Below are positions 1 through 64,000 of a stretch of DNA of 64,000 nucleotides, piece by piece. Below the pieces are notes generated by a model. It had not been told where the DNA came from, did no database searches, and saw nothing but the letters and a program-made list of their open reading frames with translations. Source of the stretch: Martelella radicis (GTDB lineage: Bacteria; Pseudomonadota; Alphaproteobacteria; Rhizobiales; Rhizobiaceae); the NCBI RefSeq assembly GCF_014196625.1, contig NZ_JACIDZ010000011.1, forward strand, positions 1 to 64,000, read 5' to 3'. Position 1 is the stretch's first letter. Each line of letters opens with the position of its first letter. The translations under genes and the position numbers were made by a program.

Positions 1-822
1 GTCTGACGAACTGATGGTATTGGTGACGGTCTGGTTGCCGCTGGCCGTCCAGATGCTGAGCCTTGTCGACGGCGAGAGGACGATGTCTCCTGCCACGGAA
101 CCATTCTGGTAGAGAGTTTCGAACGGGTAATAGCCGCCGAGATCCAGAAGGCCGGTCCTGAGAAAGGTCGTCCCGGTATAGGTCAGATCGGCGAGGACGG
201 TTAACCAGGCTACGCCGTTTGCGCCGCCGGGCCCGTCGATGATGAGATCGGTGGGCGAATTGTCGGCCTTGTTGGTGATACTCACTTCAAGGATCTGCTG
301 CACGCTGGTGATCCGGTGCAGCGTGCCGGCATTTCCGGAACCCGGCGCAAGGCGCAGAGCGCCGTTTCCGACGAACTGAAGGGTGTTGAAATCATCGACA
401 CCGGGCGGCGAATTGCTTGAGTCAAAGGTGATCGTATCGAAATCGACTGTACCGTCGACGGTCACGCTGAAGTAATTCTGTTCAAGTCCTGTGAAAATGG
501 CATTGAGACCGGTTCCGTTCGGCCAGTTTTCGCCCGAACCGGTCATGTTTGTGGGATCGGACGTCCAGTTTGCGGCGTTTGTCGCCCATGTTCCGGCGCC
601 GGCGACGAGTGACGATCCATCGCCGAAAGTGCCACCGGCATTCCAGTAGAGGTCCTGAGCCACAGCCTGTTGCGGCATGCCGCTGTAGAGCGCCACGCCG
701 CTTGCCAGAAGCAGGGTCGTGAAAGCCGTTCCAGAAAGAAAGCGGGAAAAAAGGCTGGTTTGGTTCAAAGCCGTCGGCCGGGCGACCTTCTTAATTTCAG
801 TTGATTTGAATACATGGGACAT
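1..822 (-). CDS. Autotransporter-type surface protein, N-terminal part (runs off the window)
   Basis: The reverse strand is open from an ATG at 822 to the left edge, giving 274 codons without a stop. The product begins with a long N-terminal extension, then a hydrophobic stretch (about residues 24-50) ending in a likely signal-peptidase site AVA|QD near residue 55. The mature part is rich in Gly, Asn, Thr and Ser, with short beta-strand-like segments such as DLYWNAGGTFGDGS and GTWATNAANW, typical of the passenger domains of autotransporters with beta-strand repeats. The beta-barrel lies outside the window, so export by the type V route is inferred. Many such proteins are adhesins, but no binding function can be assigned. 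The start lies just downstream of an unusually AT-rich stretch that probably holds its promoter. Confidence 0.7.
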   Translation of the reverse strand, partial: MSHVFKSTEIKKVARPTALNQTSLFSRFLSGTAFTTLLLASGVALYSGMPQQAVAQDLYWNAGGTFGDGSSLVAGAGTWATNAANWTSDPTNMTGSGENWPNGTGLNAIFTGLEQNYFSVTVDGTVDFDTITFDSSNSPPGVDDFNTLQFVGNGALRLAPGSGNAGTLHRITSVQQILEVSITNKADNSPTDLIIDGPGGANGVAWLTVLADLTYTGTTFLRTGLLDLGGYYPFETLYQNGSVAGDIVLSPSTRLSIWTASGNQTVTNTISSSD

Positions 823-1362
823 TTTGATTCGATCCTCTTCAATTCAAGGCCTGTTGAACGGGTTTTGGATAATGATTCCCGCCGCCTGTCATTGTGAGAG
901 TTGTATAAATCCATTAAGAAATACTTGTTAAATTTTTGTTTATGTGAATATATATTTTATAATATATTTTATTATAAGATTATAATTTAGTTTTATTTAG
1001 TAACTCATTGGGTTTTGTTTTGACGGTTGCGCCTGGCATCCCGGTTTCGGGGGGGGCGGTTAAGCCAAACGCTTTTGTTGTCTTCCATCTACGGGACTTG
1101 CTATCACTTTGGGAACCGGTCGGGCTTGCTGGGATAGGCTTGGAAAGATGTGCGGTCGCCAAGTGCCGATCAACGCTCAGGCGGGAGCCGCGTTTGGCGG
1201 AGTTGGCAACGTCGCCGGAACCGGATGGTCGAGCGGGGCACGCGCCATACGCCATACCGGCAATTGCGGTTTCGTCCGATTGCGCGAATATGCCCTTGGA
1301 CGGGGCGCGAGCGTATGCGGCGCAGCGCCATTCCGTGGAACGCCGCTCTTTCACGCAGGAGA
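823..1362. other. Non-coding gap with a strongly AT-rich block
   Basis: No convincing gene is present. Open frames here on both strands lack a ribosome site and any recognisable protein character. Positions 895-1005 are almost entirely A/T, in sharp contrast with the GC-rich surroundings, and hold several imperfect palindromes of the ATATATTTTATAATATAT kind. This block lies upstream of the autotransporter that reads leftwards from 822 and probably contains its promoter or nucleoid-protein binding sites. The rest (1006-1362) is GC-rich and I see nothing in it. Confidence 0.5.
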
Positions 1363-2568
1363 TTATTTTCTCTGAAGCGTGTTCTGGTCGATCATATAGT
1401 CGGTTGAGATGCAATGGGCGGCCGCGCCCAGCGCGCGGGCCACCGAGCCGAAATGTCCGGGGCCGATCTCCGGCCGGTACACGCCCTGAAGATCGAGCTG
1501 GTCCATCTGCCGCCGGACTTCGCCCACCAAACGCGCGCGCACCGCGTCGGGGAATGCGCCGTCGATGATCACCGCCTCGAAATCGATGATCGCAAGGGTG
1601 GAGACGATTGCGTGGCCGAGGCTGCGCCCGGCGCGCGCTATCCAGTCGCCGACCAGCGGTTCGAACTGATCCCAGTCCGGGTTTTCGACATAAAGCGCGT
1701 TCGGATCGCCGCCGGCTTTCGTGATCTGGCGCTCAAGCACGGCAAGAGAGGCGTGGTCGATCAGCCGGTGTCCGCCCGGCTCATCGGGGATGCGCAAGGG
1801 GCCAAGGCCGCCGGAATTGCCGCGGCGCCCGGTGAACACGCTGCCATTGAGGACGATGCCGCCGCCGATGAAGGTCCCTGCGAAGAAATAGATGAAGTCC
1901 TGTCTGTGGTTCTGCGGGCCGAAGACCAGTTCGCAGCGGCAGGCGGCCGTGCCGTCGTTCTCGCAGGTAACGGGACCCGGCACGAAACCGTTCAGCATGC
2001 CCTTGATGTCGAGGTCTTGCCATGCGCCCATCTCCTCACGCGGCGCGTCGAAAACATCGCGCCAGTGCCAGAGTTCCGACGGCATGGCGACGCTGAAACC
2101 CGACATGTCGCCGCGTTTCTTTCCGGCTGCGCGCAGAAGAGGCGTCAGGTTGGTCTTGATGAAGTCGAGCATGCCGTCTGGCGTGGGGTAGCTGTGCTGG
2201 CGCAGGCGCCGGGCGACGACGGCGCCGGTGAAATCGGCGATCACCATGTCGAAGCTGCGTCGACCGACCTTGAGGCCGACATAATGGCGGGCATCGGGAT
2301 TGAGGCACATTGGCACCGATGGCTGTCCGACGCGCCCGCGAATTGGGGCCTGGCGCAGAAGCAGGCCGTCGGCCTCCAGGGCCTTGAAGATCACTGATAC
2401 GGCATTGGGTGAAAGGCCGGTCGCGCGGGTCGCCTCGGCCTTGGTCAGAGCGCCATACTGACGAATGAGATGCAGGACAAGGCGTTCGTTGAAGCCTCGC
2501 ACGGCCGTCTGGTTCGAGCCCCTGATCGGAGTCGACAGCAATAGGTCTTCTTTATCCTCGGTTTTCAT
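1363..2568 (-). CDS. frcR: ROK-family transcriptional regulator, probable fructose-operon repressor FrcR
   Basis: A 401-residue protein of the NagC/XylR type. Residues about 20-75 form a winged helix-turn-helix (LTKAEATRATGLSPNAVSVI). The rest is a ROK sugar-kinase-like domain with the glycine-rich signature around GTFIGGGIVLNG and GNSGGLGP. The usual ROK zinc motif CxCGxxGC is not seen, so metal binding is doubtful. A start at 2637 is also open, but the ATG at 2568 places the HTH at the usual distance from the N terminus. It is transcribed away from frcBCAK, as in Sinorhizobium meliloti, where FrcR is the regulator of fructose uptake. Its effector is inferred from that synteny. Confidence 0.8.
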   Translation of the reverse strand: MKTEDKEDLLLSTPIRGSNQTAVRGFNERLVLHLIRQYGALTKAEATRATGLSPNAVSVIFKALEADGLLLRQAPIRGRVGQPSVPMCLNPDARHYVGLKVGRRSFDMVIADFTGAVVARRLRQHSYPTPDGMLDFIKTNLTPLLRAAGKKRGDMSGFSVAMPSELWHWRDVFDAPREEMGAWQDLDIKGMLNGFVPGPVTCENDGTAACRCELVFGPQNHRQDFIYFFAGTFIGGGIVLNGSVFTGRRGNSGGLGPLRIPDEPGGHRLIDHASLAVLERQITKAGGDPNALYVENPDWDQFEPLVGDWIARAGRSLGHAIVSTLAIIDFEAVIIDGAFPDAVRARLVGEVRRQMDQLDLQGVYRPEIGPGHFGSVARALGAAAHCISTDYMIDQNTLQRK

Positions 2569-2690
2569 TCTTGTTGTTTTCCAGTGGCTTGCCGATGGCG
2601 ACGCCGGAATGAGCGCGGGCTTGAAATAGTCACGCAATCATAGGGGCGGCCTTCCGCGCGCACAAGCGGCTTTGCGTTGCGTCCGGTGAA

Positions 2691-2744
2691 TTAATACTTC
2701 ATTCAAAAGTTTTTATTGACACGCGTCAAACACGGTCCTAGCCT
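2691..2744 (+). promoter_or_regulatory. Candidate frcB promoter and operator region
   Basis: A TTGACA box at 2716-2721 is followed after 17 bases by a weak TAGCCT (2739-2744), a plausible promoter for frcB. The first box belongs to the inverted repeat TTGAC-ACGC-GTCAA (2716-2729). Just upstream an AT-rich imperfect repeat (AATACTT at 2693-2699, then AAGTTTTTATT) resembles the A/T-flanked operators of ROK regulators. Assignment to FrcR is inference. Confidence 0.35.
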
Positions 2745-2882
2745 TCCCGTGGCCATCGCGGCAGGGAGGAGACTGTCCGGCGAAACAGAGGAACGATCGA
2801 CCGAAAGATCGTTTCGATGTCGCCGAAAAATACTTCCTTATGAAATATTAAATGGTGCGGTGGCCTAACACGGGAGAGAGCT

Positions 2883-3899
2883 ATGAAGATTGTTAAGATG
2901 GCTGCCTTGAGCCTTTTGGCCGTAACGGCCGCCGCCGGAACTGCGGCGGCAGAGGGCAGCGCCTGCCTGATCACCAAAACGGACACCAACCCCTTTTTCG
3001 TCAAGATGAAGGAGGGCGCGAGCCAGCAAGCCAAGGAAATGGGCATTGATCTCAGTACCTATGCCGGCAAGCTCGATGGCGATGTTGAAACCCAGGTCGC
3101 TGCGGTGGAAACCTGCATCGCTGCAGGCGCCGACGGCATTCTGATCACCCCCTCCGACAGCCGCGCGCTGACGCCGGTGATCGAACAGGCGAAGGAAGCC
3201 GGGCTTCTGGTCATCGCGCTCGACACGCCGTTCGAGCCGGCCGATGTTGCCCATGCCACCTTCGCGACCGACAATTTCAAGGCTGGCGAACTGATCGGCG
3301 AATGGGCGCGCGGTCAACTCGGCGACAAGGCCGATGATGCCCGCATCGCGTTTCTGGACCTCAATCCGTCGGAAGTTTCGGTCGACTATCTGCGCGATCA
3401 GGGCTTCATGAAGGGCTTCGGCATCGACATCAAGAACCCGACCGATATCGGTGATGAGGACGACCCGCGTATTGCCGGTCATGATGTGACGGACGGCAAT
3501 GAGGAGGGCGGCCGCAAGGCCATGGAAAACCTGCTTCAGCGCGACCCTTCCATCAATGTCGTCTATACCATCAACGAACCGGCCGCCGCAGGCGCCTATG
3601 AGGCGCTGAAGGCCATGGGCCGCGAAAGCGACGTGATCATTGCCTCCGTCGATGGCGGTTGCCCAGGCGTGCGCAATGTGCAGGAGGGCATCATCGGCGC
3701 CACCTCGCAGCAATATCCGCTGCTGATGGCCTCGAAGGGCATCGAAGCAATCGCCGCCTTCGCTGCCGACGGCACGGTTCCGGAAACCTCGCCGGGTCTC
3801 GATTTCTACAATACCGGCGTCAATCTGGTGACCGACAAGCCGGTCGACGGCGTCCCCTCGATTTCCGTCGAGGAAGGCCTGGCTAAGTGCTGGGGCTGA
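2883..3899 (+). CDS. frcB: Fructose ABC transporter periplasmic binding protein FrcB
   Basis: A 338-residue periplasmic sugar-binding protein of the ribose/galactose type. Residues 1-23 are a signal peptide ending AAA|EG. The mature N terminus carries [19 protein letters not shown], and the distinctive segments [12 protein letters not shown] and [12 protein letters not shown] match the S. meliloti fructose-binding protein FrcB as I know it; the C terminus ends KCWG as in that family. It delivers fructose (in the characterised homologue also ribose and mannose) to the FrcC permease. GGGAGAGAG lies just before the ATG. First gene of frcBCAK, and followed by a hairpin that may make its mRNA more abundant than that of the downstream genes. 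Confidence 0.87.
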
Positions 3900-3910
3900 G
3901 CCGAAGCGAA

Positions 3911-3937
3911 AGCCGGATGCGCGCCACGCGTCCGGCT
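3911..3937 (+). terminator. Intercistronic hairpin frcB/frcC
   Basis: An 11-bp stem (AGCCGGATGCG with CGCGTCCGGCT, one G-T pair) and a 5-base loop lie just after the frcB stop, without a clear T tract. It looks like an attenuating or mRNA-stabilising hairpin, not a full terminator. Confidence 0.6.
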
Positions 3938-3990
3938 CCTTCCGGCCTTTGATGCCGTGCCGACAGAAGCAGGTTTTCAGAGAGATTGAG

Positions 3991-5070
3991 ATGAGTGACA
4001 AAAACGCCGATACCGCTGGAAACGACTACGAAGCGAGCCTGGCCGAAAGCAACAGGGAACAGGCGCGGTTCGATGAACCCGCTGCCTCGCCGATCGACCG
4101 GCTGCGCAATATTCTTCACGGCAACCCCACGCTGGTGCCGATCATCGTGCTTCTGGCAAGCGTCATCGCCTTCGGCTTCGTCGCCGGCGGACGCTTCTTC
4201 TCGCCCTTCAACCTGACGCTGATCATGCAGCAGGTGTCGATCATCGGCATGCTGGCGGCAGCGCAGAGCCTCGTGATCATCACCGCGGGCATCGACCTTT
4301 CCGTGGCGGCGATCATGGTGCTGATTTCCGTCATCATGGGCAATCTGGCGGTCTATCTCGGCGTGCCGGCCCCGCTCGCCATCATCATCGGTTTTGCCGG
4401 CGGAGCATCTGCCGGCGCGCTGAACGGTTTTCTCATCACCAAAATCAAGCTGCCGCCCTTCATCACGACGCTTGGGACCTGGAACGTCTACTACGCTCTT
4501 GACCTCTGGCTTTCAGGGGCACAGTCGATCCGCAGCCAGGACATTGATGCGGAAGCGCCGCTCCTCAAATTCTTCGGCGAGGCGGTTCAGATCGGCAGCG
4601 CACGCCTGACCTACGGTTCCATCCTGATGGTGGTAACCTTCGCGGCACTGTGGTTTCTGCTCAACAAGACCGCCTGGGGCCGGCATGTCTATGCCACAGG
4701 CGATGACAAGGAGGCGGCCGAGCTCGCCGGTATCCGAACCGACCGAACGCTGGTGTCCGTCTACATGCTTGCGGGGCTCGTCTGCGCCCTCGCTGCCTGG
4801 TCGTCGATCGGCCGCGTCGGGTCGATCAGCCCGCAGGCCTTCTACGAGGGGAATCTGCAATCGATCACGGCCGTGGTGATCGGCGGGATTTCGCTTTTCG
4901 GCGGGCGCGGCTCGGTGCTCGGGGCCCTGTTCGGCGCCCTTATCGTCGGCGTGTTCCAGTCAGGCCTGCGTCTGGCCGGAGTCGATGTGCTCTGGCAGGT
5001 CTTCGCCATCGGCTGGCTCATCATCATCGCGGTCGCAATCGACCAGTGGATCAGAAAGGCAGCGGCATGA
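3991..5070 (+). CDS. frcC: Fructose ABC transporter permease FrcC
   Basis: A 359-residue inner-membrane permease of the RbsC/BPD_transp_2 family. A polar N-terminal tail of about 40 residues precedes some eight to ten hydrophobic segments. The family's conserved segment is present as TAGIDLSVAAIMVL, and the cytoplasmic coupling region includes WGRHVYATGDDKEAAELAGI. The ATG at 3991 (MSDKNAD) is chosen over an in-frame ATG at 3949 because AGAGATTGAG precedes it and the extension would enter the frcB hairpin zone. Its stop overlaps the frcA start (ATGA), so the two are translationally coupled. Confidence 0.86.
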   Translation: MSDKNADTAGNDYEASLAESNREQARFDEPAASPIDRLRNILHGNPTLVPIIVLLASVIAFGFVAGGRFFSPFNLTLIMQQVSIIGMLAAAQSLVIITAGIDLSVAAIMVLISVIMGNLAVYLGVPAPLAIIIGFAGGASAGALNGFLITKIKLPPFITTLGTWNVYYALDLWLSGAQSIRSQDIDAEAPLLKFFGEAVQIGSARLTYGSILMVVTFAALWFLLNKTAWGRHVYATGDDKEAAELAGIRTDRTLVSVYMLAGLVCALAAWSSIGRVGSISPQAFYEGNLQSITAVVIGGISLFGGRGSVLGALFGALIVGVFQSGLRLAGVDVLWQVFAIGWLIIIAVAIDQWIRKAAA

Positions 5071-5855
5071 CCGGAGACAGAAAGCCGATCTTGAAGGCAC
5101 GCAACATCGTCAAGCGCTATGGCCGGGTCGTGGCGTTGGACCACGCGGATTTCGATCTCTATCCAGGCGAAATCCTGGCGGTGATCGGCGACAATGGCGC
5201 GGGAAAGTCGTCGCTGATAAAGGCGCTTTCAGGCGCCATTCAGATCGACGACGGCGAGATGCATCTGGAGGACAGGCCGATCCATTTCGGCTCTCCGCTG
5301 GAGGCCCGTGACGCCGGCATCGAGACCGTCTACCAGACGCTTGCGCTTTCTCCAGCGCTGTCCATCACCGACAACATGTTCATCGGCCGACAGATCATCA
5401 AGCCCGGTCTGCTTGGCCGCTGGCTCAAGGTTCTGGATCATAAGGCGATGGAGAGTTTTGCCCGCGAGAAGCTGTCCGAACTCGGACTGATGACGATCCA
5501 GGACATCAATCAGGCGGTCGAGACACTGTCCGGCGGCCAGCGACAGGGCGTGGCGGTGGCGCGGGCGGCCGCGTTCGGCTCCAAGGTCATCATTCTCGAC
5601 GAGCCGACGGCAGCGCTTGGCGTCAAGGAGAGCCGCAAGGTGCTGGAACTTATTCAGGATGTGCGTTCGCGCGGCATTCCGATCGTTCTCATTTCACACA
5701 ACATGCCGCATGTCTTCGAGGTGGCGGATCGCATTCATGTGCATCGTCTGGGTAAAAGACTTTGCGTGCTGAACCCCAGGGATTATACGATGGCAGATGC
5801 CGTCGCCTTCATGACAGGCGCCAAGGAGCCTCCGCGCGAACACCAGGCTGCATGA
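5067..5855 (+). CDS. frcA: Fructose ABC transporter ATP-binding protein FrcA
   Basis: A 262-residue ATPase with one nucleotide-binding domain: Walker A GDNGAGKSS (41-49), signature LSGGQ (154-158), Walker B VIILDEP (174-180) and switch histidine H211. Most sugar importers of this class have a double-domain ATPase (RbsA, 500 residues); the single-domain form is characteristic of Frc systems. The start overlaps the frcC stop by ATGA, and the frcK start overlaps its own stop in the same way. Confidence 0.86.
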   Translation: MTGDRKPILKARNIVKRYGRVVALDHADFDLYPGEILAVIGDNGAGKSSLIKALSGAIQIDDGEMHLEDRPIHFGSPLEARDAGIETVYQTLALSPALSITDNMFIGRQIIKPGLLGRWLKVLDHKAMESFAREKLSELGLMTIQDINQAVETLSGGQRQGVAVARAAAFGSKVIILDEPTAALGVKESRKVLELIQDVRSRGIPIVLISHNMPHVFEVADRIHVHRLGKRLCVLNPRDYTMADAVAFMTGAKEPPREHQAA

Positions 5856-6490
5856 TGAAATCCGAACTTGACAGGCATACCGACGCGGTGGTCGATCTGA
5901 TCGGCCGCGTCGCAAGACCCGGCGCGCGCAGTGTGATCGCCATTGCCGGCCCGCCCGGTTCCGGCAAATCGACGCTCGCCGCCGAGACCGTTGCGCGGTT
6001 GAACGCCGCAGCGGCGATGTCGCGGGCCGCGCTTCTGCCCATGGACGGGTTCCATCTGGACAACAGTGTTCTCGATGAGCGCGGCCTGCGCGCTGTCAAG
6101 GGCGCGCCGGAAACATTCGACGCCGAGGGCTTCGTCAGACTGATCAGGAAAGTCCGCGCCGGCGGGGACGATATCCGTTTTCCGCTGTTCGACCGGGCTG
6201 AGGACAGGACGCTTGCCGATGCAGGCCTGTTGCCGGCATCGACGCCCATCGTCATCGTCGAGGGCAATTATCTGCTGTTGAACACAGGGCCCTGGGCGGC
6301 GCTGAAACCGCTCTTTGACGCGAGTGTGATGATTTCACCGCCGCTTGACGTACTGGAGGAACGCCTCGTGGCGCGTTGGATGAGCTATGGCCTTTCATCC
6401 GAGGCGGCGGCGCGGCGGGCATCGGGCAACGACATCGTCAACGCCCGAACAGTCATTGATAGCAGCGCGGACGCAGACATTCGCCTGTGA
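5852..6490 (+). CDS. frcK: P-loop kinase-like protein FrcK of the fructose operon
   Basis: A 212-residue protein of the uridine kinase/pantothenate kinase-like P-loop family, with Walker A GPPGSGKST (33-41) and a substrate-side motif PMDGFHLDN (63-71). It is the last gene of frcBCAK, coupled through ATGATG (starts at 5852 or 5855). In S. meliloti frcK lies at the same place and was described as kinase-like; whether it phosphorylates fructose or another compound is not settled by sequence. No sugar-kinase (PfkB) motif is present. Confidence 0.78.
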   Translation: MMKSELDRHTDAVVDLIGRVARPGARSVIAIAGPPGSGKSTLAAETVARLNAAAAMSRAALLPMDGFHLDNSVLDERGLRAVKGAPETFDAEGFVRLIRKVRAGGDDIRFPLFDRAEDRTLADAGLLPASTPIVIVEGNYLLLNTGPWAALKPLFDASVMISPPLDVLEERLVARWMSYGLSSEAAARRASGNDIVNARTVIDSSADADIRL

Positions 6491-6555
6491 ACCGTCTCAT
6501 CTGGACCGCGAAGTCCATTGATCCGCCAAACATTGCCGCAAGGCGGCCCGATCAC

Positions 6556-6588
6556 GAAAAAAAACCGCCCCGGAAAATCCGGAGCGGT
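6556..6588 (-). terminator. Intrinsic terminator of the xylosidase gene
   Basis: On the minus strand an 11-bp GC-rich stem (ACCGCTCCGGA, TTTT-type loop, TCCGGGGCGGT) is followed by eight T residues, a textbook intrinsic terminator 21 bases after the GH31 stop codon. It may also limit read-through from the convergent frcK. Confidence 0.85.
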
Positions 6589-6608
6589 CGATCTCGATGT
6601 TTTGAGAT

Positions 6609-8927
6609 TCAAAGCGTTACCGTGACATTCCCCTTGCCGTTGACGATCACGCCTTCGGTGGTTTCCTCGATGCTGGCGCCCTCGGCGCCGGAAACCTTGG
6701 CGATGCCCTGCAGGCGCAGGCGCCACGGACGGGACGCATCTTCCGCCGTGACCGTCAACGCGCTGCCGTTGCGGGAAGCGGCCAGCTCCTGCGCTTTCAC
6801 GCCCTTGTCGGCGAAGATGGTGGCTTTCGCCGTCTTGCCGTCTTCGAGCGCATAGAGAGCAAAGAGCGCGCCTTCCGCATAGTCGTAGTCCGGCTTGTCG
6901 TCGACCGCGCCCCAGACGATGAGGCTTGAGGGGCGGACGTAAAGCGGCAGGCTCATGAAGTCGTGGTTTTCGATGCGCCAGCTTCCGCCTTCGACTTCTT
7001 CACCCGAAAGAAGATGCGTCCAGCGGCCCTTCGGCAGGTAGATTTCGGCATTTCCCGCCTTGTCGAGAACCGGCGCCACGAGAAGCTTCTCGCCGAGCAT
7101 GTACTGGCGGTCGAGCGCGTCGCAGGTCCGGTCTTCCGGAAATTCCAGCATCATGGCGCGCATCACCGGCAGACCGGTCTTGGGCGCTTCGCAGGCGGCC
7201 TCGTAGATCGTCGGCATCAGGCGCATCTTCAGCTTGGTGAAGAAACGCAGGACATCGACGGCTTCCTCGTCATAGAGCCACGGCACGCGATAGGACTTGG
7301 AGCCGTGCAGACGCGAATGGCTGGAGAGCAGGCCGAAGGCGCACCAGCGCTTGTAGACATCGGCTTCCGCCGTTGCCTCGAAGCCGCCAATGTCATGGCT
7401 CCAGAAACCGAAGCCGGAAAGGCCGAGCGACAGGCCGCCGCGCAGGGATTCGGCCATGGATTCGTAATCCGAATAGCAGTCGCCGCCCCAGTGAACCGGG
7501 AACTGCTGGCCACCGGTAGTGGCGGAGCGGGCAAACAGCACCGCCTCGTCCTCGCCCTTCGTCTCCTGCAGGGCCTCGTAGACGACCTTGTTGTAGAGGA
7601 AGGTATAGTAGTTGTGCATGGTCTCGGCGTCGGAGCCGTCATGATAGGCAACGTCGACCGGAATGCGCTCGCCGAAATCGGTCTTGAAGCAGTCGACGCC
7701 CTGGGCCACCAGATCCTTCAGATAACCGGCATACCAGTCGCAGGCTTCCGGGTTGGTGAAGTCGACCACGGCCTGGCCGGGCTGCCAGCGGTCCCACTGC
7801 CAGACGGAACCGTCTTCCCGCTTGATCAGGTAGCCGTTTTCCTTGCCCTCGTCGAAGAGCTTGGATTCCTGGGCGATATAGGGATTGATCCAGACGCAGA
7901 TGTTGAGGCCGCGCTCCTTGTAGCGCTTCAGCATGGCTTCCGGCTCCGGGAAGGTTTCCGGATCCCATTCGAAATCGCACCAGTGCAGGCCGCGCATCCA
8001 GAAGCAGTCGAAATGGAAGACGTGGAGCGGAATGTCGCGCTCGGCCATGCCGTCGAGGAAGCTGGTGACCGTTGCCTCGTCATATTCGGTGGTGAACGAG
8101 GTTGTCAGCCACAGGCCGAAGGACCAGCGGGCCGGCAGCGCCGGGCGGCCGGTGAGCTTGGTGTAGCGGTCGATGACGCCCTTGGGGTCCGGCCCGTCGA
8201 TGACGTAATATTCGAGGCTTTCGCCCGGAACGGAAAACAGCGCCTTGTGAACCTTCTCCGAGCCGACTTCGAACTCGACGCGGCCCGGATTGTTGACGAA
8301 AACGCCCCAGCCGCGATTGGTGAGGAAGAAGGGGATGTTCTTGTAGGCCTGGTCGGTATTGGCGCCGCCGTCGCGGTTCCAGATATCGACCATCTGGCCG
8401 TTCTTGACGAATTCGGTGAAACGCTCGCCAAGACCATAGACCTTCGTGCCGACACCGAGGCTCAAGCGCTCGAACATATGGGTGCGGTCATTGTCGTCAT
8501 GGTCGATGGCATGGCCGCCGGCCTTGTAGTCGGAACCGGTGATCGGTTTGCCGTCACGCAGGAATTCGAGGTTCCAGCGGCCGGTCATGGCGATGCGGGC
8601 GGTGAGGTTGCCGCTTTTCAGGGTGGCAAACTCGTCCGTGATCTCGATTTCCGGCGCAAAGCCTTCGTCCGGGTAGAGTTCGAAATGCGGACCCTTGTCG
8701 AGAACGCCGCGGAAGTGCTCGCTCTTCACCCCGATCATGCCTTCCATCGGCGCGGAGAGGGTGAGGATGATCAGGCGGGCATTGATCTGGTTGGACCGGT
8801 CGTTCATCGGCCAGGTCGTGGCGCGGATGACCAGATTGCCATCTTTCACGCGGGCATCGAAGGCCTCGAGCGGCTGATTGAGGTCGAAGTTCTGGCGAAC
8901 ATGCCAGTTGCCGTCCATGATTTTCAT
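6609..8927 (-). CDS. yicI: Alpha-xylosidase, glycoside hydrolase family 31 (YicI-like)
   Basis: A 772-residue GH31 enzyme, the same length as E. coli YicI. The catalytic nucleophile is in KTDFGE (D417; YicI D416) and the proposed acid/base is D483 (YicI D482). Other conserved blocks are FHFDCFWMRG and FGFWSHDIGGFE. No signal peptide, so it acts in the cytoplasm on imported alpha-xylosides such as isoprimeverose. The ATG at 8927 follows AAGGA at 8 bases; an upstream in-frame start at 8975 lacks support. It is last in the operon after a CUT1 importer, which fits import then hydrolysis. Specificity for xylose rather than glucose is inferred from the YicI-like motifs. Confidence 0.85.
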   Translation of the reverse strand: MKIMDGNWHVRQNFDLNQPLEAFDARVKDGNLVIRATTWPMNDRSNQINARLIILTLSAPMEGMIGVKSEHFRGVLDKGPHFELYPDEGFAPEIEITDEFATLKSGNLTARIAMTGRWNLEFLRDGKPITGSDYKAGGHAIDHDDNDRTHMFERLSLGVGTKVYGLGERFTEFVKNGQMVDIWNRDGGANTDQAYKNIPFFLTNRGWGVFVNNPGRVEFEVGSEKVHKALFSVPGESLEYYVIDGPDPKGVIDRYTKLTGRPALPARWSFGLWLTTSFTTEYDEATVTSFLDGMAERDIPLHVFHFDCFWMRGLHWCDFEWDPETFPEPEAMLKRYKERGLNICVWINPYIAQESKLFDEGKENGYLIKREDGSVWQWDRWQPGQAVVDFTNPEACDWYAGYLKDLVAQGVDCFKTDFGERIPVDVAYHDGSDAETMHNYYTFLYNKVVYEALQETKGEDEAVLFARSATTGGQQFPVHWGGDCYSDYESMAESLRGGLSLGLSGFGFWSHDIGGFEATAEADVYKRWCAFGLLSSHSRLHGSKSYRVPWLYDEEAVDVLRFFTKLKMRLMPTIYEAACEAPKTGLPVMRAMMLEFPEDRTCDALDRQYMLGEKLLVAPVLDKAGNAEIYLPKGRWTHLLSGEEVEGGSWRIENHDFMSLPLYVRPSSLIVWGAVDDKPDYDYAEGALFALYALEDGKTAKATIFADKGVKAQELAASRNGSALTVTAEDASRPWRLRLQGIAKVSGAEGASIEETTEGVIVNGKGNVTVTL

Positions 8928-8997
8928 GTGTGTATTCCTTTGAATTCTGGGAGCGATGGCGGGGAGAGGCGCCATCGCTCACCGCAAGATCAGCCGG

Positions 8998-10065
8998 TCA
9001 GAGCCGGACGCCGGTCTCGCGGTCGAAGATGTGGATGAGTTCCGGGGCGATCCGCATGTTCAGCGGCTCGCCGGGCGTCACGGCGGCGCGGTCGTTGATG
9101 ACGACGGCGATCTCCGGGTCACTGGCGGTGAACAGGAAGGTCGTCGCGCCCGTGGCTTCCGCGATGCGGAGCGGGAGGCTGAACTGGGCTTCTTCCGCCG
9201 AAACCAGCTCGAGATGTTCGGGGCGTAAGCCCACGGTCACCTTGCGACCGGCTTCCAGCTTGCCCGCATAGGGCAGAACATCGCCGTCACCGAGTTCGAG
9301 CTTCAGGCTGTGGCCGTCCTCGCCCACAATTGCCGGCAGGAAATTCATCGCCGGAGAGCCGATGAAGCCGGCGACGAACTGGTTTGCCGGGCTGTCATAG
9401 AGTTCCAGCGGCGCGCCCTGCTGCTCGATCCGGCCTTCCTTCATCAGGACGACGCGGTCGGCCATGGTCATGGCCTCGATCTGGTCGTGGGTGACATAGA
9501 CCGAGGTTGCGCCAAGGCGATCATGCAGCGTGCGGATTTCCTTGCGCATGTGAACGCGCAGCGCCGCATCGAGGTTGGACAGCGGCTCGTCGAAGAGGAA
9601 GGCCTTCGGATCGCGGATGATGGCGCGGCTCATGGCCACGCGCTGGCGCTGACCGCCGGAGAGTTCGCGCGGATAGCGTTCCAGCAGGTTTGAAAGCCCC
9701 GTGGTCTCGGCCACTTCGCGGGCCTTCACCTGGGCATCTTTCTTCTTCATGCCGTGGGTGCGCAGGCTGTAGGTCAGGTTTTCCTCGACCGTCATATGCG
9801 GATAGAGCGCATAGGACTGGAACACCATGGCGATGTCGCGCCGGCGCGGCGGCATGTCGTTCATCAGATCGCCGGCGATCTTTACCTCGCCGCCGGAGAT
9901 CTTTTCAAGGCCGGCCAGCGTGCGCAACAGCGTGGACTTGCCGCAACCGGACGGGCCGACAAGCGCGACGAACTCGCCCTTTTCGATCGTGAGGTTGACG
10001 TTCTTGAGGGCGTGGTAGCGGCCGTAATACTTCTCGACCGCGTTGAATTCGATCTGGGTTGTCAT
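8998..10065 (-). CDS. Sugar ABC transporter ATP-binding protein (MsmK/UgpC type)
   Basis: A 355-residue ATPase of carbohydrate importers: Walker A GPSGCGKST (37-45), signature LSGGQ (135-139), Walker B FLFDEP (156-161) and a C-terminal TOBE/OB regulatory domain (GLRPEHLEL near 280). The ATG at 10065 overlaps the stop of the preceding permease gene (ATGA). It energises the two permeases encoded just upstream. Such ATPases often serve more than one importer. Confidence 0.88.
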   Translation of the reverse strand: MTTQIEFNAVEKYYGRYHALKNVNLTIEKGEFVALVGPSGCGKSTLLRTLAGLEKISGGEVKIAGDLMNDMPPRRRDIAMVFQSYALYPHMTVEENLTYSLRTHGMKKKDAQVKAREVAETTGLSNLLERYPRELSGGQRQRVAMSRAIIRDPKAFLFDEPLSNLDAALRVHMRKEIRTLHDRLGATSVYVTHDQIEAMTMADRVVLMKEGRIEQQGAPLELYDSPANQFVAGFIGSPAMNFLPAIVGEDGHSLKLELGDGDVLPYAGKLEAGRKVTVGLRPEHLELVSAEEAQFSLPLRIAEATGATTFLFTASDPEIAVVINDRAAVTPGEPLNMRIAPELIHIFDRETGVRL

Positions 10066-10889
10066 TTCAAAGCTCCCGAGGTCAGGCCGGAGACGATCTT
10101 GCGCTGCAGCAGCACGAAGGCAGCGAGGATGGGGGTTACGTAGATCGAGGCGTAGGCCATGATCCGGTTCCAATCGACCGAGTTCGGACCCATGAAGGTG
10201 GAGAGACCGACGCTTGCCGGCTGCAGCTCGACGTCCTGGATCAGCGACTTGGAGTAGACGAATTCGCCAAAGGCCTGCATGAAGATCAACAGCGCGCTGA
10301 CGAGGATGCCGTTGCGGGCAAGCGGCAGCACGATGTGGATGAAGGCGCCGAAGCGGGAATTGCCGTCAACGAGCGCCGCCTCTTCAAGCTCCGCAGGCAC
10401 GTTCATGAAGGTGGCGCGCACCAGCACCACGAAGAACGGCATGGCCTTGGCGGTGATCGCCACGATGACGGCGATGCGCGGGTAATCCAGCAGGCCGATC
10501 TGCGAGAAGCCGACAAAGATCGGGGTGACCATCAGGGATGCCGGCAGGACCTGAAGCATCAGCACCAGGAACAGGCCGACATCGACCCACACACTGCGGT
10601 AGCGGGCCAGGACATAGGCGCAGCCCGAGCCGAGCGTGGCGATGAACAGGACGGCGCAGCTGGCGATGATCAGCGAGTTCTTCAGATAGGTCGCCATGTG
10701 GCGCTCGACCCAGACGCCGGCAAAGACGTCCCATTGCGGGTTCGGCGGCACGAAGCTCGGCGGAGCGGCAAACATCGCCGTGCTGGTTTTCAGCGCGGTC
10801 ACATACATCCAGTAGAGCGGGAAGAGATAGATGGCTGCCAATACCAGACCGCAGGCGATCAGCAGGGTGTTTCGGGTTTTCGGGGTCAT
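10062..10889 (-). CDS. Sugar ABC transporter permease (MalG type)
   Basis: A 275-residue inner-membrane protein with about six hydrophobic segments and the EAA coupling loop (EEAALVDGNSRFGAFIHIVLP) typical of MalG-like permeases. An N-terminal membrane anchor (residues 9-30) is followed by a periplasmic segment. Overlaps both neighbours by ATGA, so translation is coupled. With the gene at 10886 it forms the heterodimeric channel. Confidence 0.87.
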   Translation of the reverse strand: MTPKTRNTLLIACGLVLAAIYLFPLYWMYVTALKTSTAMFAAPPSFVPPNPQWDVFAGVWVERHMATYLKNSLIIASCAVLFIATLGSGCAYVLARYRSVWVDVGLFLVLMLQVLPASLMVTPIFVGFSQIGLLDYPRIAVIVAITAKAMPFFVVLVRATFMNVPAELEEAALVDGNSRFGAFIHIVLPLARNGILVSALLIFMQAFGEFVYSKSLIQDVELQPASVGLSTFMGPNSVDWNRIMAYASIYVTPILAAFVLLQRKIVSGLTSGALK

Positions 10890-11788
10890 CCGCGCACCTC
10901 ATGGCGGGTCGAGCGCACATAGAAGACGGCCGCGATGATGACGAGGGTGATCATCAGCACCGAAACGGTCGCGCCGCGTGCGAAGTCGTATTCACGGAAG
11001 GAAAGCTGCCAGGCCCAGTACTGGGCGACGTTCGAGGAGTTGTTCGGACCGCCATCGGTAATCGCGGCAAACAGGTCGAACTGCTGGAGGGTGAAGATCA
11101 GGCCAAGCGACAGGAGCGCGCCGATCGTCGGGCGCATCATCGGAAGCGTGATCGTGTAGAAGCGACGGAATGCGTTGGCGCCGTCAAGGCTTGCGGCTTC
11201 ATAGAGATCCTTCGGAATGGCGGCGAGGCCGACCGAAAGCAGGATCATGTTGAAGGCGGTGCCAAACCAGATATTGGTGATGATCACGCTCCACAGCGCA
11301 AAGTCCGGGGACGAGCGCCAGAAGATCGGGTCGTCAATGACCCCGATCGACTGCAGGAAGAAGTTGATCACGCCGAAATCGCCGGCAAGAAGCCAGTTCC
11401 AGATCGCGCCGGTCACAAGACCCGGCATGACCCAGGACACAAGAAACAGGCCGCGCAGATAGGTTGAGCCCGGGAACTGCATGTTGAAGAACAGCGCCAG
11501 GAAGAACCCGAAGAGGAATTGACCGCCGAGCGAGCAGAGCACGAAGATCAGCGTATTGCCGAAGATCGGCCAGGCCTGCGGATCGGTCAGCACCGCGATA
11601 TAGTTGTCGAGGCCGACAAAGGGACGAAAGAAGGTGCCGAGACTGAAGATGTCCACTTCCTGAAAGCTCATGATCACGTTGTAGACCAGAGCCGAACCGG
11701 AAATCGCGATCAGAAAGATGAGCGGAATGCCCACCAGTATCAGATCGAAACCACGGCCATCCCAGAGCGTTGAGAGCGCCTTGCGCAT
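10886..11788 (-). CDS. Sugar ABC transporter permease (MalF type)
   Basis: A 300-residue inner-membrane permease with six predicted membrane segments. Its EAA loop reads YEAASLDGANAFRRFYTITL, the binding site for the ATPase. GGGAGC precedes the ATG. A large stem-loop separates it from the binding-protein gene upstream. Substrate is inferred from the GH31 enzyme in the same operon: an alpha-xyloside or related oligosaccharide. Confidence 0.87.
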   Translation of the reverse strand: MRKALSTLWDGRGFDLILVGIPLIFLIAISGSALVYNVIMSFQEVDIFSLGTFFRPFVGLDNYIAVLTDPQAWPIFGNTLIFVLCSLGGQFLFGFFLALFFNMQFPGSTYLRGLFLVSWVMPGLVTGAIWNWLLAGDFGVINFFLQSIGVIDDPIFWRSSPDFALWSVIITNIWFGTAFNMILLSVGLAAIPKDLYEAASLDGANAFRRFYTITLPMMRPTIGALLSLGLIFTLQQFDLFAAITDGGPNNSSNVAQYWAWQLSFREYDFARGATVSVLMITLVIIAAVFYVRSTRHEVRG

Positions 11789-11823
11789 TGTTGAAGCTCC
11801 CTTGGGCGATTAAACGGATGAAG

Positions 11824-11885
11824 CCGGGATATCAGGCAAGCCGTCCCCGTCCACGCCCTTTTGGGGGCGTGGCGGGATATCCCGG
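11824..11885 (-). terminator. Two-level intercistronic stem-loop after the binding-protein gene
   Basis: The outer stem pairs CCGGGATATC (11824-11833) with GATATCCCGG (11876-11885), a perfect 10 bp. Inside it, CCACGCCC (11851-11858) pairs with GGGCGTGG (11865-11872). There is no T tract. Position between binding-protein and permease genes suggests a partial terminator or a 3' protective structure. Confidence 0.65.
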
Positions 11886-11902
11886 GTTTCAGGAAAAGCA
11901 GA

Positions 11903-13132
11903 TTACTTTCCGGTGATCTTGTCGATCTGGGCCTGGGCCTGGTCAAGCGCCTGCTGCGGCGTCTGCGAACCGGCGAGAGCCGACTGAAGCGCCGTCTGGA
12001 TGGCCTTGGAAATCTTCGGCCATTCCGGATGCGGACCACGCGGCTGGGAGTACTGCATCTGCTCCAGGAAGACCTGCAGCGCTTCGTCCTTGGCCTCGTT
12101 GCCGGTCGGCGGGATCTCGATATCGTTTCGTGCCGGGATCTGGCCGAAGCGTTCGAACAGGTCCTTGTCCTGTTCGGCGAAGAATTCAAGCGCCTTGAAG
12201 GCTTCTTCCGGGTGCTCGGTGGAGGAGAAGATCACCCAGTTGTAGTCGCCCATGGCAGATGAGCGCTGCGCATCTTCGGCCGGGATCGGCAGAAGTGAAA
12301 CGCCCCAGTCGAATTCGGCTTCGTCAGAGGTGCGGTTCAGTTCCCAGGGGCCGGAGATCGCCATGGCGGCATTGCCGGCGTTGAAGGTCGCGGTCGATGC
12401 CCACTGCGTGCGCGAGACGGTGTCCGGCGAAGCAAGGCCTTCATCAAGAAGCGTCTTGAAGAAGGTCAGTGCCTCAACGCCGCCCTCGCCGTTGATGTTG
12501 TCGTAGCTGCCGCCAGCCATCTGCACGAAAGGCAGGAACTGGAACGTGCCTTCTTCGGAAGCCTTGGCCGAAAAGGCGACGCCGTAGACATCATTTTCCG
12601 GGTCATTCAGGGCGCGGGCATCCTCGATCAGCTCGTCCCAGGTCTTCGGCGGCTCTTCGATGCCGGCTTCCTCGAACATGTCCTTGTTGTAGTAGAGCGC
12701 GATCGTGTTGGTCGCCTTCGGAACGCCATAGATGCGGCCGTCCCAGGTGGCCGACGCCATCGGGCCTTCAAAATACTCGTCGACATTGATGATGTCGGAC
12801 TGCTCGATCAAGTCCGTCAGATCAAGAAGGGCCCCGTTGGCGGCCAGCATCGCCGTGTCGGGGTTGTCGACAGCGAAGATGTCTGGTGCACGGCCGACCG
12901 AATAGGCGCGCATCGCCTCGCTCATCAGGTCGGCGAAGTTGACCTCACGATAGACGACGTCGATGTTCGGTTCGCTTTCGTCAAATTCACGAGCGAGATC
13001 CGGCGTCGGCTGGCCGGTCTTGTCGACGGTCCAGATGTTCAGAGTGACCGGTTCCTGCGCGAGCGTCGGAACAGCCGTGGCGAGGGTCATGGCAGCCGCG
13101 GATACACACAGCATTAGTTTGGTGCGATTCAT
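11903..13132 (-). CDS. Sugar ABC transporter solute-binding protein (family 1)
   Basis: A 409-residue extracellular solute-binding protein of the MalE-like class 1. Residues 1-25 are a signal peptide ([12 protein letters not shown]). The mature protein starts with [20 protein letters not shown] and has the family blocks [36 protein letters not shown] and AMAISGPWE. The ATG at 13132 has GGGAGG 8 bases upstream; an in-frame start at 13231 would bury the signal peptide. First gene of the xyloside operon. Ligand is unproved but probably an alpha-xylosyl or glucosyl oligosaccharide. Confidence 0.87.
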
Positions 13133-13288
13133 AAATAGCCTCCCGTATAGGTTTTCCGGCCGTCCCCGGCCGGCTTCGACGGATGTTGTCTCGTCGCGAT
13201 ACGGGATGACTCCTCGCAGGGTCAATCGCAATGCGATGCCCCTTGACTGTCATTGACTTTTCAGTCCCGAAATCGCTAAAACACGCTC

Positions 13289-13302
13289 CGTAAACGTTTA
13301 CG
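13289..13302. promoter_or_regulatory. LacI-family operator
   Basis: CGTAAACGTTTACG is a perfect 14-bp palindrome with the central CG that defines LacI/GalR operators. It lies in the 230-bp region between the divergent binding-protein gene and the LacI gene, 61 bp before the latter's start, so it could control both. Confidence 0.8.
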
Positions 13303-13362
13303 ACCATAGACACGGACCGGTTCTGGTGTCAATAGAGGTACGAACCTCAAAATGGAGAGATC

Positions 13363-14397
13363 ATGACGGGCATTCGTCAGCTCGCTAATCACCTGCAACT
13401 TTCGATTGGTACGGTCTCGCGCGCGCTGAATGGCAAGGCGGACGTAAACGCCAAGACGCGCGAGCGGGTTTTGGAGGCGGCTGTTGAACTTGGCTACGTT
13501 CCCAACCAGTCGGGTCGCAGCCTGCGCAAGGGCACGACGAGTACGGTCGGTCTGATCCTGACACAAGGCAACAGCCTGGGCGAGAATAATGACAATTTCT
13601 TTTTTGGCGTTATCCACGGTCTGCAGACCGCGCTCAAGCGTCACAAACTTGATCTTGTCCTCCTTCTCTGTTCGCGCGATGAGGATCCCGACAGCTTTCT
13701 TCAGCGCATGGTGGCGCAACGCATCGTGGACGCGGTGATTCTGACGGCGACCCGAACCCACGACGAGCGTTTTGAAATTCTCAGGCGCGCCAATATGCCC
13801 TTCGTTACGCTCGGGCGAAGCGATAGCCTGGGGGACGCATCATGGATCGACCTCGATTTCGAGGGGATTGCCCGCGCCTCGGTCAGGCGGCTCTGTGGCC
13901 GCGGCCACAAGCGCATCGCCGTTGCCGTGCCGAATGTGGATGCCAATCTTGGTCCGCTGTTCCTGGAAGGCTACCGCCAGGGTCTCGAGGATTGCGGTCT
14001 GCCCTTCGATGAGGCGATCGTGTTTCGTGCGGAGACCAGCGAGGAAGGCGGTTACGATGTCGCGGGCAAGGTTCTGGAGACGGCCGATCGGCCCACGGCC
14101 ATCCTTCTGATCGCAGAACTGATGTCGGTCGGCCTTTATCGTCGTCTCGGCGAGGCCGGTCTGCTTCCCGGGCGCGATCTTGCCGTGATCGCCGAGCGAG
14201 AAAGTCCTGTCGGGCGCTTCCTGCTGCCGAGGCTGACCTGTTTCCGCCTCGACCTCGACGCGCTTGGCCGCATGCTCGGCGAGATGCTGCTTTCGAATCT
14301 GCCGGCCTTTGCCGAAAGCTACCAGGATGTTCCGAAAGGCAAGGTCTGGCCGCTGGAACTCGTGGAAGGCGAAAGCGATCCGCCGCTTTTTGCCTGA
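13363..14397 (+). CDS. LacI-family transcriptional regulator of the xyloside operon
   Basis: A 344-residue repressor. The N-terminal 50 residues hold the LacI helix-turn-helix and hinge (IRQLANHLQLSIGTVSRALN), with the minor-groove hinge helix following (NQSGRSLRKG). Residues 60-340 are a periplasmic-binding-protein-like effector domain (VGLILTQGNSLGENN). Divergent from the alpha-xyloside importer, with a perfect LacI palindrome between them, so autoregulation and control of the importer are likely. GGAGAG precedes the ATG. Inducer unknown, probably a mono- or disaccharide from the pathway. Confidence 0.87.
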   Translation: MTGIRQLANHLQLSIGTVSRALNGKADVNAKTRERVLEAAVELGYVPNQSGRSLRKGTTSTVGLILTQGNSLGENNDNFFFGVIHGLQTALKRHKLDLVLLLCSRDEDPDSFLQRMVAQRIVDAVILTATRTHDERFEILRRANMPFVTLGRSDSLGDASWIDLDFEGIARASVRRLCGRGHKRIAVAVPNVDANLGPLFLEGYRQGLEDCGLPFDEAIVFRAETSEEGGYDVAGKVLETADRPTAILLIAELMSVGLYRRLGEAGLLPGRDLAVIAERESPVGRFLLPRLTCFRLDLDALGRMLGEMLLSNLPAFAESYQDVPKGKVWPLELVEGESDPPLFA

Positions 14398-14671
14398 GTT
14401 GCGGGCAGTTCCGGGCGGTGCATTAAAAATGGTCCGCGGGATGCCGGATTCATTGCAATTATTCCGTCTTCGGCGGAATATGTCGGCGCATCCTTCCAAA
14501 GCGGGAGCGAGCGGTCGCCTGCTATTCCGGAGGCCTCGAACTTCCGCTTCGCAGTTTTCCCGCTCGTGATGCGATCGCGCCGACACTCATTGTTGCCATG
14601 ACCGCCCTATTGGGCCAGGCGAATGCGTCCGGCTTGGATCGCGGCGATATTTGATGACCAAGGAGTATTTC

Positions 14672-16090
14672 ATGGCTGATTTCGATCTTCTGATCCGCAA
14701 CGGCACCTGTGTAACCGCCGCCGATACATTCAATGCCGATATCGCGGTGAAGGGCGGCCGGATCGTCGCCACTGGAACCGATCTCGGCACTGCCGATAGG
14801 GAGATTGACGCATCGGGCCTGCTGGTCATGCCTGGCGGCATCGACAGTCATGTTCACCTCGCCCAGCCTTCCGCACCGGGGACGCCGCAAATGGCCGACG
14901 GTTTTGAAACGGGTACGCGTTCGGCGATTGCCGGCGGCACCACGACCGTCATTCCCTTCGCGCTGCAGGCGCGCGGCGAAAACCTGCGGGCAGCCGTTGC
15001 CGCCTATCACGAGAAGGCGCGCGGGCAATCCTATTGCGATTACGGCTTTCACCTGATCATCACCGATCCGACGCCGCAGGCGCTCGGCCAGGATCTGCCC
15101 GGTCTTGTCGAAAGCGGCTACACCTCCTTCAAGGTGTTCATGACCTATGACGACATGGTGCTGAATGACCGCGAGCTTCTCGAAGTGTTCGACTGCGCGC
15201 GCGACTGCAAGGCCTTGGTTATGGTCCATTGCGAGGGTTATGACGCCATCCGCTTCATGACGGAGAAACTGGAAAAGGCCGGCAAGACCGCGCCTTACTA
15301 TCACGGCGTTTCCCGTCCGGAAGTGGTGGAGCGCGAGGCTGCCCACCGCGCCATCAGCCATGCCCAGCTTGTCGACGTGCCGATCATGATCGTCCATGTT
15401 TCCGGCCGCGAGGCGATGGAACAGATTCGCTGGGCGCAGCAGCGCGGCCTCAACATCTATGGCGAGACCTGCACGCAATATATCGCGCTGACCGCTGACG
15501 ACATGAAGGGTTTCAACATGGATGCGACCGGCGGCAAATATGTCTGCTCGCCGCCGCCGCGCGACCGCGATAGCTGGGATGCCATCTGGGAAGGCATTCG
15601 CGGCGGCGTGTTCTCGACCTTCTCGTCTGATCACTGCCCCTTCTTCTTCGACGGGCCGGACGGCAAGATGTCGGGCAAGGGCAAGACCTCTTTCCGCTGG
15701 GTGCCCAACGGCATTCCGGGCGTTGAGAACCGGCTTCAGATCCTCTTTTCCAAGGGCGTCAGCGAGGGACGGATCTCGCTCAACGAATTTGTTGCCTTGA
15801 CCTCGACCAACCACGCGAAAATGTACGGCCTCTATCCGAAGAAGGGCTCGATCGCGCCCGGTTTCGACGCAGATCTTGTCTTGTGGGATGCAAATCGCGA
15901 GGAGACGATCACCCAGGCCGGCATGCATCACGGCGCCGACTACACCCCCTATGAGGGCCAGAAGGTCAAGGGCTGGCCGGTGATGACGATCCTGCGCGGC
16001 AAGACCGTGTGCGAGGAAGGCAAGATCACGGGGTCGCTGGCGGACGGACAGTTCCTGCCGCGCGAAATCTCGCCCTATGCGGCAAAATAG
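14672..16090 (+). CDS. Dihydropyrimidinase/hydantoinase-like metal-dependent amidohydrolase
   Basis: A 472-residue cyclic amidohydrolase. All metal-site residues are present: H60 and H62 (DSHVHL), carboxylated lysine K154 (SFKVF), H186 (MVHCEG), H242 (VHVSG) and D320 (SSDHCPF). It should open cyclic amides such as dihydrouracil or 5-substituted hydantoins. AAGGAG precedes the ATG at 14672; an in-frame ATG at 14651 has no such site. It stands alone, with no dihydropyrimidine dehydrogenase or beta-ureidopropionase nearby, so a role in pyrimidine breakdown cannot be inferred from context. Hydantoinase or phenylhydantoinase is the main alternative. Confidence 0.8.
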   Translation: MADFDLLIRNGTCVTAADTFNADIAVKGGRIVATGTDLGTADREIDASGLLVMPGGIDSHVHLAQPSAPGTPQMADGFETGTRSAIAGGTTTVIPFALQARGENLRAAVAAYHEKARGQSYCDYGFHLIITDPTPQALGQDLPGLVESGYTSFKVFMTYDDMVLNDRELLEVFDCARDCKALVMVHCEGYDAIRFMTEKLEKAGKTAPYYHGVSRPEVVEREAAHRAISHAQLVDVPIMIVHVSGREAMEQIRWAQQRGLNIYGETCTQYIALTADDMKGFNMDATGGKYVCSPPPRDRDSWDAIWEGIRGGVFSTFSSDHCPFFFDGPDGKMSGKGKTSFRWVPNGIPGVENRLQILFSKGVSEGRISLNEFVALTSTNHAKMYGLYPKKGSIAPGFDADLVLWDANREETITQAGMHHGADYTPYEGQKVKGWPVMTILRGKTVCEEGKITGSLADGQFLPREISPYAAK

Positions 16091-16344
16091 CTCCTTCCAG
16101 ACAGGGTTGAGGCAGGAAGCTGCAGTTTGATGTCGGGCGCGTTGCCATCTGGCCGTGCGCCTGGCTTTCGGAGCAGGTCTTCGCGACGTCTCGAGCATAT
16201 GCCGGAGGCCGGGCCCCGGCTGTGAGATAAACAGACACGGCTGCGGGTTCGGCGCAGAGGGATGAAGGCCGGCCTGATGTCTCCGAGCTCCCCAAATGTC
16301 AGCCGATGCTTTCAAAGGAAAATTGCCCAATCACATTTTTGCGT

Positions 16345-16371
16345 TCCTTGCGGCGGGAGACCCCGCAAGGA
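16345..16371 (+). terminator. Stem-loop after the dihydropyrimidinase gene
   Basis: TCCTTGCGG (16345-16353) pairs perfectly with CCGCAAGGA (16363-16371) around a 9-base loop, followed by a weak T-rich run (CCGTTTATTTC). Probable terminator about 255 bases after the stop codon. Confidence 0.5.
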
Positions 16372-16888
16372 CCGTTTATTTCATCACCGGAAGTGGCAGA
16401 AAACGTGATTGACAACGGTCAAGTTTGCTTGAACTGATTGCGCTCTGAGGCTGACAAAAGCAAATGTGCCACCTATTGGTGCATTAAAAGTCCATACAAA
16501 TTTTTAATCATTTGTTTTATAATGCAAAAATAAATGTGATCGTTCTAGGGTCATGCAGTGAAAAGACACGTTTTCAGGCTGTTAGCTTAACTAATATGCT
16601 AGCATACCTTTGTTGCGGAAGTCTCCCGGATGCCGTACACAATGCCTTCAGAGAACCTGAGGTACGTATCTCATGCATAGCCTCCGGACTCTTGATCAAC
16701 AGGGAGGCGCGTCTGGCCTCAGGGAGTGAAATTGAAGATGCTCAGTCCAGCCGACGGCAGTCGGGCTCCGCTAGTCTAGCGTCCTGAATTCGCCGGAAGC
16801 ATCGCAAAGCGCTTCGATCAATTCCAAGCCAGATCGATCTCCCCTGAAACCAACACGACCAATTGGAATCTGTTCCAGGGAGGTTTTA
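16372..16888 (+). promoter_or_regulatory. Leader and promoter region of the TRAP operon
   Basis: About 500 bases without a credible gene; a 91-codon frame at 16512-16787 has no ribosome site or protein-like character. The stretch 16480-16545 is AT-rich. Two palindromes stand out: TTGAC-AACG-GTCAA at 16409-16422 and the perfect TATGCTAGCATA at 16595-16606. The latter is a plausible operator for a GntR-type regulator of uronate genes, but no regulator gene is adjacent. Confidence 0.4.
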
Positions 16889-17872
16889 ATGTCCAAATTC
16901 AGCAAAATCGGTCTCGGTATCGCCGCAGCCGTTTCGTTCAGCGCGCTCGCAACCTCGGCCTCGGCTCTGACGCTGCGCGTCTCCGATTCGCACAATACCG
17001 ACCACTCGACCGTCGTCGCTCTTCAGGAAATGGGCGAAGCCGTTTCCGAGCGCACCAATGGCGAAGTCGACTTCAAGGTCTTCTCGGCGGGCGTTCTCGG
17101 CACCGAATCCGAGATGATCAACCAGCTGCGCACCGGCATTCTCGACATCGTTCGCACCAATCCGGCCGACCTTGAGAAGTTCAACCCGGTCTACAGCGCA
17201 TTCCTGCTGCCTTACCTCTTCAACGACGACGCCAGCGCCACGGCAGCGATGAACGCAGTCAAGGGCGACGTGTTCGAGACCCATCTCGATACCGGTTTCC
17301 GTGGCCTGACGTGGAACATCGCTCCGGCCCGTAACTTCTACACGACCGAGACCGAGATTCATTCGCCGGAAGATCTCGCCGGTCTGAAGATTCGCGTCCC
17401 CAACAGCCGCTCCATGGCCCGCGCCGTCGAGCTTCTGGGCGCAACGCCGACCCCGATCCCCTTCGGTGAAGCCTACACGGCTCTGCAGCAGGGCATCGTT
17501 GACGGCGCAGAGGGCAGCCCGGCGGCACTCATCGACTCCAAACAGGTTGAGATCATCAACTACTTCACCTTCGATCGTCACTTCCTCATCCCGGACGTCA
17601 TGATCATCTCCACCCGGACCTGGGACAAGCTGACGGAAGAGCAGCAGCAGATCCTCACGGAAGAAGCTGAAAAGTATACGGTTCGCGTCGACGAGCTGGA
17701 AGCTGTCAAGAACGCAGCATCCCTGGAAGAATCCAAGGAAGCCGGCGTCACCTTCATCGACGTCGATCTCGCTCCCTTCAAGGAACGCGTTCAGCCGCTC
17801 TACGAGGAAATCGCCGAAAACAACCCTGAAGCTGCAGCGATCGTGGAAAAGATCGAAGCCGCTCAGCAGTAA
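16889..17872 (+). CDS. dctP: TRAP transporter solute-binding protein (DctP family)
   Basis: A 327-residue periplasmic binding protein with a signal peptide (1-26, TSASA|LT). It has the DctP blocks NTDHSTVVALQEMGEAV and the segment LAGLKIRVPNSRSMARAVE, whose arginine normally salt-bridges the carboxylate of an organic-acid ligand. AGGGAGG precedes the ATG. It opens the dctPQM operon followed by a GH4 alpha-galacturonidase gene, so a galacturonate-containing glycoside or a sugar acid is the likeliest ligand (inference). Confidence 0.88.
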   Translation: MSKFSKIGLGIAAAVSFSALATSASALTLRVSDSHNTDHSTVVALQEMGEAVSERTNGEVDFKVFSAGVLGTESEMINQLRTGILDIVRTNPADLEKFNPVYSAFLLPYLFNDDASATAAMNAVKGDVFETHLDTGFRGLTWNIAPARNFYTTETEIHSPEDLAGLKIRVPNSRSMARAVELLGATPTPIPFGEAYTALQQGIVDGAEGSPAALIDSKQVEIINYFTFDRHFLIPDVMIISTRTWDKLTEEQQQILTEEAEKYTVRVDELEAVKNAASLEESKEAGVTFIDVDLAPFKERVQPLYEEIAENNPEAAAIVEKIEAAQQ

Positions 17873-17923
17873 GGCGACGAAAGGCTCGCGTGTCGGCGCG
17901 ATACGCAACAAAAGGCCCGGTTT

Positions 17924-17944
17924 CCCCTCGCATCCGGCGAGGGG
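17924..17944 (+). terminator. Intercistronic hairpin dctP/dctQ
   Basis: CCCCTCGC (17924-17931) and GCGAGGGG (17937-17944) form a perfect 8-bp stem with a 5-base loop between the binding-protein and small-permease genes. No T tract; probably stabilises dctP mRNA. Confidence 0.6.
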
Positions 17945-17994
17945 GGACTACCGCAAGACAGAACCGTCCTCTGCACTCACAATGAGGTTTCCTC

Positions 17995-18486
17995 ATGAAA
18001 AACATAAGAACAATCCTCGAAAAAACGGTCCTGTTTCTGATCACCGTTTTTCTCGCTCTTCTGGTCGTCATGGCGACCTGGCAGGTCATCAGCCGCTATG
18101 TCCTGAATTCGCCCTCCCAGTTCACTGACGAAGCCCTGCGCTTCACCATGATCTGGCTGGTTTACCTTGGCGCATCCTATGCCTTCGGGCTGACGGACCG
18201 GCATATGTCGTTGGGTCTGATCAAGGACGCCCTGAAGGGCCGCAAGCGCTTGATCCTTGAAACCTTCAACTACCTCGCGGTCATGGCATTCATCGTCACC
18301 GTGCTTCTGAAGGGTGGTTTCAACCTCGTCTCCGTCGGCGTCGGCCAGCATTCAGACAGCCTCGATCTGCCGATGAACTGGGTCTACGTCATCATACCGC
18401 TCGCCGGATTCCTGTCCGTCTTCTTCAAGACGCTCAACTACCGGGAAGTGCTGAACGATATCAGGAGCGAAAAAGATGGACACTAA
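17995..18486 (+). CDS. dctQ: TRAP transporter small permease (DctQ)
   Basis: A 163-residue protein with four membrane segments and the DctQ-type motif FTDEALRFTMIWLVYLGASYAF in the second (residues 42-63). It pairs with DctM to form the sodium- or proton-driven permease. Its 3' end overlaps dctM by 11 bases, indicating coupled translation. Confidence 0.87.
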   Translation: MKNIRTILEKTVLFLITVFLALLVVMATWQVISRYVLNSPSQFTDEALRFTMIWLVYLGASYAFGLTDRHMSLGLIKDALKGRKRLILETFNYLAVMAFIVTVLLKGGFNLVSVGVGQHSDSLDLPMNWVYVIIPLAGFLSVFFKTLNYREVLNDIRSEKDGH

Positions 18487-19780
18487 TCTCGTCGCGGGGA
18501 TCCTCCTCCCGCTTTTCGTGATCCTGATGCTGTGCGGCATGCCGATTGCGGTTGCCATCGGTCTCAGCTCGCTGGCCGCCATCACGGTCATCCTGCCCTA
18601 TGACCTGATCTTCTTTCAGGGCGCGCAGCAGATGTTCGGCGGCATCAACTCATTCGGCATGCTGGCCGTGCCGTTCTTCATGCTTGCCGGCAACATCATG
18701 AACCATGGCGGCATAGCGCGGAAGCTGATCAATCTTGCGCTGATGTTCGGCGGCCGCATGCCCGGCGCGCTCGCCCACGCCAACGTCATGGGCAACATGC
18801 TGTTCGGTACGCTTTCGGGCTCCGGCATGGCCTGCACGGCCGCCATCGGCGGCACCATGGCGCCGATCCAGAAGGAAAAAGGCTACGACCCGGCATTCTC
18901 GGCTGCCATCAACATTGCCTCGGGTCCCGTTGGCATGCTGATCCCGCCGTCGGGCCTGCTGATCCTGTTTTCGATCGTCAGTGGTGGCGTTTCTGTCGCT
19001 GGTCTGTTCATGGGCGGCTGGATCCCCGGCCTTCTGTGGGGCTTTGCAGTCATGCTCGTCGCCTACTTCATGGCCAAGCGCTATAACCTGCCGACCGAAG
19101 AATCGGATCTGACCTTCGGCCAGAAGATGAAGGTCGTGCTCGACTCGATCCCTGCATTGATGCTGATCGTGATTGTCATGGGCGGTATTGTCGGCGGCGT
19201 CTTCACCGCCACGGAAGGTGCTGCCATCGCCGTTGTCTACAGCCTGCTGCTGTCGCTCTACTATGGCACGATCAACCGAAAGATGCTGATTTCGACGCTC
19301 ACGGATACAGCCGTCACCACCGGCGTCATCCTGTTCCTCGTCGCGGTATCGAGCCTGATGAGCTGGATCATGGCCTATGCCCAGATTCCGGAAATGATCG
19401 GCAACTTCCTGCTGACCGTGACCGACAACAAGATCATCCTGCTTTTGATCATCAACGTTGCCCTGCTGGTTCTCGGCACGTTCATGGATGCGACGCCGGC
19501 TATCCTGATCTTTACCCCGATCCTGATGCCGATTGCGACCCAGATGTTCGGCATGGATCCGATCCAGTTCGGCGTGATGATGATCTTCAACCTCGGTATC
19601 GGTAATATTACCCCGCCGGTTGGCTGCGTGCTCTTCGTCGGCGCTGCGGTGGGCGAGACCAAGATCGAAAAGGTTCTGCCTTATCTGACCCCGGTCTTCC
19701 TGGTTCTGCTCCTGGTGCTTGCTCTCGTCACCTATGTCCCGGCGGTCACACTGTTCCTGCCAAACCTGTTCGGCGTCTAA
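18476..19780 (+). CDS. dctM: TRAP transporter large permease (DctM)
   Basis: A 434-residue membrane protein with about twelve hydrophobic segments. Typical DctM blocks are present: FFMLAGNIMNHGGIA, SGPVGMLIPPSGLLI, LGTFMDATPAILIFTPIL and LGIGNITPPVG. It is the ion-coupled channel subunit of the TRAP system. Overlaps dctQ; followed by two strong stem-loops before the GH4 gene. Confidence 0.9.
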   Translation: MDTNLVAGILLPLFVILMLCGMPIAVAIGLSSLAAITVILPYDLIFFQGAQQMFGGINSFGMLAVPFFMLAGNIMNHGGIARKLINLALMFGGRMPGALAHANVMGNMLFGTLSGSGMACTAAIGGTMAPIQKEKGYDPAFSAAINIASGPVGMLIPPSGLLILFSIVSGGVSVAGLFMGGWIPGLLWGFAVMLVAYFMAKRYNLPTEESDLTFGQKMKVVLDSIPALMLIVIVMGGIVGGVFTATEGAAIAVVYSLLLSLYYGTINRKMLISTLTDTAVTTGVILFLVAVSSLMSWIMAYAQIPEMIGNFLLTVTDNKIILLLIINVALLVLGTFMDATPAILIFTPILMPIATQMFGMDPIQFGVMMIFNLGIGNITPPVGCVLFVGAAVGETKIEKVLPYLTPVFLVLLLVLALVTYVPAVTLFLPNLFGV

Positions 19781-19804
19781 ACCGCAGGCATTGGCAAACC
19801 AACA

Positions 19805-19863
19805 CCGGTCCCGTTAGCGGGGCCGGATCGGGACGGGGGTCTCCTCCTCCCAGCCCCCGTCCC
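19805..19863 (+). terminator. Tandem stem-loops between dctM and the GH4 gene
   Basis: First hairpin: CCGGTCCCG (19805-19813) with CGGGGCCGG (19818-19826), one G-T pair. Second: GGGACGGGGG (19830-19839) with CCCCCGTCCC (19854-19863), a perfect 10 bp. No T tract. They may set the ratio of transporter to hydrolase mRNA. Confidence 0.55.
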
Positions 19864-19898
19864 AGAAGTTTCAATACAAGGATAAAGGAATTTATCTG

Positions 19899-21248
19899 AT
19901 GGAAGACGTAAAAATCACCTATATCGGCGGCGGCAGCCAGCAGTGGGCGCTGCACCTGATGGCCGACCTGGCGCTGTCGAAGTCGCTCTCCGGAACGCTG
20001 ACGCTTTATGACATCGACAACGAAGCCGCCGAGAAGAACAAGGAAATCAGCGCCAACATCTTTGGTCGCCCCGAAGCCAATGCCAAGTTCAAGGTCGAAG
20101 TCGAACCCGATCTCGACACGGCCCTGAAAGGCTCCGATTTCGTCGTGATCTCGATCGAGCCCGGCCCGACCGAAAAGCGTTTCATCGACCTGAAGATCCC
20201 GGAAAAATACGGCATCTTCCAGAGCGTCGGCGACACGATCGGGCCGGGCGGCATGGCCCGCGCCGTGCGTTCGCTGCCGGTCATGGCCGATTTCGCCCAT
20301 CACATCATGGCCGTCTGCCCGGATGCCTGGGTGATCAACTACACCAACCCGATGACCTGGTGCACGGCTGCGCTTTTCGAAGCAGAGCCCGAGATCAAGG
20401 CCGTCGGCTGCTGCCATGAAGTGTTCCACACGCAGGAGATGCTCGGTCGCTGGGTGCGCGATCACTACAAGGTCGACTTGCCGAAGCGTCACGACATCGT
20501 CCTCGATATCTCGGGCGTCAACCACTTCACCTTCGCAACGCGCGCAATGTGGAATGGCCAGGATATCCTCGGCGAGTTCGAAAAGAGCCTGCCGGCGCTT
20601 TCGCCCGAACAGCTCACCAAGAATGCGCTGGAGCGTGAGGCTGAGGAAAACTGGTTCGATTGCGATTTCCGCGTTGCCACCGACTTCCTGAAGCGTTTCG
20701 GCGTTCTGGGCGCTGCCGGCGACCGGCATCTTGCGGAATTCGTTCCGTGGTACCTGAAGTCCAAGGAAGAGCTGAACAGCTGGGGTGTCGCAATCACACC
20801 TTACGAATGGCGTGTCCGCCGCTCCAAGGAGCAGGACAAGGCCCGCAAGGCCTTCCTCGAAGCAGACCTGAAGCCGTCCGGCGAAGAAGGCGTGAAGATG
20901 ATCGAGGCGCTGGCCGGCGCCGACGGCGCCACCTGCCGCACCCAGTGCAACCTGCCCAATATCGGTCAGAACGACTTTGCGCCGGAAGGTCACATTGTCG
21001 AAAGCTACGGCCTGATCTCGAAGAACAAGATCGAGCCGGTTGCCTGCGGCGTCCTGCCGGAAAGCGTGCAATCGCTGGAAAGCCGGATCATGACGGTTCA
21101 GGGCTATATCCTCGAAGGCATCATGAACGAGGACAAGGCGACCGTATACGAAGGTTTTGCCCTCGACCCGCTGAACTCGCTGACCTCGCGCAAGAGCGAA
21201 GAGCTGTTCGACGAACTCTTCGAGGCCCTCGAAGTTAACTGGGGCTGA
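19899..21248 (+). CDS. Alpha-galacturonidase, glycoside hydrolase family 4 (CHEV motif)
   Basis: A 449-residue NAD+- and Mn2+-dependent GH4 enzyme. The dinucleotide-binding fold starts at YIGGGSQQW (residues 8-16); NYTNPM (147-152) and C172 plus H209 (GVNHFT) supply substrate and metal contacts. Residues 172-175 read CHEV, the motif reported to mark alpha-galacturonidases (B. subtilis LplD class), as opposed to CHSV (alpha-glucosidase/galactosidase) or CDMP (phospho-alpha-glucosidase). It probably releases D-galacturonate in the cytoplasm from glycosides brought in by the TRAP system upstream. No signal peptide. A standard terminator follows. Confidence 0.85.
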   Translation: MEDVKITYIGGGSQQWALHLMADLALSKSLSGTLTLYDIDNEAAEKNKEISANIFGRPEANAKFKVEVEPDLDTALKGSDFVVISIEPGPTEKRFIDLKIPEKYGIFQSVGDTIGPGGMARAVRSLPVMADFAHHIMAVCPDAWVINYTNPMTWCTAALFEAEPEIKAVGCCHEVFHTQEMLGRWVRDHYKVDLPKRHDIVLDISGVNHFTFATRAMWNGQDILGEFEKSLPALSPEQLTKNALEREAEENWFDCDFRVATDFLKRFGVLGAAGDRHLAEFVPWYLKSKEELNSWGVAITPYEWRVRRSKEQDKARKAFLEADLKPSGEEGVKMIEALAGADGATCRTQCNLPNIGQNDFAPEGHIVESYGLISKNKIEPVACGVLPESVQSLESRIMTVQGYILEGIMNEDKATVYEGFALDPLNSLTSRKSEELFDELFEALEVNWG

Positions 21249-21299
21249 GCCCTAAGGCTTTGGCCTGCCTTTCTCTCGGGCAGGCATGATGACGGAAAG

Positions 21300-21324
21300 A
21301 GCGCCGGGCGACCGGCGCTTTTTT
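21300..21324 (+). terminator. Intrinsic terminator after the GH4 gene
   Basis: AGCGCCGG (21300-21307) and CCGGCGCT (21312-21319) form a perfect 8-bp stem with loop GCGA, followed by six T residues. Strong rho-independent terminator for the TRAP/GH4 operon. Confidence 0.9.
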
Positions 21325-21409
21325 GCGTTCCCGGGCCAACGGGTCTTGCGAAACGGCCGCAAATTGCGATGGTGTCGGCAGCATTCTGAAGAGACGAAAG
21401 GCAGGCGCA

Positions 21410-22273
21410 ATGGCAGATGTTGCATTTCTCGGTCTGGGCGTGATGGGCTATCCGATGGCCGGTCATCTGGCGAAAAACGGACACACCGTCACGGTCTATA
21501 ACCGCACGGCCTCAAAGGCTGAGAAGTGGGCTGCGGATTACGAGGGACGCACGGCGGATACCCCGGCCGCCGCCGCCTCCGGCAAGGAGATCGTGTTCTG
21601 CTGCGTCGGCAATGACGACGACCTTCGTGAAGTCGTTCTCGGCGAGAATGGCGCGCTTTCGACCATGAAGGAAGGCTCGGTTTTCGTTGATCACACGACT
21701 GCCTCGGCCGAAGTCGCGCGCGAGCTTTACGCGGCGGCGAAGGAAAAGGGCATCGCCTTTGTCGACGCTCCGGTCTCCGGCGGCGAATCAGGCGCGGTCA
21801 ATGGCGTGCTCACCGTCATGTGCGGCGGCGACGAGCCCGATTTCGAGCGCGCGCGTCCGGTGATGGAAAGCTATGGCCGATCGGTGCGCCGCGTCGGTGA
21901 GGCCGGAAGCGGGCAGCTTGCCAAGATGGTCAACCAGATCTGCATTGGCGGGCTGGTGCAGGCGCTGTCGGAAGGCATTCACTTTGCCCAGAAGGCCGAG
22001 ATCGATGTCGGCATCGTGCTGGACATCATCACCAAGGGGGCTGCCGGCTCCTGGCAGATGGAAAATCGTGGTGCGACGATGAATGAGGGCAAGTTCGACT
22101 TCGGCTTTGCCGTCGACCTGATGCGCAAGGACCTCGATATCTGCCTGACGGAGGCCCGCCGCAACGGCGCGTCCCTGCCGGTCACGGCGCTTGTCGACCA
22201 GTTCTATGCCGATATCCAGAAGGATGGCGGCGGCCGCTGGGATACGTCGAGCCTGATCAAACGGCTGAAATAA
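21410..22273 (+). CDS. Beta-hydroxyacid dehydrogenase (3-hydroxyisobutyrate/tartronate-semialdehyde reductase type)
   Basis: A 287-residue NAD(P)-dependent enzyme with the N-terminal nucleotide motif FLGLGVMGYPMAGHL, substrate motif DAPVSGGESGA, and the catalytic-lysine block GSGQLAKMVNQ. The C-terminal helical domain includes KDLDICLTEAR. Family members reduce tartronate semialdehyde to glycerate or oxidise 3-hydroxyisobutyrate; sequence alone does not decide. The ATG at 21410 is preferred to the open frame at 21323. It lies after a terminator, so it may be transcribed apart from the TRAP genes. Confidence 0.83.
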   Translation: MADVAFLGLGVMGYPMAGHLAKNGHTVTVYNRTASKAEKWAADYEGRTADTPAAAASGKEIVFCCVGNDDDLREVVLGENGALSTMKEGSVFVDHTTASAEVARELYAAAKEKGIAFVDAPVSGGESGAVNGVLTVMCGGDEPDFERARPVMESYGRSVRRVGEAGSGQLAKMVNQICIGGLVQALSEGIHFAQKAEIDVGIVLDIITKGAAGSWQMENRGATMNEGKFDFGFAVDLMRKDLDICLTEARRNGASLPVTALVDQFYADIQKDGGGRWDTSSLIKRLK

Positions 22274-22312
22274 GGGCACATGGCCGGTCTGCCGCCGGAA
22301 GGGGAAACCGCG

Positions 22313-23080
22313 ATGCTGATTGCGCAGATCACCGATACGCATCTTGTTCTCGGCGGGCGAAAGCTCGCCGGGCGGTTCGATACTGAGGCCGCGTTCGACC
22401 GGCTGATGCAAAGCCTTGCCGATCAGCCGGTGAAACCCGACCTGATCCTGTTTTCAGGCGATCTCTGCGAGGAAGCGGGAGAGGCGGAATGCCTTCACAT
22501 CGGCCGGGCGCTCCGGTCGCTCGGCATTCCGGCGCTGGCGGTTCCGGGCAATCACGATGCCCGCGCGCCAATGCTGAAGGGACTTGAAGGCATGGTGGGG
22601 GAGACAGGCTCAGGGCATCTCTGCATCGAGGATGCCGCTCATCCCGTCGCCATACTGGGCCTTGATACGCTGGTGGACGGTGCGCCGCAGGGCGCGCTGT
22701 GCGCGGCGCGGCTTGAATGGCTGGAAGACGCGCTGAGGCGGAACAGCGGCGAGGACGTTCTGATCTTCATGCATCACCCGCCGATCGATACGGGACAGCG
22801 CAACATGGATGCGATCGCGCTCGGCGAAGGACGTGCGCGTTTCGCGGAACTCGTTGCCGGGCATGGCGGCATCAAGGCGATTCTCTGCGGGCATATGCAC
22901 CGGGCGATATCCGGCAGCCTCGCGGGCGTGCCGGTCTTCATTGCGCCATCCGCGTCGCACCAACTGGCGCTCGACCTGCGCGAGAACCAGCCCTACCGCT
23001 TTTCCGACGATCCGGCGCAATACGCGCTTTATCTCGTCGCTCCGGGCAGGCCGGTCGTCAGCCATCTCGTGACGGTTTAA
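22313..23080 (+). CDS. Calcineurin-like metallophosphoesterase (CpdA-like)
   Basis: A 255-residue cytoplasmic phosphoesterase with the full two-metal motif set: D8 and H10 (TDTH), D50 (FSGD), N80-H81 (PGNHD), H154 (MHHPP), H194 and H196 (CGHMH). This is the cyclic-nucleotide phosphodiesterase (CpdA) branch, but substrates range widely. The ATG at 22313 follows GGAAGGGGA and begins at the family's usual MLIAQITDTHL; a start at 22280 is less likely. Lies 39 bases after the dehydrogenase gene and is probably co-transcribed with it. Confidence 0.8.
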   Translation: MLIAQITDTHLVLGGRKLAGRFDTEAAFDRLMQSLADQPVKPDLILFSGDLCEEAGEAECLHIGRALRSLGIPALAVPGNHDARAPMLKGLEGMVGETGSGHLCIEDAAHPVAILGLDTLVDGAPQGALCAARLEWLEDALRRNSGEDVLIFMHHPPIDTGQRNMDAIALGEGRARFAELVAGHGGIKAILCGHMHRAISGSLAGVPVFIAPSASHQLALDLRENQPYRFSDDPAQYALYLVAPGRPVVSHLVTV

Positions 23081-23090
23081 GGCCGGCAGT

Positions 23091-23798
23091 TCAGGCCCTG
23101 CCGTGTGCCGCCCAAAGCGCCCCGCGGCGGATGATCTCGGTCACCTGCGGCACCTGCAGATCGGCCAGTTCATGGCCGATGGAGCAGTAGAAAACGCGGC
23201 CCTTGTCCCAGCGGCGCTTCCACACGACGGGGATGACGGTGCCCTCGATCCACCAGAGATGATCGCCGGAAAAGGTCGTGGTCGCCAGAACCTCATTGGA
23301 GGGATCGGTCAGCATGTAATATTGCTCCGATCGCAGCCGGAAACTCCTGATGCCCTCGACGATCGGATCGGCCGGCCGGCAGATCGTCACGTCGTAGTCG
23401 ATATAGTCCTCGCGCGGCTGCAGGTTGTCAGGCCAGCCGGGCGGGTGGGCGACGAACTGGCCGCCGATGAGGAAGTGATAGGTCGGGCGGTCGCGGAAGG
23501 CATCGCCCATATGCCCGTGCCAGCCGGCAATGCCGCAGCCATTGCCGATCAGCTTCAGCAGGCCGTCCTCCTGCGGCTTGGTCATCGTGCCGAATTCTTC
23601 GCGGTGGCCGGAGCGCGCCGATGACCAGATCGGGGTGATGAGGTCGATGCCGGCAAGGTCACCTGGGCGTTCGAGCGGCTCCATCGTGTCGTAGACATCG
23701 ACGCTGAAGCCGTTTTCCTTGAGCAGATCGGCATACCAGTCTGAGAATTCGCTCGGCGCGTGGCCTTCCCAGCCACCGACAAACAGGACTGCCTTCAT
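23091..23798 (-). CDS. ThuA-like (glutamine-amidotransferase fold) protein of a sugar operon
   Basis: A 235-residue protein of the ThuA family, first described in the trehalose-utilisation locus of rhizobia. It has the N-terminal strand KAVLFVGGWEGHAP, the segment GIAGWHGHMGDAFRD and VFYCSIGHE near the end. ThuA proteins have a flavodoxin-like amidotransferase fold; in rhizobial ThuAB they take part in forming keto-sugars. Last gene of the operon that starts at 30079; its start overlaps the dehydrogenase stop by ATGA. Confidence 0.75.
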   Translation of the reverse strand: MKAVLFVGGWEGHAPSEFSDWYADLLKENGFSVDVYDTMEPLERPGDLAGIDLITPIWSSARSGHREEFGTMTKPQEDGLLKLIGNGCGIAGWHGHMGDAFRDRPTYHFLIGGQFVAHPPGWPDNLQPREDYIDYDVTICRPADPIVEGIRSFRLRSEQYYMLTDPSNEVLATTTFSGDHLWWIEGTVIPVVWKRRWDKGRVFYCSIGHELADLQVPQVTEIIRRGALWAAHGRA

Positions 23799-24664
23799 GT
23801 CTGTTCCTTTCGCATGAAATTGAGGATTGAGGCCATGTCGCGGGCGCCATAGCCGGCGCGCTCGGCCTCAGTCAGTTTCTCGAGTGTCACAAGCCCCTGC
23901 GGCATCGCGGTGCCGAGCCTTTCGGCCAGCGCCGCCGTGACGGCCATGTCCTTGCGGGCAAGGGCAACCGTAAATGTCACGTCATGGGCGGTTTCATCGA
24001 GATAGAGCGGGCGGCGGTATTTCAGCATCGGAGCCGCCGCCGCCGAGGCCTCGATCACGTCGAAGGCCGCTTCCGCCTGAATGCCTGCGGCCTCCGCAAG
24101 CGTCATGGCTTCGGCGAGCGTCTGGTTGATGCCGTGGAGCAGGGAATTGACGGAGAGCTTCATCACCGCGCCGCGGCCGCTTTCTCCGAGGAAGATGGTC
24201 CTTTTTCCGAGCGCATCGAACACCGGACGGAGCGGCGCGCCGGTCTCGGCGTCGCATCCGGCCATGATCAGGAGGGCTGCATCTTCGGCCGCCTGGGTCG
24301 CGCCGGAAACGGGCGCATCGATCATAGTTGCGCCGTCTGGAACTCGGGTGGCAAGGCTTTTGATATGGTCGGGGCTCATCGTGCCCATTTCGACAAACCA
24401 TCGCGCGCGCTTGCCGGAAAACAGCCCGTCCTCGCCAAAATGCACGGTATCGGAGGCGGCATCATCCGCCAGCATGGTGATGACGATGTCGGCATCATCC
24501 GCCAGGTCCCGCGGCGTTTCAGCCGCGCGGGCGCCGGTCTCCGTCGCAAAGCTCGTCGCCTTGCCGGCGGAGCGGTTCCAGACGGTAACATCATGTCCGG
24601 CGCGCACCAGATTGCGCGCCATCGCCGCGCCCATGCGGCCAAGCCCTGCAAATCCGATCCGCAT
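23795..24664 (-). CDS. NAD(P)-dependent beta-hydroxyacid dehydrogenase
   Basis: A 289-residue member of the 3-hydroxyisobutyrate dehydrogenase family: nucleotide motif GFAGLGRMGAAMARNL, substrate motif DAPVSGATQAAE, catalytic-lysine region GAVMKLSVNSLLHG, and C-terminal KDMAVTAALAE. Its start overlaps the ATPase stop (TGATG), so it belongs to the sugar ABC operon. It probably acts on a sugar-acid intermediate of the transported substrate. It is a paralogue of the gene at 21410 but clearly diverged from it. Confidence 0.82.
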   Translation of the reverse strand: MRIGFAGLGRMGAAMARNLVRAGHDVTVWNRSAGKATSFATETGARAAETPRDLADDADIVITMLADDAASDTVHFGEDGLFSGKRARWFVEMGTMSPDHIKSLATRVPDGATMIDAPVSGATQAAEDAALLIMAGCDAETGAPLRPVFDALGKRTIFLGESGRGAVMKLSVNSLLHGINQTLAEAMTLAEAAGIQAEAAFDVIEASAAAAPMLKYRRPLYLDETAHDVTFTVALARKDMAVTAALAERLGTAMPQGLVTLEKLTEAERAGYGARDMASILNFMRKEQT

Positions 24665-26175
24665 CAGCCCGCCTTCTCAACCTCGAGGCCGGAAATGGCC
24701 TGGATCAGCTTGTCTTCGGAAACCTCTTCGGCGGTGAAGATCTCGGTGATCCGGCCGCTATACATGGCGACGATCCGGTCGGAGACATGCAGCACTTCCG
24801 GCATTTCCGAACTGATGACGATTACGGCATAACCCTGGCGGGCAAGCGCGCGGATGAGGTTGTGGATCTCGGATTTCGAGCCGACATCGATGCCGCGCGT
24901 CGGCTCGTCCACGATCAGGATATCGGGATGCATGGAGAGCCATTTGCCGATGACGATCTTCTGCTGGTTGCCGCCGGAAAGATTGCCCGCGAGTTGCCGC
25001 CAACCGGGCGTGCGGATATCGAGCTTGTCGCGATACTGGTCGAAGATGGCGATCTCCGCGCCGTCCGAGACGAAAGGCCCGGCGGTCAGATCGCCGACCT
25101 GCGGCAATGTCATGTTGTCGCGGCAGTTCATGCCGAGCACCAGGCCCTGGCCCTTGCGGTCCTCCGGCACCAGCGAGATGCCGTTCCTGATCGCGTCGAT
25201 CGGTGAATGCAGCTTCACCGACTTGCCCTGCAGCAGGATGCGTCCGCCGCTCGGCTCGCGAAGGCCGAAGAGCGTTTCGGCGATTTCCGTGCGGCCGGCG
25301 CCAACAAGGCCGTAAAAGCCGACGACTTCGCCCCTTCGGACATCGAAGCTGATATCCCGGAACAGCCCGTTGCAGGAGAGGTTCTCGACAGCGAGCGCGA
25401 CCTCGCCCAGCTGTACATGCTCGTGGTTGCGGGTAAGGTCGAGCGAGCGGCCGATCATCAGCTGGGTGATCTCGTCCTCGTTCGTTTCCGCCGTCACCAG
25501 CGTGCCCCGGCACTCGCCGTCGCGCAGAACGGTGATGCGGTCGGTGATGTTGAAGATCTCCTCCATGCGGTGGGAGATGTAGATGATGCCGACGCCCTGG
25601 GCCTTCAGGTCGGCGATGACATCGAAGAGCACGACCTTTTCCGCATCCGTCAGCGAGGCGGTCGGCTCATCGAAGATCACGGCCTTGGCCTCGACCGTCA
25701 GGGCGCGGGCGATTTCCACCATCTGCTGGTTGGCGATGGAGAGTTCGCCGACGCGGGTTTCCGGCGTAAAGCCCGTCCTCAACTTGTCGAGGATGCATTG
25801 CGTGTCGTCATGCAATCGCTTCCAGTCGACAAGGCCGAAGCGCTTCAGCGGCAATTCGCCGAGGAAGATGTTTTCCGCCACCGTCAGCTCGGTTGCGAGG
25901 CTGAGCTCCTGGTGAATGAAGACGACGCCCTTCGATTTCGCCTGCAGCGGCGAGGTCATCACCACCGGCTGCTCATCGATCAGGATGCGGCCGTCGTCCG
26001 GCTGGTGGATGCCGCCGAGCACCTTCATCAGCGTTGATTTGCCCGCGCCGTTTTCGCCGACAAGCGCGTGGACCTCGCCGGGGCGAATGTCGAGCGAGAC
26101 GCCGTCGAGCGCGCGCACGCCCGGAAAGGTCTTGACGATATTGTCGAGCCTCAGCGCCGGTTTGATGTCACTCAT
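24664..26175 (-). CDS. Sugar ABC transporter ATP-binding protein (RbsA/MglA type)
   Basis: A 503-residue double ATPase of CUT2 importers. Domain 1 has Walker A GENGAGKST (40-48) and an intact Walker B (AVIFDEPTASL). Domain 2 has the degenerate P-loop GLVGAGRTEIAE and a Walker B ILIVDEPTRGI, as usual for RbsA/XylG. The start overlaps the stop of the preceding permease gene (ATGA). Partners are the permeases at 26172 and 27184 and the binding protein at 29117. Confidence 0.88.
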   Translation of the reverse strand: MSDIKPALRLDNIVKTFPGVRALDGVSLDIRPGEVHALVGENGAGKSTLMKVLGGIHQPDDGRILIDEQPVVMTSPLQAKSKGVVFIHQELSLATELTVAENIFLGELPLKRFGLVDWKRLHDDTQCILDKLRTGFTPETRVGELSIANQQMVEIARALTVEAKAVIFDEPTASLTDAEKVVLFDVIADLKAQGVGIIYISHRMEEIFNITDRITVLRDGECRGTLVTAETNEDEITQLMIGRSLDLTRNHEHVQLGEVALAVENLSCNGLFRDISFDVRRGEVVGFYGLVGAGRTEIAETLFGLREPSGGRILLQGKSVKLHSPIDAIRNGISLVPEDRKGQGLVLGMNCRDNMTLPQVGDLTAGPFVSDGAEIAIFDQYRDKLDIRTPGWRQLAGNLSGGNQQKIVIGKWLSMHPDILIVDEPTRGIDVGSKSEIHNLIRALARQGYAVIVISSEMPEVLHVSDRIVAMYSGRITEIFTAEEVSEDKLIQAISGLEVEKAG

Positions 26176-27173
26176 ATCCTGAGCTCCCCTCTGCCCTTGC
26201 GGTTCAACTGGCGGTCCAGAAACAGGACGGCGATGAGAATAAGGCCGATCACGAGATTGACGGTTTCGGTATCCGCGCCGATATAGCCGAGGCCCTTGCG
26301 CAGAAGCTGGATGGCGATGACGCCGCCGAAGGTGGAGAGGATCGAACCCGAACCGCCGGCAAGCTTGGTGCCGCCGAGGACCACCGCCGTGATCGCCCAC
26401 AATTCATAAAGCTCGCCGTCATTGGGGTTCACCGAGCCGCTTTCGGAGTAGAACACCACGGCGCTCAATGCCGCGAGAAAGCCGATCAGGATGAAATTGC
26501 GCAGGAAATGCGGCCCGACGCGAATGCCGGCATTGATCGCCGCCTCGCGATTGTCGCCGATCGCATAGGCATTGCGGCCATGGACCGTCTTCGTCATCAC
26601 CAGCCAGATGATGGCAGTGACGGCGAGGAAGAACCAGCTTGCGGTGTGGATGCCGAGAAACTGCGCTTCGGCGAAATCAACCAGCGTCCAGTTAAGGTGT
26701 GAGGTCGGGTTCTCGCCATTATACATGAACACCAGGCCGCGATAGCCGAGCATGGCGCCGAGCGTGACGATGAAGGCGTCGACGCCCGTCTTCCAGACGA
26801 TGAGGCCGTTGAGGCCTCCGAGGACGGCGCCCGTCAGAAGCGCCAGCGCCCAGGAGATCGGGATCACCCAGTCGCCGAGGCCTGCAAAGACCGGCCATGT
26901 CATCGAATCCAGCATGACGATCCCGGCAAGCGCGAAGGTCGCGCCAACGGAAAGGTCGATATTGCCGTTGATCATGATCACCGTCATGCCGATGGCGATG
27001 ATGCCGATCGGGACCGACTGCTTCAGAAGCAGCAGCATGTTGTCGAAATCCATGAAGGCGGTGTCCGACAGCGACAGGAAGTGCCCGGCGACGGAGAAGA
27101 AGATCAGTTCGACGAGGATGAAACCCCAGATCGCGCCCTGCTTGATGTATTTGCTGTAGCTCTGGCTGGTCAT
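26172..27173 (-). CDS. Sugar ABC transporter permease (RbsC type), second subunit
   Basis: A 333-residue inner-membrane permease with about eight to ten hydrophobic segments. Family blocks include MINGNIDLSVGATFALAG and VHGRNAYAIGDNREAAINAG. Two ATGs lie 6 bases apart (27179 and 27173); GAGGAG ends immediately before the first, so only the second has proper spacing. Forms a heterodimer with the permease at 27184, from which it is separated by 10 bases. Confidence 0.87.
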   Translation of the reverse strand: MTSQSYSKYIKQGAIWGFILVELIFFSVAGHFLSLSDTAFMDFDNMLLLLKQSVPIGIIAIGMTVIMINGNIDLSVGATFALAGIVMLDSMTWPVFAGLGDWVIPISWALALLTGAVLGGLNGLIVWKTGVDAFIVTLGAMLGYRGLVFMYNGENPTSHLNWTLVDFAEAQFLGIHTASWFFLAVTAIIWLVMTKTVHGRNAYAIGDNREAAINAGIRVGPHFLRNFILIGFLAALSAVVFYSESGSVNPNDGELYELWAITAVVLGGTKLAGGSGSILSTFGGVIAIQLLRKGLGYIGADTETVNLVIGLILIAVLFLDRQLNRKGRGELRI

Positions 27174-27183
27174 GGTCATCTCC

Positions 27184-28158
27184 TCACGCAATCGGCGACC
27201 AGAGACGGCCGCGCTTGGCGGCGATATCGAGCCAGACCGCAAGAATGATGATCACCCAGGTGACGACATACTGGACGTAGAACTGCAGGCCGGCGAGCAG
27301 AAGTCCATTCTGGATAAAACCAAGGATCAGCACGCCGATGACGGTCTTGAACACGGTGCCGGATCCGCCGAGCAGCGATGCGCCGCCAAGGATGACGGCC
27401 GCCAGAACCTCCAGTTCCATGCCCTGGCCGACCGTGTTCTGGCTGCCCAGCGAGCGGCTGGCCTGGATGAGGCCGGCGGTCGCCACGCAGAAGGAGGAGA
27501 TCAGATAGGTGAAGAACACGATACGGGCGCGCGGAATGCCGGAAAAGGTTGCCGCGACCCCGTTGCCGCCGACGGCATAGACCTTGCGGCCGAAGGGCGT
27601 CTTGGCGAGCAGCAGGGCAAGCACGATGGCCAGACCCGCGAAGATGACGATCGGGGAGGGGATGCCGAGAATGTCGCCCTGGCCGAAGACGGAAAACCAG
27701 GTGCCTTCCTTGTCGGCGATGTCCATGTTCTTGCCGCCGGAATAGGTCAGCGTCAGCCCGTAGATCGCCGACAGCATGCCCAGCGTGACGATCAGCGAGT
27801 TGAGCCGGAGGTAGCCGATCAGGAAGCCGTTGAAGGCACCGAGCGCCAGCGTCATCGCATACATGGCCGGAATGCCGAGAACCGGGCCGAGCCTGTCATG
27901 CAGGTCGAGCACGACAATGGTGGAAAAGGACATCATCGAACCGACGGACAGGTCGAGATTGCCGCCGATGACGACGAAGGTGACGCCGAGCGCGATGACG
28001 CCCAGAATGGCCGAGGAGCGGATCACGCCCAGAATATTGTCCGGCGCAACAAAGCGCTGGTTGATCAGGGCAAAGCCGATCATGAACACCACGAAGGCGA
28101 TCAGGATCCCTTGCCGGGCCAGCAATGCGCCCACATCTTTTCGCGTAAAATTCGCCAC
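27184..28158 (-). CDS. Sugar ABC transporter permease (RbsC type), first subunit
   Basis: A 324-residue membrane permease with the conserved segments VIGGNLDLSVGSMMSFS and FGRKVYAVGGNGVAATFSGI. It probably starts at GTG (28158), preceded by GGGAGGAG. Having two different RbsC-type permeases in one operon, instead of a homodimer, resembles RhaPQ- and AI-2-type systems. Substrate unknown. Confidence 0.87.
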   Translation of the reverse strand: MANFTRKDVGALLARQGILIAFVVFMIGFALINQRFVAPDNILGVIRSSAILGVIALGVTFVVIGGNLDLSVGSMMSFSTIVVLDLHDRLGPVLGIPAMYAMTLALGAFNGFLIGYLRLNSLIVTLGMLSAIYGLTLTYSGGKNMDIADKEGTWFSVFGQGDILGIPSPIVIFAGLAIVLALLLAKTPFGRKVYAVGGNGVAATFSGIPRARIVFFTYLISSFCVATAGLIQASRSLGSQNTVGQGMELEVLAAVILGGASLLGGSGTVFKTVIGVLILGFIQNGLLLAGLQFYVQYVVTWVIIILAVWLDIAAKRGRLWSPIA

Positions 28159-28228
28159 AAGCTCCTCCCAAAGCTCCGGTTACCAGGCCATTTCGGGCGT
28201 TATCCACCCTCTTTTTCGTGCAGGCAAC

Positions 28229-29026
28229 TCAGACCAGCGTCATGCCGCCGTCGATCATGACCACCTGCCCGGTCATGTAATCGCTGTCGGGCGAGGCGAG
28301 AAAGGTGGTCGTGCCGGTAATGTCGTCCGGCCGGGCCACCTTGCCGCGCAGAATGTCGGCGGAAAATTCGGCCATGGCCTGGCCGGGCTTCTCCGCCGCG
28401 CCGATCTCCATCAGGTCGCGGTCGACCTGTTCCCACATTTCCGTTGCCACCACGCCGGGCGCAAAGCCGGTTACGGTGATGTTGTGTTTGGCCAGATCGC
28501 GCGCGCCGGACTGGATCAGCGATATCACGCCCGCCTTCGATGCGCAGTAGGGGGCGACATTGTCGAAACCCTGCCTGCCGGCGATCGAGGTCGTGTTGAT
28601 GATCTTGCCGCCGGTCTTCTGGCTGATCATCTGCCGCGCCGCCTCCTGCATGCCGATCAGGCAGCCGAGACCGTTGACGGACATGATGAAATTCCAGTTC
28701 TCCTCGGTCACGTCGAGAAAATTCATCGGTCGGTTGACGCCGGCATTGTTGAACTTGACGTCGAGCTTGCCGAAGACCGAGACCGCATGGGCGATCATGG
28801 CGCGCACCTGCTCGCGTTTCGTCACGTCGACGACGGCATGGGTGACCCGCCCGCCGTTTCGCTGCGCCCGCTCGCGATTGTCCTGCGCGACCGCGGCGAT
28901 CTTCTCGGCATTGATGTCGGCAAAGCAGACATCGGCGCCCTCATCCAGAAGCGCTTCGCCGATAGCGCGGCCGATACCGCGCGCCGCTCCCGTCACGATG
29001 CAGGAACGTCCAGAGACACGACCCAC
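28229..29026 (-). CDS. Short-chain dehydrogenase/reductase
   Basis: A 265-residue SDR with the cofactor motif TGAARGIG (12-19), NNAG, catalytic serine in TTSIAG and the YCASK pair. The ending DYMTGQVVMIDGG is typical of classical polyol/acetoin-type SDRs. GTG start at 29026 with GGGAGAGG upstream. Lying between the binding-protein and permease genes, it probably carries out the first oxidation of the imported polyol or sugar. The SDR at 32162, encoded in the opposite operon, shares the ENWxFIMxVN and SDYMTGQ blocks, so the two are paralogues. Confidence 0.85.
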   Translation of the reverse strand: MGRVSGRSCIVTGAARGIGRAIGEALLDEGADVCFADINAEKIAAVAQDNRERAQRNGGRVTHAVVDVTKREQVRAMIAHAVSVFGKLDVKFNNAGVNRPMNFLDVTEENWNFIMSVNGLGCLIGMQEAARQMISQKTGGKIINTTSIAGRQGFDNVAPYCASKAGVISLIQSGARDLAKHNITVTGFAPGVVATEMWEQVDRDLMEIGAAEKPGQAMAEFSADILRGKVARPDDITGTTTFLASPDSDYMTGQVVMIDGGMTLV

Positions 29027-29068
29027 TGAGCCTCTCCCGTCATTTCATGTTTGGTTGGCTGGAAAAGA

Positions 29069-29097
29069 CGGGGCCTGCGGGCTTTTGCCCGGCCCCG
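29069..29097 (-). terminator. Intercistronic hairpin after the binding-protein gene
   Basis: CGGGGC plus CGGGC pair with GCCCG plus GCCCCG around a TTTT loop, with a 3-base bulge on one side. It lies between the solute-binding-protein stop (29117) and the SDR start (29026), without a T tract. Confidence 0.5.
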
Positions 29098-29116
29098 CCG
29101 TAATCAGGCGTAAGGC

Positions 29117-30079
29117 TCAGAACACCGGCTTGGTGAACTGGTCCATATTGTCCTGGGTGATCTTCGGCGTGTCGAAATAGTTGAGGAACGGCACGTCCTT
29201 GCCGTCGAGCACGTCGATTGCCGTCTGCAGCGCGGCCTCGGCGTCATCGACCGGCGACTGGTAGATCGAGCCCCAGTAGTCGCCGTTTTCCATGGCCTCG
29301 TAGCCGACGGAGAAGTTGGTCGCGCCGACGAAGATGATGCCATCGCGGCCGGCGGCCTTGGCGGCGTTGAGCGCGCCGACGCCCATATTGTCGTCGCCGG
29401 CATAGACGCCGTCGATATCGTCATATTTCACCAGGAAGGCTTCCATGACCTTCTGCGACTTCTCGCGGTTCCAGTCACCCGGCTGGGTCTCGACCAGATC
29501 GACATTCGGGCAGACCTCCGGAAGGCGATCCTCAAAGCCTTTGGCGCGCTCGATCGCCGTCGTGTAGCCGGGCTGGCCGGAGATCTGCACGATCTTCGCC
29601 TCGTCGGCGATGCCCATCTCCTTGAACTTGTCGCACATGATCTCGGCCGAGCGCGCGCCCTGGGTGATGTTGTCGGGACCTGAGAACGAAGCGACGAAAT
29701 CGAAGCCGGGTTCGGCGATGTTGGAATTGGTGACGATCACCGGAATTCCGGCCTTGTGGGCCTTACGCACGGCCGGAATCACGGCCTCGCCATTGGTCGG
29801 CCAGATGATGATGGCGTCGACCTTCTGCTGGATCAGGTCTTCCACCTGGGCGATCTGACGGGCGACGTCGCCGCCTGCGTCGAGGACAACGGTTTCGACG
29901 TCGGGATTGGCGTCGGCTGCGTTGATGAAGGCCTGCTCATAGGTCGTCTGATAGCTGTCAACGCCGACATTGTTCTGCGTGATGCCGATCTTGTAGCTCT
30001 CGGCGGATGCGGCGCCTGCAAGGGCGAGCCCCGCAATCGCGGTCGTTGCGGCCAAGGTGAGCCTGGCTGAAAATCTCAT
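29117..30079 (-). CDS. Sugar ABC transporter periplasmic binding protein (ribose/xylose class)
   Basis: A 320-residue periplasmic binding protein (Peripla_BP_4 fold) with a signal peptide (1-25, GAASA|ES). Mature blocks: YKIGITQNNVGVDSYQTTYE, VDAIIIWPTNGEAVIPAVRK and GVYAGDDNMGVGALNA, the pentose/polyol-binding layout. AGGAACGG precedes the ATG at 30079. First gene of the operon running to 23091, and divergent from the unusual regulator at 30290. Ligand unknown. Confidence 0.86.
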   Translation of the reverse strand: MRFSARLTLAATTAIAGLALAGAASAESYKIGITQNNVGVDSYQTTYEQAFINAADANPDVETVVLDAGGDVARQIAQVEDLIQQKVDAIIIWPTNGEAVIPAVRKAHKAGIPVIVTNSNIAEPGFDFVASFSGPDNITQGARSAEIMCDKFKEMGIADEAKIVQISGQPGYTTAIERAKGFEDRLPEVCPNVDLVETQPGDWNREKSQKVMEAFLVKYDDIDGVYAGDDNMGVGALNAAKAAGRDGIIFVGATNFSVGYEAMENGDYWGSIYQSPVDDAEAALQTAIDVLDGKDVPFLNYFDTPKITQDNMDQFTKPVF

Positions 30080-30196
30080 ATTCCGTTCCTCCCAAACGAT
30101 AAAATGGATGCATTGCCTCAGCCCTCCGGCAACCGGTCGGGCCTCTCCCGGGCAATGGGCTTTCATACACCACTAATTCGCTTGCGATGGACCTGC

Positions 30197-30244
30197 CTAA
30201 AATATCCAAAATGAATTTTTAATTATCCGTATTGGATTTTTTAG
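30197..30244. promoter_or_regulatory. Candidate operator in the divergent promoter region
   Basis: CTAAAATATCCAA (30197-30209) and TTGGATTTTTTAG (30232-30244) form a 13-bp inverted repeat with one mismatch, 22 bases apart, two helical turns. The spacer is AT-rich. It lies midway between the binding-protein start (30079) and the regulator start (30290). Confidence 0.55.
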
Positions 30245-30289
30245 CGATATTTCAGGATCGCGGTTTTGGACAAATAGGGAGGAGAGCAA

Positions 30290-32116
30290 ATGGCATCGTC
30301 AACGAGGCGCAGACCGGAGCACGGTTTGCCGGGACAGATGAATCAGGATATCGCACAAAATATTCAAAATGGATATGGCGTTGCCGTGGCCGGCGGGGCG
30401 GAGGCACAGACTTCCGTTTCCGCCGAGCTGGAGGCCGTCGTGCGGTTCATGGAAGATGTGTTGGTGGAGGTCGATGACGCCACCACGCCGAATGCGCCGA
30501 ACCCCTATCTGAATATGAGCCTGCATCTTCTGCGCCGGCATCTGGAAGGGCGGATGGTGATCCCTTCATCGATCATCGCGGCCTCCGGCGTGCCCTATGC
30601 AACGGCGACGCGCAAATTGACCGAACTGCTGGAATCGGGCGCGGTCGAGCAGCGCCCGCGTTCAAAATCCGGCAAGAGCGTTTCGCTGCACCCAAGTCCC
30701 GAAATGCTGGACAATTGGTGCCAGCTTGCCCGCCGCATCCATCGGCTGGCGGCCGTGCGTTTCGGCGCCGACGGCTTCACCCAGGAAAATGCCGATTATT
30801 ACTTCGGTGGTTCCTACCAGCCGGGCAAGATGCTGATCGGTCCGCCGCAGGCGCTGCCGACGCCGATGAAGCTTTCCGGGGGCCTGCGCATTCTCGTCCA
30901 TGGCGACCCGACCTTCATGGTGATGAGCAATCTGAAGCGCCAGTTCGAGCATCTGGTCGGCTGCAATATCCACCAGCGCGCCTTTTCCATCGATCGCCTG
31001 CGCGGCGAGGCGCTGCGCAATGCCGAGCGTGCCGTCAGTCGCTATGACCTGATCGCGGTCGACCTGCCCTGGCTCGGCGAGTTCGTGAAGAAGGGCGTCC
31101 TGCGGCCGCTGCCGTCCATCATGGATCTCGACAGGCTCGATCCCGGCGACTTCCACACGGCCGGCTGGCGCGCCGCCCATTGGGACGGTGTTGCCTATGG
31201 CGTGCCGAGCCAGACGACGCCGGAACTGTTTTTCTATCGCCGCGACCTGTTCGCGGAAGCTGCGCTCGAGCCGCCGGAAACGACGGAAGCCGTGCTCGAG
31301 GCCGCAGCCCGGTTGCATGAGCCGCGCATGGGCGTCTATGGCATTGCCTGGAATGCCGCGCGCGGAACGGCGCTCGGCCACACCTTCATGATGACCTGTG
31401 CCGATTTCGGCCAGCCGATCATCAACCTGAACGAGATCGCCGGCGGCTTCGACGCCGACCATCTGGAGCGCGACGATCTTTTTCCGACGATCGATACGCC
31501 GAAGGCGCTCGAAGCCGCGGAATATCTCCTGGCGCTGATGGAATTCTCGCCGCCCGACATCCTGTCCATGTCCTGGTACGAGCGCGTCCGTCCTTACGCC
31601 GAGGGCAAGGTGGCGATGGCCTATGGCTACACGCTGCTTGCGCCCTATTTCGAGCTCGATCCGCAATCGCCCGCCTTCGGCAATACCGGTTACCTGCCGC
31701 ATCCGCACGGACCGGGCGGCACGCCGATCGCGCCCGTCGGCGGCTATGTCTTCGGCGTCCCCGCCAATCTGCCGGAGGAGCGGGTGGACGAGGCGGTCGA
31801 GGCGCTGGTCGCCTTCACCTCGCCGGAAGCGCAGAAACTTTTCATCCAGAACGGCAGCCGCACCGCGCCGCGCTATTCCGTCGGTTCCGATCCGGAGGTG
31901 CGCCGCCTCTCGCCGATCTTCGAGAGCGTCGACCAGATGTCCTGGCGCGACGAGCTGCAGTTCTGGCCGCGCCCGCCGATCCCTGAGATTTCCGACATCA
32001 TCCAGATCTGCGGCCATGAGCTGCACGACATGCTGCGCGGCATCGTCAGTCCGAAACAGGCCCTTTCACGCGCTCAGACTCGCGCGGAAGAGGCCATGCG
32101 AAAACGCGTCACATAG
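30290..32116 (+). CDS. Cytoplasmic winged-helix / solute-binding-protein fusion regulator
   Basis: A 608-residue protein of unusual make-up. Residues about 75-135 look like a MarR/IclR-type winged helix (IPSSIIAASGVPYATATRKL as recognition helix, then a basic wing SKSGKSVSLHP). Residues 197-600 resemble a family 1 ABC solute-binding protein (AHWDGVAYGVPSQTTPELFF, EGKVAMAYGYTLLAP, YVFGVPANLPEE). There is no signal peptide; the N terminus is polar, so the protein should stay in the cytoplasm. GGGAGGAG precedes the ATG. It is divergent from a sugar ABC operon and heads a catabolic operon. I infer a transcription factor that uses a captured solute-binding domain as its ligand sensor. Confidence 0.72.
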   Translation: MASSTRRRPEHGLPGQMNQDIAQNIQNGYGVAVAGGAEAQTSVSAELEAVVRFMEDVLVEVDDATTPNAPNPYLNMSLHLLRRHLEGRMVIPSSIIAASGVPYATATRKLTELLESGAVEQRPRSKSGKSVSLHPSPEMLDNWCQLARRIHRLAAVRFGADGFTQENADYYFGGSYQPGKMLIGPPQALPTPMKLSGGLRILVHGDPTFMVMSNLKRQFEHLVGCNIHQRAFSIDRLRGEALRNAERAVSRYDLIAVDLPWLGEFVKKGVLRPLPSIMDLDRLDPGDFHTAGWRAAHWDGVAYGVPSQTTPELFFYRRDLFAEAALEPPETTEAVLEAAARLHEPRMGVYGIAWNAARGTALGHTFMMTCADFGQPIINLNEIAGGFDADHLERDDLFPTIDTPKALEAAEYLLALMEFSPPDILSMSWYERVRPYAEGKVAMAYGYTLLAPYFELDPQSPAFGNTGYLPHPHGPGGTPIAPVGGYVFGVPANLPEERVDEAVEALVAFTSPEAQKLFIQNGSRTAPRYSVGSDPEVRRLSPIFESVDQMSWRDELQFWPRPPIPEISDIIQICGHELHDMLRGIVSPKQALSRAQTRAEEAMRKRVT

Positions 32117-32161
32117 GCTCTTTGCAAAGTCAAAGGGTCGGTCAACACGGGAGGAGAGACC

Positions 32162-32968
32162 ATGGACCCCAATCGCCTCAAAGGCAAAAACATCCTGATC
32201 ACCGGCGGCGCCCAGGGCATGGGCGCAACCAACGCCGAGCATTTCGCCGAGCAGGGCGCCAATGTCTGCATCGGGGATCTTGACCTCGAACTGGGCAAGG
32301 CGCTCGCCGACAAGATCAACGCCGCCGGCAACGGCCGGGCGATTGCGGTGAAGATGGATGTGACGAGCCGCGATGACAATGAGGCAGCGGTTGCCGCCAC
32401 AGTCGAGGCCTTCGGCATGATCAATGTCGGCCTGTTCAATGCCGGGGTCAACAAGCCGAAATTCTTCATGGACATTGATGAGGACAATTGGGACTTCATC
32501 ATGAACGTCAACACCAAGGGCATGTGGCTCGGCATGCAGGCCGTGGCCCGGCAGATGATCAAGCAGGGCAAGCAGGAGCATGTCTACAAGTTGATCAATG
32601 TCGGCTCGGTCGCGTCGCGCAAACCCCTTTACGATGTGACGGTCTACTGCACCTCGAAATATGGCTGCCTGGCGCTCACCCATTGCGGCGCGGTGACGCT
32701 TGCCGAGCACAATATCACCGTCAACGGCTATGCGCCGGGCGTGGTCAAGACGCCGCTCTGGGCGCAGCTCGACAAGGATCTGGTCGAGATGGGTTTCAAG
32801 CAGAAGGAAGGCCAGGCATTCGAAGACCTCGCGGAGAATGCCCTGGCGCTGAAGAAGGTCTCCTATCCCGACGACGTGAAGGGCACGGCCGCATTCCTCG
32901 CCAGCCACGACAGCGACTACATGACCGGCCAGATGATCCATATCGATGGCGGCTGGGTGATCCAGTAG
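32162..32968 (+). CDS. Short-chain dehydrogenase/reductase
   Basis: A 268-residue SDR: cofactor motif TGGAQGMG, FNAG in place of NNAG, catalytic serine in NVGSVAS, and the YCTSK pair. C terminus HDSDYMTGQMIHIDGGW. It resembles sorbitol, galactitol or acetoin/butanediol dehydrogenases. GGGAGGAG precedes the ATG. Second gene of the operon headed by the fusion regulator, and a paralogue of the SDR at 28229 in the divergent operon. The pair could catalyse successive oxidations of one substrate. Confidence 0.85.
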   Translation: MDPNRLKGKNILITGGAQGMGATNAEHFAEQGANVCIGDLDLELGKALADKINAAGNGRAIAVKMDVTSRDDNEAAVAATVEAFGMINVGLFNAGVNKPKFFMDIDEDNWDFIMNVNTKGMWLGMQAVARQMIKQGKQEHVYKLINVGSVASRKPLYDVTVYCTSKYGCLALTHCGAVTLAEHNITVNGYAPGVVKTPLWAQLDKDLVEMGFKQKEGQAFEDLAENALALKKVSYPDDVKGTAAFLASHDSDYMTGQMIHIDGGWVIQ

Positions 32969-33044
32969 CGCCGCAAAACCTGCTTCTCTGACCATTCATT
33001 TCAACCGAGCAGGCAGGCGATCGCGCTGCCTGAGGGAGGATTTC

Positions 33045-34343
33045 ATGAACCGTGCACTGACACCCAATGTGCTCACCCCGCAGGACCTTCAGCCCAACTG
33101 GAACTGGGAGGGCCGCCTGCCCGCCTGGGGCCATACGTCCGTCGATTTCGAACGTCGCGTCGATCACGACCGGCTGAGGCGCTACCGCCTGTCGCGCACC
33201 CGCCAGGCGCTTAAGAACAGCGATGCCGGCTCGCTGTTGCTCTTCGATGTCAACAATATCCGCTATGTCTCCGCCACCAAGATCGGCGAGTGGGAACGCG
33301 ACAAGATGTGCCGCTTCTGCCTGCTGACGGGCGATGACGCGCCTTACGTCTGGGATTTTGGCTCCGCCGCCGTGCATCACCGCAAGTTCTCCGACTGGCT
33401 GGTGCCGGATCATTGCCGTGCGGGCGTCGTCGGCATGCGCGGCACCATTCCGCCCTCCTTCGGGCTGATGAAAAAATATGCCGAGGAGATCGCCGGTCTC
33501 ATCCGCGATGCCGGCATGGCGGACATGCCGGTCGGCGTCGATTATGCCGAAACCGCCATGTTCGAGGCGCTGAAGGCTGCAGGCATCAACGTGGTCGACG
33601 GCCAGCAGATCATGCTGTCGGCGCGCGAGATCAAGAACTGGGACGAGATCCAGCTTCTGACCCAGGCCGCCAGCATGGTCGACGGCGTCTATCACATGAT
33701 CTACGAGGAGCTGAAACCGGGCGTGCGCGAAAACGAGATCGTCGCGCTGTCCAACAAGATGCTCTACGAAATGGGATCGGATGACGTCGAGGCGATCAAC
33801 GCCATTTCCGGCGAGCGCTGCAATCCGCATCCGCACAATTTCACCGACAGACTTTTCCGGCCCGGCGACCAGGCCTTCTTCGATATCCTCCAGAGCTATC
33901 AGGGCTACCGCACCTGCTACTACCGCACTTTCAATATCGGCCGCTCGACGCCTGCCCAGGTCGATGCCTATGTGAAGGCGCGTGAATGGATCGATGCGTC
34001 GATCGCGCTGATCAAGCCGGGCGTGACCACCGATGTCGTGGCCAAGGCATGGCCGAAGGCGGAAGAATTCGGCTTCCCGGACGAACTGTCCGCTTTCGGC
34101 CTGCAATTTGGCCACGGTCTCGGCCTTGCGCTGCACGAGCGCCCGATCATCTCGCGGGCGGTCTCGCTCGACAATCCGATGGAAATCCAGACCGGCATGG
34201 TCTTCGCGCTGGAGACCTATTGCCCGGCCGCCGATGGCTTCTCCGCCGCCCGCATCGAGGAGGAGGTCGTCGTCACCGACAAGGGGTGTGAGGTCATCTC
34301 GCTGTTTCCGGCAGAAGAACTGCCCATCGCCAACCGGTATTGA
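33045..34343 (+). CDS. M24 (creatinase/aminopeptidase-fold) protein with altered metal site
   Basis: A 432-residue protein with an N-terminal creatinase-like domain (to about residue 190) and a C-terminal pita-bread domain. The usual five metal ligands D-D-H-E-E appear as D280, C291, H357, E390 and E406: the second aspartate is replaced by cysteine in the block GYRTCYYRT. Creatinase itself uses this fold without metal, and DMSP lyase DddP shows it can serve non-peptidase chemistry, so peptidase activity should not be assumed. Its place before E1/E2 genes suggests a small-molecule C-N or C-O hydrolase or lyase. Function unknown. Confidence 0.7.
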   Translation: MNRALTPNVLTPQDLQPNWNWEGRLPAWGHTSVDFERRVDHDRLRRYRLSRTRQALKNSDAGSLLLFDVNNIRYVSATKIGEWERDKMCRFCLLTGDDAPYVWDFGSAAVHHRKFSDWLVPDHCRAGVVGMRGTIPPSFGLMKKYAEEIAGLIRDAGMADMPVGVDYAETAMFEALKAAGINVVDGQQIMLSAREIKNWDEIQLLTQAASMVDGVYHMIYEELKPGVRENEIVALSNKMLYEMGSDDVEAINAISGERCNPHPHNFTDRLFRPGDQAFFDILQSYQGYRTCYYRTFNIGRSTPAQVDAYVKAREWIDASIALIKPGVTTDVVAKAWPKAEEFGFPDELSAFGLQFGHGLGLALHERPIISRAVSLDNPMEIQTGMVFALETYCPAADGFSAARIEEEVVVTDKGCEVISLFPAEELPIANRY

Positions 34344-34354
34344 GGCGGGATGTC

Positions 34355-35338
34355 ATGAGCGCTTCAGACAACAAGCATAACCGCGAGGACTATCTGCGCA
34401 TGTACCGGCAGATGGTCCGCATCCGCACCTTCGAGGATAATGCCAACCAGCTTTATCTCTCCGCCAAGATGCCGGGGCTGACGCATATGTATTCCGGCGA
34501 GGAGGCGGTTGCCGTCGGCATCTGCGAGGCGTTGACCGACAGCGACCGGATCACCTCCACCCATCGCGGCCACGGCCATTGCGTTGCCAAGGGGGCGGAG
34601 TTTCAGGCGATGTTCTGCGAACTCCTCGGCAAGGAGGAAGGCTATTGCCGGGGCAAGGGCGGATCGATGCATATCGCCGATCAGAGCCACGGCAATCTCG
34701 GCGCCAATGCCATCGTCGGCGGCTCCATGGGCATTGCCACCGGGTCGGCGCTCCGGGCGAAGCTGCAGAAATCCGACGACGTGACGGTCTGCTTCTTCGG
34801 CGACGGGGCGACGGCGCAGGGTCTTCTGTACGAGGTGATGAACATGGCGGCGCTTTGGAACCTGCCGGTGATCTATGCCTGCGAGAACAACGGCTATTCG
34901 GAGTATACGAAAACGGCCGAGATCGCCGCCGGTTCGATCACCGACCGGGCGCGGGCCTTCGGCTTCGAGGCCTTCGAGGTCGACGGTCAGGATGTGCTCG
35001 CCGTCAACGAGCTTGCCCGCGAACTTGCCGGGCGTTGCCGGCGGGGCGAGGGGCCGTTCTTCATCGAGCTTCAGACCTATCGCTATCACGGCCACCATGT
35101 GGGCGACATCAACCGCGAATATTACCGCTCCAAGGCCGAGGAGAAGGAGTGGAAGGAAAACCGCGATCCGATCGAGAAATTCTCGAAGTGGCTGACCGGC
35201 GAGGGGATCGCCTCGAAGGAAGAGCTTGAGAGCCTGAAAAGCGAGATCCGGGACGATGCCGCTGCCGCCGTCGACTATGCGCTGAAGGCGAAATACCCGG
35301 ACGCGCGCGAAGTCGACATGCATGTCTTTGCGGACTGA
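34355..35338 (+). CDS. 2-oxoacid/acetoin dehydrogenase E1 component, alpha subunit
   Basis: A 327-residue thiamine-diphosphate-dependent E1 alpha subunit (PdhA/AcoA family). The TPP motif runs from GDGATAQGLLYE to CENN (about residues 149-181), with the phosphorylation-loop-like segment RYHGHHVGD. With E1 beta it decarboxylates a 2-oxoacid or cleaves acetoin and transfers the acyl group to a lipoyl domain. The ATG at 34355 follows GGCGGGA; a TTG at 34340 would overlap the M24 stop. Acetoin or another hydroxyketone is favoured by the neighbouring SDR and aldehyde dehydrogenase, but this is inference. Confidence 0.86.
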   Translation: MSASDNKHNREDYLRMYRQMVRIRTFEDNANQLYLSAKMPGLTHMYSGEEAVAVGICEALTDSDRITSTHRGHGHCVAKGAEFQAMFCELLGKEEGYCRGKGGSMHIADQSHGNLGANAIVGGSMGIATGSALRAKLQKSDDVTVCFFGDGATAQGLLYEVMNMAALWNLPVIYACENNGYSEYTKTAEIAAGSITDRARAFGFEAFEVDGQDVLAVNELARELAGRCRRGEGPFFIELQTYRYHGHHVGDINREYYRSKAEEKEWKENRDPIEKFSKWLTGEGIASKEELESLKSEIRDDAAAAVDYALKAKYPDAREVDMHVFAD

Positions 35339-35350
35339 GGAGGAAAACCC

Positions 35351-36346
35351 ATGCGAAAGATCACGCTTTCCCAGGCCGTGAACGAGGCGTTGGCGGAGGA
35401 ACTGCGCCGCGACCCCACGACCTTCATCATCGGCGAGGATATCGCCGAGGCCGGCACGCCGTTCAAGGTCTTGTCCGGTCTTGTCGAGGAGTTCGGAACC
35501 GAGCGGATCATCGACACGCCGATTGCCGAGCCGGGCTTCATGGGCCTTGCCGTCGGCGCGGCCATGACCGGTTCGCGGCCGATCGTCGACCTGATGTTCG
35601 GCGACTTTCTGTTCCTGATCATGGATCAACTCTGCAACCAGGCGGCCAAGATCCACTACATGTCCGGCGGCAAGCTCAACGTGCCGCTGGTGGTGCGCAC
35701 CAATCTGGGAGCGACGCGGCGCTCGGCCGCCCAGCATTCCCAGTCGCTGCATGCGCTTGTCGCCCATATTCCGGGGCTAAAGGTGGCGTTGCCGTCCTCC
35801 GCCTATGAGGCCAAGGGGCTGATGAAGACGGCGATCCGCGACAACAATCCGGTCGTCATCTTCGAAGACAAGCTGATGTATAACGACAAGGCCGAGGTGC
35901 CGGAGGAGGAATATCTGATCCCCTTCGGCGAGGCCGCGATCCTGCGCGAGGGTCGCGACATCACGCTTGTCGCGACGTCTTCCATGGTGCAGGTGGCACT
36001 GGCTGCGTCCGACCTCCTGGCAAAGGACGGGATTTCGGCGGAGGTCATCGATCCGCGCACCATCGTGCCGCTGGACGAGGAAACCATCCTCAACTCGGTG
36101 AAGAAGACATCGCGGGCCATGGTGATCGACGAGGGGCACCAGAGCTTCGGCATCACCGGCGAGATCGCCAGCCGCATTTCCGAGAAGGCCTTCTATCATC
36201 TCGATGCGCCGGTGCTGCGCATGGGGGCGATGGATGTGCCGGTACCCTTCTCGCCGGCGCTTGAGGACATCACCGTGCCGACGCCGGAACGGGTGGCCGA
36301 AAAGGCGCGGCTTGCAGTCGGCGGGGAGCTTTTCCATGCCGCATGA
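35351..36346 (+). CDS. 2-oxoacid/acetoin dehydrogenase E1 component, beta subunit
   Basis: A 331-residue E1 beta subunit (PdhB/AcoB family), with GEDIAEAGTPFKV, DTPIAEPGFMGLAVGAAM and the C-terminal transketolase domain (VIDPRTIVPLDEETI, VIDEGHQSFG). Twelve bases after E1 alpha with a clear ribosome site (GAGGAGGAAAACCC). Its end overlaps the E2-scaffold gene by 11 bases, so the complex subunits are translationally coupled. Confidence 0.88.
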   Translation: MRKITLSQAVNEALAEELRRDPTTFIIGEDIAEAGTPFKVLSGLVEEFGTERIIDTPIAEPGFMGLAVGAAMTGSRPIVDLMFGDFLFLIMDQLCNQAAKIHYMSGGKLNVPLVVRTNLGATRRSAAQHSQSLHALVAHIPGLKVALPSSAYEAKGLMKTAIRDNNPVVIFEDKLMYNDKAEVPEEEYLIPFGEAAILREGRDITLVATSSMVQVALAASDLLAKDGISAEVIDPRTIVPLDEETILNSVKKTSRAMVIDEGHQSFGITGEIASRISEKAFYHLDAPVLRMGAMDVPVPFSPALEDITVPTPERVAEKARLAVGGELFHAA

Positions 36347-37691
36347 GGTGATAATGCCGGCGCTCGGCATGGCACAGGATACCGGCAAGATCGTCCGCTG
36401 GCTGAAGAAGAGCGGCGAGCCCGTTTCTTCCGGCGAGGCGATCATGGAGGTGGAGACCGACAAGGCGGTGATGGAGGTCGAGGCCGAGGCCGGCGGCTTT
36501 CTGAGCGCCGTATCAGCCGGTGATGGCGAGGATGTGCCGGTCGGCTCCGTCGTTGCCGTGATCGTCGAAAACGAGGCTGACGTTCGGGAAGCCGTGTCCG
36601 GAGCGCCTGAAGCGCTTGAAGCGAATGCGGAGGAGCACGAGGGTGAGGCTGATGAAGAACCCCTGCCGGAGGGCGCGGAGATCATCATGCCCGCGCTCGG
36701 CATGGCGCAGGACACCGGGCTCATCGTCAACTGGTGCAAGGACGCAGGTGACAAGGTTTCTGCAAGCGACATCCTGCTGGAAGTCGAGACCGACAAGTCG
36801 GTGATGGAAGTCGAGGCCGGCCATGACGGCTATGTCGCTGCTATTCTGGCAGATGCCAGCGAGGCCGTTCCCGTCGGCTCGGTGATCGCCGTGATTTCGG
36901 CGGAAAAGCCGGAAAGGCCGGTGCGGCGCAGCGCCAAAGCCGCGCCTCAGCCACAGGCGGCACCTGCCGCAAAAGCGGAAGACGCGGCTTCAGACAACAG
37001 CAATGCTCCGTCGAAGCCCAAGGGGCCAGCGAGACCCGTCGCTCCGGTCGAAGGCCGTATCCTCGCCTCGCCGAAAGCGCGGCGGCTGGCGCGGGAGCAG
37101 GGCCTTGATCTGACGCGGCTCGCCGAGGAGGGCGTGGCCCAGCCCTATCATGTGTCCGACCTTGAAACCTTGCGCGGACTGGGCGCACGGGTAGGCACTT
37201 CGCCTGCTGCTGCCCCGGCGAACCTGCCGCTGCATATCGAGGCGCGGGTTCCGGCTTCAGGCTTTGCGGCCCTGCTGGACTGGCTGCGAAAGGAGACGAC
37301 CGATGCGCCGTCATCGTCCCGGATCTGGCTCGGCTTCGCCTCCGCCGCCCTGCGCAGCGCCGATGCGAGGGAGAGGATCGTCGTTGGGATCGACGCGCCG
37401 GGCTCCGGCGTCGCGCGCTTTGTCGATGCGGACCGCAAGCGCCTTGGCGCGACACTTGAGGAAACCGAAGACGGTGAGGCGGACATCATCCTGCGCGACC
37501 TGACGGGCTCTGCGGTGATCCGCGCGACGGCCCGGGCCGAAACGGCGCCGGTCCTGACCATCGGTCGCGACCGCGAGGATTTTCTCATCGGCTTCGACTA
37601 CCACGACAGTCAGTTGAACGAGGCGGCGGCCCTTGCCTTTGTCACCGGGTTCGCCGGGCGTCTCGAAGAGCCGCTGCGGCACCTTCTTTGA
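36336..37691 (+). CDS. E2-like scaffold: two lipoyl domains, E3/E1-binding domain, degenerate acyltransferase domain
   Basis: A 451-residue protein. Lipoyl domain 1 (residues 2-80, lipoyl-lysine K43 in EVETDKAVMEVEA) and lipoyl domain 2 (115-189, K154 in EVETDKSVMEVEA) are followed by an Ala/Pro linker (191-240), a peripheral-subunit-binding domain (242-277, ILASPKARRLAREQGLDLTR) and a short C-terminal region (about 295-451). That region ends like an E2 core (AGRLEEPLRHLL), but the catalytic HxxxDG box is lost: FDYHDSQLNEAA stands at its place. It is therefore probably inactive as acyltransferase and resembles eukaryotic protein X. The missing activity is encoded at 39140. Confidence 0.82.
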   Translation: MPHEVIMPALGMAQDTGKIVRWLKKSGEPVSSGEAIMEVETDKAVMEVEAEAGGFLSAVSAGDGEDVPVGSVVAVIVENEADVREAVSGAPEALEANAEEHEGEADEEPLPEGAEIIMPALGMAQDTGLIVNWCKDAGDKVSASDILLEVETDKSVMEVEAGHDGYVAAILADASEAVPVGSVIAVISAEKPERPVRRSAKAAPQPQAAPAAKAEDAASDNSNAPSKPKGPARPVAPVEGRILASPKARRLAREQGLDLTRLAEEGVAQPYHVSDLETLRGLGARVGTSPAAAPANLPLHIEARVPASGFAALLDWLRKETTDAPSSSRIWLGFASAALRSADARERIVVGIDAPGSGVARFVDADRKRLGATLEETEDGEADIILRDLTGSAVIRATARAETAPVLTIGRDREDFLIGFDYHDSQLNEAAALAFVTGFAGRLEEPLRHLL

Positions 37692-37707
37692 TTATTGGAG
37701 CCATGTG

Positions 37708-39138
37708 ATGGATTTTACCAATCTCTATATCGACGGAAACTGGCGTGAGGCCGCAAGCAGCGAGCGCTTCGACGTCATCAACCCGGCCACCGAAGAGGTG
37801 ATTGCCTCCGTCGCCTCCGCCGACACCGCCGATGCCGATCTGGCGCTCGATGCCGCCGAAAGGGCGATGGCCGAATGGCAGGCGAAAAAGCCGCGCGAAC
37901 GCTCCGAGATCCTGCGCAAGGCGTGGGAGTTGATGACCGCGCGACTGGATGATTTCGCCCGTCTCATCACGCTCGAAAACGGCAAGGCGCGGGCCGATGC
38001 CATGGGCGAGGCGACCTATGCGGCCGAGTTCTTCCGCTGGTTTGCCGAAGAAGCCGTCCGCGCCGACGGGCTGATCACCCATGCCCCGGCGTCCGGCGCG
38101 CGCATCGTCGTGCAGCACAAGCCGGCCGGCATTTCGGTTCTGGTCACGCCCTGGAACTACCCGGCCGCCATGGGCACGCGCAAGATCGCGCCGGCGCTGG
38201 CGGCAGGCTGCGCGGTGATCATCAAGCCGGCGACGGAAACGCCGCTCACCATGCTGGCGCTGATGCCGCTTCTGGAAGAAGCGGGCGTGCCCAAGGGGCT
38301 CGTCAACGTTCTGCCGTCGAGACATTCCGGCCGGATTGTCGACCACATGCTGCATGATCCGCGCGTGCGCGTGGTCTCCTTCACCGGATCCACCGGCGTC
38401 GGGCGCACCTTGCTCAAATCGGCTGCCGATCAGGTGGTCAAGCCGGCGATGGAGCTTGGCGGCAACGCGCCGCTGCTGGTCTTCGAGGATGCCGATATCG
38501 ACAAGGCGGTCGCAGGCGCCATGCTGGCGAAGATGCGCAACCTCGGCGAGGCCTGTACGGCGGCAAACCGGTTCTACATTCATGAAAAGGTCAGCGCGGA
38601 ATTCACGGAAAAATTCACCGCCGCCATGGCCGCGCTGAAACTCGGCAACGGGCTGGAGGATGGCATCGATGTCGGGCCGCTGGTCAACGCATCGACCCGT
38701 GACAAGGTCGCTGGATTCGTCGAGGACGCCGTATCGAAGGGCGCGAAAATCGAGCTTGGCGGCAGCCGGCCGAACGGCAAGGGGTTTTTCTATCCCCCGA
38801 CCGTGCTGTCCAACGTGCCGGAAACCGCCGACTGCGTGCATGACGAGATCTTCGGTCCCGTCGCGGCGCTGCAGACCTTCAGCGACGAGGAAGACGTGAT
38901 CCGCCGCGCCAATGACACCGAATATGGGCTGGTGGCCTATGTTTTCTCCGAGGACATGAAGCGCGCCATGGGCGTCTGCGAACGGCTGGAATACGGCATG
39001 GTCGGCCTCAATCGCGGCCTCGTCTCCGATCCTGCGGCGCCCTTCGGCGGGGTCAAGCAGTCCGGGCTCGGGCGCGAGGGCGGGCATGAGGGCATGCTTG
39101 AATTCATGGAAACCCAGTATATCTCGGCGGAATGGTGA
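37708..39138 (+). CDS. NAD(P)-dependent aldehyde dehydrogenase (succinate-semialdehyde type)
   Basis: A 476-residue aldehyde dehydrogenase with catalytic C283 (GEACTAANR), general base E249 (MELGGN) and cofactor loop FTGSTGVG (225-232). Overall it resembles GabD-like enzymes. It lies between the two E2-related genes, 16 bases after one and 1 base before the other, so it is part of the same transcript. Acetaldehyde from acetoin cleavage, or a semialdehyde, are possible substrates. GGAG precedes the ATG at 37708. Confidence 0.86.
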   Translation: MDFTNLYIDGNWREAASSERFDVINPATEEVIASVASADTADADLALDAAERAMAEWQAKKPRERSEILRKAWELMTARLDDFARLITLENGKARADAMGEATYAAEFFRWFAEEAVRADGLITHAPASGARIVVQHKPAGISVLVTPWNYPAAMGTRKIAPALAAGCAVIIKPATETPLTMLALMPLLEEAGVPKGLVNVLPSRHSGRIVDHMLHDPRVRVVSFTGSTGVGRTLLKSAADQVVKPAMELGGNAPLLVFEDADIDKAVAGAMLAKMRNLGEACTAANRFYIHEKVSAEFTEKFTAAMAALKLGNGLEDGIDVGPLVNASTRDKVAGFVEDAVSKGAKIELGGSRPNGKGFFYPPTVLSNVPETADCVHDEIFGPVAALQTFSDEEDVIRRANDTEYGLVAYVFSEDMKRAMGVCERLEYGMVGLNRGLVSDPAAPFGGVKQSGLGREGGHEGMLEFMETQYISAEW

Positions 39139-39139
39139 C

Positions 39140-40045
39140 ATGAGCGACAAGGATTTCATCGCAAGCCCGGCCGTCGTGGCCTATGCCGGACGCAAGGGCG
39201 TCGACCTTTCCGACGTGGCCCGAAAATCCGGCCGCACCAATCTGGCGCGCGAGGATGTCGATCAGCATATGGATGGCTCCGCGCCAACTGGCCCCAGTGC
39301 CGGCGGGGGAGAGCAGAGGTACTGGGATGTCGACCACGCCGCCTTCGGCTCGGTTACCGAGGAGCCGGTGACGCGGATCGCGAGCCTTGCCGCCGACAAT
39401 CTGTCTGCCGCCAACCGGATGATCCCGCAGGTCACCCATCACGATCGCGCCGACATGCGCGCGCTCGAAGCCTTTCGCAAGAGCCTCAAGGCGGAGGCTT
39501 CGGCCAAAGGTCTGAAGCTCACCGCGCTTGCCTTTCACATCCAGGCGCTAGCGCTCACGCTCGATGCCTTCCCGCTGTTCAATTCATCGCTGTCGGCAGA
39601 CGGCAAGGTGTTGATCCGCAAAGAATATTGCCATATCGGCGTTGCCGTGGACACACCGCACGGGCTGATGGTGCCGGTGATCCGGGACGCGGACCGCAAG
39701 GGGCTGTGGCAGATCTCCGCCGAAATCGCTGATCTGGCGAAGAGGGCCGGCGAGCGCAAGCTTCGGCCCGATGAAATGGGCGGGGCTTCGATGTCCGTTT
39801 CCAATCTCGGCGGCATTGGCGGCACGGCGTTCACGCCGCTCGTCAACCCGCCGGAGGTGGCCATTCTCGGCATCACGCGGGCGGAAACCGTTCCAGTCTG
39901 GGAGAACGAGTCCTGGCAGCCGGTGCTGATGGCGCCGCTTGACCTTTCCTATGATCATCGGGTGATCAACGGCGCCGATGCCGCGCGGTTCCTGGCCCAT
40001 TATGCCCGGTTGCTCGCCGACCCGCGCCGGATGCTGTTCGCCTGA
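39140..40045 (+). CDS. Free-standing E2 acyltransferase without lipoyl domain
   Basis: A 301-residue protein consisting of a peripheral-subunit-binding domain (residues 5-45, FIASPAVVAYAGRKGVDLSD) and a complete 2-oxoacid dehydrogenase acyltransferase domain (about 70-301) with catalytic H273 in DHRVING. The aspartate of HxxxDG is asparagine (N277), a variant also known from Azotobacter vinelandii PDH E2. No lipoyl domain is present, so it must take acyl groups from the lipoyl domains of another protein, most simply the one at 36336. The C terminus FLAHYARLLADPRRML is typical. The ATG at 39140 follows the ALDH stop by one base. Confidence 0.85.
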   Translation: MSDKDFIASPAVVAYAGRKGVDLSDVARKSGRTNLAREDVDQHMDGSAPTGPSAGGGEQRYWDVDHAAFGSVTEEPVTRIASLAADNLSAANRMIPQVTHHDRADMRALEAFRKSLKAEASAKGLKLTALAFHIQALALTLDAFPLFNSSLSADGKVLIRKEYCHIGVAVDTPHGLMVPVIRDADRKGLWQISAEIADLAKRAGERKLRPDEMGGASMSVSNLGGIGGTAFTPLVNPPEVAILGITRAETVPVWENESWQPVLMAPLDLSYDHRVINGADAARFLAHYARLLADPRRMLFA

Positions 40046-40061
40046 GGTTTTCGGGACGACC

Positions 40062-40079
40062 CATCCTGCAACGAGGATG
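40062..40079. terminator. Small hairpin between convergent E2 and hpaR genes
   Basis: CATCCT (40062-40067) pairs with AGGATG (40074-40079) around a 6-base loop, in the 34-bp gap between convergent stops. No T tract; weak terminator candidate. Confidence 0.3.
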
Positions 40080-40607
40080 TCACGCCGCCGCGCCCGGCCC
40101 GTCCTCGCTTTTCGCGCGTTCGGACAGCGTGTCGAGCACGAATTCCAGATCGTTCAGGAGCGCCTGGATCCTGTCGCGGCCGAGAAGCGCCTCGATCTCG
40201 TTATAGATCGCGACGCTGTCCTTCGAGGCGGTGCGGATCAGCGCCTTGCCCTCGTCAGAGAGCTGAACGATCGTGTGCCGCCGGTCGGCCGGGTCCTTGC
40301 TCACCACAATGAGGCTGCGCGTTTCCAGCGCCTTCAGGATACGCGTCAGGCTCGGCGGCAGCACGCAGGCCGCCTCGGCGAGCTTGGAGGCATCGAGGGA
40401 GCCTGCCTCGAACAGCACGCGGATGACCCGCCACTGCTGCTCCGTCACGTCATATTTCCTCAGCATCGGCCGGAACAGTTCCATGACCGCCTCGCGGGAA
40501 CGCAGAAGCGCGATCGGCAGGGTTCGCCGCGTCTCGGCAAGCTGAAACCCGTCGTAATAGACGGGTGTCTCCCGCGTTGCGCCTTCAGCCCGGTTTTCGT
40601 TCGCCAC
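40080..40607 (-). CDS. hpaR: MarR-family repressor of homoprotocatechuate degradation, HpaR
   Basis: A 175-residue MarR protein of the HpaR subgroup. Residues 70-125 hold the winged helix (ASKLAEAACVLPPSLTRILK, then wing DPADRRHTIVQLS). The family's N-terminal block TRRTLPIALLRSREAVMELF is present. GTG start at 40607 with GGGGAGA upstream. It is divergent from hpaF, and an inverted repeat lies between the two. In E. coli HpaR represses the meta-cleavage operon until a pathway aromatic acid binds; the same is expected here. Confidence 0.86.
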   Translation of the reverse strand: MANENRAEGATRETPVYYDGFQLAETRRTLPIALLRSREAVMELFRPMLRKYDVTEQQWRVIRVLFEAGSLDASKLAEAACVLPPSLTRILKALETRSLIVVSKDPADRRHTIVQLSDEGKALIRTASKDSVAIYNEIEALLGRDRIQALLNDLEFVLDTLSERAKSEDGPGAAA

Positions 40608-40675
40608 GTTGTCTCCCCTCGATTTTCATTCTCTTCCTCATGTTGAAAAAAAACCGGCTTGACAAGAGACTAAAA

Positions 40676-40691
40676 ACTTAACACGTTAAGT
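40676..40691. promoter_or_regulatory. Candidate HpaR operator before hpaF
   Basis: ACTTAAC-AC-GTTAAGT is a perfect inverted repeat with 7-bp arms and a 2-base centre, in the hpaR/hpaF divergent region. A TTGACA box lies just upstream at 40659-40664, so binding here would cover the promoter. A related element lies at 48703-48718. Confidence 0.65.
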
Positions 40692-40810
40692 GTATAAGCG
40701 GTTCCGGCGTGATTGACCATGGGTTTCTCATGCGGAACTGCCGAAAAGAGAGCGGTTCACGCTGTGCGTGGAAACGCTCTCTCCGGCGGAGACGGGCTGG
40801 GAGGAGCAAC

Positions 40811-41203
40811 GTGCCACATCTGAGACTTGAATATTCGGCGCCTCTGGCGCTGGAGACGGACATGGCCGGGTTGTGCCAGGCCCTGCGCGCGGCTCTGGCC
40901 GAGACCGGCGTCTTTCCGCTTGCCGGCATCCGCGTGCGCGCCTTTGCCGCCGATGCCTATGCAATGACCGACGGCAATCGTGACGACCGTTTCCTTGCCA
41001 TGGTGCTGACCGTCGGCGAGGGGCGCTCCGAGGCGGCTCTGCATGAAGCGGGCGCGCATGTCTTTAAGGTCGCCAAGGCGCATCTCGCTGACCTGATGGC
41101 GCGCGGCCATCTGGCGCTTTCGCTCGACATCGCCGAAAGCCGCTCGGCCTTGAGCTTCAAGGATAATCCCATTCACGCCCGTCTTTCTGCCCGAAAGGCC
41201 TGA
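40811..41203 (+). CDS. hpaF: 5-carboxymethyl-2-hydroxymuconate isomerase HpaF
   Basis: A 130-residue tautomerase-superfamily enzyme. The GTG start at 40811, with GGAGGAG in front, puts proline at position 2 (PHLRLEYS), which becomes the catalytic N-terminal Pro-1 after removal of Met. Length and ending match HpaF/CHMI (about 126 residues). It isomerises 5-carboxymethyl-2-hydroxymuconate to the 2-oxo form. Upstream in-frame starts (from 40709) would destroy the Pro-1 arrangement. First gene of the hpaFED-gabD-GHI operon. Confidence 0.85.
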   Translation: MPHLRLEYSAPLALETDMAGLCQALRAALAETGVFPLAGIRVRAFAADAYAMTDGNRDDRFLAMVLTVGEGRSEAALHEAGAHVFKVAKAHLADLMARGHLALSLDIAESRSALSFKDNPIHARLSARKA

Positions 41204-41251
41204 ACAGCGCGGCGTCTGCGCCACGCAGGCGAACAGGAAGAGGTTTTGACC

Positions 41252-42766
41252 ATGACATCCACACTCAATGACAATATCGCCAAGGCCGAAGCCTATCTTG
41301 CCGGGTTCCGCAAGAACGGCGTGATGAACCACATCAACGGCGAGAGCGTGCCGGCGCGTTCCGGCAAGACCTTCGAAACGGTCTCGCCCGTCGATCTCGG
41401 CAAGCTTGCCGATGTCGCCCATGGCGGCGCGGAGGATATCGATGCCGCCGTCAAGGCCGCGACTGCGGCTTTCCCCGCCTGGCGGGACATGCCGGGCGCG
41501 AAGCGCCGCAAGATCCTGCATGCGGTTGCCGATGCGATCGAGGCGCGGGCCGAGGAGATCGCCTTCACCGAATGCATGGATACCGGCCAGGCTTATCGAT
41601 TCATGTCGAAGGCGGCGCTGCGCGGGGCGGAAAACTTCCGCTTCTTCGCCGACAAGGCGCCGGAGGCCTGCGACGGCAAGACGCTCAGAAGCGCGACCCA
41701 GATCAACACCACCTCGCGCCGTCCGATCGGCCCCGTCGGCGTGATCACGCCGTGGAACACGCCCTTCATGCTGTCGACCTGGAAGATCGCGCCGGCGCTC
41801 GCCGCCGGCTGCACCGTGGTCCACAAGCCTGCCGAGTTCTCGCCGATGACGGCGAAGCTCCTGATCCAGATCGCCGAGGAGGCGGGCCTGCCCAAGGGGG
41901 TGATGAACCTCGTCAACGGGCTCGGCGAGGATGCCGGCAAGGCGCTGACTGAACATCCCGGCATCAAGGCGATCGCCTTTGTCGGCGAAAGCCGCACCGG
42001 CTCGATGATCATGGCGCAGGGGGCCAAGACGCTGAAGCGCGTGCATTTCGAGCTTGGCGGCAAGAACCCGGTGATCGTCTTCGACGACGCCGATCTCGAC
42101 CGCGCCGTCGATGCGGCGGCCTTCATGATCTATTCGCTGAACGGCGAGCGCTGCACCTCGTCCTCGCGCCTTCTGGTGCAGGACAGCATCTATGACGACT
42201 TCACCAGACGCGTCGCCGAGGTCGCATCGCGCATCAAGATCGGTCATCCGCTCGATCCGGAAACCGTCGTCGGCCCGCTGATCCATCCCGTGCATGAGAA
42301 GAAGGTGCTGTCCTATTTCGATATCGCCCGCGAGGAGGGCGCGACGATTGCGACCGGCGGCGAGAAGGTGGGGACCGAGGGCTGTTATGTCCGTCCGACG
42401 CTGTTCACCAATGCCCGCAACGACATGCGCATCGCCCAGGAGGAAATCTTCGGACCCGTGCTGACCGCCATCCCTTTCAAGGACAGGGACGAGGCGCTGA
42501 AACTTGCAAACGACGTGCAATACGGGCTTTCCGCCTATCTGTGGACGGCAAGCCTCGATACCGCGATCTTCATGACCGAGCGGCTGGAGGCCGGCATGAT
42601 GTGGGTGAATTCGGAAAATGTCCGGCATCTGCCGACCCCCTTCGGAGGCGTGAAGAGTTCCGGCATCGGCCGCGACGGCGGCGACTGGTCGTTTGAATTC
42701 TACATGGAAACGGTCAATGTGGCCTTCCCGCGGAAGAACCAGAACGCGCCCAGGCTCGGCGCCTGA
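41252..42766 (+). CDS. hpaE: 5-carboxymethyl-2-hydroxymuconate semialdehyde dehydrogenase HpaE
   Basis: A 504-residue aldehyde dehydrogenase. Catalytic cysteine in GERCTSSSRLL, general base in FELGGKNP, cofactor-site loop FVGESRTG. The close match to HpaE blocks (ITPWNTPFMLSTWKIAPAL, EFYMETVNVAF) and the location between hpaF and hpaD support the assignment. It oxidises the ring-cleavage semialdehyde to the muconate that HpaF isomerises. ATG at 41252 follows GGAAGAGG. Confidence 0.88.
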   Translation: MTSTLNDNIAKAEAYLAGFRKNGVMNHINGESVPARSGKTFETVSPVDLGKLADVAHGGAEDIDAAVKAATAAFPAWRDMPGAKRRKILHAVADAIEARAEEIAFTECMDTGQAYRFMSKAALRGAENFRFFADKAPEACDGKTLRSATQINTTSRRPIGPVGVITPWNTPFMLSTWKIAPALAAGCTVVHKPAEFSPMTAKLLIQIAEEAGLPKGVMNLVNGLGEDAGKALTEHPGIKAIAFVGESRTGSMIMAQGAKTLKRVHFELGGKNPVIVFDDADLDRAVDAAAFMIYSLNGERCTSSSRLLVQDSIYDDFTRRVAEVASRIKIGHPLDPETVVGPLIHPVHEKKVLSYFDIAREEGATIATGGEKVGTEGCYVRPTLFTNARNDMRIAQEEIFGPVLTAIPFKDRDEALKLANDVQYGLSAYLWTASLDTAIFMTERLEAGMMWVNSENVRHLPTPFGGVKSSGIGRDGGDWSFEFYMETVNVAFPRKNQNAPRLGA

Positions 42767-42832
42767 TCAATCAAGACACAACCGGGAAAGGGCGCTGGAG
42801 GACGGCGCTTCCTTTCCGGCGAGGAGGAAAAC

Positions 42833-43813
42833 ATGCCTATCCCAGCAGCCAATCTCTATCCGCCCTTCAATATCGTGCGCCTGTCGCATGTCGAGTTCGC
42901 CGTCACCGATCTTGCCGCGAGCCGGGCTTTCTATGTCGACACGCTCGGCCTGCAGGTCACCGATGAGGATGCGAGCACGATCTATCTGCGCGCCATGGAA
43001 GAGCGCGGTCATCACTGCATCATCCTGAGCAAGGCGGAGGAGGCACGCGCGCGCTATCTCTCCTTCAAGGTCTATGCCGAGGAGGATCTCGACAAGGCGC
43101 ATGACTGGTTCAAGGCGCAAGGCAAGCCGGCCGAATGGGTCGAACGGCCCCATCAGGGACGGACGCTCTCGACCGTCGACAATTTTGGCGCGCCTATCGA
43201 ATTCTATTTCAAGATGGAACGCCTGGAGCCGATCCACCAGAAATACGCGCTCTATCACGGGGTGAAGCCGCTCAGGATCGACCATTTCAACTGCTTCAGC
43301 CCCGATGTCGACGCATCCGTCGCCTTCTACAACGAGATCGGTTTCCGCGTGACGGAATATACCGAGGACGAGGAGACCGGAAAGCTCTGGGCCGCCTGGA
43401 CCCATCGCAAGGGCGGCGTGCACGACATCGCCTTTACCAACGGGCGCGGGCCGCGCCTGCACCACACCGCCTTCTGGGTGCCGACGCCGCTCAACATCAT
43501 CGACCTCTGCGACCTGATGGCGACGACGGGCTATGTCTCGAACATCGAGCGCGGCCCCGGCCGCCACGGCATTTCCAATGCCTTCTTCCTCTACATCATC
43601 GATCCCGACGGCCACCGCATCGAGATCTACTGCTCGGACTACCAGACGGTCGATCCTGATCTCGAGCCGATCAAGTGGGACCTGAAGGACCCGCAGCGCC
43701 AAACGCTCTGGGGCGCACCGGCGCCGAAGAGCTGGTTCGAGCACGGCTCGCTGTTTGCCGATGTGGAGCCGGAGGAGCCGCTGCTGAAGGCCCAGCCGAT
43801 CATCGCACCCTGA
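42833..43813 (+). CDS. hpaD: 3,4-dihydroxyphenylacetate 2,3-dioxygenase, VOC (type I extradiol) form
   Basis: A 326-residue extradiol dioxygenase of the vicinal-oxygen-chelate fold, with two betaalphabeta modules per half. Metal ligands H151 (IDHFNCF), H211 (LHHTAFW) and E264 (RIEIYCSDY) correspond to the H-H-E triad of Brevibacterium HPCD and Arthrobacter MndD, which use Fe(II) or Mn(II). It cleaves homoprotocatechuate next to the ring hydroxyls. E. coli-type clusters use the unrelated LigB-type enzyme here, and such a gene is also present at 47835. Confidence 0.87.
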
Positions 43814-43838
43814 TTGCAACCGCTCGAAGGACAGGACA

Positions 43839-45290
43839 ATGCCTCTTCGCGACCCCGGCCTCCTGAAGGAAGCCAATCTTGTCGGCGGCCAGTGGATTGC
43901 CGCAGGCGACAATGCGATCGCCGTCACCAACCCGGCAACGGGCGCGGTCCTCGGCCGCGTGCCGTCGCTCGGCGCGGCCGAAGCGGAAGCCGCGATCGAG
44001 GCCGCCCGCGACGCCCAGATTGGCTGGGCGGCGAAGACGGCCAAGGAACGGTCGGTCATCCTGCGTCGCTGGTATGAGCTGGTTGTCGAAAACGCCGATG
44101 ATCTGGCCGAAATCCTGACGCTGGAGCAGGGCAAGCCGCTGGCCGAGGCGAGAGGCGAGATCCTCTACGGCGCCTCCTTCATCGAGTGGTTCGCGGAAGA
44201 GGCGCGCCGCGTCTATGGCGACGTCATTCCCGGCCATCAGGCCGACAAGCGCATCGTCGTCATCAAGCAGCCGGTCGGCGTGGTCGCGGCAATCACGCCG
44301 TGGAACTTTCCCAATGCGATGATCACCCGCAAGGTCGCGCCCGCACTTGCTGCCGGTTGTTCGATCGTGCTGAAACCCGCAAGCCAGACGCCGTTTTCGG
44401 CGATCGCCCTTGCGGTGCTTGCCGAACGCGCCGGCCTGCCCGCCGGCCTCTTCTCGGTCGTCACCGGTTCGGCCCGCGCCATCGGCGCGGTGATGACCGG
44501 CTCGCAGATCGTGCGCAAGCTGACCTTCACCGGCTCGACCGAAATCGGCATCGAACTGATGCGCCAATGCGCGCCGACGGTGAAGAAGCTGGCGCTCGAG
44601 CTTGGCGGCAATGCGCCGTTCATCGTTTTTGACGATGCCGATCTCGATGCCGCCGTCGAAGGCGCGATCATCTCGAAATTCCGCAATAACGGCCAGACCT
44701 GCGTCTGCGCCAACCGGCTTTACGTCCAGGCGGGCGTCTATGATGCCTTTGCGCAGAAGCTCGCCGAGGCGCTGTCGAAACTGAAGGTCGGCAACGGTCT
44801 GGAAGAGAGCACGGTGTTCGGCCCGCTGATCGACGACGCGGCCGTTGCCAAGGTGGAGGAACATATCGCCGATGCCATGGGCAAGGGCGCTAGCCTAGTA
44901 TCAGGTGGCAAGCGTCACGCCCTTGGCGGCACCTTCTTCGAGCCGACGGTGCTGACCGGCGTCACCGGAACAATGGCGATCGCCCGCGAGGAGACCTTCG
45001 GGCCCGTGGCGCCGCTTTTCCGGTTCAAGGAGGACAGCGAGGTCGTGGCCGCCGCCAACGACACCGAATTCGGCCTCGCCTCCTATTTCTACACAAAGGA
45101 CCTGGCGCGCGCCTGGAAGGTCGGCGAGGCGCTGGAATATGGCATGGTCGGCATCAATACCGGCCTGATCTCGACCGCCGAGGCGCCGTTCGGCGGCGTC
45201 AAGCTGTCCGGCCTTGGCCGCGAGGGCTCGCGCTACGGCATCGAGGAATTCACCGAGATGAAATATCTCTGCTTCGGCGGCATCGCCTGA
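43839..45290 (+). CDS. gabD: Succinate-semialdehyde dehydrogenase GabD
   Basis: A 483-residue aldehyde dehydrogenase of the GabD group: [20 protein letters not shown], catalytic cysteine in [11 protein letters not shown], base in LELGGNAPF. The double cysteine CVC at the active site is typical of SSADH, where the pair can form a regulatory disulfide. In this cluster it would oxidise the succinate semialdehyde released by HpaI, completing the route to succinate. Lies 25 bases after hpaD. Confidence 0.87.
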
Positions 45291-45309
45291 GGCGGAAACA
45301 GGAGGAAAC

Positions 45310-46188
45310 ATGACCCGTGAAATTCCCGCCCGCATCGCCTCTTTCAGGGTCCATGACCATATCGGCTACGGTCTCGTCACCGATGGGGGCGTGATCGACC
45401 TGTCGAAGGATTTTCTGCCGGACTTTCCCGATCTGCGCGCTGTCATCGAGGCCGGCGCGCTGTCTCGTATTGTGGCTGCCGGCGAGGGCCGGAAGCCTGA
45501 TTTCCGGCTTGACGAGATCGAGTACCTGATCCCGATCGCAAATCCTGAAAAGCTGATCTGCGTCGGCGTCAACTTTCCCGATCGCAACGAGGAATACAAG
45601 GACGGGCAGGCGGCCCCCTCGAAGCCGTCGCTGTTCATTCGTTTCCCGCGCTCCTTCACCGGCCACGAAAGGCCGCTGATCCGGCCGCCGGAAAGCGAAC
45701 AGCTCGATTACGAAGGCGAGATCGTCATCGTCATCGGCAAGGGCGGGCGGCGCATCGCCGAAGCCGATGCCTATGATCACATCGCCGCGTTGTCGCTCTG
45801 CAATGAAGGCACGATCCGCGACTGGGTGCGCCATGCGAAGTTCAACGTTACCCAGGGCAAGAACTGGGACCGTTCCGGCTCCATCGGTCCCTGGCTTGTG
45901 CCGTTCACCGATGCCGCCCAACTCGACGACATCGAACTGACCACCCGCGTCAACGGCGAGGTGCGTCAGCAGGACCGCACCAGCCGGATGATGTTCTCCT
46001 TCCGCTATATCGTTTCCTACATCTCGACCTTCACCACGCTTGTGCCCGGCGATGTGATCGTCTGCGGCACGCCGACGGGGGCGGGGGCGCGCTTCGATCC
46101 GCCGGTCTGGCTGAAGCCGGGCGATGTCATCGAGGTCGAGGCCGATGGCATCGGCGTGCTGCGCAACGGCGTGGAGGATGAGCGATGA
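45310..46188 (+). CDS. hpaG: Fumarylacetoacetate-hydrolase-family enzyme HpaG (decarboxylase/isomerase)
   Basis: A 292-residue FAH-family protein. The metal ligands lie in the family block DYEGEIVIVIG (E-x-E) and a later aspartate; CVGVNFPDRNEEY and VPGDVIVCGTPTGAG are typical. It should decarboxylate 5-oxopent-3-ene-1,2,5-tricarboxylate and isomerise the product. In E. coli HpaG these steps are shared by two fused FAH domains (about 429 residues); here there is only one C-terminal FAH domain after a short N-terminal one. AGGAGGAAAC precedes the ATG; the stop overlaps hpaH (ATGA). Confidence 0.8.
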   Translation: MTREIPARIASFRVHDHIGYGLVTDGGVIDLSKDFLPDFPDLRAVIEAGALSRIVAAGEGRKPDFRLDEIEYLIPIANPEKLICVGVNFPDRNEEYKDGQAAPSKPSLFIRFPRSFTGHERPLIRPPESEQLDYEGEIVIVIGKGGRRIAEADAYDHIAALSLCNEGTIRDWVRHAKFNVTQGKNWDRSGSIGPWLVPFTDAAQLDDIELTTRVNGEVRQQDRTSRMMFSFRYIVSYISTFTTLVPGDVIVCGTPTGAGARFDPPVWLKPGDVIEVEADGIGVLRNGVEDER

Positions 46189-46991
46189 GCCTTGCCGCAG
46201 AAGACGTCCGCGCTGCCGCAGAACGGCTGTTCAAGGCAGAGAAGTCGGGAGAGCAGATCGGCCTGCTGAGCCTTGCCTTTCCCGGCATGACCATGGACGA
46301 CGCCTATGCGGTGCAGACCGAACTGATGCGGCTGAAAGCCGGGGCCGGACGAAAGGTCATCGGCTGGAAGATCGGGCTCACCTCGAAGGCGATGCAATAT
46401 GCGCTCAACATTTCGACGCCCGATTCAGGCGTGCTGTTCGATGACATGGCCTTCGACAATGACGAGGCCGTGCCAAAAGGCCGGTTCATCCAGCCGCGCA
46501 TCGAGGCCGAGATCGCCTTCGTGATGAAGGCGCCGCTTGCCGGCGGGGACGTGACGCGCGACGATGTGCTCGCCGCCACCGACTATGTCGCGCCGTCGAT
46601 CGAGATCCTCGACACGCGCATCCTGCGCGCGGACCCAGAGACCGGCAAGACCCGCATCATCGTCGATACGATTTCCGACAATGCCGCCAATGCCGGGATC
46701 GTGCTCGGCAATAAACGCCACGCGGTCGATGCCTTCGATCTCAGATGGGTCGGCAGCATCGTCTCGCGCAATGGCGAGGTGGAAGAGACGGGGCTCGGCG
46801 CCGGCGTGCTGAATGATCCGGTCGAGGGGATTGTCTGGCTGGCCCGTCGTATGGCTCAATACGGCCAGCGGATCGAGGCGGGGCAGGTGATTCTGTCGGG
46901 CTCCTTCATCCGCCCCGTCGAATGTCCGGGCGGTTCCGTGATCGAGGCCGATTTCGGGGATTTCGGCAGGGTCGGTTGCCGGTTCGAATAG
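46185..46991 (+). CDS. hpaH: 2-oxo-hept-3-ene-1,7-dioate hydratase HpaH
   Basis: A 268-residue hydratase, as long as E. coli HpaH (267). Conserved blocks: IGWKIGLTSKAMQ, FIQPRIEAEIAFVM and VAPSIEILDTRI, which supply the Mg-binding glutamates. Adds water to 2-oxohept-3-enedioate to give the HpaI substrate. Start overlaps the hpaG stop by ATGA. Confidence 0.88.
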   Translation: MSLAAEDVRAAAERLFKAEKSGEQIGLLSLAFPGMTMDDAYAVQTELMRLKAGAGRKVIGWKIGLTSKAMQYALNISTPDSGVLFDDMAFDNDEAVPKGRFIQPRIEAEIAFVMKAPLAGGDVTRDDVLAATDYVAPSIEILDTRILRADPETGKTRIIVDTISDNAANAGIVLGNKRHAVDAFDLRWVGSIVSRNGEVEETGLGAGVLNDPVEGIVWLARRMAQYGQRIEAGQVILSGSFIRPVECPGGSVIEADFGDFGRVGCRFE

Positions 46992-47002
46992 GAGAGGCAC
47001 AG

Positions 47003-47764
47003 ATGCCTGTAGAGAAAAACGAATTCAAGGCCGCGCTGAAACGCGGTGAACAGAAGATCGGGCTGTGGCTTGGTCTTGGCGAGGCGACGACGGCGGAGCT
47101 TTGCGCCCAGGCCGGTTTCGACTGGCTGCTGGTCGACGGCGAGCACGGTCCGAACGACCTTCGCTCGATCCTTGATCAGTTGCGCGCCCTTGCCGCCTTT
47201 GATCCCCCCGTCGTGGTGCGTCCGCCGTCCGATGACCGGGCGCTCATGAAGCAGTATCTGGATATCGGCGTGCGCAATTTCCTGGTGCCGATGATCGAGA
47301 GCGGCGTCCAGGCCAAGGAAGTGGTGCGCTCCGTCCGCTATCCGCCCGAAGGCGTGCGCGGCATCGGCGCGGCGCTCGCCCGCGCCTCGCTCTACAACAC
47401 CGTTTCCGATTATCTGGCCACGGCGAGCGACGAAATCTGCGTTCTGCTGCAGGTCGAAAGCCGTGCCGGCATTGCAGCCCTTGACGATATCCTCGCCACC
47501 GAAGGCGTCGACGGCGTGTTCGTCGGTCCCTCCGATCTGGCCGCCGACATGGGCTTTCCCGGCAAGGTCGGCGCGCCGGAAGTGCAGGAGACGGTCTTGG
47601 ACGCGCTGGAACGCATCAAGGCATCGGACAAGGCCGCCGGCATTCTCATCGGCGACGCCGAACTCACGAAGAAATACCAGAAGATGGGCGTCGAATTCCT
47701 CGCCGTCGGAACGGATGTCGGCGTGTTCATGAACGGGCTGAAGGCGCTGCGCCAGCAGTTCTGA
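47003..47764 (+). CDS. hpaI: 4-hydroxy-2-oxoheptane-1,7-dioate aldolase HpaI
   Basis: A 253-residue class II pyruvate aldolase of the HpcH/HpaI family. Active-site blocks: LLVDGEHGPND (catalytic histidine), LLQVESRAG (metal glutamate) and VGPSDLAADMG (metal aspartate). It yields pyruvate and succinate semialdehyde. ATG at 47003 follows GGAGAGG; the open frame begins earlier inside hpaH. Last gene of the plus-strand hpa operon, ended by a strong hairpin. Confidence 0.88.
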   Translation: MPVEKNEFKAALKRGEQKIGLWLGLGEATTAELCAQAGFDWLLVDGEHGPNDLRSILDQLRALAAFDPPVVVRPPSDDRALMKQYLDIGVRNFLVPMIESGVQAKEVVRSVRYPPEGVRGIGAALARASLYNTVSDYLATASDEICVLLQVESRAGIAALDDILATEGVDGVFVGPSDLAADMGFPGKVGAPEVQETVLDALERIKASDKAAGILIGDAELTKKYQKMGVEFLAVGTDVGVFMNGLKALRQQF

Positions 47765-47795
47765 GGCGCGTCTGTCTCCCTTCATTTCAGCGCCA

Positions 47796-47824
47796 TGAGG
47801 CAGGCGGATGACGCGCCTGCCTCA
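47796..47824. terminator. Bidirectional hairpin between hpaI and the LigB-type dioxygenase
   Basis: TGAGGCAGGCG (47796-47806) and CGCCTGCCTCA (47814-47824) form a perfect 11-bp stem with a 7-base loop, in the gap between convergent genes. No T tract on either side. Confidence 0.65.
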
Positions 47825-47834
47825 CGAAACGATG

Positions 47835-48686
47835 CTACAGTTCGAACACCACATTGGTCTGCCCGGTACCGGAGGAGGGGAAATACTCTGTTACCACTTC
47901 GCCGCGGCCCTTGTACTTGTCCCAGCCGAGCGCGCCGAACAGCATGACGGTGTCGTGCATGTCGCCTTCGCCATCGCAATATTCAGCATAATCCGGCAGC
48001 ATCTTCAGGAAGGTTTCGATATCGCCCTTCTGCCACAGGTCGAGCACGTGGAGATCGACCTGGCGGTTGAACTCCGATGAGATGGTGAAGGTGCCGTTGT
48101 TCTCCGCATAGATGTCGTTCGGCCAGATCTTGTGCGAGAGCGAACCCGAGGCGATCAGCGCCACATTGCTGTCGGAGGCCTCGATCGCCTTGGGGATCGC
48201 CTCGCCGAGCTTGCGCGAACTTTCAAGGCTGTGAACCGTGCACATGGCCGCGACCGAGACGACCTTCAACGCAGCATCGCCGTTCATGTAGCGCATCGGC
48301 ACCAGCGTGCCATATTCCAGATCGAGCGAATCCACCTGGTGGGAGAGCGTGTAGACGCCGTCTTCGCGCGCGGTTTCGGCAATCAGGTCGCCAAGGGCCG
48401 CGTTGCCCTCATAGGCATAGGGCAGGTCCTTGATGAACTGCGGAAATTCATGGCTGGTGAACATGCCCTCGAAGCGGTGATTGGCATTGATGTGATAGGC
48501 GGCGTTGACCAGCCAATGCGTGTCGAGCACCACGAAGGTGTCGGCGCCGGCCGCGCGGGCGCGGCGGCCGATCTCGCGGTGACCGTCGATCGCGGCCTGC
48601 CGCTTGCCTTTCAGCGGTCCATCCAGCTCCGACATCACCATGGTCGGTACATGCGTCGTCTTGGCAGCCAGTACGAGTTTACCCAT
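47835..48686 (-). CDS. hpcB: 3,4-dihydroxyphenylacetate 2,3-dioxygenase, LigB (type III extradiol) form
   Basis: A 283-residue protein, exactly the length of E. coli HpaD/HpcB and closely alike: MGKLVLAAKTTHVPTMVMSE, DTHWLVNAAYHIN, LEYGTLVPMRYMN, CTVHSLESSRKLGEAI and GDMHDTVMLFGALGWDKY. The Fe(II) histidines are in THVP and DTHW. It performs the same ring cleavage as the VOC enzyme at 42833 but has an unrelated fold. It is alone on the minus strand with its own promoter region. GGAGGAGACA precedes the ATG. Confidence 0.9.
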   Translation of the reverse strand: MGKLVLAAKTTHVPTMVMSELDGPLKGKRQAAIDGHREIGRRARAAGADTFVVLDTHWLVNAAYHINANHRFEGMFTSHEFPQFIKDLPYAYEGNAALGDLIAETAREDGVYTLSHQVDSLDLEYGTLVPMRYMNGDAALKVVSVAAMCTVHSLESSRKLGEAIPKAIEASDSNVALIASGSLSHKIWPNDIYAENNGTFTISSEFNRQVDLHVLDLWQKGDIETFLKMLPDYAEYCDGEGDMHDTVMLFGALGWDKYKGRGEVVTEYFPSSGTGQTNVVFEL

Positions 48687-48702
48687 TGTCTCCTCCGAAA
48701 AT

Positions 48703-48718
48703 AGTTAACATGTGCACT
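48703..48718. promoter_or_regulatory. Candidate HpaR-type site before hpcB
   Basis: AGTTAAC-AT-GTGCACT has the same 7-2-7 layout as the element before hpaF (ACTTAAC-AC-GTTAAGT), with one arm nearly identical and the other matching at 5 of 7 positions. It lies 17 bases upstream of the dioxygenase start. Confidence 0.45.
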
Positions 48719-48901
48719 ATATAGGAGAAGGAGCTTGTCGAACTTGCGATAAATCAAGAGACGCAGACTTATTTCGGAAGTCTGCCGCAGATCTGCGGCG
48801 TTTGCTGTGTCGGTCGGAGAAGCAATGGCGGCATCAGGCCCGATGTTGCAGCCAACCGGCAAACCATCGGGCCCGAATTCAGTCTGCCTCCAGCTTCGGC
48901 C

Positions 48902-51900
48902 TCAGAATTTCACCTTGAGGCCGAGATTGCCGCCATAACCGTAGGAGCCGGTGGAAAAGCCGGTTGTGGCGGTGATCTCGGCGAAGGCGGCGTATTGCAG
49001 CTTGCCGGCCTGCCAGTCGATCGCACCGCCAATGGCGATCTCGCCCGCCCAGTCGTCCGGTTCGGAGGAGAAGGCATAGATGTCGGAGACGGTCGCCGTG
49101 GTCTTGCCGAGAAATTCATGGCCGATATTGGCCGCGCCATAAAGCCGCGCCTTGCGGGAAAGCCCGGCCGCATCCTGCCAGGCGGCGGTCTTTTCCAGCT
49201 TCGCGCCCAGCCGGGCAAACAGGGACTGCCCGTCATCGAAATCGACCTTATCGGAATAGGCGCCGGTAAAGCCGTCAATGTGGACCGAGGTGAAGGCAAG
49301 CTGGGCCTGCGGCGTCAGCGATAGCCCGTCGGAGAGCGCGAAGGCCTGGCCGATCTCGGCGGAAAAGGCATAGGCGAAGGCATCGCTGTCCTCGGGGGCA
49401 AGCGGCAGGTCTTCCGCCTTCAATTCGCTCGTATACCAGGTGGCAAGCGCCTGGCCGTCGGCATAAAAGCCGTTCTCGCCGAACCATGTCAGCGTCGCGC
49501 CGAGGCCCCAGCCATCGGGATGGATCTTGCTTGCGCCATAGGGTGAGGCGATCTTCGCCTCGCCATCGCGGTAGTGCCCGGTGAGCCCGCCGACGAGCGC
49601 ACCCTCGGCGCTGTCGAGCAGGAGACCGTCGAGGCCGGCCTCGAACTGGACGGCGGAGAGGTCGTAATCATAGCCGGTGGTGGCGCTTTCCGGGTCGATA
49701 TGGCTGAAATCGCCGGCCGTACGGCCCCAAAGGGCGGCCGGCGCCGGCCCCGCCGTCAGCGCCTCTCCGCCGTCATAGCGTGCGCCGGCGCGCCGGTCGA
49801 GCGAGGAAGGCCGGCTCATCTCAAGCAGCACGGAAGGATAGGCCTCGTAGAGCGGCACATAGGGCTGATATCCGCGATCGGCGAGGCGGATCGTCGTTAT
49901 TCCGTTTCCCGTTGTGCTTGCGAGCCCATAGGCATGGAGGCCGGAAACCTTCAGCTCTCCTCCTTCAAGCGCGAAGGTGACGGCCTCCGTCGCGGCGGTC
50001 TGTGCCAGAACGATATCTCCTCCGACGGCCTTTTCGCCGACGGTGGCGATCGAAAGGGTCGTAGTACCTTCTGCCTGTCCATGGAGAATGATGCGGTCGG
50101 CCTTTCGTTCTGCGAAATCGACGTCAATCGCAATGCGTCCGCTATCACCGGAATAGGCGAGCCCGGTACCATCTCCTATAATCAACGTGCTTGTGGCCAG
50201 CCCGTCGCGCATGTCAATGAGACCGCTGTTGACGACATGGCCGTAAATACGGGTCTCGGTTCCTGGTGCAAGCACTATACTACTCGATGCGTCGGCAAGG
50301 ACAACGTTCGCCGAAAGTGAGAAAGCATTGCCGTTAGCCGGTGCGACGAATAGCAGGCTGCCCTCGGAAAGCGTTAGGTCGCCGTGAGCGTTTGAAAGTC
50401 CTGCGATGTGTTCGCTGCGATCATAGGCGTTAAGGGTAAGGCTGTCTCCGACGAGAGAAGCGGAGCTTCCCGTCTTCATCGTGATCAGTTCCCAGTTGAC
50501 CAGATCGATCACCTTGCCGCCGCCCGAAAGGGTTCTGTTGGAAAGCGTTAGCGACCCGGCTTCGAGTTTCAACGTATCGGTTCCGTCGCCGCCGTCTATG
50601 GTGATCTTCTGCTCGCCAAGATTGTAAGAGGTGAGGTTGACGAGCGTTGCGGTGTCGTTTCCGCCCTGAGTATAGACGTCGCCGGTGAGAATGCCGGCAG
50701 TCCAGACGAAATTGTCAACGCCCTGGTTCTTTGTGTCCGAGGATTGGCCGTTCAACTGGTCATAGTCGCCATAGATATTTCCGACGAAACTGCCGCCGGA
50801 GAGCGTAAATGTTGAGCCGCCGCCGCCGAGCATGGCGTGACCCTTGATCTTGCCGGAGGTTGAGACCTGCATGCTCGCCTTAGCGCTGTCGTTCCGGTTG
50901 TTGATCAGATATGAAGCACCGTCGGCATCCATCGTCATGGTGGAGGCAGCCGCAATGGTTGTGGCGAAATCATTGTCCGATACACCGTTCTCGATCTCGA
51001 ACAGGCTGGCACCCGTTGCTGTCATGGCCCCGTTTGAGAGATAGAAAACGGCGCTGGAACTGGCATAGGCATGAAGCAACAGGCCTACCGAGTCCTGTCC
51101 GGTCGCGGCGATTGTTCCGCCGGACATGTTGAGATTGAGCTGCGTCGGTCCCTGTCTGGAATAGGTCTGGATAGCCTTGGAAGAAGCTCCCGAGGCCGCC
51201 AAGTTTCCAGATGACATATGAACGGTCATCGCGGCGGGTTTTCCGTTGATGGTGGGATAGCCTTCGACGTACAGTCCCACCGAATTTAGGGCGATTGCCT
51301 GAACACTCGTTCCCGCCAACGTTAATGTCTGGTCCTGGGAACGAGTTTCCGCAAAGATAGCCCTGGAACCTTCGAGCGTGGCACTCACGACGCCGCCATT
51401 GAAGTCGGCCTTCAAGCCTGTGTCGGGTGAGAGATAGATCGCGTCCTGCTCGATGGTTCCGCCTGTTACGCTGCCACCATCCATGGTGAAGTCAACGTAA
51501 CCGCCATCCGCAGAGACGTTTCCGACGATTGAGACTGGCGCAGTTGTCTCATTAATCGTCACTTTCGACCGTCCATTGTGGTCGAAGTTATCTGCACTCA
51601 GTGAAAAAAACGGTGTTTCGATCGTTCCTCCGGTCATCAGAACTTGGATGGCATCATTTCCTGTGCCCTGGTCAAAATTGTGGGCGAATATGCCCGACAT
51701 CGTATTTGATGAGATTGACCCGCCGTTCATTGTTACGGACACATCGCCTCGATCGACCGCAAGAGCCTCGACGAGATAGAGTTCACCCGGCGCGAAAGAA
51801 TATTCCCCTGAAATAGTCGTTTGTGTTCCGTCAGCGGCGTTCTGGATCGTGACGGAGGCGTCTCCTGTGTGCCCCGTTCGACTGAACACTGCATTGTAGC

Positions 51901-52384
51901 CGGGCAGACTGTTGACGTCCAATTTCGCGCCCGAAAGGATAACCGAGGAATTGCCGCTTGTGTTGGTTTCGGTGGTGACGCTCGATGCCGTCCCCTTCCC
52001 AATCGCCGCCGTCAACGCTGCGGTGTCGGACATCAACTCCACATATCCGCTGATGCTATGGAAAGTGCTGGCTTCAACTGAAATCGGTTGCGTGGAGTTG
52101 GGGGCAGCGTGCACGACGATATTGCCTTGCACCTGCGTATATGGGTTTTGGATTTTTAGCGTCAGTCCATTGGCCGATGGGTATGTGATCCCGGTTGGAT
52201 AGTTGAGATTGTCGCAGTTGATCACGTTGTTTTGCGGCGTTCCACATTCCCCCTCGGCAAGCGCCTCACCGCCCATGGTGGTTGTGGCCACAACTGCGAG
52301 TGCCAGGTTGGACGCCGTTGTACTCCAGAGCCTTCTTCCCAGCGGGAATTTATCGATGACTAAAAGCATGTTTCCAAACTGCAT
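48902..52384 (-). CDS. Autotransporter outer-membrane beta-barrel protein
   Basis: An 1160-residue type Va autotransporter. An extended signal sequence (1-43, ending ALA|EGE) precedes the motif CGTPQNNVINCDN, common at the mature N terminus of rhizobial autotransporters. The passenger (about 45-875) is a Gly/Thr/Ser-rich beta-helix with repeated short blocks such as VTMNGGSISS, VLMTGGTIET and FTMDGGSVTGG. The final 280 or so residues form the barrel (PAALWGRTAGDF, AGLDGLLLDS), ending in the aromatic residue F (GLKVKF) needed for outer-membrane insertion. GGAGAAC precedes the ATG. It interrupts the hpa genes; there is no evident functional link. Probably an adhesin or surface layer protein. 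Confidence 0.85.
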   Translation of the reverse strand: MQFGNMLLVIDKFPLGRRLWSTTASNLALAVVATTTMGGEALAEGECGTPQNNVINCDNLNYPTGITYPSANGLTLKIQNPYTQVQGNIVVHAAPNSTQPISVEASTFHSISGYVELMSDTAALTAAIGKGTASSVTTETNTSGNSSVILSGAKLDVNSLPGYNAVFSRTGHTGDASVTIQNAADGTQTTISGEYSFAPGELYLVEALAVDRGDVSVTMNGGSISSNTMSGIFAHNFDQGTGNDAIQVLMTGGTIETPFFSLSADNFDHNGRSKVTINETTAPVSIVGNVSADGGYVDFTMDGGSVTGGTIEQDAIYLSPDTGLKADFNGGVVSATLEGSRAIFAETRSQDQTLTLAGTSVQAIALNSVGLYVEGYPTINGKPAAMTVHMSSGNLAASGASSKAIQTYSRQGPTQLNLNMSGGTIAATGQDSVGLLLHAYASSSAVFYLSNGAMTATGASLFEIENGVSDNDFATTIAAASTMTMDADGASYLINNRNDSAKASMQVSTSGKIKGHAMLGGGGSTFTLSGGSFVGNIYGDYDQLNGQSSDTKNQGVDNFVWTAGILTGDVYTQGGNDTATLVNLTSYNLGEQKITIDGGDGTDTLKLEAGSLTLSNRTLSGGGKVIDLVNWELITMKTGSSASLVGDSLTLNAYDRSEHIAGLSNAHGDLTLSEGSLLFVAPANGNAFSLSANVVLADASSSIVLAPGTETRIYGHVVNSGLIDMRDGLATSTLIIGDGTGLAYSGDSGRIAIDVDFAERKADRIILHGQAEGTTTLSIATVGEKAVGGDIVLAQTAATEAVTFALEGGELKVSGLHAYGLASTTGNGITTIRLADRGYQPYVPLYEAYPSVLLEMSRPSSLDRRAGARYDGGEALTAGPAPAALWGRTAGDFSHIDPESATTGYDYDLSAVQFEAGLDGLLLDSAEGALVGGLTGHYRDGEAKIASPYGASKIHPDGWGLGATLTWFGENGFYADGQALATWYTSELKAEDLPLAPEDSDAFAYAFSAEIGQAFALSDGLSLTPQAQLAFTSVHIDGFTGAYSDKVDFDDGQSLFARLGAKLEKTAAWQDAAGLSRKARLYGAANIGHEFLGKTTATVSDIYAFSSEPDDWAGEIAIGGAIDWQAGKLQYAAFAEITATTGFSTGSYGYGGNLGLKVKF

Positions 52385-52856
52385 CGGGTTCTCCTTGGTC
52401 GCGATCTGAAGCGATGCAAGGAGATATTAATCATTTTTGTATCTCAATCTCACATGGTAAAAATAATTCGAATCTCGTTATAAGTGTGATTTGTTGGCAA
52501 CATGTACGGCTGTTGGGAAGCGCTGGCTGGCTTTTCTGAATATCAGCCCGCATGAGCACGAGCGCTGACAGATGGCTGATGAAACATGCACTACTCCGCT
52601 GGCTGAAGGCCTACATGAAGCCGTCACAGCGCCGCTTCCTGGTATAAAACGCAATCAAAACGGGAGTTCTTACTCCGGGCACTTTTGCTACTGGAGTTCC
52701 GTTCATGCTTGACCAATATTTCGCTGCGCTCCTTCGAGGCTATCCGAGATTGCCGAAGGACAGTCGGTCGGTCGCTGCCTGTGGAGACGGACCAGCGATG
52801 GTGTCCGCATCTCCGTCAGGTCTTCATATCCGCGTGACAGACCGTCGGCGATAGAC
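52385..52856. other. Intergenic region between the autotransporter and hpaC
   Basis: Positions 52420-52500 are AT-rich and probably contain the autotransporter promoter (it reads leftwards from 52384). The remainder is GC-mixed without a recognisable RNA gene or repeat. One small open frame is listed separately. Confidence 0.4.
52705..52854 (+). CDS. Possible small protein of 49 residues (unrecognised)
   Basis: An ATG at 52705 with CTGGAG about 8 bases upstream opens a 49-codon frame ending 2 bases before the hpaC stop. The product starts MLDQYFAALLRGYPRLP and ends in basic residues. No family is recognised and codon use is not distinctive; it may be chance. Confidence 0.15.
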   Translation: MLDQYFAALLRGYPRLPKDSRSVAACGDGPAMVSASPSGLHIRVTDRRR

Positions 52857-53381
52857 CTACCCTCCGAAACTCCCCGTGGCCGTCGGCACATGCACGAAGT
52901 TGCGGTCGAAGTATAGAAGCGCGTGCCCGTCGGCGCGGGTGCGGATTTCGCTGACGGCGCCGATCAGGATGTTGTGCGTGCCGACGCGGTGGACATCGAT
53001 GAGATTGCAATCGAAGGAGACGATCGCGTCGGCGAGCGCCTGGTTGCCGGACTTGAGGTCCGTCCAGCGCGCGGCGGCGTAGCGGGCCTCCATGTCCTTT
53101 TCCTTGCCGGCGAAAAGTCCCGCCAGATCGCGGTGCTCGCCGGTCAGGACATTGACGCAGAAGCGCCGGTTCTCGACGAACATCTGGGCCTGGGACGAGC
53201 CCGCATTCATGCAGACCAGAAGCGTCGGCGGCTCGTCGGTGACAGAGCACATGGCGGTGGCCGTGAACCCGCCGCGTCCGGCGGGTCCTTTCGTGGTGAT
53301 GACATTGACCGGTGCGCAGACGCGCGCCATGGCGTTGCGGAACTCGGTGCGGGAAACCTCCCGCGTCTCAAGCTTTTCCAT
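52857..53381 (-). CDS. hpaC: 4-hydroxyphenylacetate 3-monooxygenase reductase HpaC
   Basis: A 174-residue flavin reductase of the HpaC/RutF split-barrel family. Blocks: NVITTKGPAGRGGFTATAM (flavin contact), PPTLLVCMNAGS, and VGTHNILIGAVSEI (nicotinamide-side motif). It supplies FADH2 to HpaB using NAD(P)H. Lies 9 bases after hpaB and is co-transcribed with it. ATG at 53381. Confidence 0.88.
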   Translation of the reverse strand: MEKLETREVSRTEFRNAMARVCAPVNVITTKGPAGRGGFTATAMCSVTDEPPTLLVCMNAGSSQAQMFVENRRFCVNVLTGEHRDLAGLFAGKEKDMEARYAAARWTDLKSGNQALADAIVSFDCNLIDVHRVGTHNILIGAVSEIRTRADGHALLYFDRNFVHVPTATGSFGG

Positions 53382-53390
53382 GACCGCCCC

Positions 53391-54953
53391 TTATTCAGCG
53401 GCCTGATTGAAGCCCGGTTTGCTGCCCAGCGGCTGAAGCCAGGTATCGCCGGTCCAGCCGTTCTCGTCATAATCGGACATGCAGGTATCGACGAGGGCTT
53501 CCATCTCTTCCAGAATACCGCCGCGCTGGGCGCCCTTCAGGACCTGGAGCCGCACCTCCTCCGGCGCGCCGGCATAGTTCAGCTCGTAAAGCGCGTGGCG
53601 TCCGCCGAATTCCGAGCCGGTCGCATCCCACAGAAGCTTCATGATCTTGATGCGTTCCTTGTGGCCGATATCGTTGGAGCCGCGCACATATTGGGAGAGG
53701 TAGCGGTCTATCTCCGGATTGGCGAAATCCTTGGCCGAGGATGGCAGGTAGATGAGACCCGAGGCGACCGTGCGGCGGATGAGATCGATGACCTTCGGAT
53801 AGGCCTCAGACATGAAGGTGCGGTAGCACAGCGCTGCCTCGAGGTTCGGCAGCACCGCGCCATCGGCCCATTCGATCGGATTGCGCGCCATGGCATTGGA
53901 AAAGGCCCAGAACTGGTGGCGGATGGCGATTACCTCGCCGAGCATCGCCTGGTTGCCGCGGAAGGCATCGCCGCCGGTGCAGCGCAGCGCCTTGGCAAGC
54001 AACCCGGCGAGGAAATCGAGCTTGACGGCAAGCCGTGTGCAGCCCTGGAAACAATAGCCGTGCATGAAGCCCGAGGCCGGATGGAAGGAGAGGATCTTCC
54101 TTGCATCGCGCAGCACCAGAACGTCTTCCCAGGGCACGAACACATTGTCGAGCACCAGGATCGCGTCGTTCTCGTCAAAGCGCGAGGAGAGCGGATAATC
54201 GAAGGGCTGGCCGACCGTGTTGGCCGCTTCCTCGTAGGAGACGCGGCAGAACATCTTCACGCCCGGCGCGTTCATCGGCAGGATGAACATCACCGAGAGC
54301 GAGGGATCCTCTGTCACCGTCGCCGAACTCTGCGCCAGGAAATTGTAGTGCGTCAGCGCCGAGGAGGTCGCCACTACCTTCGCGCCGGAGACATAGATGC
54401 CGGCATCGGTTTCCTTGGTGATGTGGACATAGACGTCCTTCACCGCATCGGCGGGCTTGTGGCGGTCGATCGGCGGATTGACGATGGCGTGGTTCATGAA
54501 CAGAACGGATTCTTGAGCGCGCTTGTGCCAGGAGCGGGCATTGTCGGCGAATTCGCCATACCAGTCCGCGTTCGCGCCGAGCGTGTTCATCAGTGCCGCC
54601 TTGTAGTCGGCGGTCCGGCCCATCCAGCCATAGGACATGCGCGCCCAGTCGGCGATAGCGCCCTGCTGGGCAACCAGATCATCGGCGGAACGGGCAACGC
54701 GGAAGAATTTGTGGGTATAGCCGCCGGAGCCGGTGTCGGTCGGCGATGTCAGGCGTTCCTTGGACTTTTCGTCATGTAGTGCATCGTAGAGCCTTGCCAG
54801 CGAGCGCACTGAGTTGCGCATCGACGGATGCTCGGTGACGTCGGTGATGCGCTCGCCGTTGATATAGACCTCCCGGCCGTCCTTCAGGCTCTCTATGTAT
54901 TCCGCACCGGTAAAGGGGCGCTTCTTGTCGGCGCGATAATCTTCAGCTCGCAT
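53391..54953 (-). CDS. hpaB: 4-hydroxyphenylacetate 3-monooxygenase, oxygenase component HpaB
   Basis: A 520-residue FADH2-dependent hydroxylase, identical in length to E. coli HpaB. Acyl-CoA-dehydrogenase-like fold with blocks FTGAEYIESLKDGREVYING, HAIVNPPIDRHKP and YVRGSNDIGHKERIKIMKLL. It hydroxylates 4-hydroxyphenylacetate to homoprotocatechuate, the ring-cleavage substrate of the hpa operon. The ATG at 54953 follows GAGGAC; a start at 54980 lacks a ribosome site and would leave less room for the divergent hpaA promoter, which has only 55 bp. Confidence 0.9.
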   Translation of the reverse strand: MRAEDYRADKKRPFTGAEYIESLKDGREVYINGERITDVTEHPSMRNSVRSLARLYDALHDEKSKERLTSPTDTGSGGYTHKFFRVARSADDLVAQQGAIADWARMSYGWMGRTADYKAALMNTLGANADWYGEFADNARSWHKRAQESVLFMNHAIVNPPIDRHKPADAVKDVYVHITKETDAGIYVSGAKVVATSSALTHYNFLAQSSATVTEDPSLSVMFILPMNAPGVKMFCRVSYEEAANTVGQPFDYPLSSRFDENDAILVLDNVFVPWEDVLVLRDARKILSFHPASGFMHGYCFQGCTRLAVKLDFLAGLLAKALRCTGGDAFRGNQAMLGEVIAIRHQFWAFSNAMARNPIEWADGAVLPNLEAALCYRTFMSEAYPKVIDLIRRTVASGLIYLPSSAKDFANPEIDRYLSQYVRGSNDIGHKERIKIMKLLWDATGSEFGGRHALYELNYAGAPEEVRLQVLKGAQRGGILEEMEALVDTCMSDYDENGWTGDTWLQPLGSKPGFNQAAE

Positions 54954-55008
54954 ATTGTCCTCCCAATCAGATAATGACAAATGTTAAGTCTGGGCGGGCA
55001 GTCTGCCC

Positions 55009-55932
55009 ATGGACAAACAGAGCAAATCTCTGGTACTTTTTCCGGCGATGACCAAAGCCGAGACCATTCCCGATTTCTTCGTCTATGGCGAGCCGAGCCG
55101 CTCGATCGACGTCGATTTCATGCATGTGGAAACGGTGATGGAGCGCCGGAGCCTGCATTTCGGCAATGTCGCGCCGCACCGGCATCAGCACATGGCGCAG
55201 GTGATTTTCTGGTACAAAGGCGGGGGAACCTACCGCTATGAGGAGACAGTCGTCGACTTTTCCGCGCCGGCCGTCGGCTTCATGCCGAGCGGCGTCGTCC
55301 ACGGCTTTTCCGTCGGCGCGGACGCCGACGCGATCGTGCTTTCAATCGCCGATGGCGGGTTGCGCTCCGCCCATGACGCCTTTGCTGTGACGCCGGAGCG
55401 GGCCGTCTTCGTCGCGGGCGATGCCGGGCAACTGGCCTTCTCCCACCTGGCATCGCTCAGCCGGCTCATTCTGGAGGAATACCGGGTCGGTGACCGGGAG
55501 AGCATTTCGGTGATGACCGGGCTGGCGCATGCGATTCTCGCCCATGTGCGCAGGCTTGAGCGCGCCCTTCCGGCACGGAGTTCTCCCGCGGCGGCACTCG
55601 GACTGGCGCTGCGGCGCGAAATCGAGGCGCATTTTCGCGAGAACCGCCCGGTCGACCGCTATGTGGCGGCGCTGGCGACGACGCGGCATCTCCTCGACAA
55701 GGCGGCGCACGAGAGCTTCGGCAAGTCGGTGAAGACGCTGGTCCTCGAACGGCGCCTGACCGAGGCGAAGCGGCTTCTGCTGTTTACCATCCGGCCGGTG
55801 GAGGATATCGCCCGCGAGATCGGCTTTGACGATCCGGCCTATTTTTCCCGTTTTTTCCGTCGGATGGCGGGCGAGGCACCGGCCGCATGGCGTCAGCGCC
55901 AACTTGCCGCGCGGCGGAACGGTCACGGCTGA
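55009..55932 (+). CDS. hpaA: AraC-family activator HpaA
   Basis: A 307-residue regulator: N-terminal cupin sensor (residues 30-110, GNVAPHRHQHMAQVIFWY) and C-terminal double HTH of the AraC type (190-300, EDIAREIGFDDPAYFSRFFR). This matches HpaA, which activates the hpaBC hydroxylase genes in response to 4-hydroxyphenylacetate. Divergent from hpaB with 55 bp between starts, so the shared control region must overlap both promoters. Confidence 0.86.
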   Translation: MDKQSKSLVLFPAMTKAETIPDFFVYGEPSRSIDVDFMHVETVMERRSLHFGNVAPHRHQHMAQVIFWYKGGGTYRYEETVVDFSAPAVGFMPSGVVHGFSVGADADAIVLSIADGGLRSAHDAFAVTPERAVFVAGDAGQLAFSHLASLSRLILEEYRVGDRESISVMTGLAHAILAHVRRLERALPARSSPAAALGLALRREIEAHFRENRPVDRYVAALATTRHLLDKAAHESFGKSVKTLVLERRLTEAKRLLLFTIRPVEDIAREIGFDDPAYFSRFFRRMAGEAPAAWRQRQLAARRNGHG

Positions 55933-56055
55933 CGGGTGAGAATGCCGGCGGCTGCCGAGGCCCGCGTTTTTGTCCAATTGCGCTGCGTCATGCCCCAAGA
56001 CAGGTCTTTTGACGCTTCCTATAGTCCTCTCAAATCATGTTTGGGAGGAAACAGG

Positions 56056-57468
56056 ATGAAGCATTTCAGGCTTCTTATCGCAGGCACGCCCGCTGAAACC
56101 AGTCGCTATGCGGATGTGCTGAACCCCTCGACCGGCGAGGTCGTGGGCAAGATGCCGGTGGCAACGGCTGACGACGCGGAAAAGGCGATCGCCTCGGCAA
56201 AGTATGCCTTTCCGGGCTGGGCGGCGAAATCCTCGGCCGAGCGCGCCGAAGCCGTCTCCGCCATTGCCGCGAAGATCGAGGAAAACGCCGAGGAACTCGC
56301 CACGCTGCTGACGCAGGAGCAGGGCAAGCCGCTCGGCGGCATCGGTTCGCGGTTCGAGATCGGCGGCGCTGTCGCCTGGACGCGCTACACCGCCTCGCTC
56401 GACCTGCCGGTCGAAGTCATTCAGGATACGCCGGAAGGCCGGGTGGAGCTCCACCGCAAGCCGATCGGCGTCGTCGCCTCGATCACGCCGTGGAACTGGC
56501 CGGTGATGATCGCCTGCTGGCACATCATGCCGGCGATCCGCGCCGGCAATACGGTCGTCATCAAGCCGTCGCCGAACACGCCGCTGTCGACGATCCGTCT
56601 GGTCGAGATCATCAACGAGGTGGTGCCGGCGGGCGTCGTCAATATCATCACCGGCGAGAACGAGCTCGGCTCATTCCTGACCTCTCACCCCGATGTCGGC
56701 AAGGTGGTGTTCACCGGCTCGACGCCGACGGGCCGCAAGGTCATGGAAAGCGCATCGGCGACGGTAAAGCGGCTGACGCTCGAGCTGGGCGGCAACGACG
56801 CCGGCATCGTGCTGCCGGATGCCGATCCCAAGGCGATCGCCGAGGGCCTGTTCTGGGGCGCCTTCATCAATAACGGCCAGACCTGCGCCGCGCTGAAGCG
56901 CCTTTACGTGCATGACAGCCTCTATGACGGGGTCTGCGACGCGCTCGTTTCCTATGCGGCAAACATCAAGACCGGCGACGGCATGGCTGACGACAGCATG
57001 CTCGGCCCGCTGCAGAACCGCATGCAGTTCGACATCGTCTCCTCCTATGTGCGCGATGCGGTGGCCAAGGGCGCGCGGGTTCTGACGGGCGGTACGCCGA
57101 CCAATGGTCCCGGCTTCTTCTATCCGGTCACGCTGGTCGCCGATATCGATCACGGCACGGACCTTGTCGACAAGGAACAGTTCGGTCCGGCCCTGCCGAT
57201 CATCCGCTATTCCGATGTGGAAGAGGCGATCGCCAAGGCCAATGACAGCGAGAGTGGTCTCGGCGGATCGGTCTGGTCATCGGATATCGAGAAGGCAAAG
57301 GCCATTGCCGCGCGCATGGAATGCGGATCGGTGTGGATCAACAATCACGGCGCGATCCAGCCGAATGCCCCCTTCGGCGGCGTCAAGCAGTCGGGCGTCG
57401 GCGTCGAGTTCGGCATGGAAGGCCTGAAGGAAATGACGACCGTCCAGTCGGTCTTCATTCCGGGCTGA
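56056..57468 (+). CDS. NAD(P)-dependent aldehyde dehydrogenase
   Basis: A 470-residue aldehyde dehydrogenase with catalytic cysteine in GQTCAALKRLYV, base in LELGGNDAG and cofactor loop FTGSTPTG. Groups by motif with betaine/phenylacetaldehyde-type enzymes rather than with GabD. First gene of the ALDH-SDR-MoaF-SnoaL operon, with GGAGGAAACAGG before the ATG at 56056. Adjacent to the hpaA/hpaBC genes, so a phenolic aldehyde is a possible substrate (inference). Confidence 0.85.
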   Translation: MKHFRLLIAGTPAETSRYADVLNPSTGEVVGKMPVATADDAEKAIASAKYAFPGWAAKSSAERAEAVSAIAAKIEENAEELATLLTQEQGKPLGGIGSRFEIGGAVAWTRYTASLDLPVEVIQDTPEGRVELHRKPIGVVASITPWNWPVMIACWHIMPAIRAGNTVVIKPSPNTPLSTIRLVEIINEVVPAGVVNIITGENELGSFLTSHPDVGKVVFTGSTPTGRKVMESASATVKRLTLELGGNDAGIVLPDADPKAIAEGLFWGAFINNGQTCAALKRLYVHDSLYDGVCDALVSYAANIKTGDGMADDSMLGPLQNRMQFDIVSSYVRDAVAKGARVLTGGTPTNGPGFFYPVTLVADIDHGTDLVDKEQFGPALPIIRYSDVEEAIAKANDSESGLGGSVWSSDIEKAKAIAARMECGSVWINNHGAIQPNAPFGGVKQSGVGVEFGMEGLKEMTTVQSVFIPG

Positions 57469-57565
57469 GAACTGAAAGCGAGAGTGGAAGAGGCATGACT
57501 GACCGATGCGCAAGGCGTCGGTCAGATGGCCTCGTGCGCGCTCAGGAAAGAGGGAGGACAAGAAT

Positions 57566-58354
57566 ATGCGTTTTGAAGGAAAAACGGCGCTGATCACCGG
57601 CGGCGGAACGGGTATCGGCGCTGCGGTCGCCGCGCGGATCCGCTCCGAAGGCGGCAATGTCGCGCTGGTCGGGCGGCGGAAGGAGCCGCTGCAGGCCGTT
57701 GCCGAGAAGATTGGCGCGGAAACTTTCGCCGCCGATGCCGCCGATGGCGAAAGCATGAAGGAGACGGTGGCGGCGATCGGCGAACGCTTCGGCGGGATCG
57801 ACATCCTGATCGCCAATGCCGGCGGACACGGCGTCGGCCCGACGGTCTCGATGAGCGACGAGACCTGGGAGACGTCGATCCGTCTCAACCTTAACACCGC
57901 CTTCGTCAGCGCCCGCGAGACGCTGCCGCAACTGATCGAGCGCAAGGGCAACATTGTCGTCCTCGCCTCGATCGCGGGGCTTTTCGCCGGCCCGGACGCG
58001 GCCGGTTACGTCACCACAAAACATGCCTGCATCGGCCTTGCCAAATCGCTTGCCCGCGACCACGGCCGCTACGGCGTGCGCGTCAACACCGTCTGCCCCG
58101 GCTGGGTGACGACGGCGATGGCGGACGAGCAGATGAAGGCGCTGATGGAGATGAAGGGGCTTTCCAGCGTCGAGGAGGCCTATGCGCTGGTGACAAAGGA
58201 CGTGCCGCTCAAGCGCCCGGCAAGCGCAGAGGACGTGTCAAACGCCGTCTGCTTCCTGGCCTCGGACGAAGCATCGATGATCAGCGGCGCGATCCTGACG
58301 GTCGACGGCGGCACCGGCACGGTCGACCTGCCGACGCTCACATTCGCATCATGA
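57566..58354 (+). CDS. Short-chain dehydrogenase/reductase
   Basis: A 262-residue SDR with cofactor motif TGGGTGIG, NAGG, catalytic serine in LASIAGLF, and the pair YVTTK. C terminus ISGAILTVDGG. GGGAGGACAAG precedes the ATG at 57566. Co-transcribed with the ALDH; probably makes or consumes the aldehyde or ketone intermediate. Confidence 0.84.
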   Translation: MRFEGKTALITGGGTGIGAAVAARIRSEGGNVALVGRRKEPLQAVAEKIGAETFAADAADGESMKETVAAIGERFGGIDILIANAGGHGVGPTVSMSDETWETSIRLNLNTAFVSARETLPQLIERKGNIVVLASIAGLFAGPDAAGYVTTKHACIGLAKSLARDHGRYGVRVNTVCPGWVTTAMADEQMKALMEMKGLSSVEEAYALVTKDVPLKRPASAEDVSNAVCFLASDEASMISGAILTVDGGTGTVDLPTLTFAS

Positions 58355-58374
58355 ACACAAGAGGAGGAGAACCC

Positions 58375-59157
58375 ATGACAGCCAACAAACCCGACGAATG
58401 GAAGACCTACGACCAGTTCGCCTACGGCATCGGCACCAACCGCCTGCCGGAAACCAATGCGCTTTCGGGCAAGAGCTTCAAGCTCAGCTTTGATGACGGC
58501 CGCAAGCTCTCGCTCGTCTTTGCTGACGGCAAGGCGAAATGGGCCGACAATGACGGCTCGGGCGAGGATCGCGCCGAGATGATCGAGGTCGCGCCTGACA
58601 CCTATTTCATCGATATCGACTTCGAAAGCCGGGCCAAGGATGCCGAAACGATCATCCTCAACGTCAAGACCGGCCGTACGCTGTCGATCTATGCCCATGT
58701 GCGGGAAAAGGAGGAGGCGGGCGCCGAGCCGCAGGTAGCGCAAATCTTCCGCGCCGGCACGGTGGACGGCATGGAGGCGACCGGCTTCACGCCGGAGGAG
58801 ACCCGTGACCTGATCGGCCTTCGCGCGCATTTCACCTATAGCCCGAACCACACCTACGAACACACTTATCTGTCGTCGAAGCGCTATGCCTGGCAGTGCC
58901 TTGTCGGCGTGCAGCGCGGCCACGGCGATGTCGATCTCGCCACCACCTGGAAGTTCGACAAGGACCTCTACATCTTCACCTTCCGCGAGTTCAAGATCCC
59001 GGTGGCCTCCACCTTCTTCTACAATTTCGAGGACCGCCGCTCGACCGGCAAGTTTCTCGGCATCACCGGCGACGGCCGGATCGAGAACAACCCCGCCGGC
59101 GCCTTCATCCGCAAGGCCTCTGTCACATTCTACGAGCCGGGCCAGGAACCCATCTGA
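58375..59157 (+). CDS. MoaF-like protein
   Basis: A 260-residue protein resembling the MoaF family. It has two halves: an N-terminal lipocalin-like half (KSFKLSFDDGRKLSLVFADG) and a C-terminal half (HTYEHTYLSSKRYAWQCLVG, FFYNFEDRRSTGKFLGITG). GAGGAGGAGAACCC precedes the ATG at 58375, and lies inside a longer frame starting at 58351. MoaF was named from the Klebsiella monoamine (tyramine) regulon; its description as a molybdenum-cofactor protein is uncertain. Tyramine breakdown yields 4-hydroxyphenylacetate, which would fit its place beside hpaABC. No catalytic residues are known to me. Confidence 0.7.
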   Translation: MTANKPDEWKTYDQFAYGIGTNRLPETNALSGKSFKLSFDDGRKLSLVFADGKAKWADNDGSGEDRAEMIEVAPDTYFIDIDFESRAKDAETIILNVKTGRTLSIYAHVREKEEAGAEPQVAQIFRAGTVDGMEATGFTPEETRDLIGLRAHFTYSPNHTYEHTYLSSKRYAWQCLVGVQRGHGDVDLATTWKFDKDLYIFTFREFKIPVASTFFYNFEDRRSTGKFLGITGDGRIENNPAGAFIRKASVTFYEPGQEPI

Positions 59158-59167
59158 GGAGAGGCGC

Positions 59168-59557
59168 ATGCCCACAGCCTATCAAATCGTCAAGGCCCAT
59201 TACGAGGCGAGCGACCGGGGCGACATCAAGGCCATGATGGCCGATGTCGCGGCGGACTGCCGCTGGACGGAGATGGACGGTTTTCCCTGCCGCGGCACCT
59301 ATGTGGGGCCCGACGAGGTGGTGGAAAACGTGTTCATGGCTCTCGGCAAGGCCTTCGACGGCTATAACCTCAAGCTGGAGCGGCTGCTCGATGCGGGCGA
59401 CAGCGTCGTCGGCATCGGTGTCTACAGCGGCACGCATCGCGAGACGGGCAAGCACTTTACCGCCCGCGTCGTTCATGTCTGGGATGTCGAGGATGGCAAG
59501 ATCCGCCGCTTCGAGCAGTTCACCGACACGCTGCGCGTGGCTGAAGCCATGCGCTGA
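59168..59557 (+). CDS. SnoaL-like (NTF2-fold) protein
   Basis: A 129-residue protein of the SnoaL/NTF2-like family: IVKAHYEASDRGDIKAMMAD, GTYVGPDEVVENVFMALG, HVWDVEDGKIRRFEQFTDT. Such small cone-shaped proteins are isomerases, hydratases or cyclases acting on ketones. GAGGAGAGG precedes the ATG at 59168, 10 bases after the MoaF-like gene. Last in its operon. Confidence 0.82.
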   Translation: MPTAYQIVKAHYEASDRGDIKAMMADVAADCRWTEMDGFPCRGTYVGPDEVVENVFMALGKAFDGYNLKLERLLDAGDSVVGIGVYSGTHRETGKHFTARVVHVWDVEDGKIRRFEQFTDTLRVAEAMR

Positions 59558-59583
59558 GGCATGACGCTCCAATCAGGCAGCCG

Positions 59584-59609
59584 CGGCCCCGCGTGGTAGC
59601 GCGGGGCCG
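59584..59609. terminator. Bidirectional terminator between convergent operons
   Basis: CGGCCCCGCG (59584-59593) and CGCGGGGCCG (59600-59609) form a perfect 10-bp stem with a 6-base loop, followed on the plus strand by TTCTCGTTT. It ends the SnoaL operon and probably also the convergent aminotransferase operon. Confidence 0.75.
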
Positions 59610-59631
59610 TTCTCGTTTCGCGTCCTGGTTC

Positions 59632-60864
59632 TCAAAGCGCGTCGAGCGCCGCCGTCAACCGGTCGACTTCTTCGAGCGTGTTGTAATGCACCATCGAGAC
59701 GCGCAGCATGCCGCCCTCTTCAGTCTGGCCGAGATATTCGGCCAGGCGCCGGGAGTGAAAATCGCCGTGGCGGATGGCGATGCGGTGTTCATCGATGGCG
59801 CTGCAGACATCGGTGGAATCGCGGTTATCCAGGCGGAAGGCGATCGTTGGCACCCGGTTCGGATTGAGGCCGGAGGGATCGCCGATGACCTCACAGTCAT
59901 TGCGGGCCCTGAGATAGGACAGGAGCCGCTCGGAAAGCGCTATTTCCTGGGCGGTGATCGCCCTGTAGCCCGCTTCGACCTTCGCGCGCGCCGTTCCGGT
60001 CTCGCCGGCCTGTTCGCCGAGTTCGCAGAGATAGTCGACAATGCCGCAAGTGGCGTAGGCCAGCTCGTAGTTCGGGTTGCCGGGTTCGAGCTTGCCGGGG
60101 ATTTTGTCCTTGCCGTAGAAATAGTGGTAGAGCGTATCGAGTTCGGCAAGAAGCGCGTATTTGCCGTACATCAGCGCGTAATGCGGGCCGAACACTTTGT
60201 AGAGGCTGAAGACGTAAAAATCGGCGTCGAAGGCCTGCACATCGACGGCGCGATGGGGCGCATAGGCTACCGCGTCCACACAGATGAGCGCGCCGCGTTC
60301 ATGCACGAAATCGGCGATTGCGCGGACGTCGTTCACCGACCCCAGAATATTGGAGACATGGGTGAAACAGACGAGCTTTGTCCGCTCGCTCATCAGCGGC
60401 GCGAGGTCATCCAGTTTCAGCGTCATGGTCGTCTTGTCGAGTGGCCAGAATTTTATGACGACTCCCTGCGCCTGAAGGCGTTCCCACGGGCCGATATTGG
60501 ATTCATGATCGGCAATGGTGACGATGATCTCGTCGCCCGGCGCGAACTGGCTCTGCATGGCGCGCGCCAGGTTCTGCAGCAGAACGGTCGATGACGGGCC
60601 GAAGACAATCTCTTCGGGACGGTCGGCGTTGACCAGATGCATGGCGGCGGTACGCGCCTCATAGAGGGCGGCTGCGGCCTTCTGCGAAACGTCATAGGAA
60701 CCGCCGATCTGTACGTTCTTCTCATAGAGGAAGGTGTTGATGCGCTCGACCGCGCCTCTCAGGATCTGCGAGCCACCGGCATTGTCGAAAAAGGCCCAGT
60801 CCTGTTTCAGGCCCGGAAACTGACTGCGGACGAAATCAAGGTCGAGAGAAGATGATCCGGACAC
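59632..60864 (-). CDS. Class V aminotransferase-fold PLP enzyme (cysteine-desulfurase-like, lacking the active-site Cys)
   Basis: A 410-residue fold-type I PLP enzyme: H120 stacking on PLP (ADHESN), D197 (CVDAVAY) and Schiff-base lysine K223 (FSLYKVFGPH). The mobile loop that carries the catalytic cysteine in SufS reads IRHGDFHSRRL here and has none, so desulfurase activity is unlikely. Selenocysteine-lyase-like or epimerase-like activity are alternatives. GTG start at 60864 after AAGAGG. It is the last gene of an amino-acid ABC operon (23 bases after glnQ-like), so it probably acts on the imported amino acid. Confidence 0.75.
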   Translation of the reverse strand: MSGSSSLDLDFVRSQFPGLKQDWAFFDNAGGSQILRGAVERINTFLYEKNVQIGGSYDVSQKAAAALYEARTAAMHLVNADRPEEIVFGPSSTVLLQNLARAMQSQFAPGDEIIVTIADHESNIGPWERLQAQGVVIKFWPLDKTTMTLKLDDLAPLMSERTKLVCFTHVSNILGSVNDVRAIADFVHERGALICVDAVAYAPHRAVDVQAFDADFYVFSLYKVFGPHYALMYGKYALLAELDTLYHYFYGKDKIPGKLEPGNPNYELAYATCGIVDYLCELGEQAGETGTARAKVEAGYRAITAQEIALSERLLSYLRARNDCEVIGDPSGLNPNRVPTIAFRLDNRDSTDVCSAIDEHRIAIRHGDFHSRRLAEYLGQTEEGGMLRVSMVHYNTLEEVDRLTAALDAL

Positions 60865-60886
60865 GGGGTTTACCTCTTGTTGTTAT

Positions 60887-61635
<749 letters not shown>

Positions 61636-61636
<1 letters not shown>

Positions 61637-62307
61637 CAGCGCCTCCCCTTGCTGAAATGCTGCTCAAGCCGTGTGACGATGGCGACCATCGGCCAGAGAA
61701 GAATGATGTAGATCAGAGCCGCGCCGATCAACGGCGTCGGGTTGGCGGCAAGCGCCTGCGCCTGGGTCGCCTGTTTGAGAAGATCCGGCATGGCGACGAC
61801 CGAGGCAAGGGCCGTATCCTTCAGCACATTGATGCAATTATTGGTGAGCGGCGGAATGACGATGCGGATCGCCTGCGGCAGCACGACATCGACCATGGTG
61901 TGACGTTCGGAAATCCCCAATGCGGCGGATGCCTCGAACTGGCCGCGCGGAATGGCCTCGATGCCGGCGCGGAAGATTTCGGCGGTATAGGCGGCAGACA
62001 CCAGCGACAGGGCGGTGACGGCGGAGAGGAAAGCCGAAAGCCGGATGCCGACGAAGGGCAGGGCGTAATAGACGACGATCAGCAGCACCAGCAGCGGGAT
62101 TGACCGGAAGATGTCGATATAGAAGCGGATGAGAATGGCAATGAATTTCGGGGCGTAAAGCCGGGTGACCGCGAGCAGAAGCCCGCCGGCAAGGCCGACG
62201 AGAATGCTGACGATGCCGATCTCGAGTGTCACCAGCAGTCCGCGCATCAATTGCGGCAGACTGTCGACGAAGACGTCGACATTCAGGAATGTATTGATCA
62301 GATCCAT
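61636..62307 (-). CDS. Polar amino-acid ABC transporter permease (HisM/GlnP type)
   Basis: A 223-residue permease with four to five membrane segments and the EAA-type loop ([21 protein letters not shown]) of amino-acid importers. Only one permease is encoded, so it should work as a homodimer. The ATG at 62307 begins MDLINTF; an in-frame start at 62346 would lie in the stem-loop and is rejected. Confidence 0.86.
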
Positions 62308-62329
62308 AGGCGGAAGAAGGCTCCGGGTT

Positions 62330-62365
62330 GGGCCGGCCAGAGCCACCTGTGGCGATGGCCGGCCC
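62330..62365 (-). terminator. Intercistronic hairpin after the amino-acid binding-protein gene
   Basis: GGGCCGGCCA (62330-62339) and TGGCCGGCCC (62356-62365) form a perfect 10-bp stem with a 16-base loop between the binding-protein stop and the permease start. No T tract. Confidence 0.65.
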
Positions 62366-62384
62366 GAATGCGGATAAAAGGCGC

Positions 62385-63173
62385 TTACTTCGCCATCGGC
62401 ATGCCGAGGACCTCAACCGTGGAGGTGCCGGCCTCGGGTGCTGCGCCGAACCAGGTCTCGTAGATTGCGGCCAGCGTGCCGTCTTCCTTCAGCGCCGTGA
62501 TCACGCCGTTGACCTCTTCGGCGAGCGGCGCATCCTTGGCGAACATGATCGAGTATTTTTCGCCGGTGGGGATGCGTTCAACCACCTTCAGCTCCGGCTT
62601 GTCCTTGACGTAGTAGAGCACGGCGGGAATGTCGGAGATATAGCCGTCGATACGGCCTGCCGTCATATCGAGCATGGCCGGCGCCAGGCCTTCATAGCGG
62701 CGGATGTCGGAAAAGCCGTACTCGTCCTTGTGGGCTTCGGCCCACATGTCGCCGGTCGAGCCGGTGTCGACGCCGACGACCTTGCCGTCCATGTCGGCGA
62801 GGCCGGACACGCCGGAAGAGGCGCTGGTCGAGAGCGACTGGTCGCTGTCGTAATAGGGCTGGGCGAAAGAGACCGATTCGAGGCGCTTTTCGGTAATCGT
62901 GATCGAGGAGACGGCCATGTCGATGCGGCCCGACTGCACGGCAGGGAACAGGCCGTTGAACGGCGTGTTGACGAACTCGACGGTCTTGCCCATGCGCTCC
63001 GCGATCTCTTCGACGAGGTCGACCTCGAAGCCGACGGCCTTGCCGCTGGCATCCTCGAATTCCCACGGGACATTGCCAATATTGGCGCCGACGGTCCAGT
63101 CGGCGGCGTTTGCGCCGGCGGCGGCCAGCGCGGCGACGGCGGAAAGAAGCGTGATTTTCAGTGTGCGTTTCAT
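62385..63173 (-). CDS. Polar amino-acid ABC transporter binding protein (family 3)
   Basis: A 262-residue periplasmic protein with a signal peptide (1-22, GANA|AD). SBP family 3 blocks: PWEFEDASGKAVGFEVDLVE, LFPAVQSGRIDMAVSSITIT and RLESVSFAQPYYDSDQ. Binds a polar amino acid or opine-like compound; ligand unknown. GGGGAACCAC precedes the ATG at 63173. First gene of the operon that ends with the PLP enzyme; divergent from the GntR regulator. Confidence 0.87.
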   Translation of the reverse strand: MKRTLKITLLSAVAALAAAGANAADWTVGANIGNVPWEFEDASGKAVGFEVDLVEEIAERMGKTVEFVNTPFNGLFPAVQSGRIDMAVSSITITEKRLESVSFAQPYYDSDQSLSTSASSGVSGLADMDGKVVGVDTGSTGDMWAEAHKDEYGFSDIRRYEGLAPAMLDMTAGRIDGYISDIPAVLYYVKDKPELKVVERIPTGEKYSIMFAKDAPLAEEVNGVITALKEDGTLAAIYETWFGAAPEAGTSTVEVLGMPMAK

Positions 63174-63211
63174 TGTGGTTCCCCTTGTGCTTTGGTTTGG
63201 TCTTCGCCTAG

Positions 63212-63253
63212 ATTGGCCTAACTGGTTAAACCGGTCTGACCAGTTAGGCCAAT
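63212..63253. promoter_or_regulatory. Long palindromic operator for the GntR/FadR regulator
   Basis: ATTGGCCTAACTGGT (63212-63226) and ACCAGTTAGGCCAAT (63239-63253) are perfect 15-bp inverted arms; the centre ACCGGT is also self-complementary. Inside are two overlapping TGGT-N3-ACC sites, the layout of FadR/PdhR/LldR-type operators. It lies between the divergent importer and regulator genes. Confidence 0.75.
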
Positions 63254-63332
63254 CATGCACGGCTTTTTCCGCTTTGCAAGACGGGGCCCAAAAAAATAGA
63301 CTGACCGGATCAAACGGGGAGGCGGGGACCGC

Positions 63333-64000
63333 ATGCTCAACAAGACACTTCTGCCGCAATCGGTCGCGCGCCAGTTACAGACCATGATCCAGTCGGGAGA
63401 ACTGAAGGACGGCGAGAAGATCCCGTCCCAGCGCGAACTCTCGCTGAAATTCGGCATTAGCCGCCCGTCGCTCAGGGAAGCGCTGCTGACGCTCGAGACG
63501 CTGGGGCTGGTCAAGACGGAACCGGGGCGCGGCACTTTCGTGACAAAAGGCGGTAGCCCGCAGGCGCGCGAAACCGGCAATTGGCGTTATGCCGACAGCT
63601 ATTCCGTGTTCGACGTGTTCCAGACCCGGGTGATGCTGGAAGGCGAAATCGCGAGGCTTTCGGCGGGAAGGCTCACCCACTACCAGTTCGACCTGATGGA
63701 ACAGGCAACGGCAGCGATGGAGGAGAGTTGGGCGCGCCACGACCTGATCGCCAATGTCGAGGCCGATCTGGAGTTCCACGGGATCATCGTCTCGGCCTGT
63801 TCCAACGTCATGCTGCGCGACCTCTACGAAGCCGTGCGTGACAAGCTGACGGAAACCCAGCGCCAGCCGATCCCGCGCACGGATCCGGAACGGATGAAGG
63901 CCTCCGTCGGCGAGCACCGGACCATCGTCGCCGCCCTGCGTGCGGGCGACAGCGAGGCAGCCGGCGCGGCCATGCAGGCCCATATCCGCAACACGGCCCA
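63333..64000 (+). CDS. GntR-family (FadR/FCD) transcriptional regulator, cut by the window end
   Basis: 222 codons are visible from the ATG at 63333 (GGGGAGGCGGGG upstream) to the edge. Residues 5-75 are a GntR winged helix (IPSQRELSLKFGISRPSLRE, then GLVKTEPGRGTFV). Residues 90-222 are an FCD effector domain with the metal-ligand histidines expected in FEADLEFH-like and GEHRTIVAAL segments. It is divergent from the amino-acid importer with a 42-bp palindrome between, so it most probably represses that operon and itself. The C terminus is outside the window. Confidence 0.87.
   Translation, partial: MLNKTLLPQSVARQLQTMIQSGELKDGEKIPSQRELSLKFGISRPSLREALLTLETLGLVKTEPGRGTFVTKGGSPQARETGNWRYADSYSVFDVFQTRVMLEGEIARLSAGRLTHYQFDLMEQATAAMEESWARHDLIANVEADLEFHGIIVSACSNVMLRDLYEAVRDKLTETQRQPIPRTDPERMKASVGEHRTIVAALRAGDSEAAGAAMQAHIRNTA

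Follow-up and report, generated by a model that had tools for sequence, protein, structure and literature searches.

A gene in the 64,000-nucleotide stretch of Martelella radicis DNA analysed here (the window) lies between an ABC importer and a set of catabolic genes, and its product carries a predicted DNA-binding head in front of a sugar-receptor domain. This raises the question of whether the protein is an exported transport receptor or an intracellular regulator. It is probably (at a probability of roughly 0.78) a one-component transcription factor that would bind phased DNA dyads through a winged helix-turn-helix (wHTH), sense through a cytoplasmic receptor domain, and control the importer and catabolic operons together. 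The features of the locus are summarized in Table 1.

Table 1. Features of the regulator locus (window coordinates).
Feature	Position	Strand	Remarks
ThuA-domain protein	23091..23798	-	
3-hydroxyisobutyrate-dehydrogenase-like oxidoreductase	23795..24664	-	
Sugar ABC ATPase, CUT2 type	24664..26400	-	listed start probably too early
ABC permease 2	26172..27242	-	relatives annotated ABC transporter permease; listed start probably too early
ABC permease 1	27184..28158	-	relatives annotated ABC transporter permease
SDR oxidoreductase	28229..29026	-	Pfam scan
CUT2 (RbsB-like, class I) periplasmic receptor, divergent	29117..30079	-	N-terminus MRFSARLTLAATTAIAGLALAGAASA resembles a signal peptide
Predicted operator O1	30204..30216		ATCCAAAATGAAT; 1 mismatch to ATCCANNNTGGAT
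Predicted operator O2	30225..30237		ATCCGTATTGGAT; 1 mismatch to ATCCANNNTGGAT; 21 bp from O1
Half-site TTGGACA downstream of O2	30266..30272		agrees with columns conserved across 61 loci (ttG.ACA)
Regulator gene: MarR-like wHTH and cytoplasmic SBP_bac_1 domain	30290..32116	+	608 aa
Predicted intragenic operator O3	30362..30374		ATTCAAAATGGAT; 137 bp from O2; encodes I-Q-N-G-Y
MarR-like winged-helix domain (residues 41-158)	30410..30763	+	AlphaFold, Foldseek, alignment
Recognition helix (residues 103-116)	30596-30637	+	T105 and R108 the same in all 27 family rows
Conserved linker (residues 159-195, DYYFGGSY..I.PP)	30764..30874	+	alignments
Family-1 solute-binding domain (residues 197-604)	30878..32101	+	Pfam, sequence alignment, Foldseek
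SDR oxidoreductase	32162..32968	+	acetoin reductase and L-iditol 2-dehydrogenase are the best curated models, neither reaching its cut-off
M24 family protein	33045..34343	+	DddP is the closest curated model, well short of its cut-off
E1 alpha (TPP-dependent, 2-oxoacid/acetoin dehydrogenase type)	34340..35338	+	
E1 beta	35351..36346	+	
E2 lipoyl/E3-binding part	36204..37691	+	listed start probably too early
Aldehyde dehydrogenase	37711..39138	+	
E2 catalytic-domain-like protein	39086..40045	+	relatives: 2-oxo acid dehydrogenase subunit E2 / dihydrolipoamide acetyltransferase

The domain architecture, a MarR-like winged helix joined to a full family-1 receptor, is confirmed. Pfam SBP_bac_1 (PF01547) matches residues 252–516 with an E-value of 8e-27 (95.4 bits against a cut-off of 26), and exceeds its cut-off in all eight further family members scanned. 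SBP_bac_1 and SBP_bac_8 were the only receptor models found in the regulator by the Pfam scan at E≤1, and SBP_bac_5 was not matched. The HTH region falls below the Pfam thresholds in the regulator itself (HTH_IclR, E 0.07; TrmB, E 0.15; MarR_2, 12.9 bits against a cut-off of 27). MarR_2 is matched at E≤1 by 14 of 15 family members (best 2e-5), and one member passes the HTH_IclR cut-off (22.6 vs 22 bits). No NCBIfam model reaches its cut-off for the regulator or for five relatives scanned.

An AlphaFold model of residues 44–195, calculated from an alignment of 63 sequences, has a mean pLDDT of 82.9, with 89–98 in the ten-residue blocks spanning the winged helix. Most of the 50 Foldseek matches shown for this model are MarR-family structures with probabilities of about 1.00, and all E-values are above 0.001 (best 0.0019). 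The original prediction had placed a DNA-binding winged helix at about residues 75–135; the predicted structure contains it, with the HTH core refined to about 72–135 inside a MarR-like domain (about 41–158) that has long flanking helices. The full-length model is of moderate quality (pLDDT 67.6, with residues 424–431 and 522–559 below 50). Its best Foldseek matches are 5iai (E 4e-23) and 1eu8 (E 5e-20), each with a TM-score of 0.71 by target and an rmsd of about 9 Å over 423–427 columns. Both are 23% identical, and the sequence alignment of 5iai covers residues 199–601. The full-length family 1 solute-binding domain, previously assigned to residues 197–600, is now assigned to 197–604.

A scan of bacterial genomes found 261 relatives, and the best 80 of these (62–97% identity) were kept. 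By record titles they are mostly Rhodobacterales, together with Stappia, Roseibium, Mesorhizobium and others, and the best match (97%) is from Martelella lutilitoris. Plasmid records hold 34 copies of the regulator, two of them from Paraburkholderia, with identities of 34–68% in the 30 listed. The regulator was found in 12 of 61 related genomes and in six of 398 genomes of a phylum sample (own genome included in both), one of the six being from another class. In a class sample of 385 genomes, the wHTH profile was matched at E≤1e-8 in 19; eight of these hold true members (E<1e-35, own genome included), and the remaining 11 have the wHTH in proteins resembling response regulators. Absences from the class and phylum samples are provisional, since scoring was limited to the top few candidates in each genome. 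Overall, the family spans three or more alphaproteobacterial orders, reaches at least one genome outside that class, and is also present in 1.4-Mb genomes. Alignments of 28, 63 and 15 sequences were built; three loci with a stop in frame as cut (L012, L014 and L054) were omitted from the protein alignments and kept in the operator scan. In a tree of 27 regulator rows and eight other receptors, all 27 rows form one clade separate from the other receptors (92/99, below the mark for well supported). Given this support and the long branches of the eight outside receptors, a single fusion event behind all regulator rows is likely rather than proven.

The gene had been described as divergent from an ABC sugar operon and as the head of a catabolic operon, and both placements hold among the relatives. 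The same RbsB-like receptor gene of the CUT2 importer is divergent to the regulator in 80/80 loci. An SDR gene comes next after the regulator in all 80 (in L067, after the second regulator copy), and 72 loci have M24 downstream, 66 E1 alpha; contig ends truncate several loci, and seven of the eight loci without M24 end 912–1200 bases after the match. In the 385-genome sample, M24 lies within about 7 kb of the regulator in 8/8 regulator-bearing genomes. M24 was found at E≤1e-100 in 14/385 genomes, giving a hypergeometric co-occurrence of 3e-13 for genomes that are not phylogenetically independent. Six of the 14 M24-bearing genomes are without the regulator, and in the three of these six that were read, no match to the window transporter lies within the 17–18 kb covered.

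More distant members were examined in the 30–50% identity range. One from Agrobacterium adjoins Gfo/Idh, isomerase and ABC importer genes. Members from Rhizobium, Sinorhizobium and Loktanella (L091, L092 and L093) all have 2,3-butanediol-dehydrogenase-like and Gfo/Idh genes nearby, to which L091 and L092 add genes for intradiol dioxygenase and maleylacetate reductase; the neighbours of this subfamily would perhaps fit a cyclitol-to-hydroxyquinol route. The 1.4-Mb genomes have a distant regulator with transporter, SDR, M24 and E1 genes. On a Skermanella plasmid (L089:10907-17282), recombinases, a Mu-type transposase, TniB and TniQ lie directly 3' of the regulator, and the catabolic operon is absent from the stretch shown. 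In Phaeobacter inhibens P92 (L126), the complete cluster is carried on a 61-kb plasmid.

The predicted operator consists of two copies of a 13-bp dyad, ATCCANNNTGGAT, that lie 21 bp from each other in the divergent promoter. Dyads were counted in the DNA separating the receptor match from the regulator match in each of the 80 loci, some of which extends into N-terminal coding sequence. Perfect copies number 32, where dinucleotide shuffles predict 0.05, and one-mismatch copies 65, where 1.65 are predicted. At least one dyad with ≤1 mismatch is present in 63 of the 80 loci and none in 17; in the divergent stretches of L024, L040, L051 and L066, no dyad was found even at ≤2 mismatches. Dyad starts are exactly 21 bp apart in 61/80 loci at ≤4 of 20 mismatches (the loci not being phylogenetically independent), and each of the other spacings from 13 to 32 accounts for 0–10 of the 80. 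A chance origin of the dyads was rejected on these counts and on this spacing. With ≤3 mismatches allowed, the 4.99-Mb genome contains a single match to the pair and none to a reversed control pattern. Single dyads are weakly enriched in the window (six against 1.84 expected, a number reached by 4 of 100 shuffles); the evidence for the operator is therefore the pair and its conservation. These paired dyads are a likely operator, newly described here, and their conserved phasing adds evidence that the regulator is DNA-binding. With a predicted operator, regulons become searchable and the pathway testable.

A third site was sought in 73 of the 80 loci, the seven omitted having a best pair with 7–8 mismatches. 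A copy with ≤1 mismatch lies 60–200 bases after O2 in 17/73 loci, compared with none in ten control zones, and a copy with ≤2 mismatches in 42/73, compared with 0–6/73 per control zone. The best third site is 137–139 bp past O2 in 37 loci and 84–85 bp past it in eight, distances of about 13 or 8 turns of DNA; in the other 28 of the 73 loci it is at neither distance. The glycine codon within the 137–139 bp site is GGA in 37/37 placeable loci, compared with 428/3802 (11%) of glycine codons in the same genes, which, for loci that are not independent, points to constraint on the DNA.

Dyads were also followed to distant or rearranged loci. The homologue from another class (about 50% identity) has kept the pair with two mismatches; in Skermanella (50%), three dyads with one mismatch each precede the regulator at spacings other than 21 bp. 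At L130 (40–42% identity, rearranged gene order), the only two perfect dyads in 19 kb (0.02 expected) lie between SDR and receptor, on the transporter/SDR side, and before M24. In L067 (8001-15597) the regulator is present twice, the first copy preceding the transporter and the second SDR/M24; upstream of the second is the one perfect dyad of this locus, and upstream of the first are weaker ones. Two 1.4-Mb genomes have ATTCANNNTGAAT and two rhizobial genomes ATCCGAAACGGAT at matching places, which is weaker evidence because AT-rich DNA makes dyads by chance. Near the regulators of L090, L093 and L102, dyads are weak, different or not clear, and the pair is not clearly present.

These features suggest the following mechanism. 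A dimer of the MarR-like wHTH would bind the 13-bp dyads at the divergent promoters, with sites phased on one face of the DNA as the 21-bp pair and often a third site at or inside the regulator start. The complete CUT1-type receptor half would remain in the cytoplasm as a sensor and close on an imported polyol, sugar or derivative; closure would alter the wHTH dimer and change its DNA binding. The transporter and catabolic operons would thereby be switched together, with autoregulation and possibly looping between sites. The one-component regulator of the original prediction is supported by its architecture, divergent place and conserved dyads, with two refinements: the SgrR/DsvR precedent for its plan, and the origin of the sensor. 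Derivation from the receptor of the adjacent transporter was rejected, because that receptor is of the class-I RbsB type and the two receptor classes differ.

The sign of control was guessed from the site positions and the wHTH type, and the promoter elements, inspected as conserved columns and −35/−10 matches, are too weak to fix it. O1 and O2 would overlap the probable promoter of the regulator between −35 and −10, and O3 is intragenic; this arrangement resembles those of repressors, and MarR-type wHTHs are mostly repressors. Repression relieved by ligand thus seems somewhat favoured over activation. An SgrR-like activator, with ligand switching on the divergent operons and self-repression exerted via O2 and O3, is a tentative alternative against which these two considerations count. 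It would be consistent with the conserved −10-like element xATACT downstream of O2 and its poor −35 matches, and SgrR itself, which negatively auto-regulates, is termed a transcriptional activator in a reference title within the accessible text of PMC13060122.

It is improbable that the dyads serve another regulator and that the protein has a binding or buffering role in the cytosol, its wHTH being vestigial. Such a role would agree with the sub-threshold HTH scores of the window protein, whose DNA binding is a prediction, and other candidate regulators occur nearby: a MarR gene in the window (40080-40607) and a LacI regulator at the G142 locus (L103). The window MarR gene, however, was matched in none of the 80 loci, most of which stop about 8 kb after the regulator, near its place, and two longer annotated clusters (L094 and L126) list no adjoining MarR gene. 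No gene named LacI is found in the annotated stretches examined, some of which hold regulators of other families. Moreover, recognition-helix residues T105 and R108 are unchanged across 27 rows with identity down to 30%, and the dyad goes with the regulator gene in rearranged and duplicated contexts.

The absence of a signal peptide, claimed originally for the regulator alone, was assessed as the highest mean Kyte-Doolittle hydrophobicity over 15 residues within the first 45, with starts chosen by script. The value is 0.77 for the regulator, in which no signal peptide was recognised by this measure; the median for 77 homologues is 0.17, and the neighbouring RbsB-like receptor scores 1.87. The five most hydrophobic homologue N-termini (1.17–1.48) reach just into the range of six other receptors (1.47–1.94); two further receptors score low (0.01 and 0.28) and look wrongly started. 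An export signal is thus not recognisable overall among the homologues, the highest of the 77 values being 1.48. A sequencing-error fusion of separately encoded halves was likewise ruled out, as relatives are encoded by 261 of 268 candidate stretches, and in the 80 retained the match spans both halves. That the protein is an exported receptor with a miscalled start or a two-gene artefact is scarcely credible: the automatic annotation and those few more hydrophobic N-termini are outweighed by the mostly non-hydrophobic N-termini, the ATG shortly preceded by a good Shine-Dalgarno sequence (AGGGAGGAG), and a wHTH that stays in frame with the receptor half throughout the 28 and 63 aligned sequences. 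Among the 30 listed plasmid copies, 26 are annotated: 25 as 'extracellular solute-binding protein' and the remaining one as 'ABC-type sugar transport system, periplasmic component'. The 'exported sugar receptor' of databases is most likely an intracellular gene switch between importer and breakdown genes; as the family is mostly listed publicly under exported transport receptors, catabolic regulators would be hidden and receptor counts inflated.

Several known systems resemble the regulator in part. LacI/GalR proteins, which sense sugars, also place a DNA-binding head on a periplasmic-receptor fold, combining a LacI HTH with a class-I Peripla_BP domain; neither domain was matched in the regulator at E≤1 by the Pfam scan. 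MarR-family proteins share the winged helix with flanking helices, and MarR_2 is the Pfam model that most family members match; however, the matched MarR structures are mostly about 130–160 residues long with no separate sensor, whereas the regulator adds a receptor of about 400 residues. The importer receptors 5iai (Arad_9887), 1eu8 (TMBP) and 4rya (AVI_3567, named sorbitol) have the fold of its receptor half at 21–23% identity; in contrast to them, the regulator has a wHTH and no recognisable signal peptide. Putative response regulators of the REC-wHTH type from other Alphaproteobacteria (L113-L123 and L125) carry a related wHTH (profile E-values of 1e-8 to 1e-11 per genome, e.g. SGVPQTTALRRI), but their other domain resembles a receiver domain by eye, unlike the receptor half here.

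The nearest precedent in plan is Vibrio cholerae DsvR, a homologue of Escherichia coli SgrR, with an N-terminal HTH and a C-terminal SBP_bac_5 domain according to the accessible text of PMC13060122. Membership of the SgrR family was rejected, the regulator having SBP_bac_1 instead of SBP_bac_5 and no SgrR_N domain. The genome contains a single SgrR_N (PF12793) match, elsewhere (C3) and below cut-off (E 0.22); of 14 named control genomes, seven gave a match, two of them above cut-off. The original prediction regarded a MalE-like family 1 domain in a soluble regulator as rare and the class as possibly poorly described. SgrR and DsvR, as far as that source text extends, are a precedent for the general plan; no description of a wHTH-SBP_bac_1 regulator was found in the open-licence papers searched. 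There is, in our estimate, an even chance that the family is a new, widespread alphaproteobacterial class of one-component regulators with three properties: a MarR-type head on a complete CUT1 receptor that is never exported; an unrelated CUT2 class-I receptor that reads the same substrate outside the cell, so that two receptor folds would serve one nutrient across the membrane; and a helically phased multi-site operator reaching into its own coding sequence, which would have shaped the N-I-Q-x-G motif. If the regulator reading is true, MalE-type ABC receptors, much used in engineered sensors, also act naturally as intracellular DNA-binding switches.

The receptors nearest to the regulator by sequence include the sorbitol-named 4rya and sugar-binding ones (trehalose/maltose, 1eu8). 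5iai is a ribitol complex, and 5hko, 4rs3 and 4rsm, the nearest structures to the importer receptor, are polyol complexes. These matches make a polyol the first candidate ligand. The two SDRs, the M24 protein, the acetoin-type E1/E2 and the aldehyde dehydrogenase suggest a route in which a polyol would be oxidised to an alpha-hydroxyketone, which would then be cleaved and oxidised. The substrate was not identified from solved structures for the receptor, M24 and E1 alpha, nor in the literature searched, including the accessible part of PMC8938411.

The M24 protein scores 118.7 bits against the DddP model (cut-off 600). Its second metal-ligand region reads RTCYYRTF, which differs from the M24 motif, and this 'peptidase' may be a lyase or another non-peptidase. 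Between 36204 and 40045, the E2 of an acetoin/pyruvate-type complex appears to be divided over two genes, one for a lipoyl/E3-binding protein and one for an E2-like protein, which flank the aldehyde dehydrogenase gene. The Phaeobacter cluster additionally contains lpdA.
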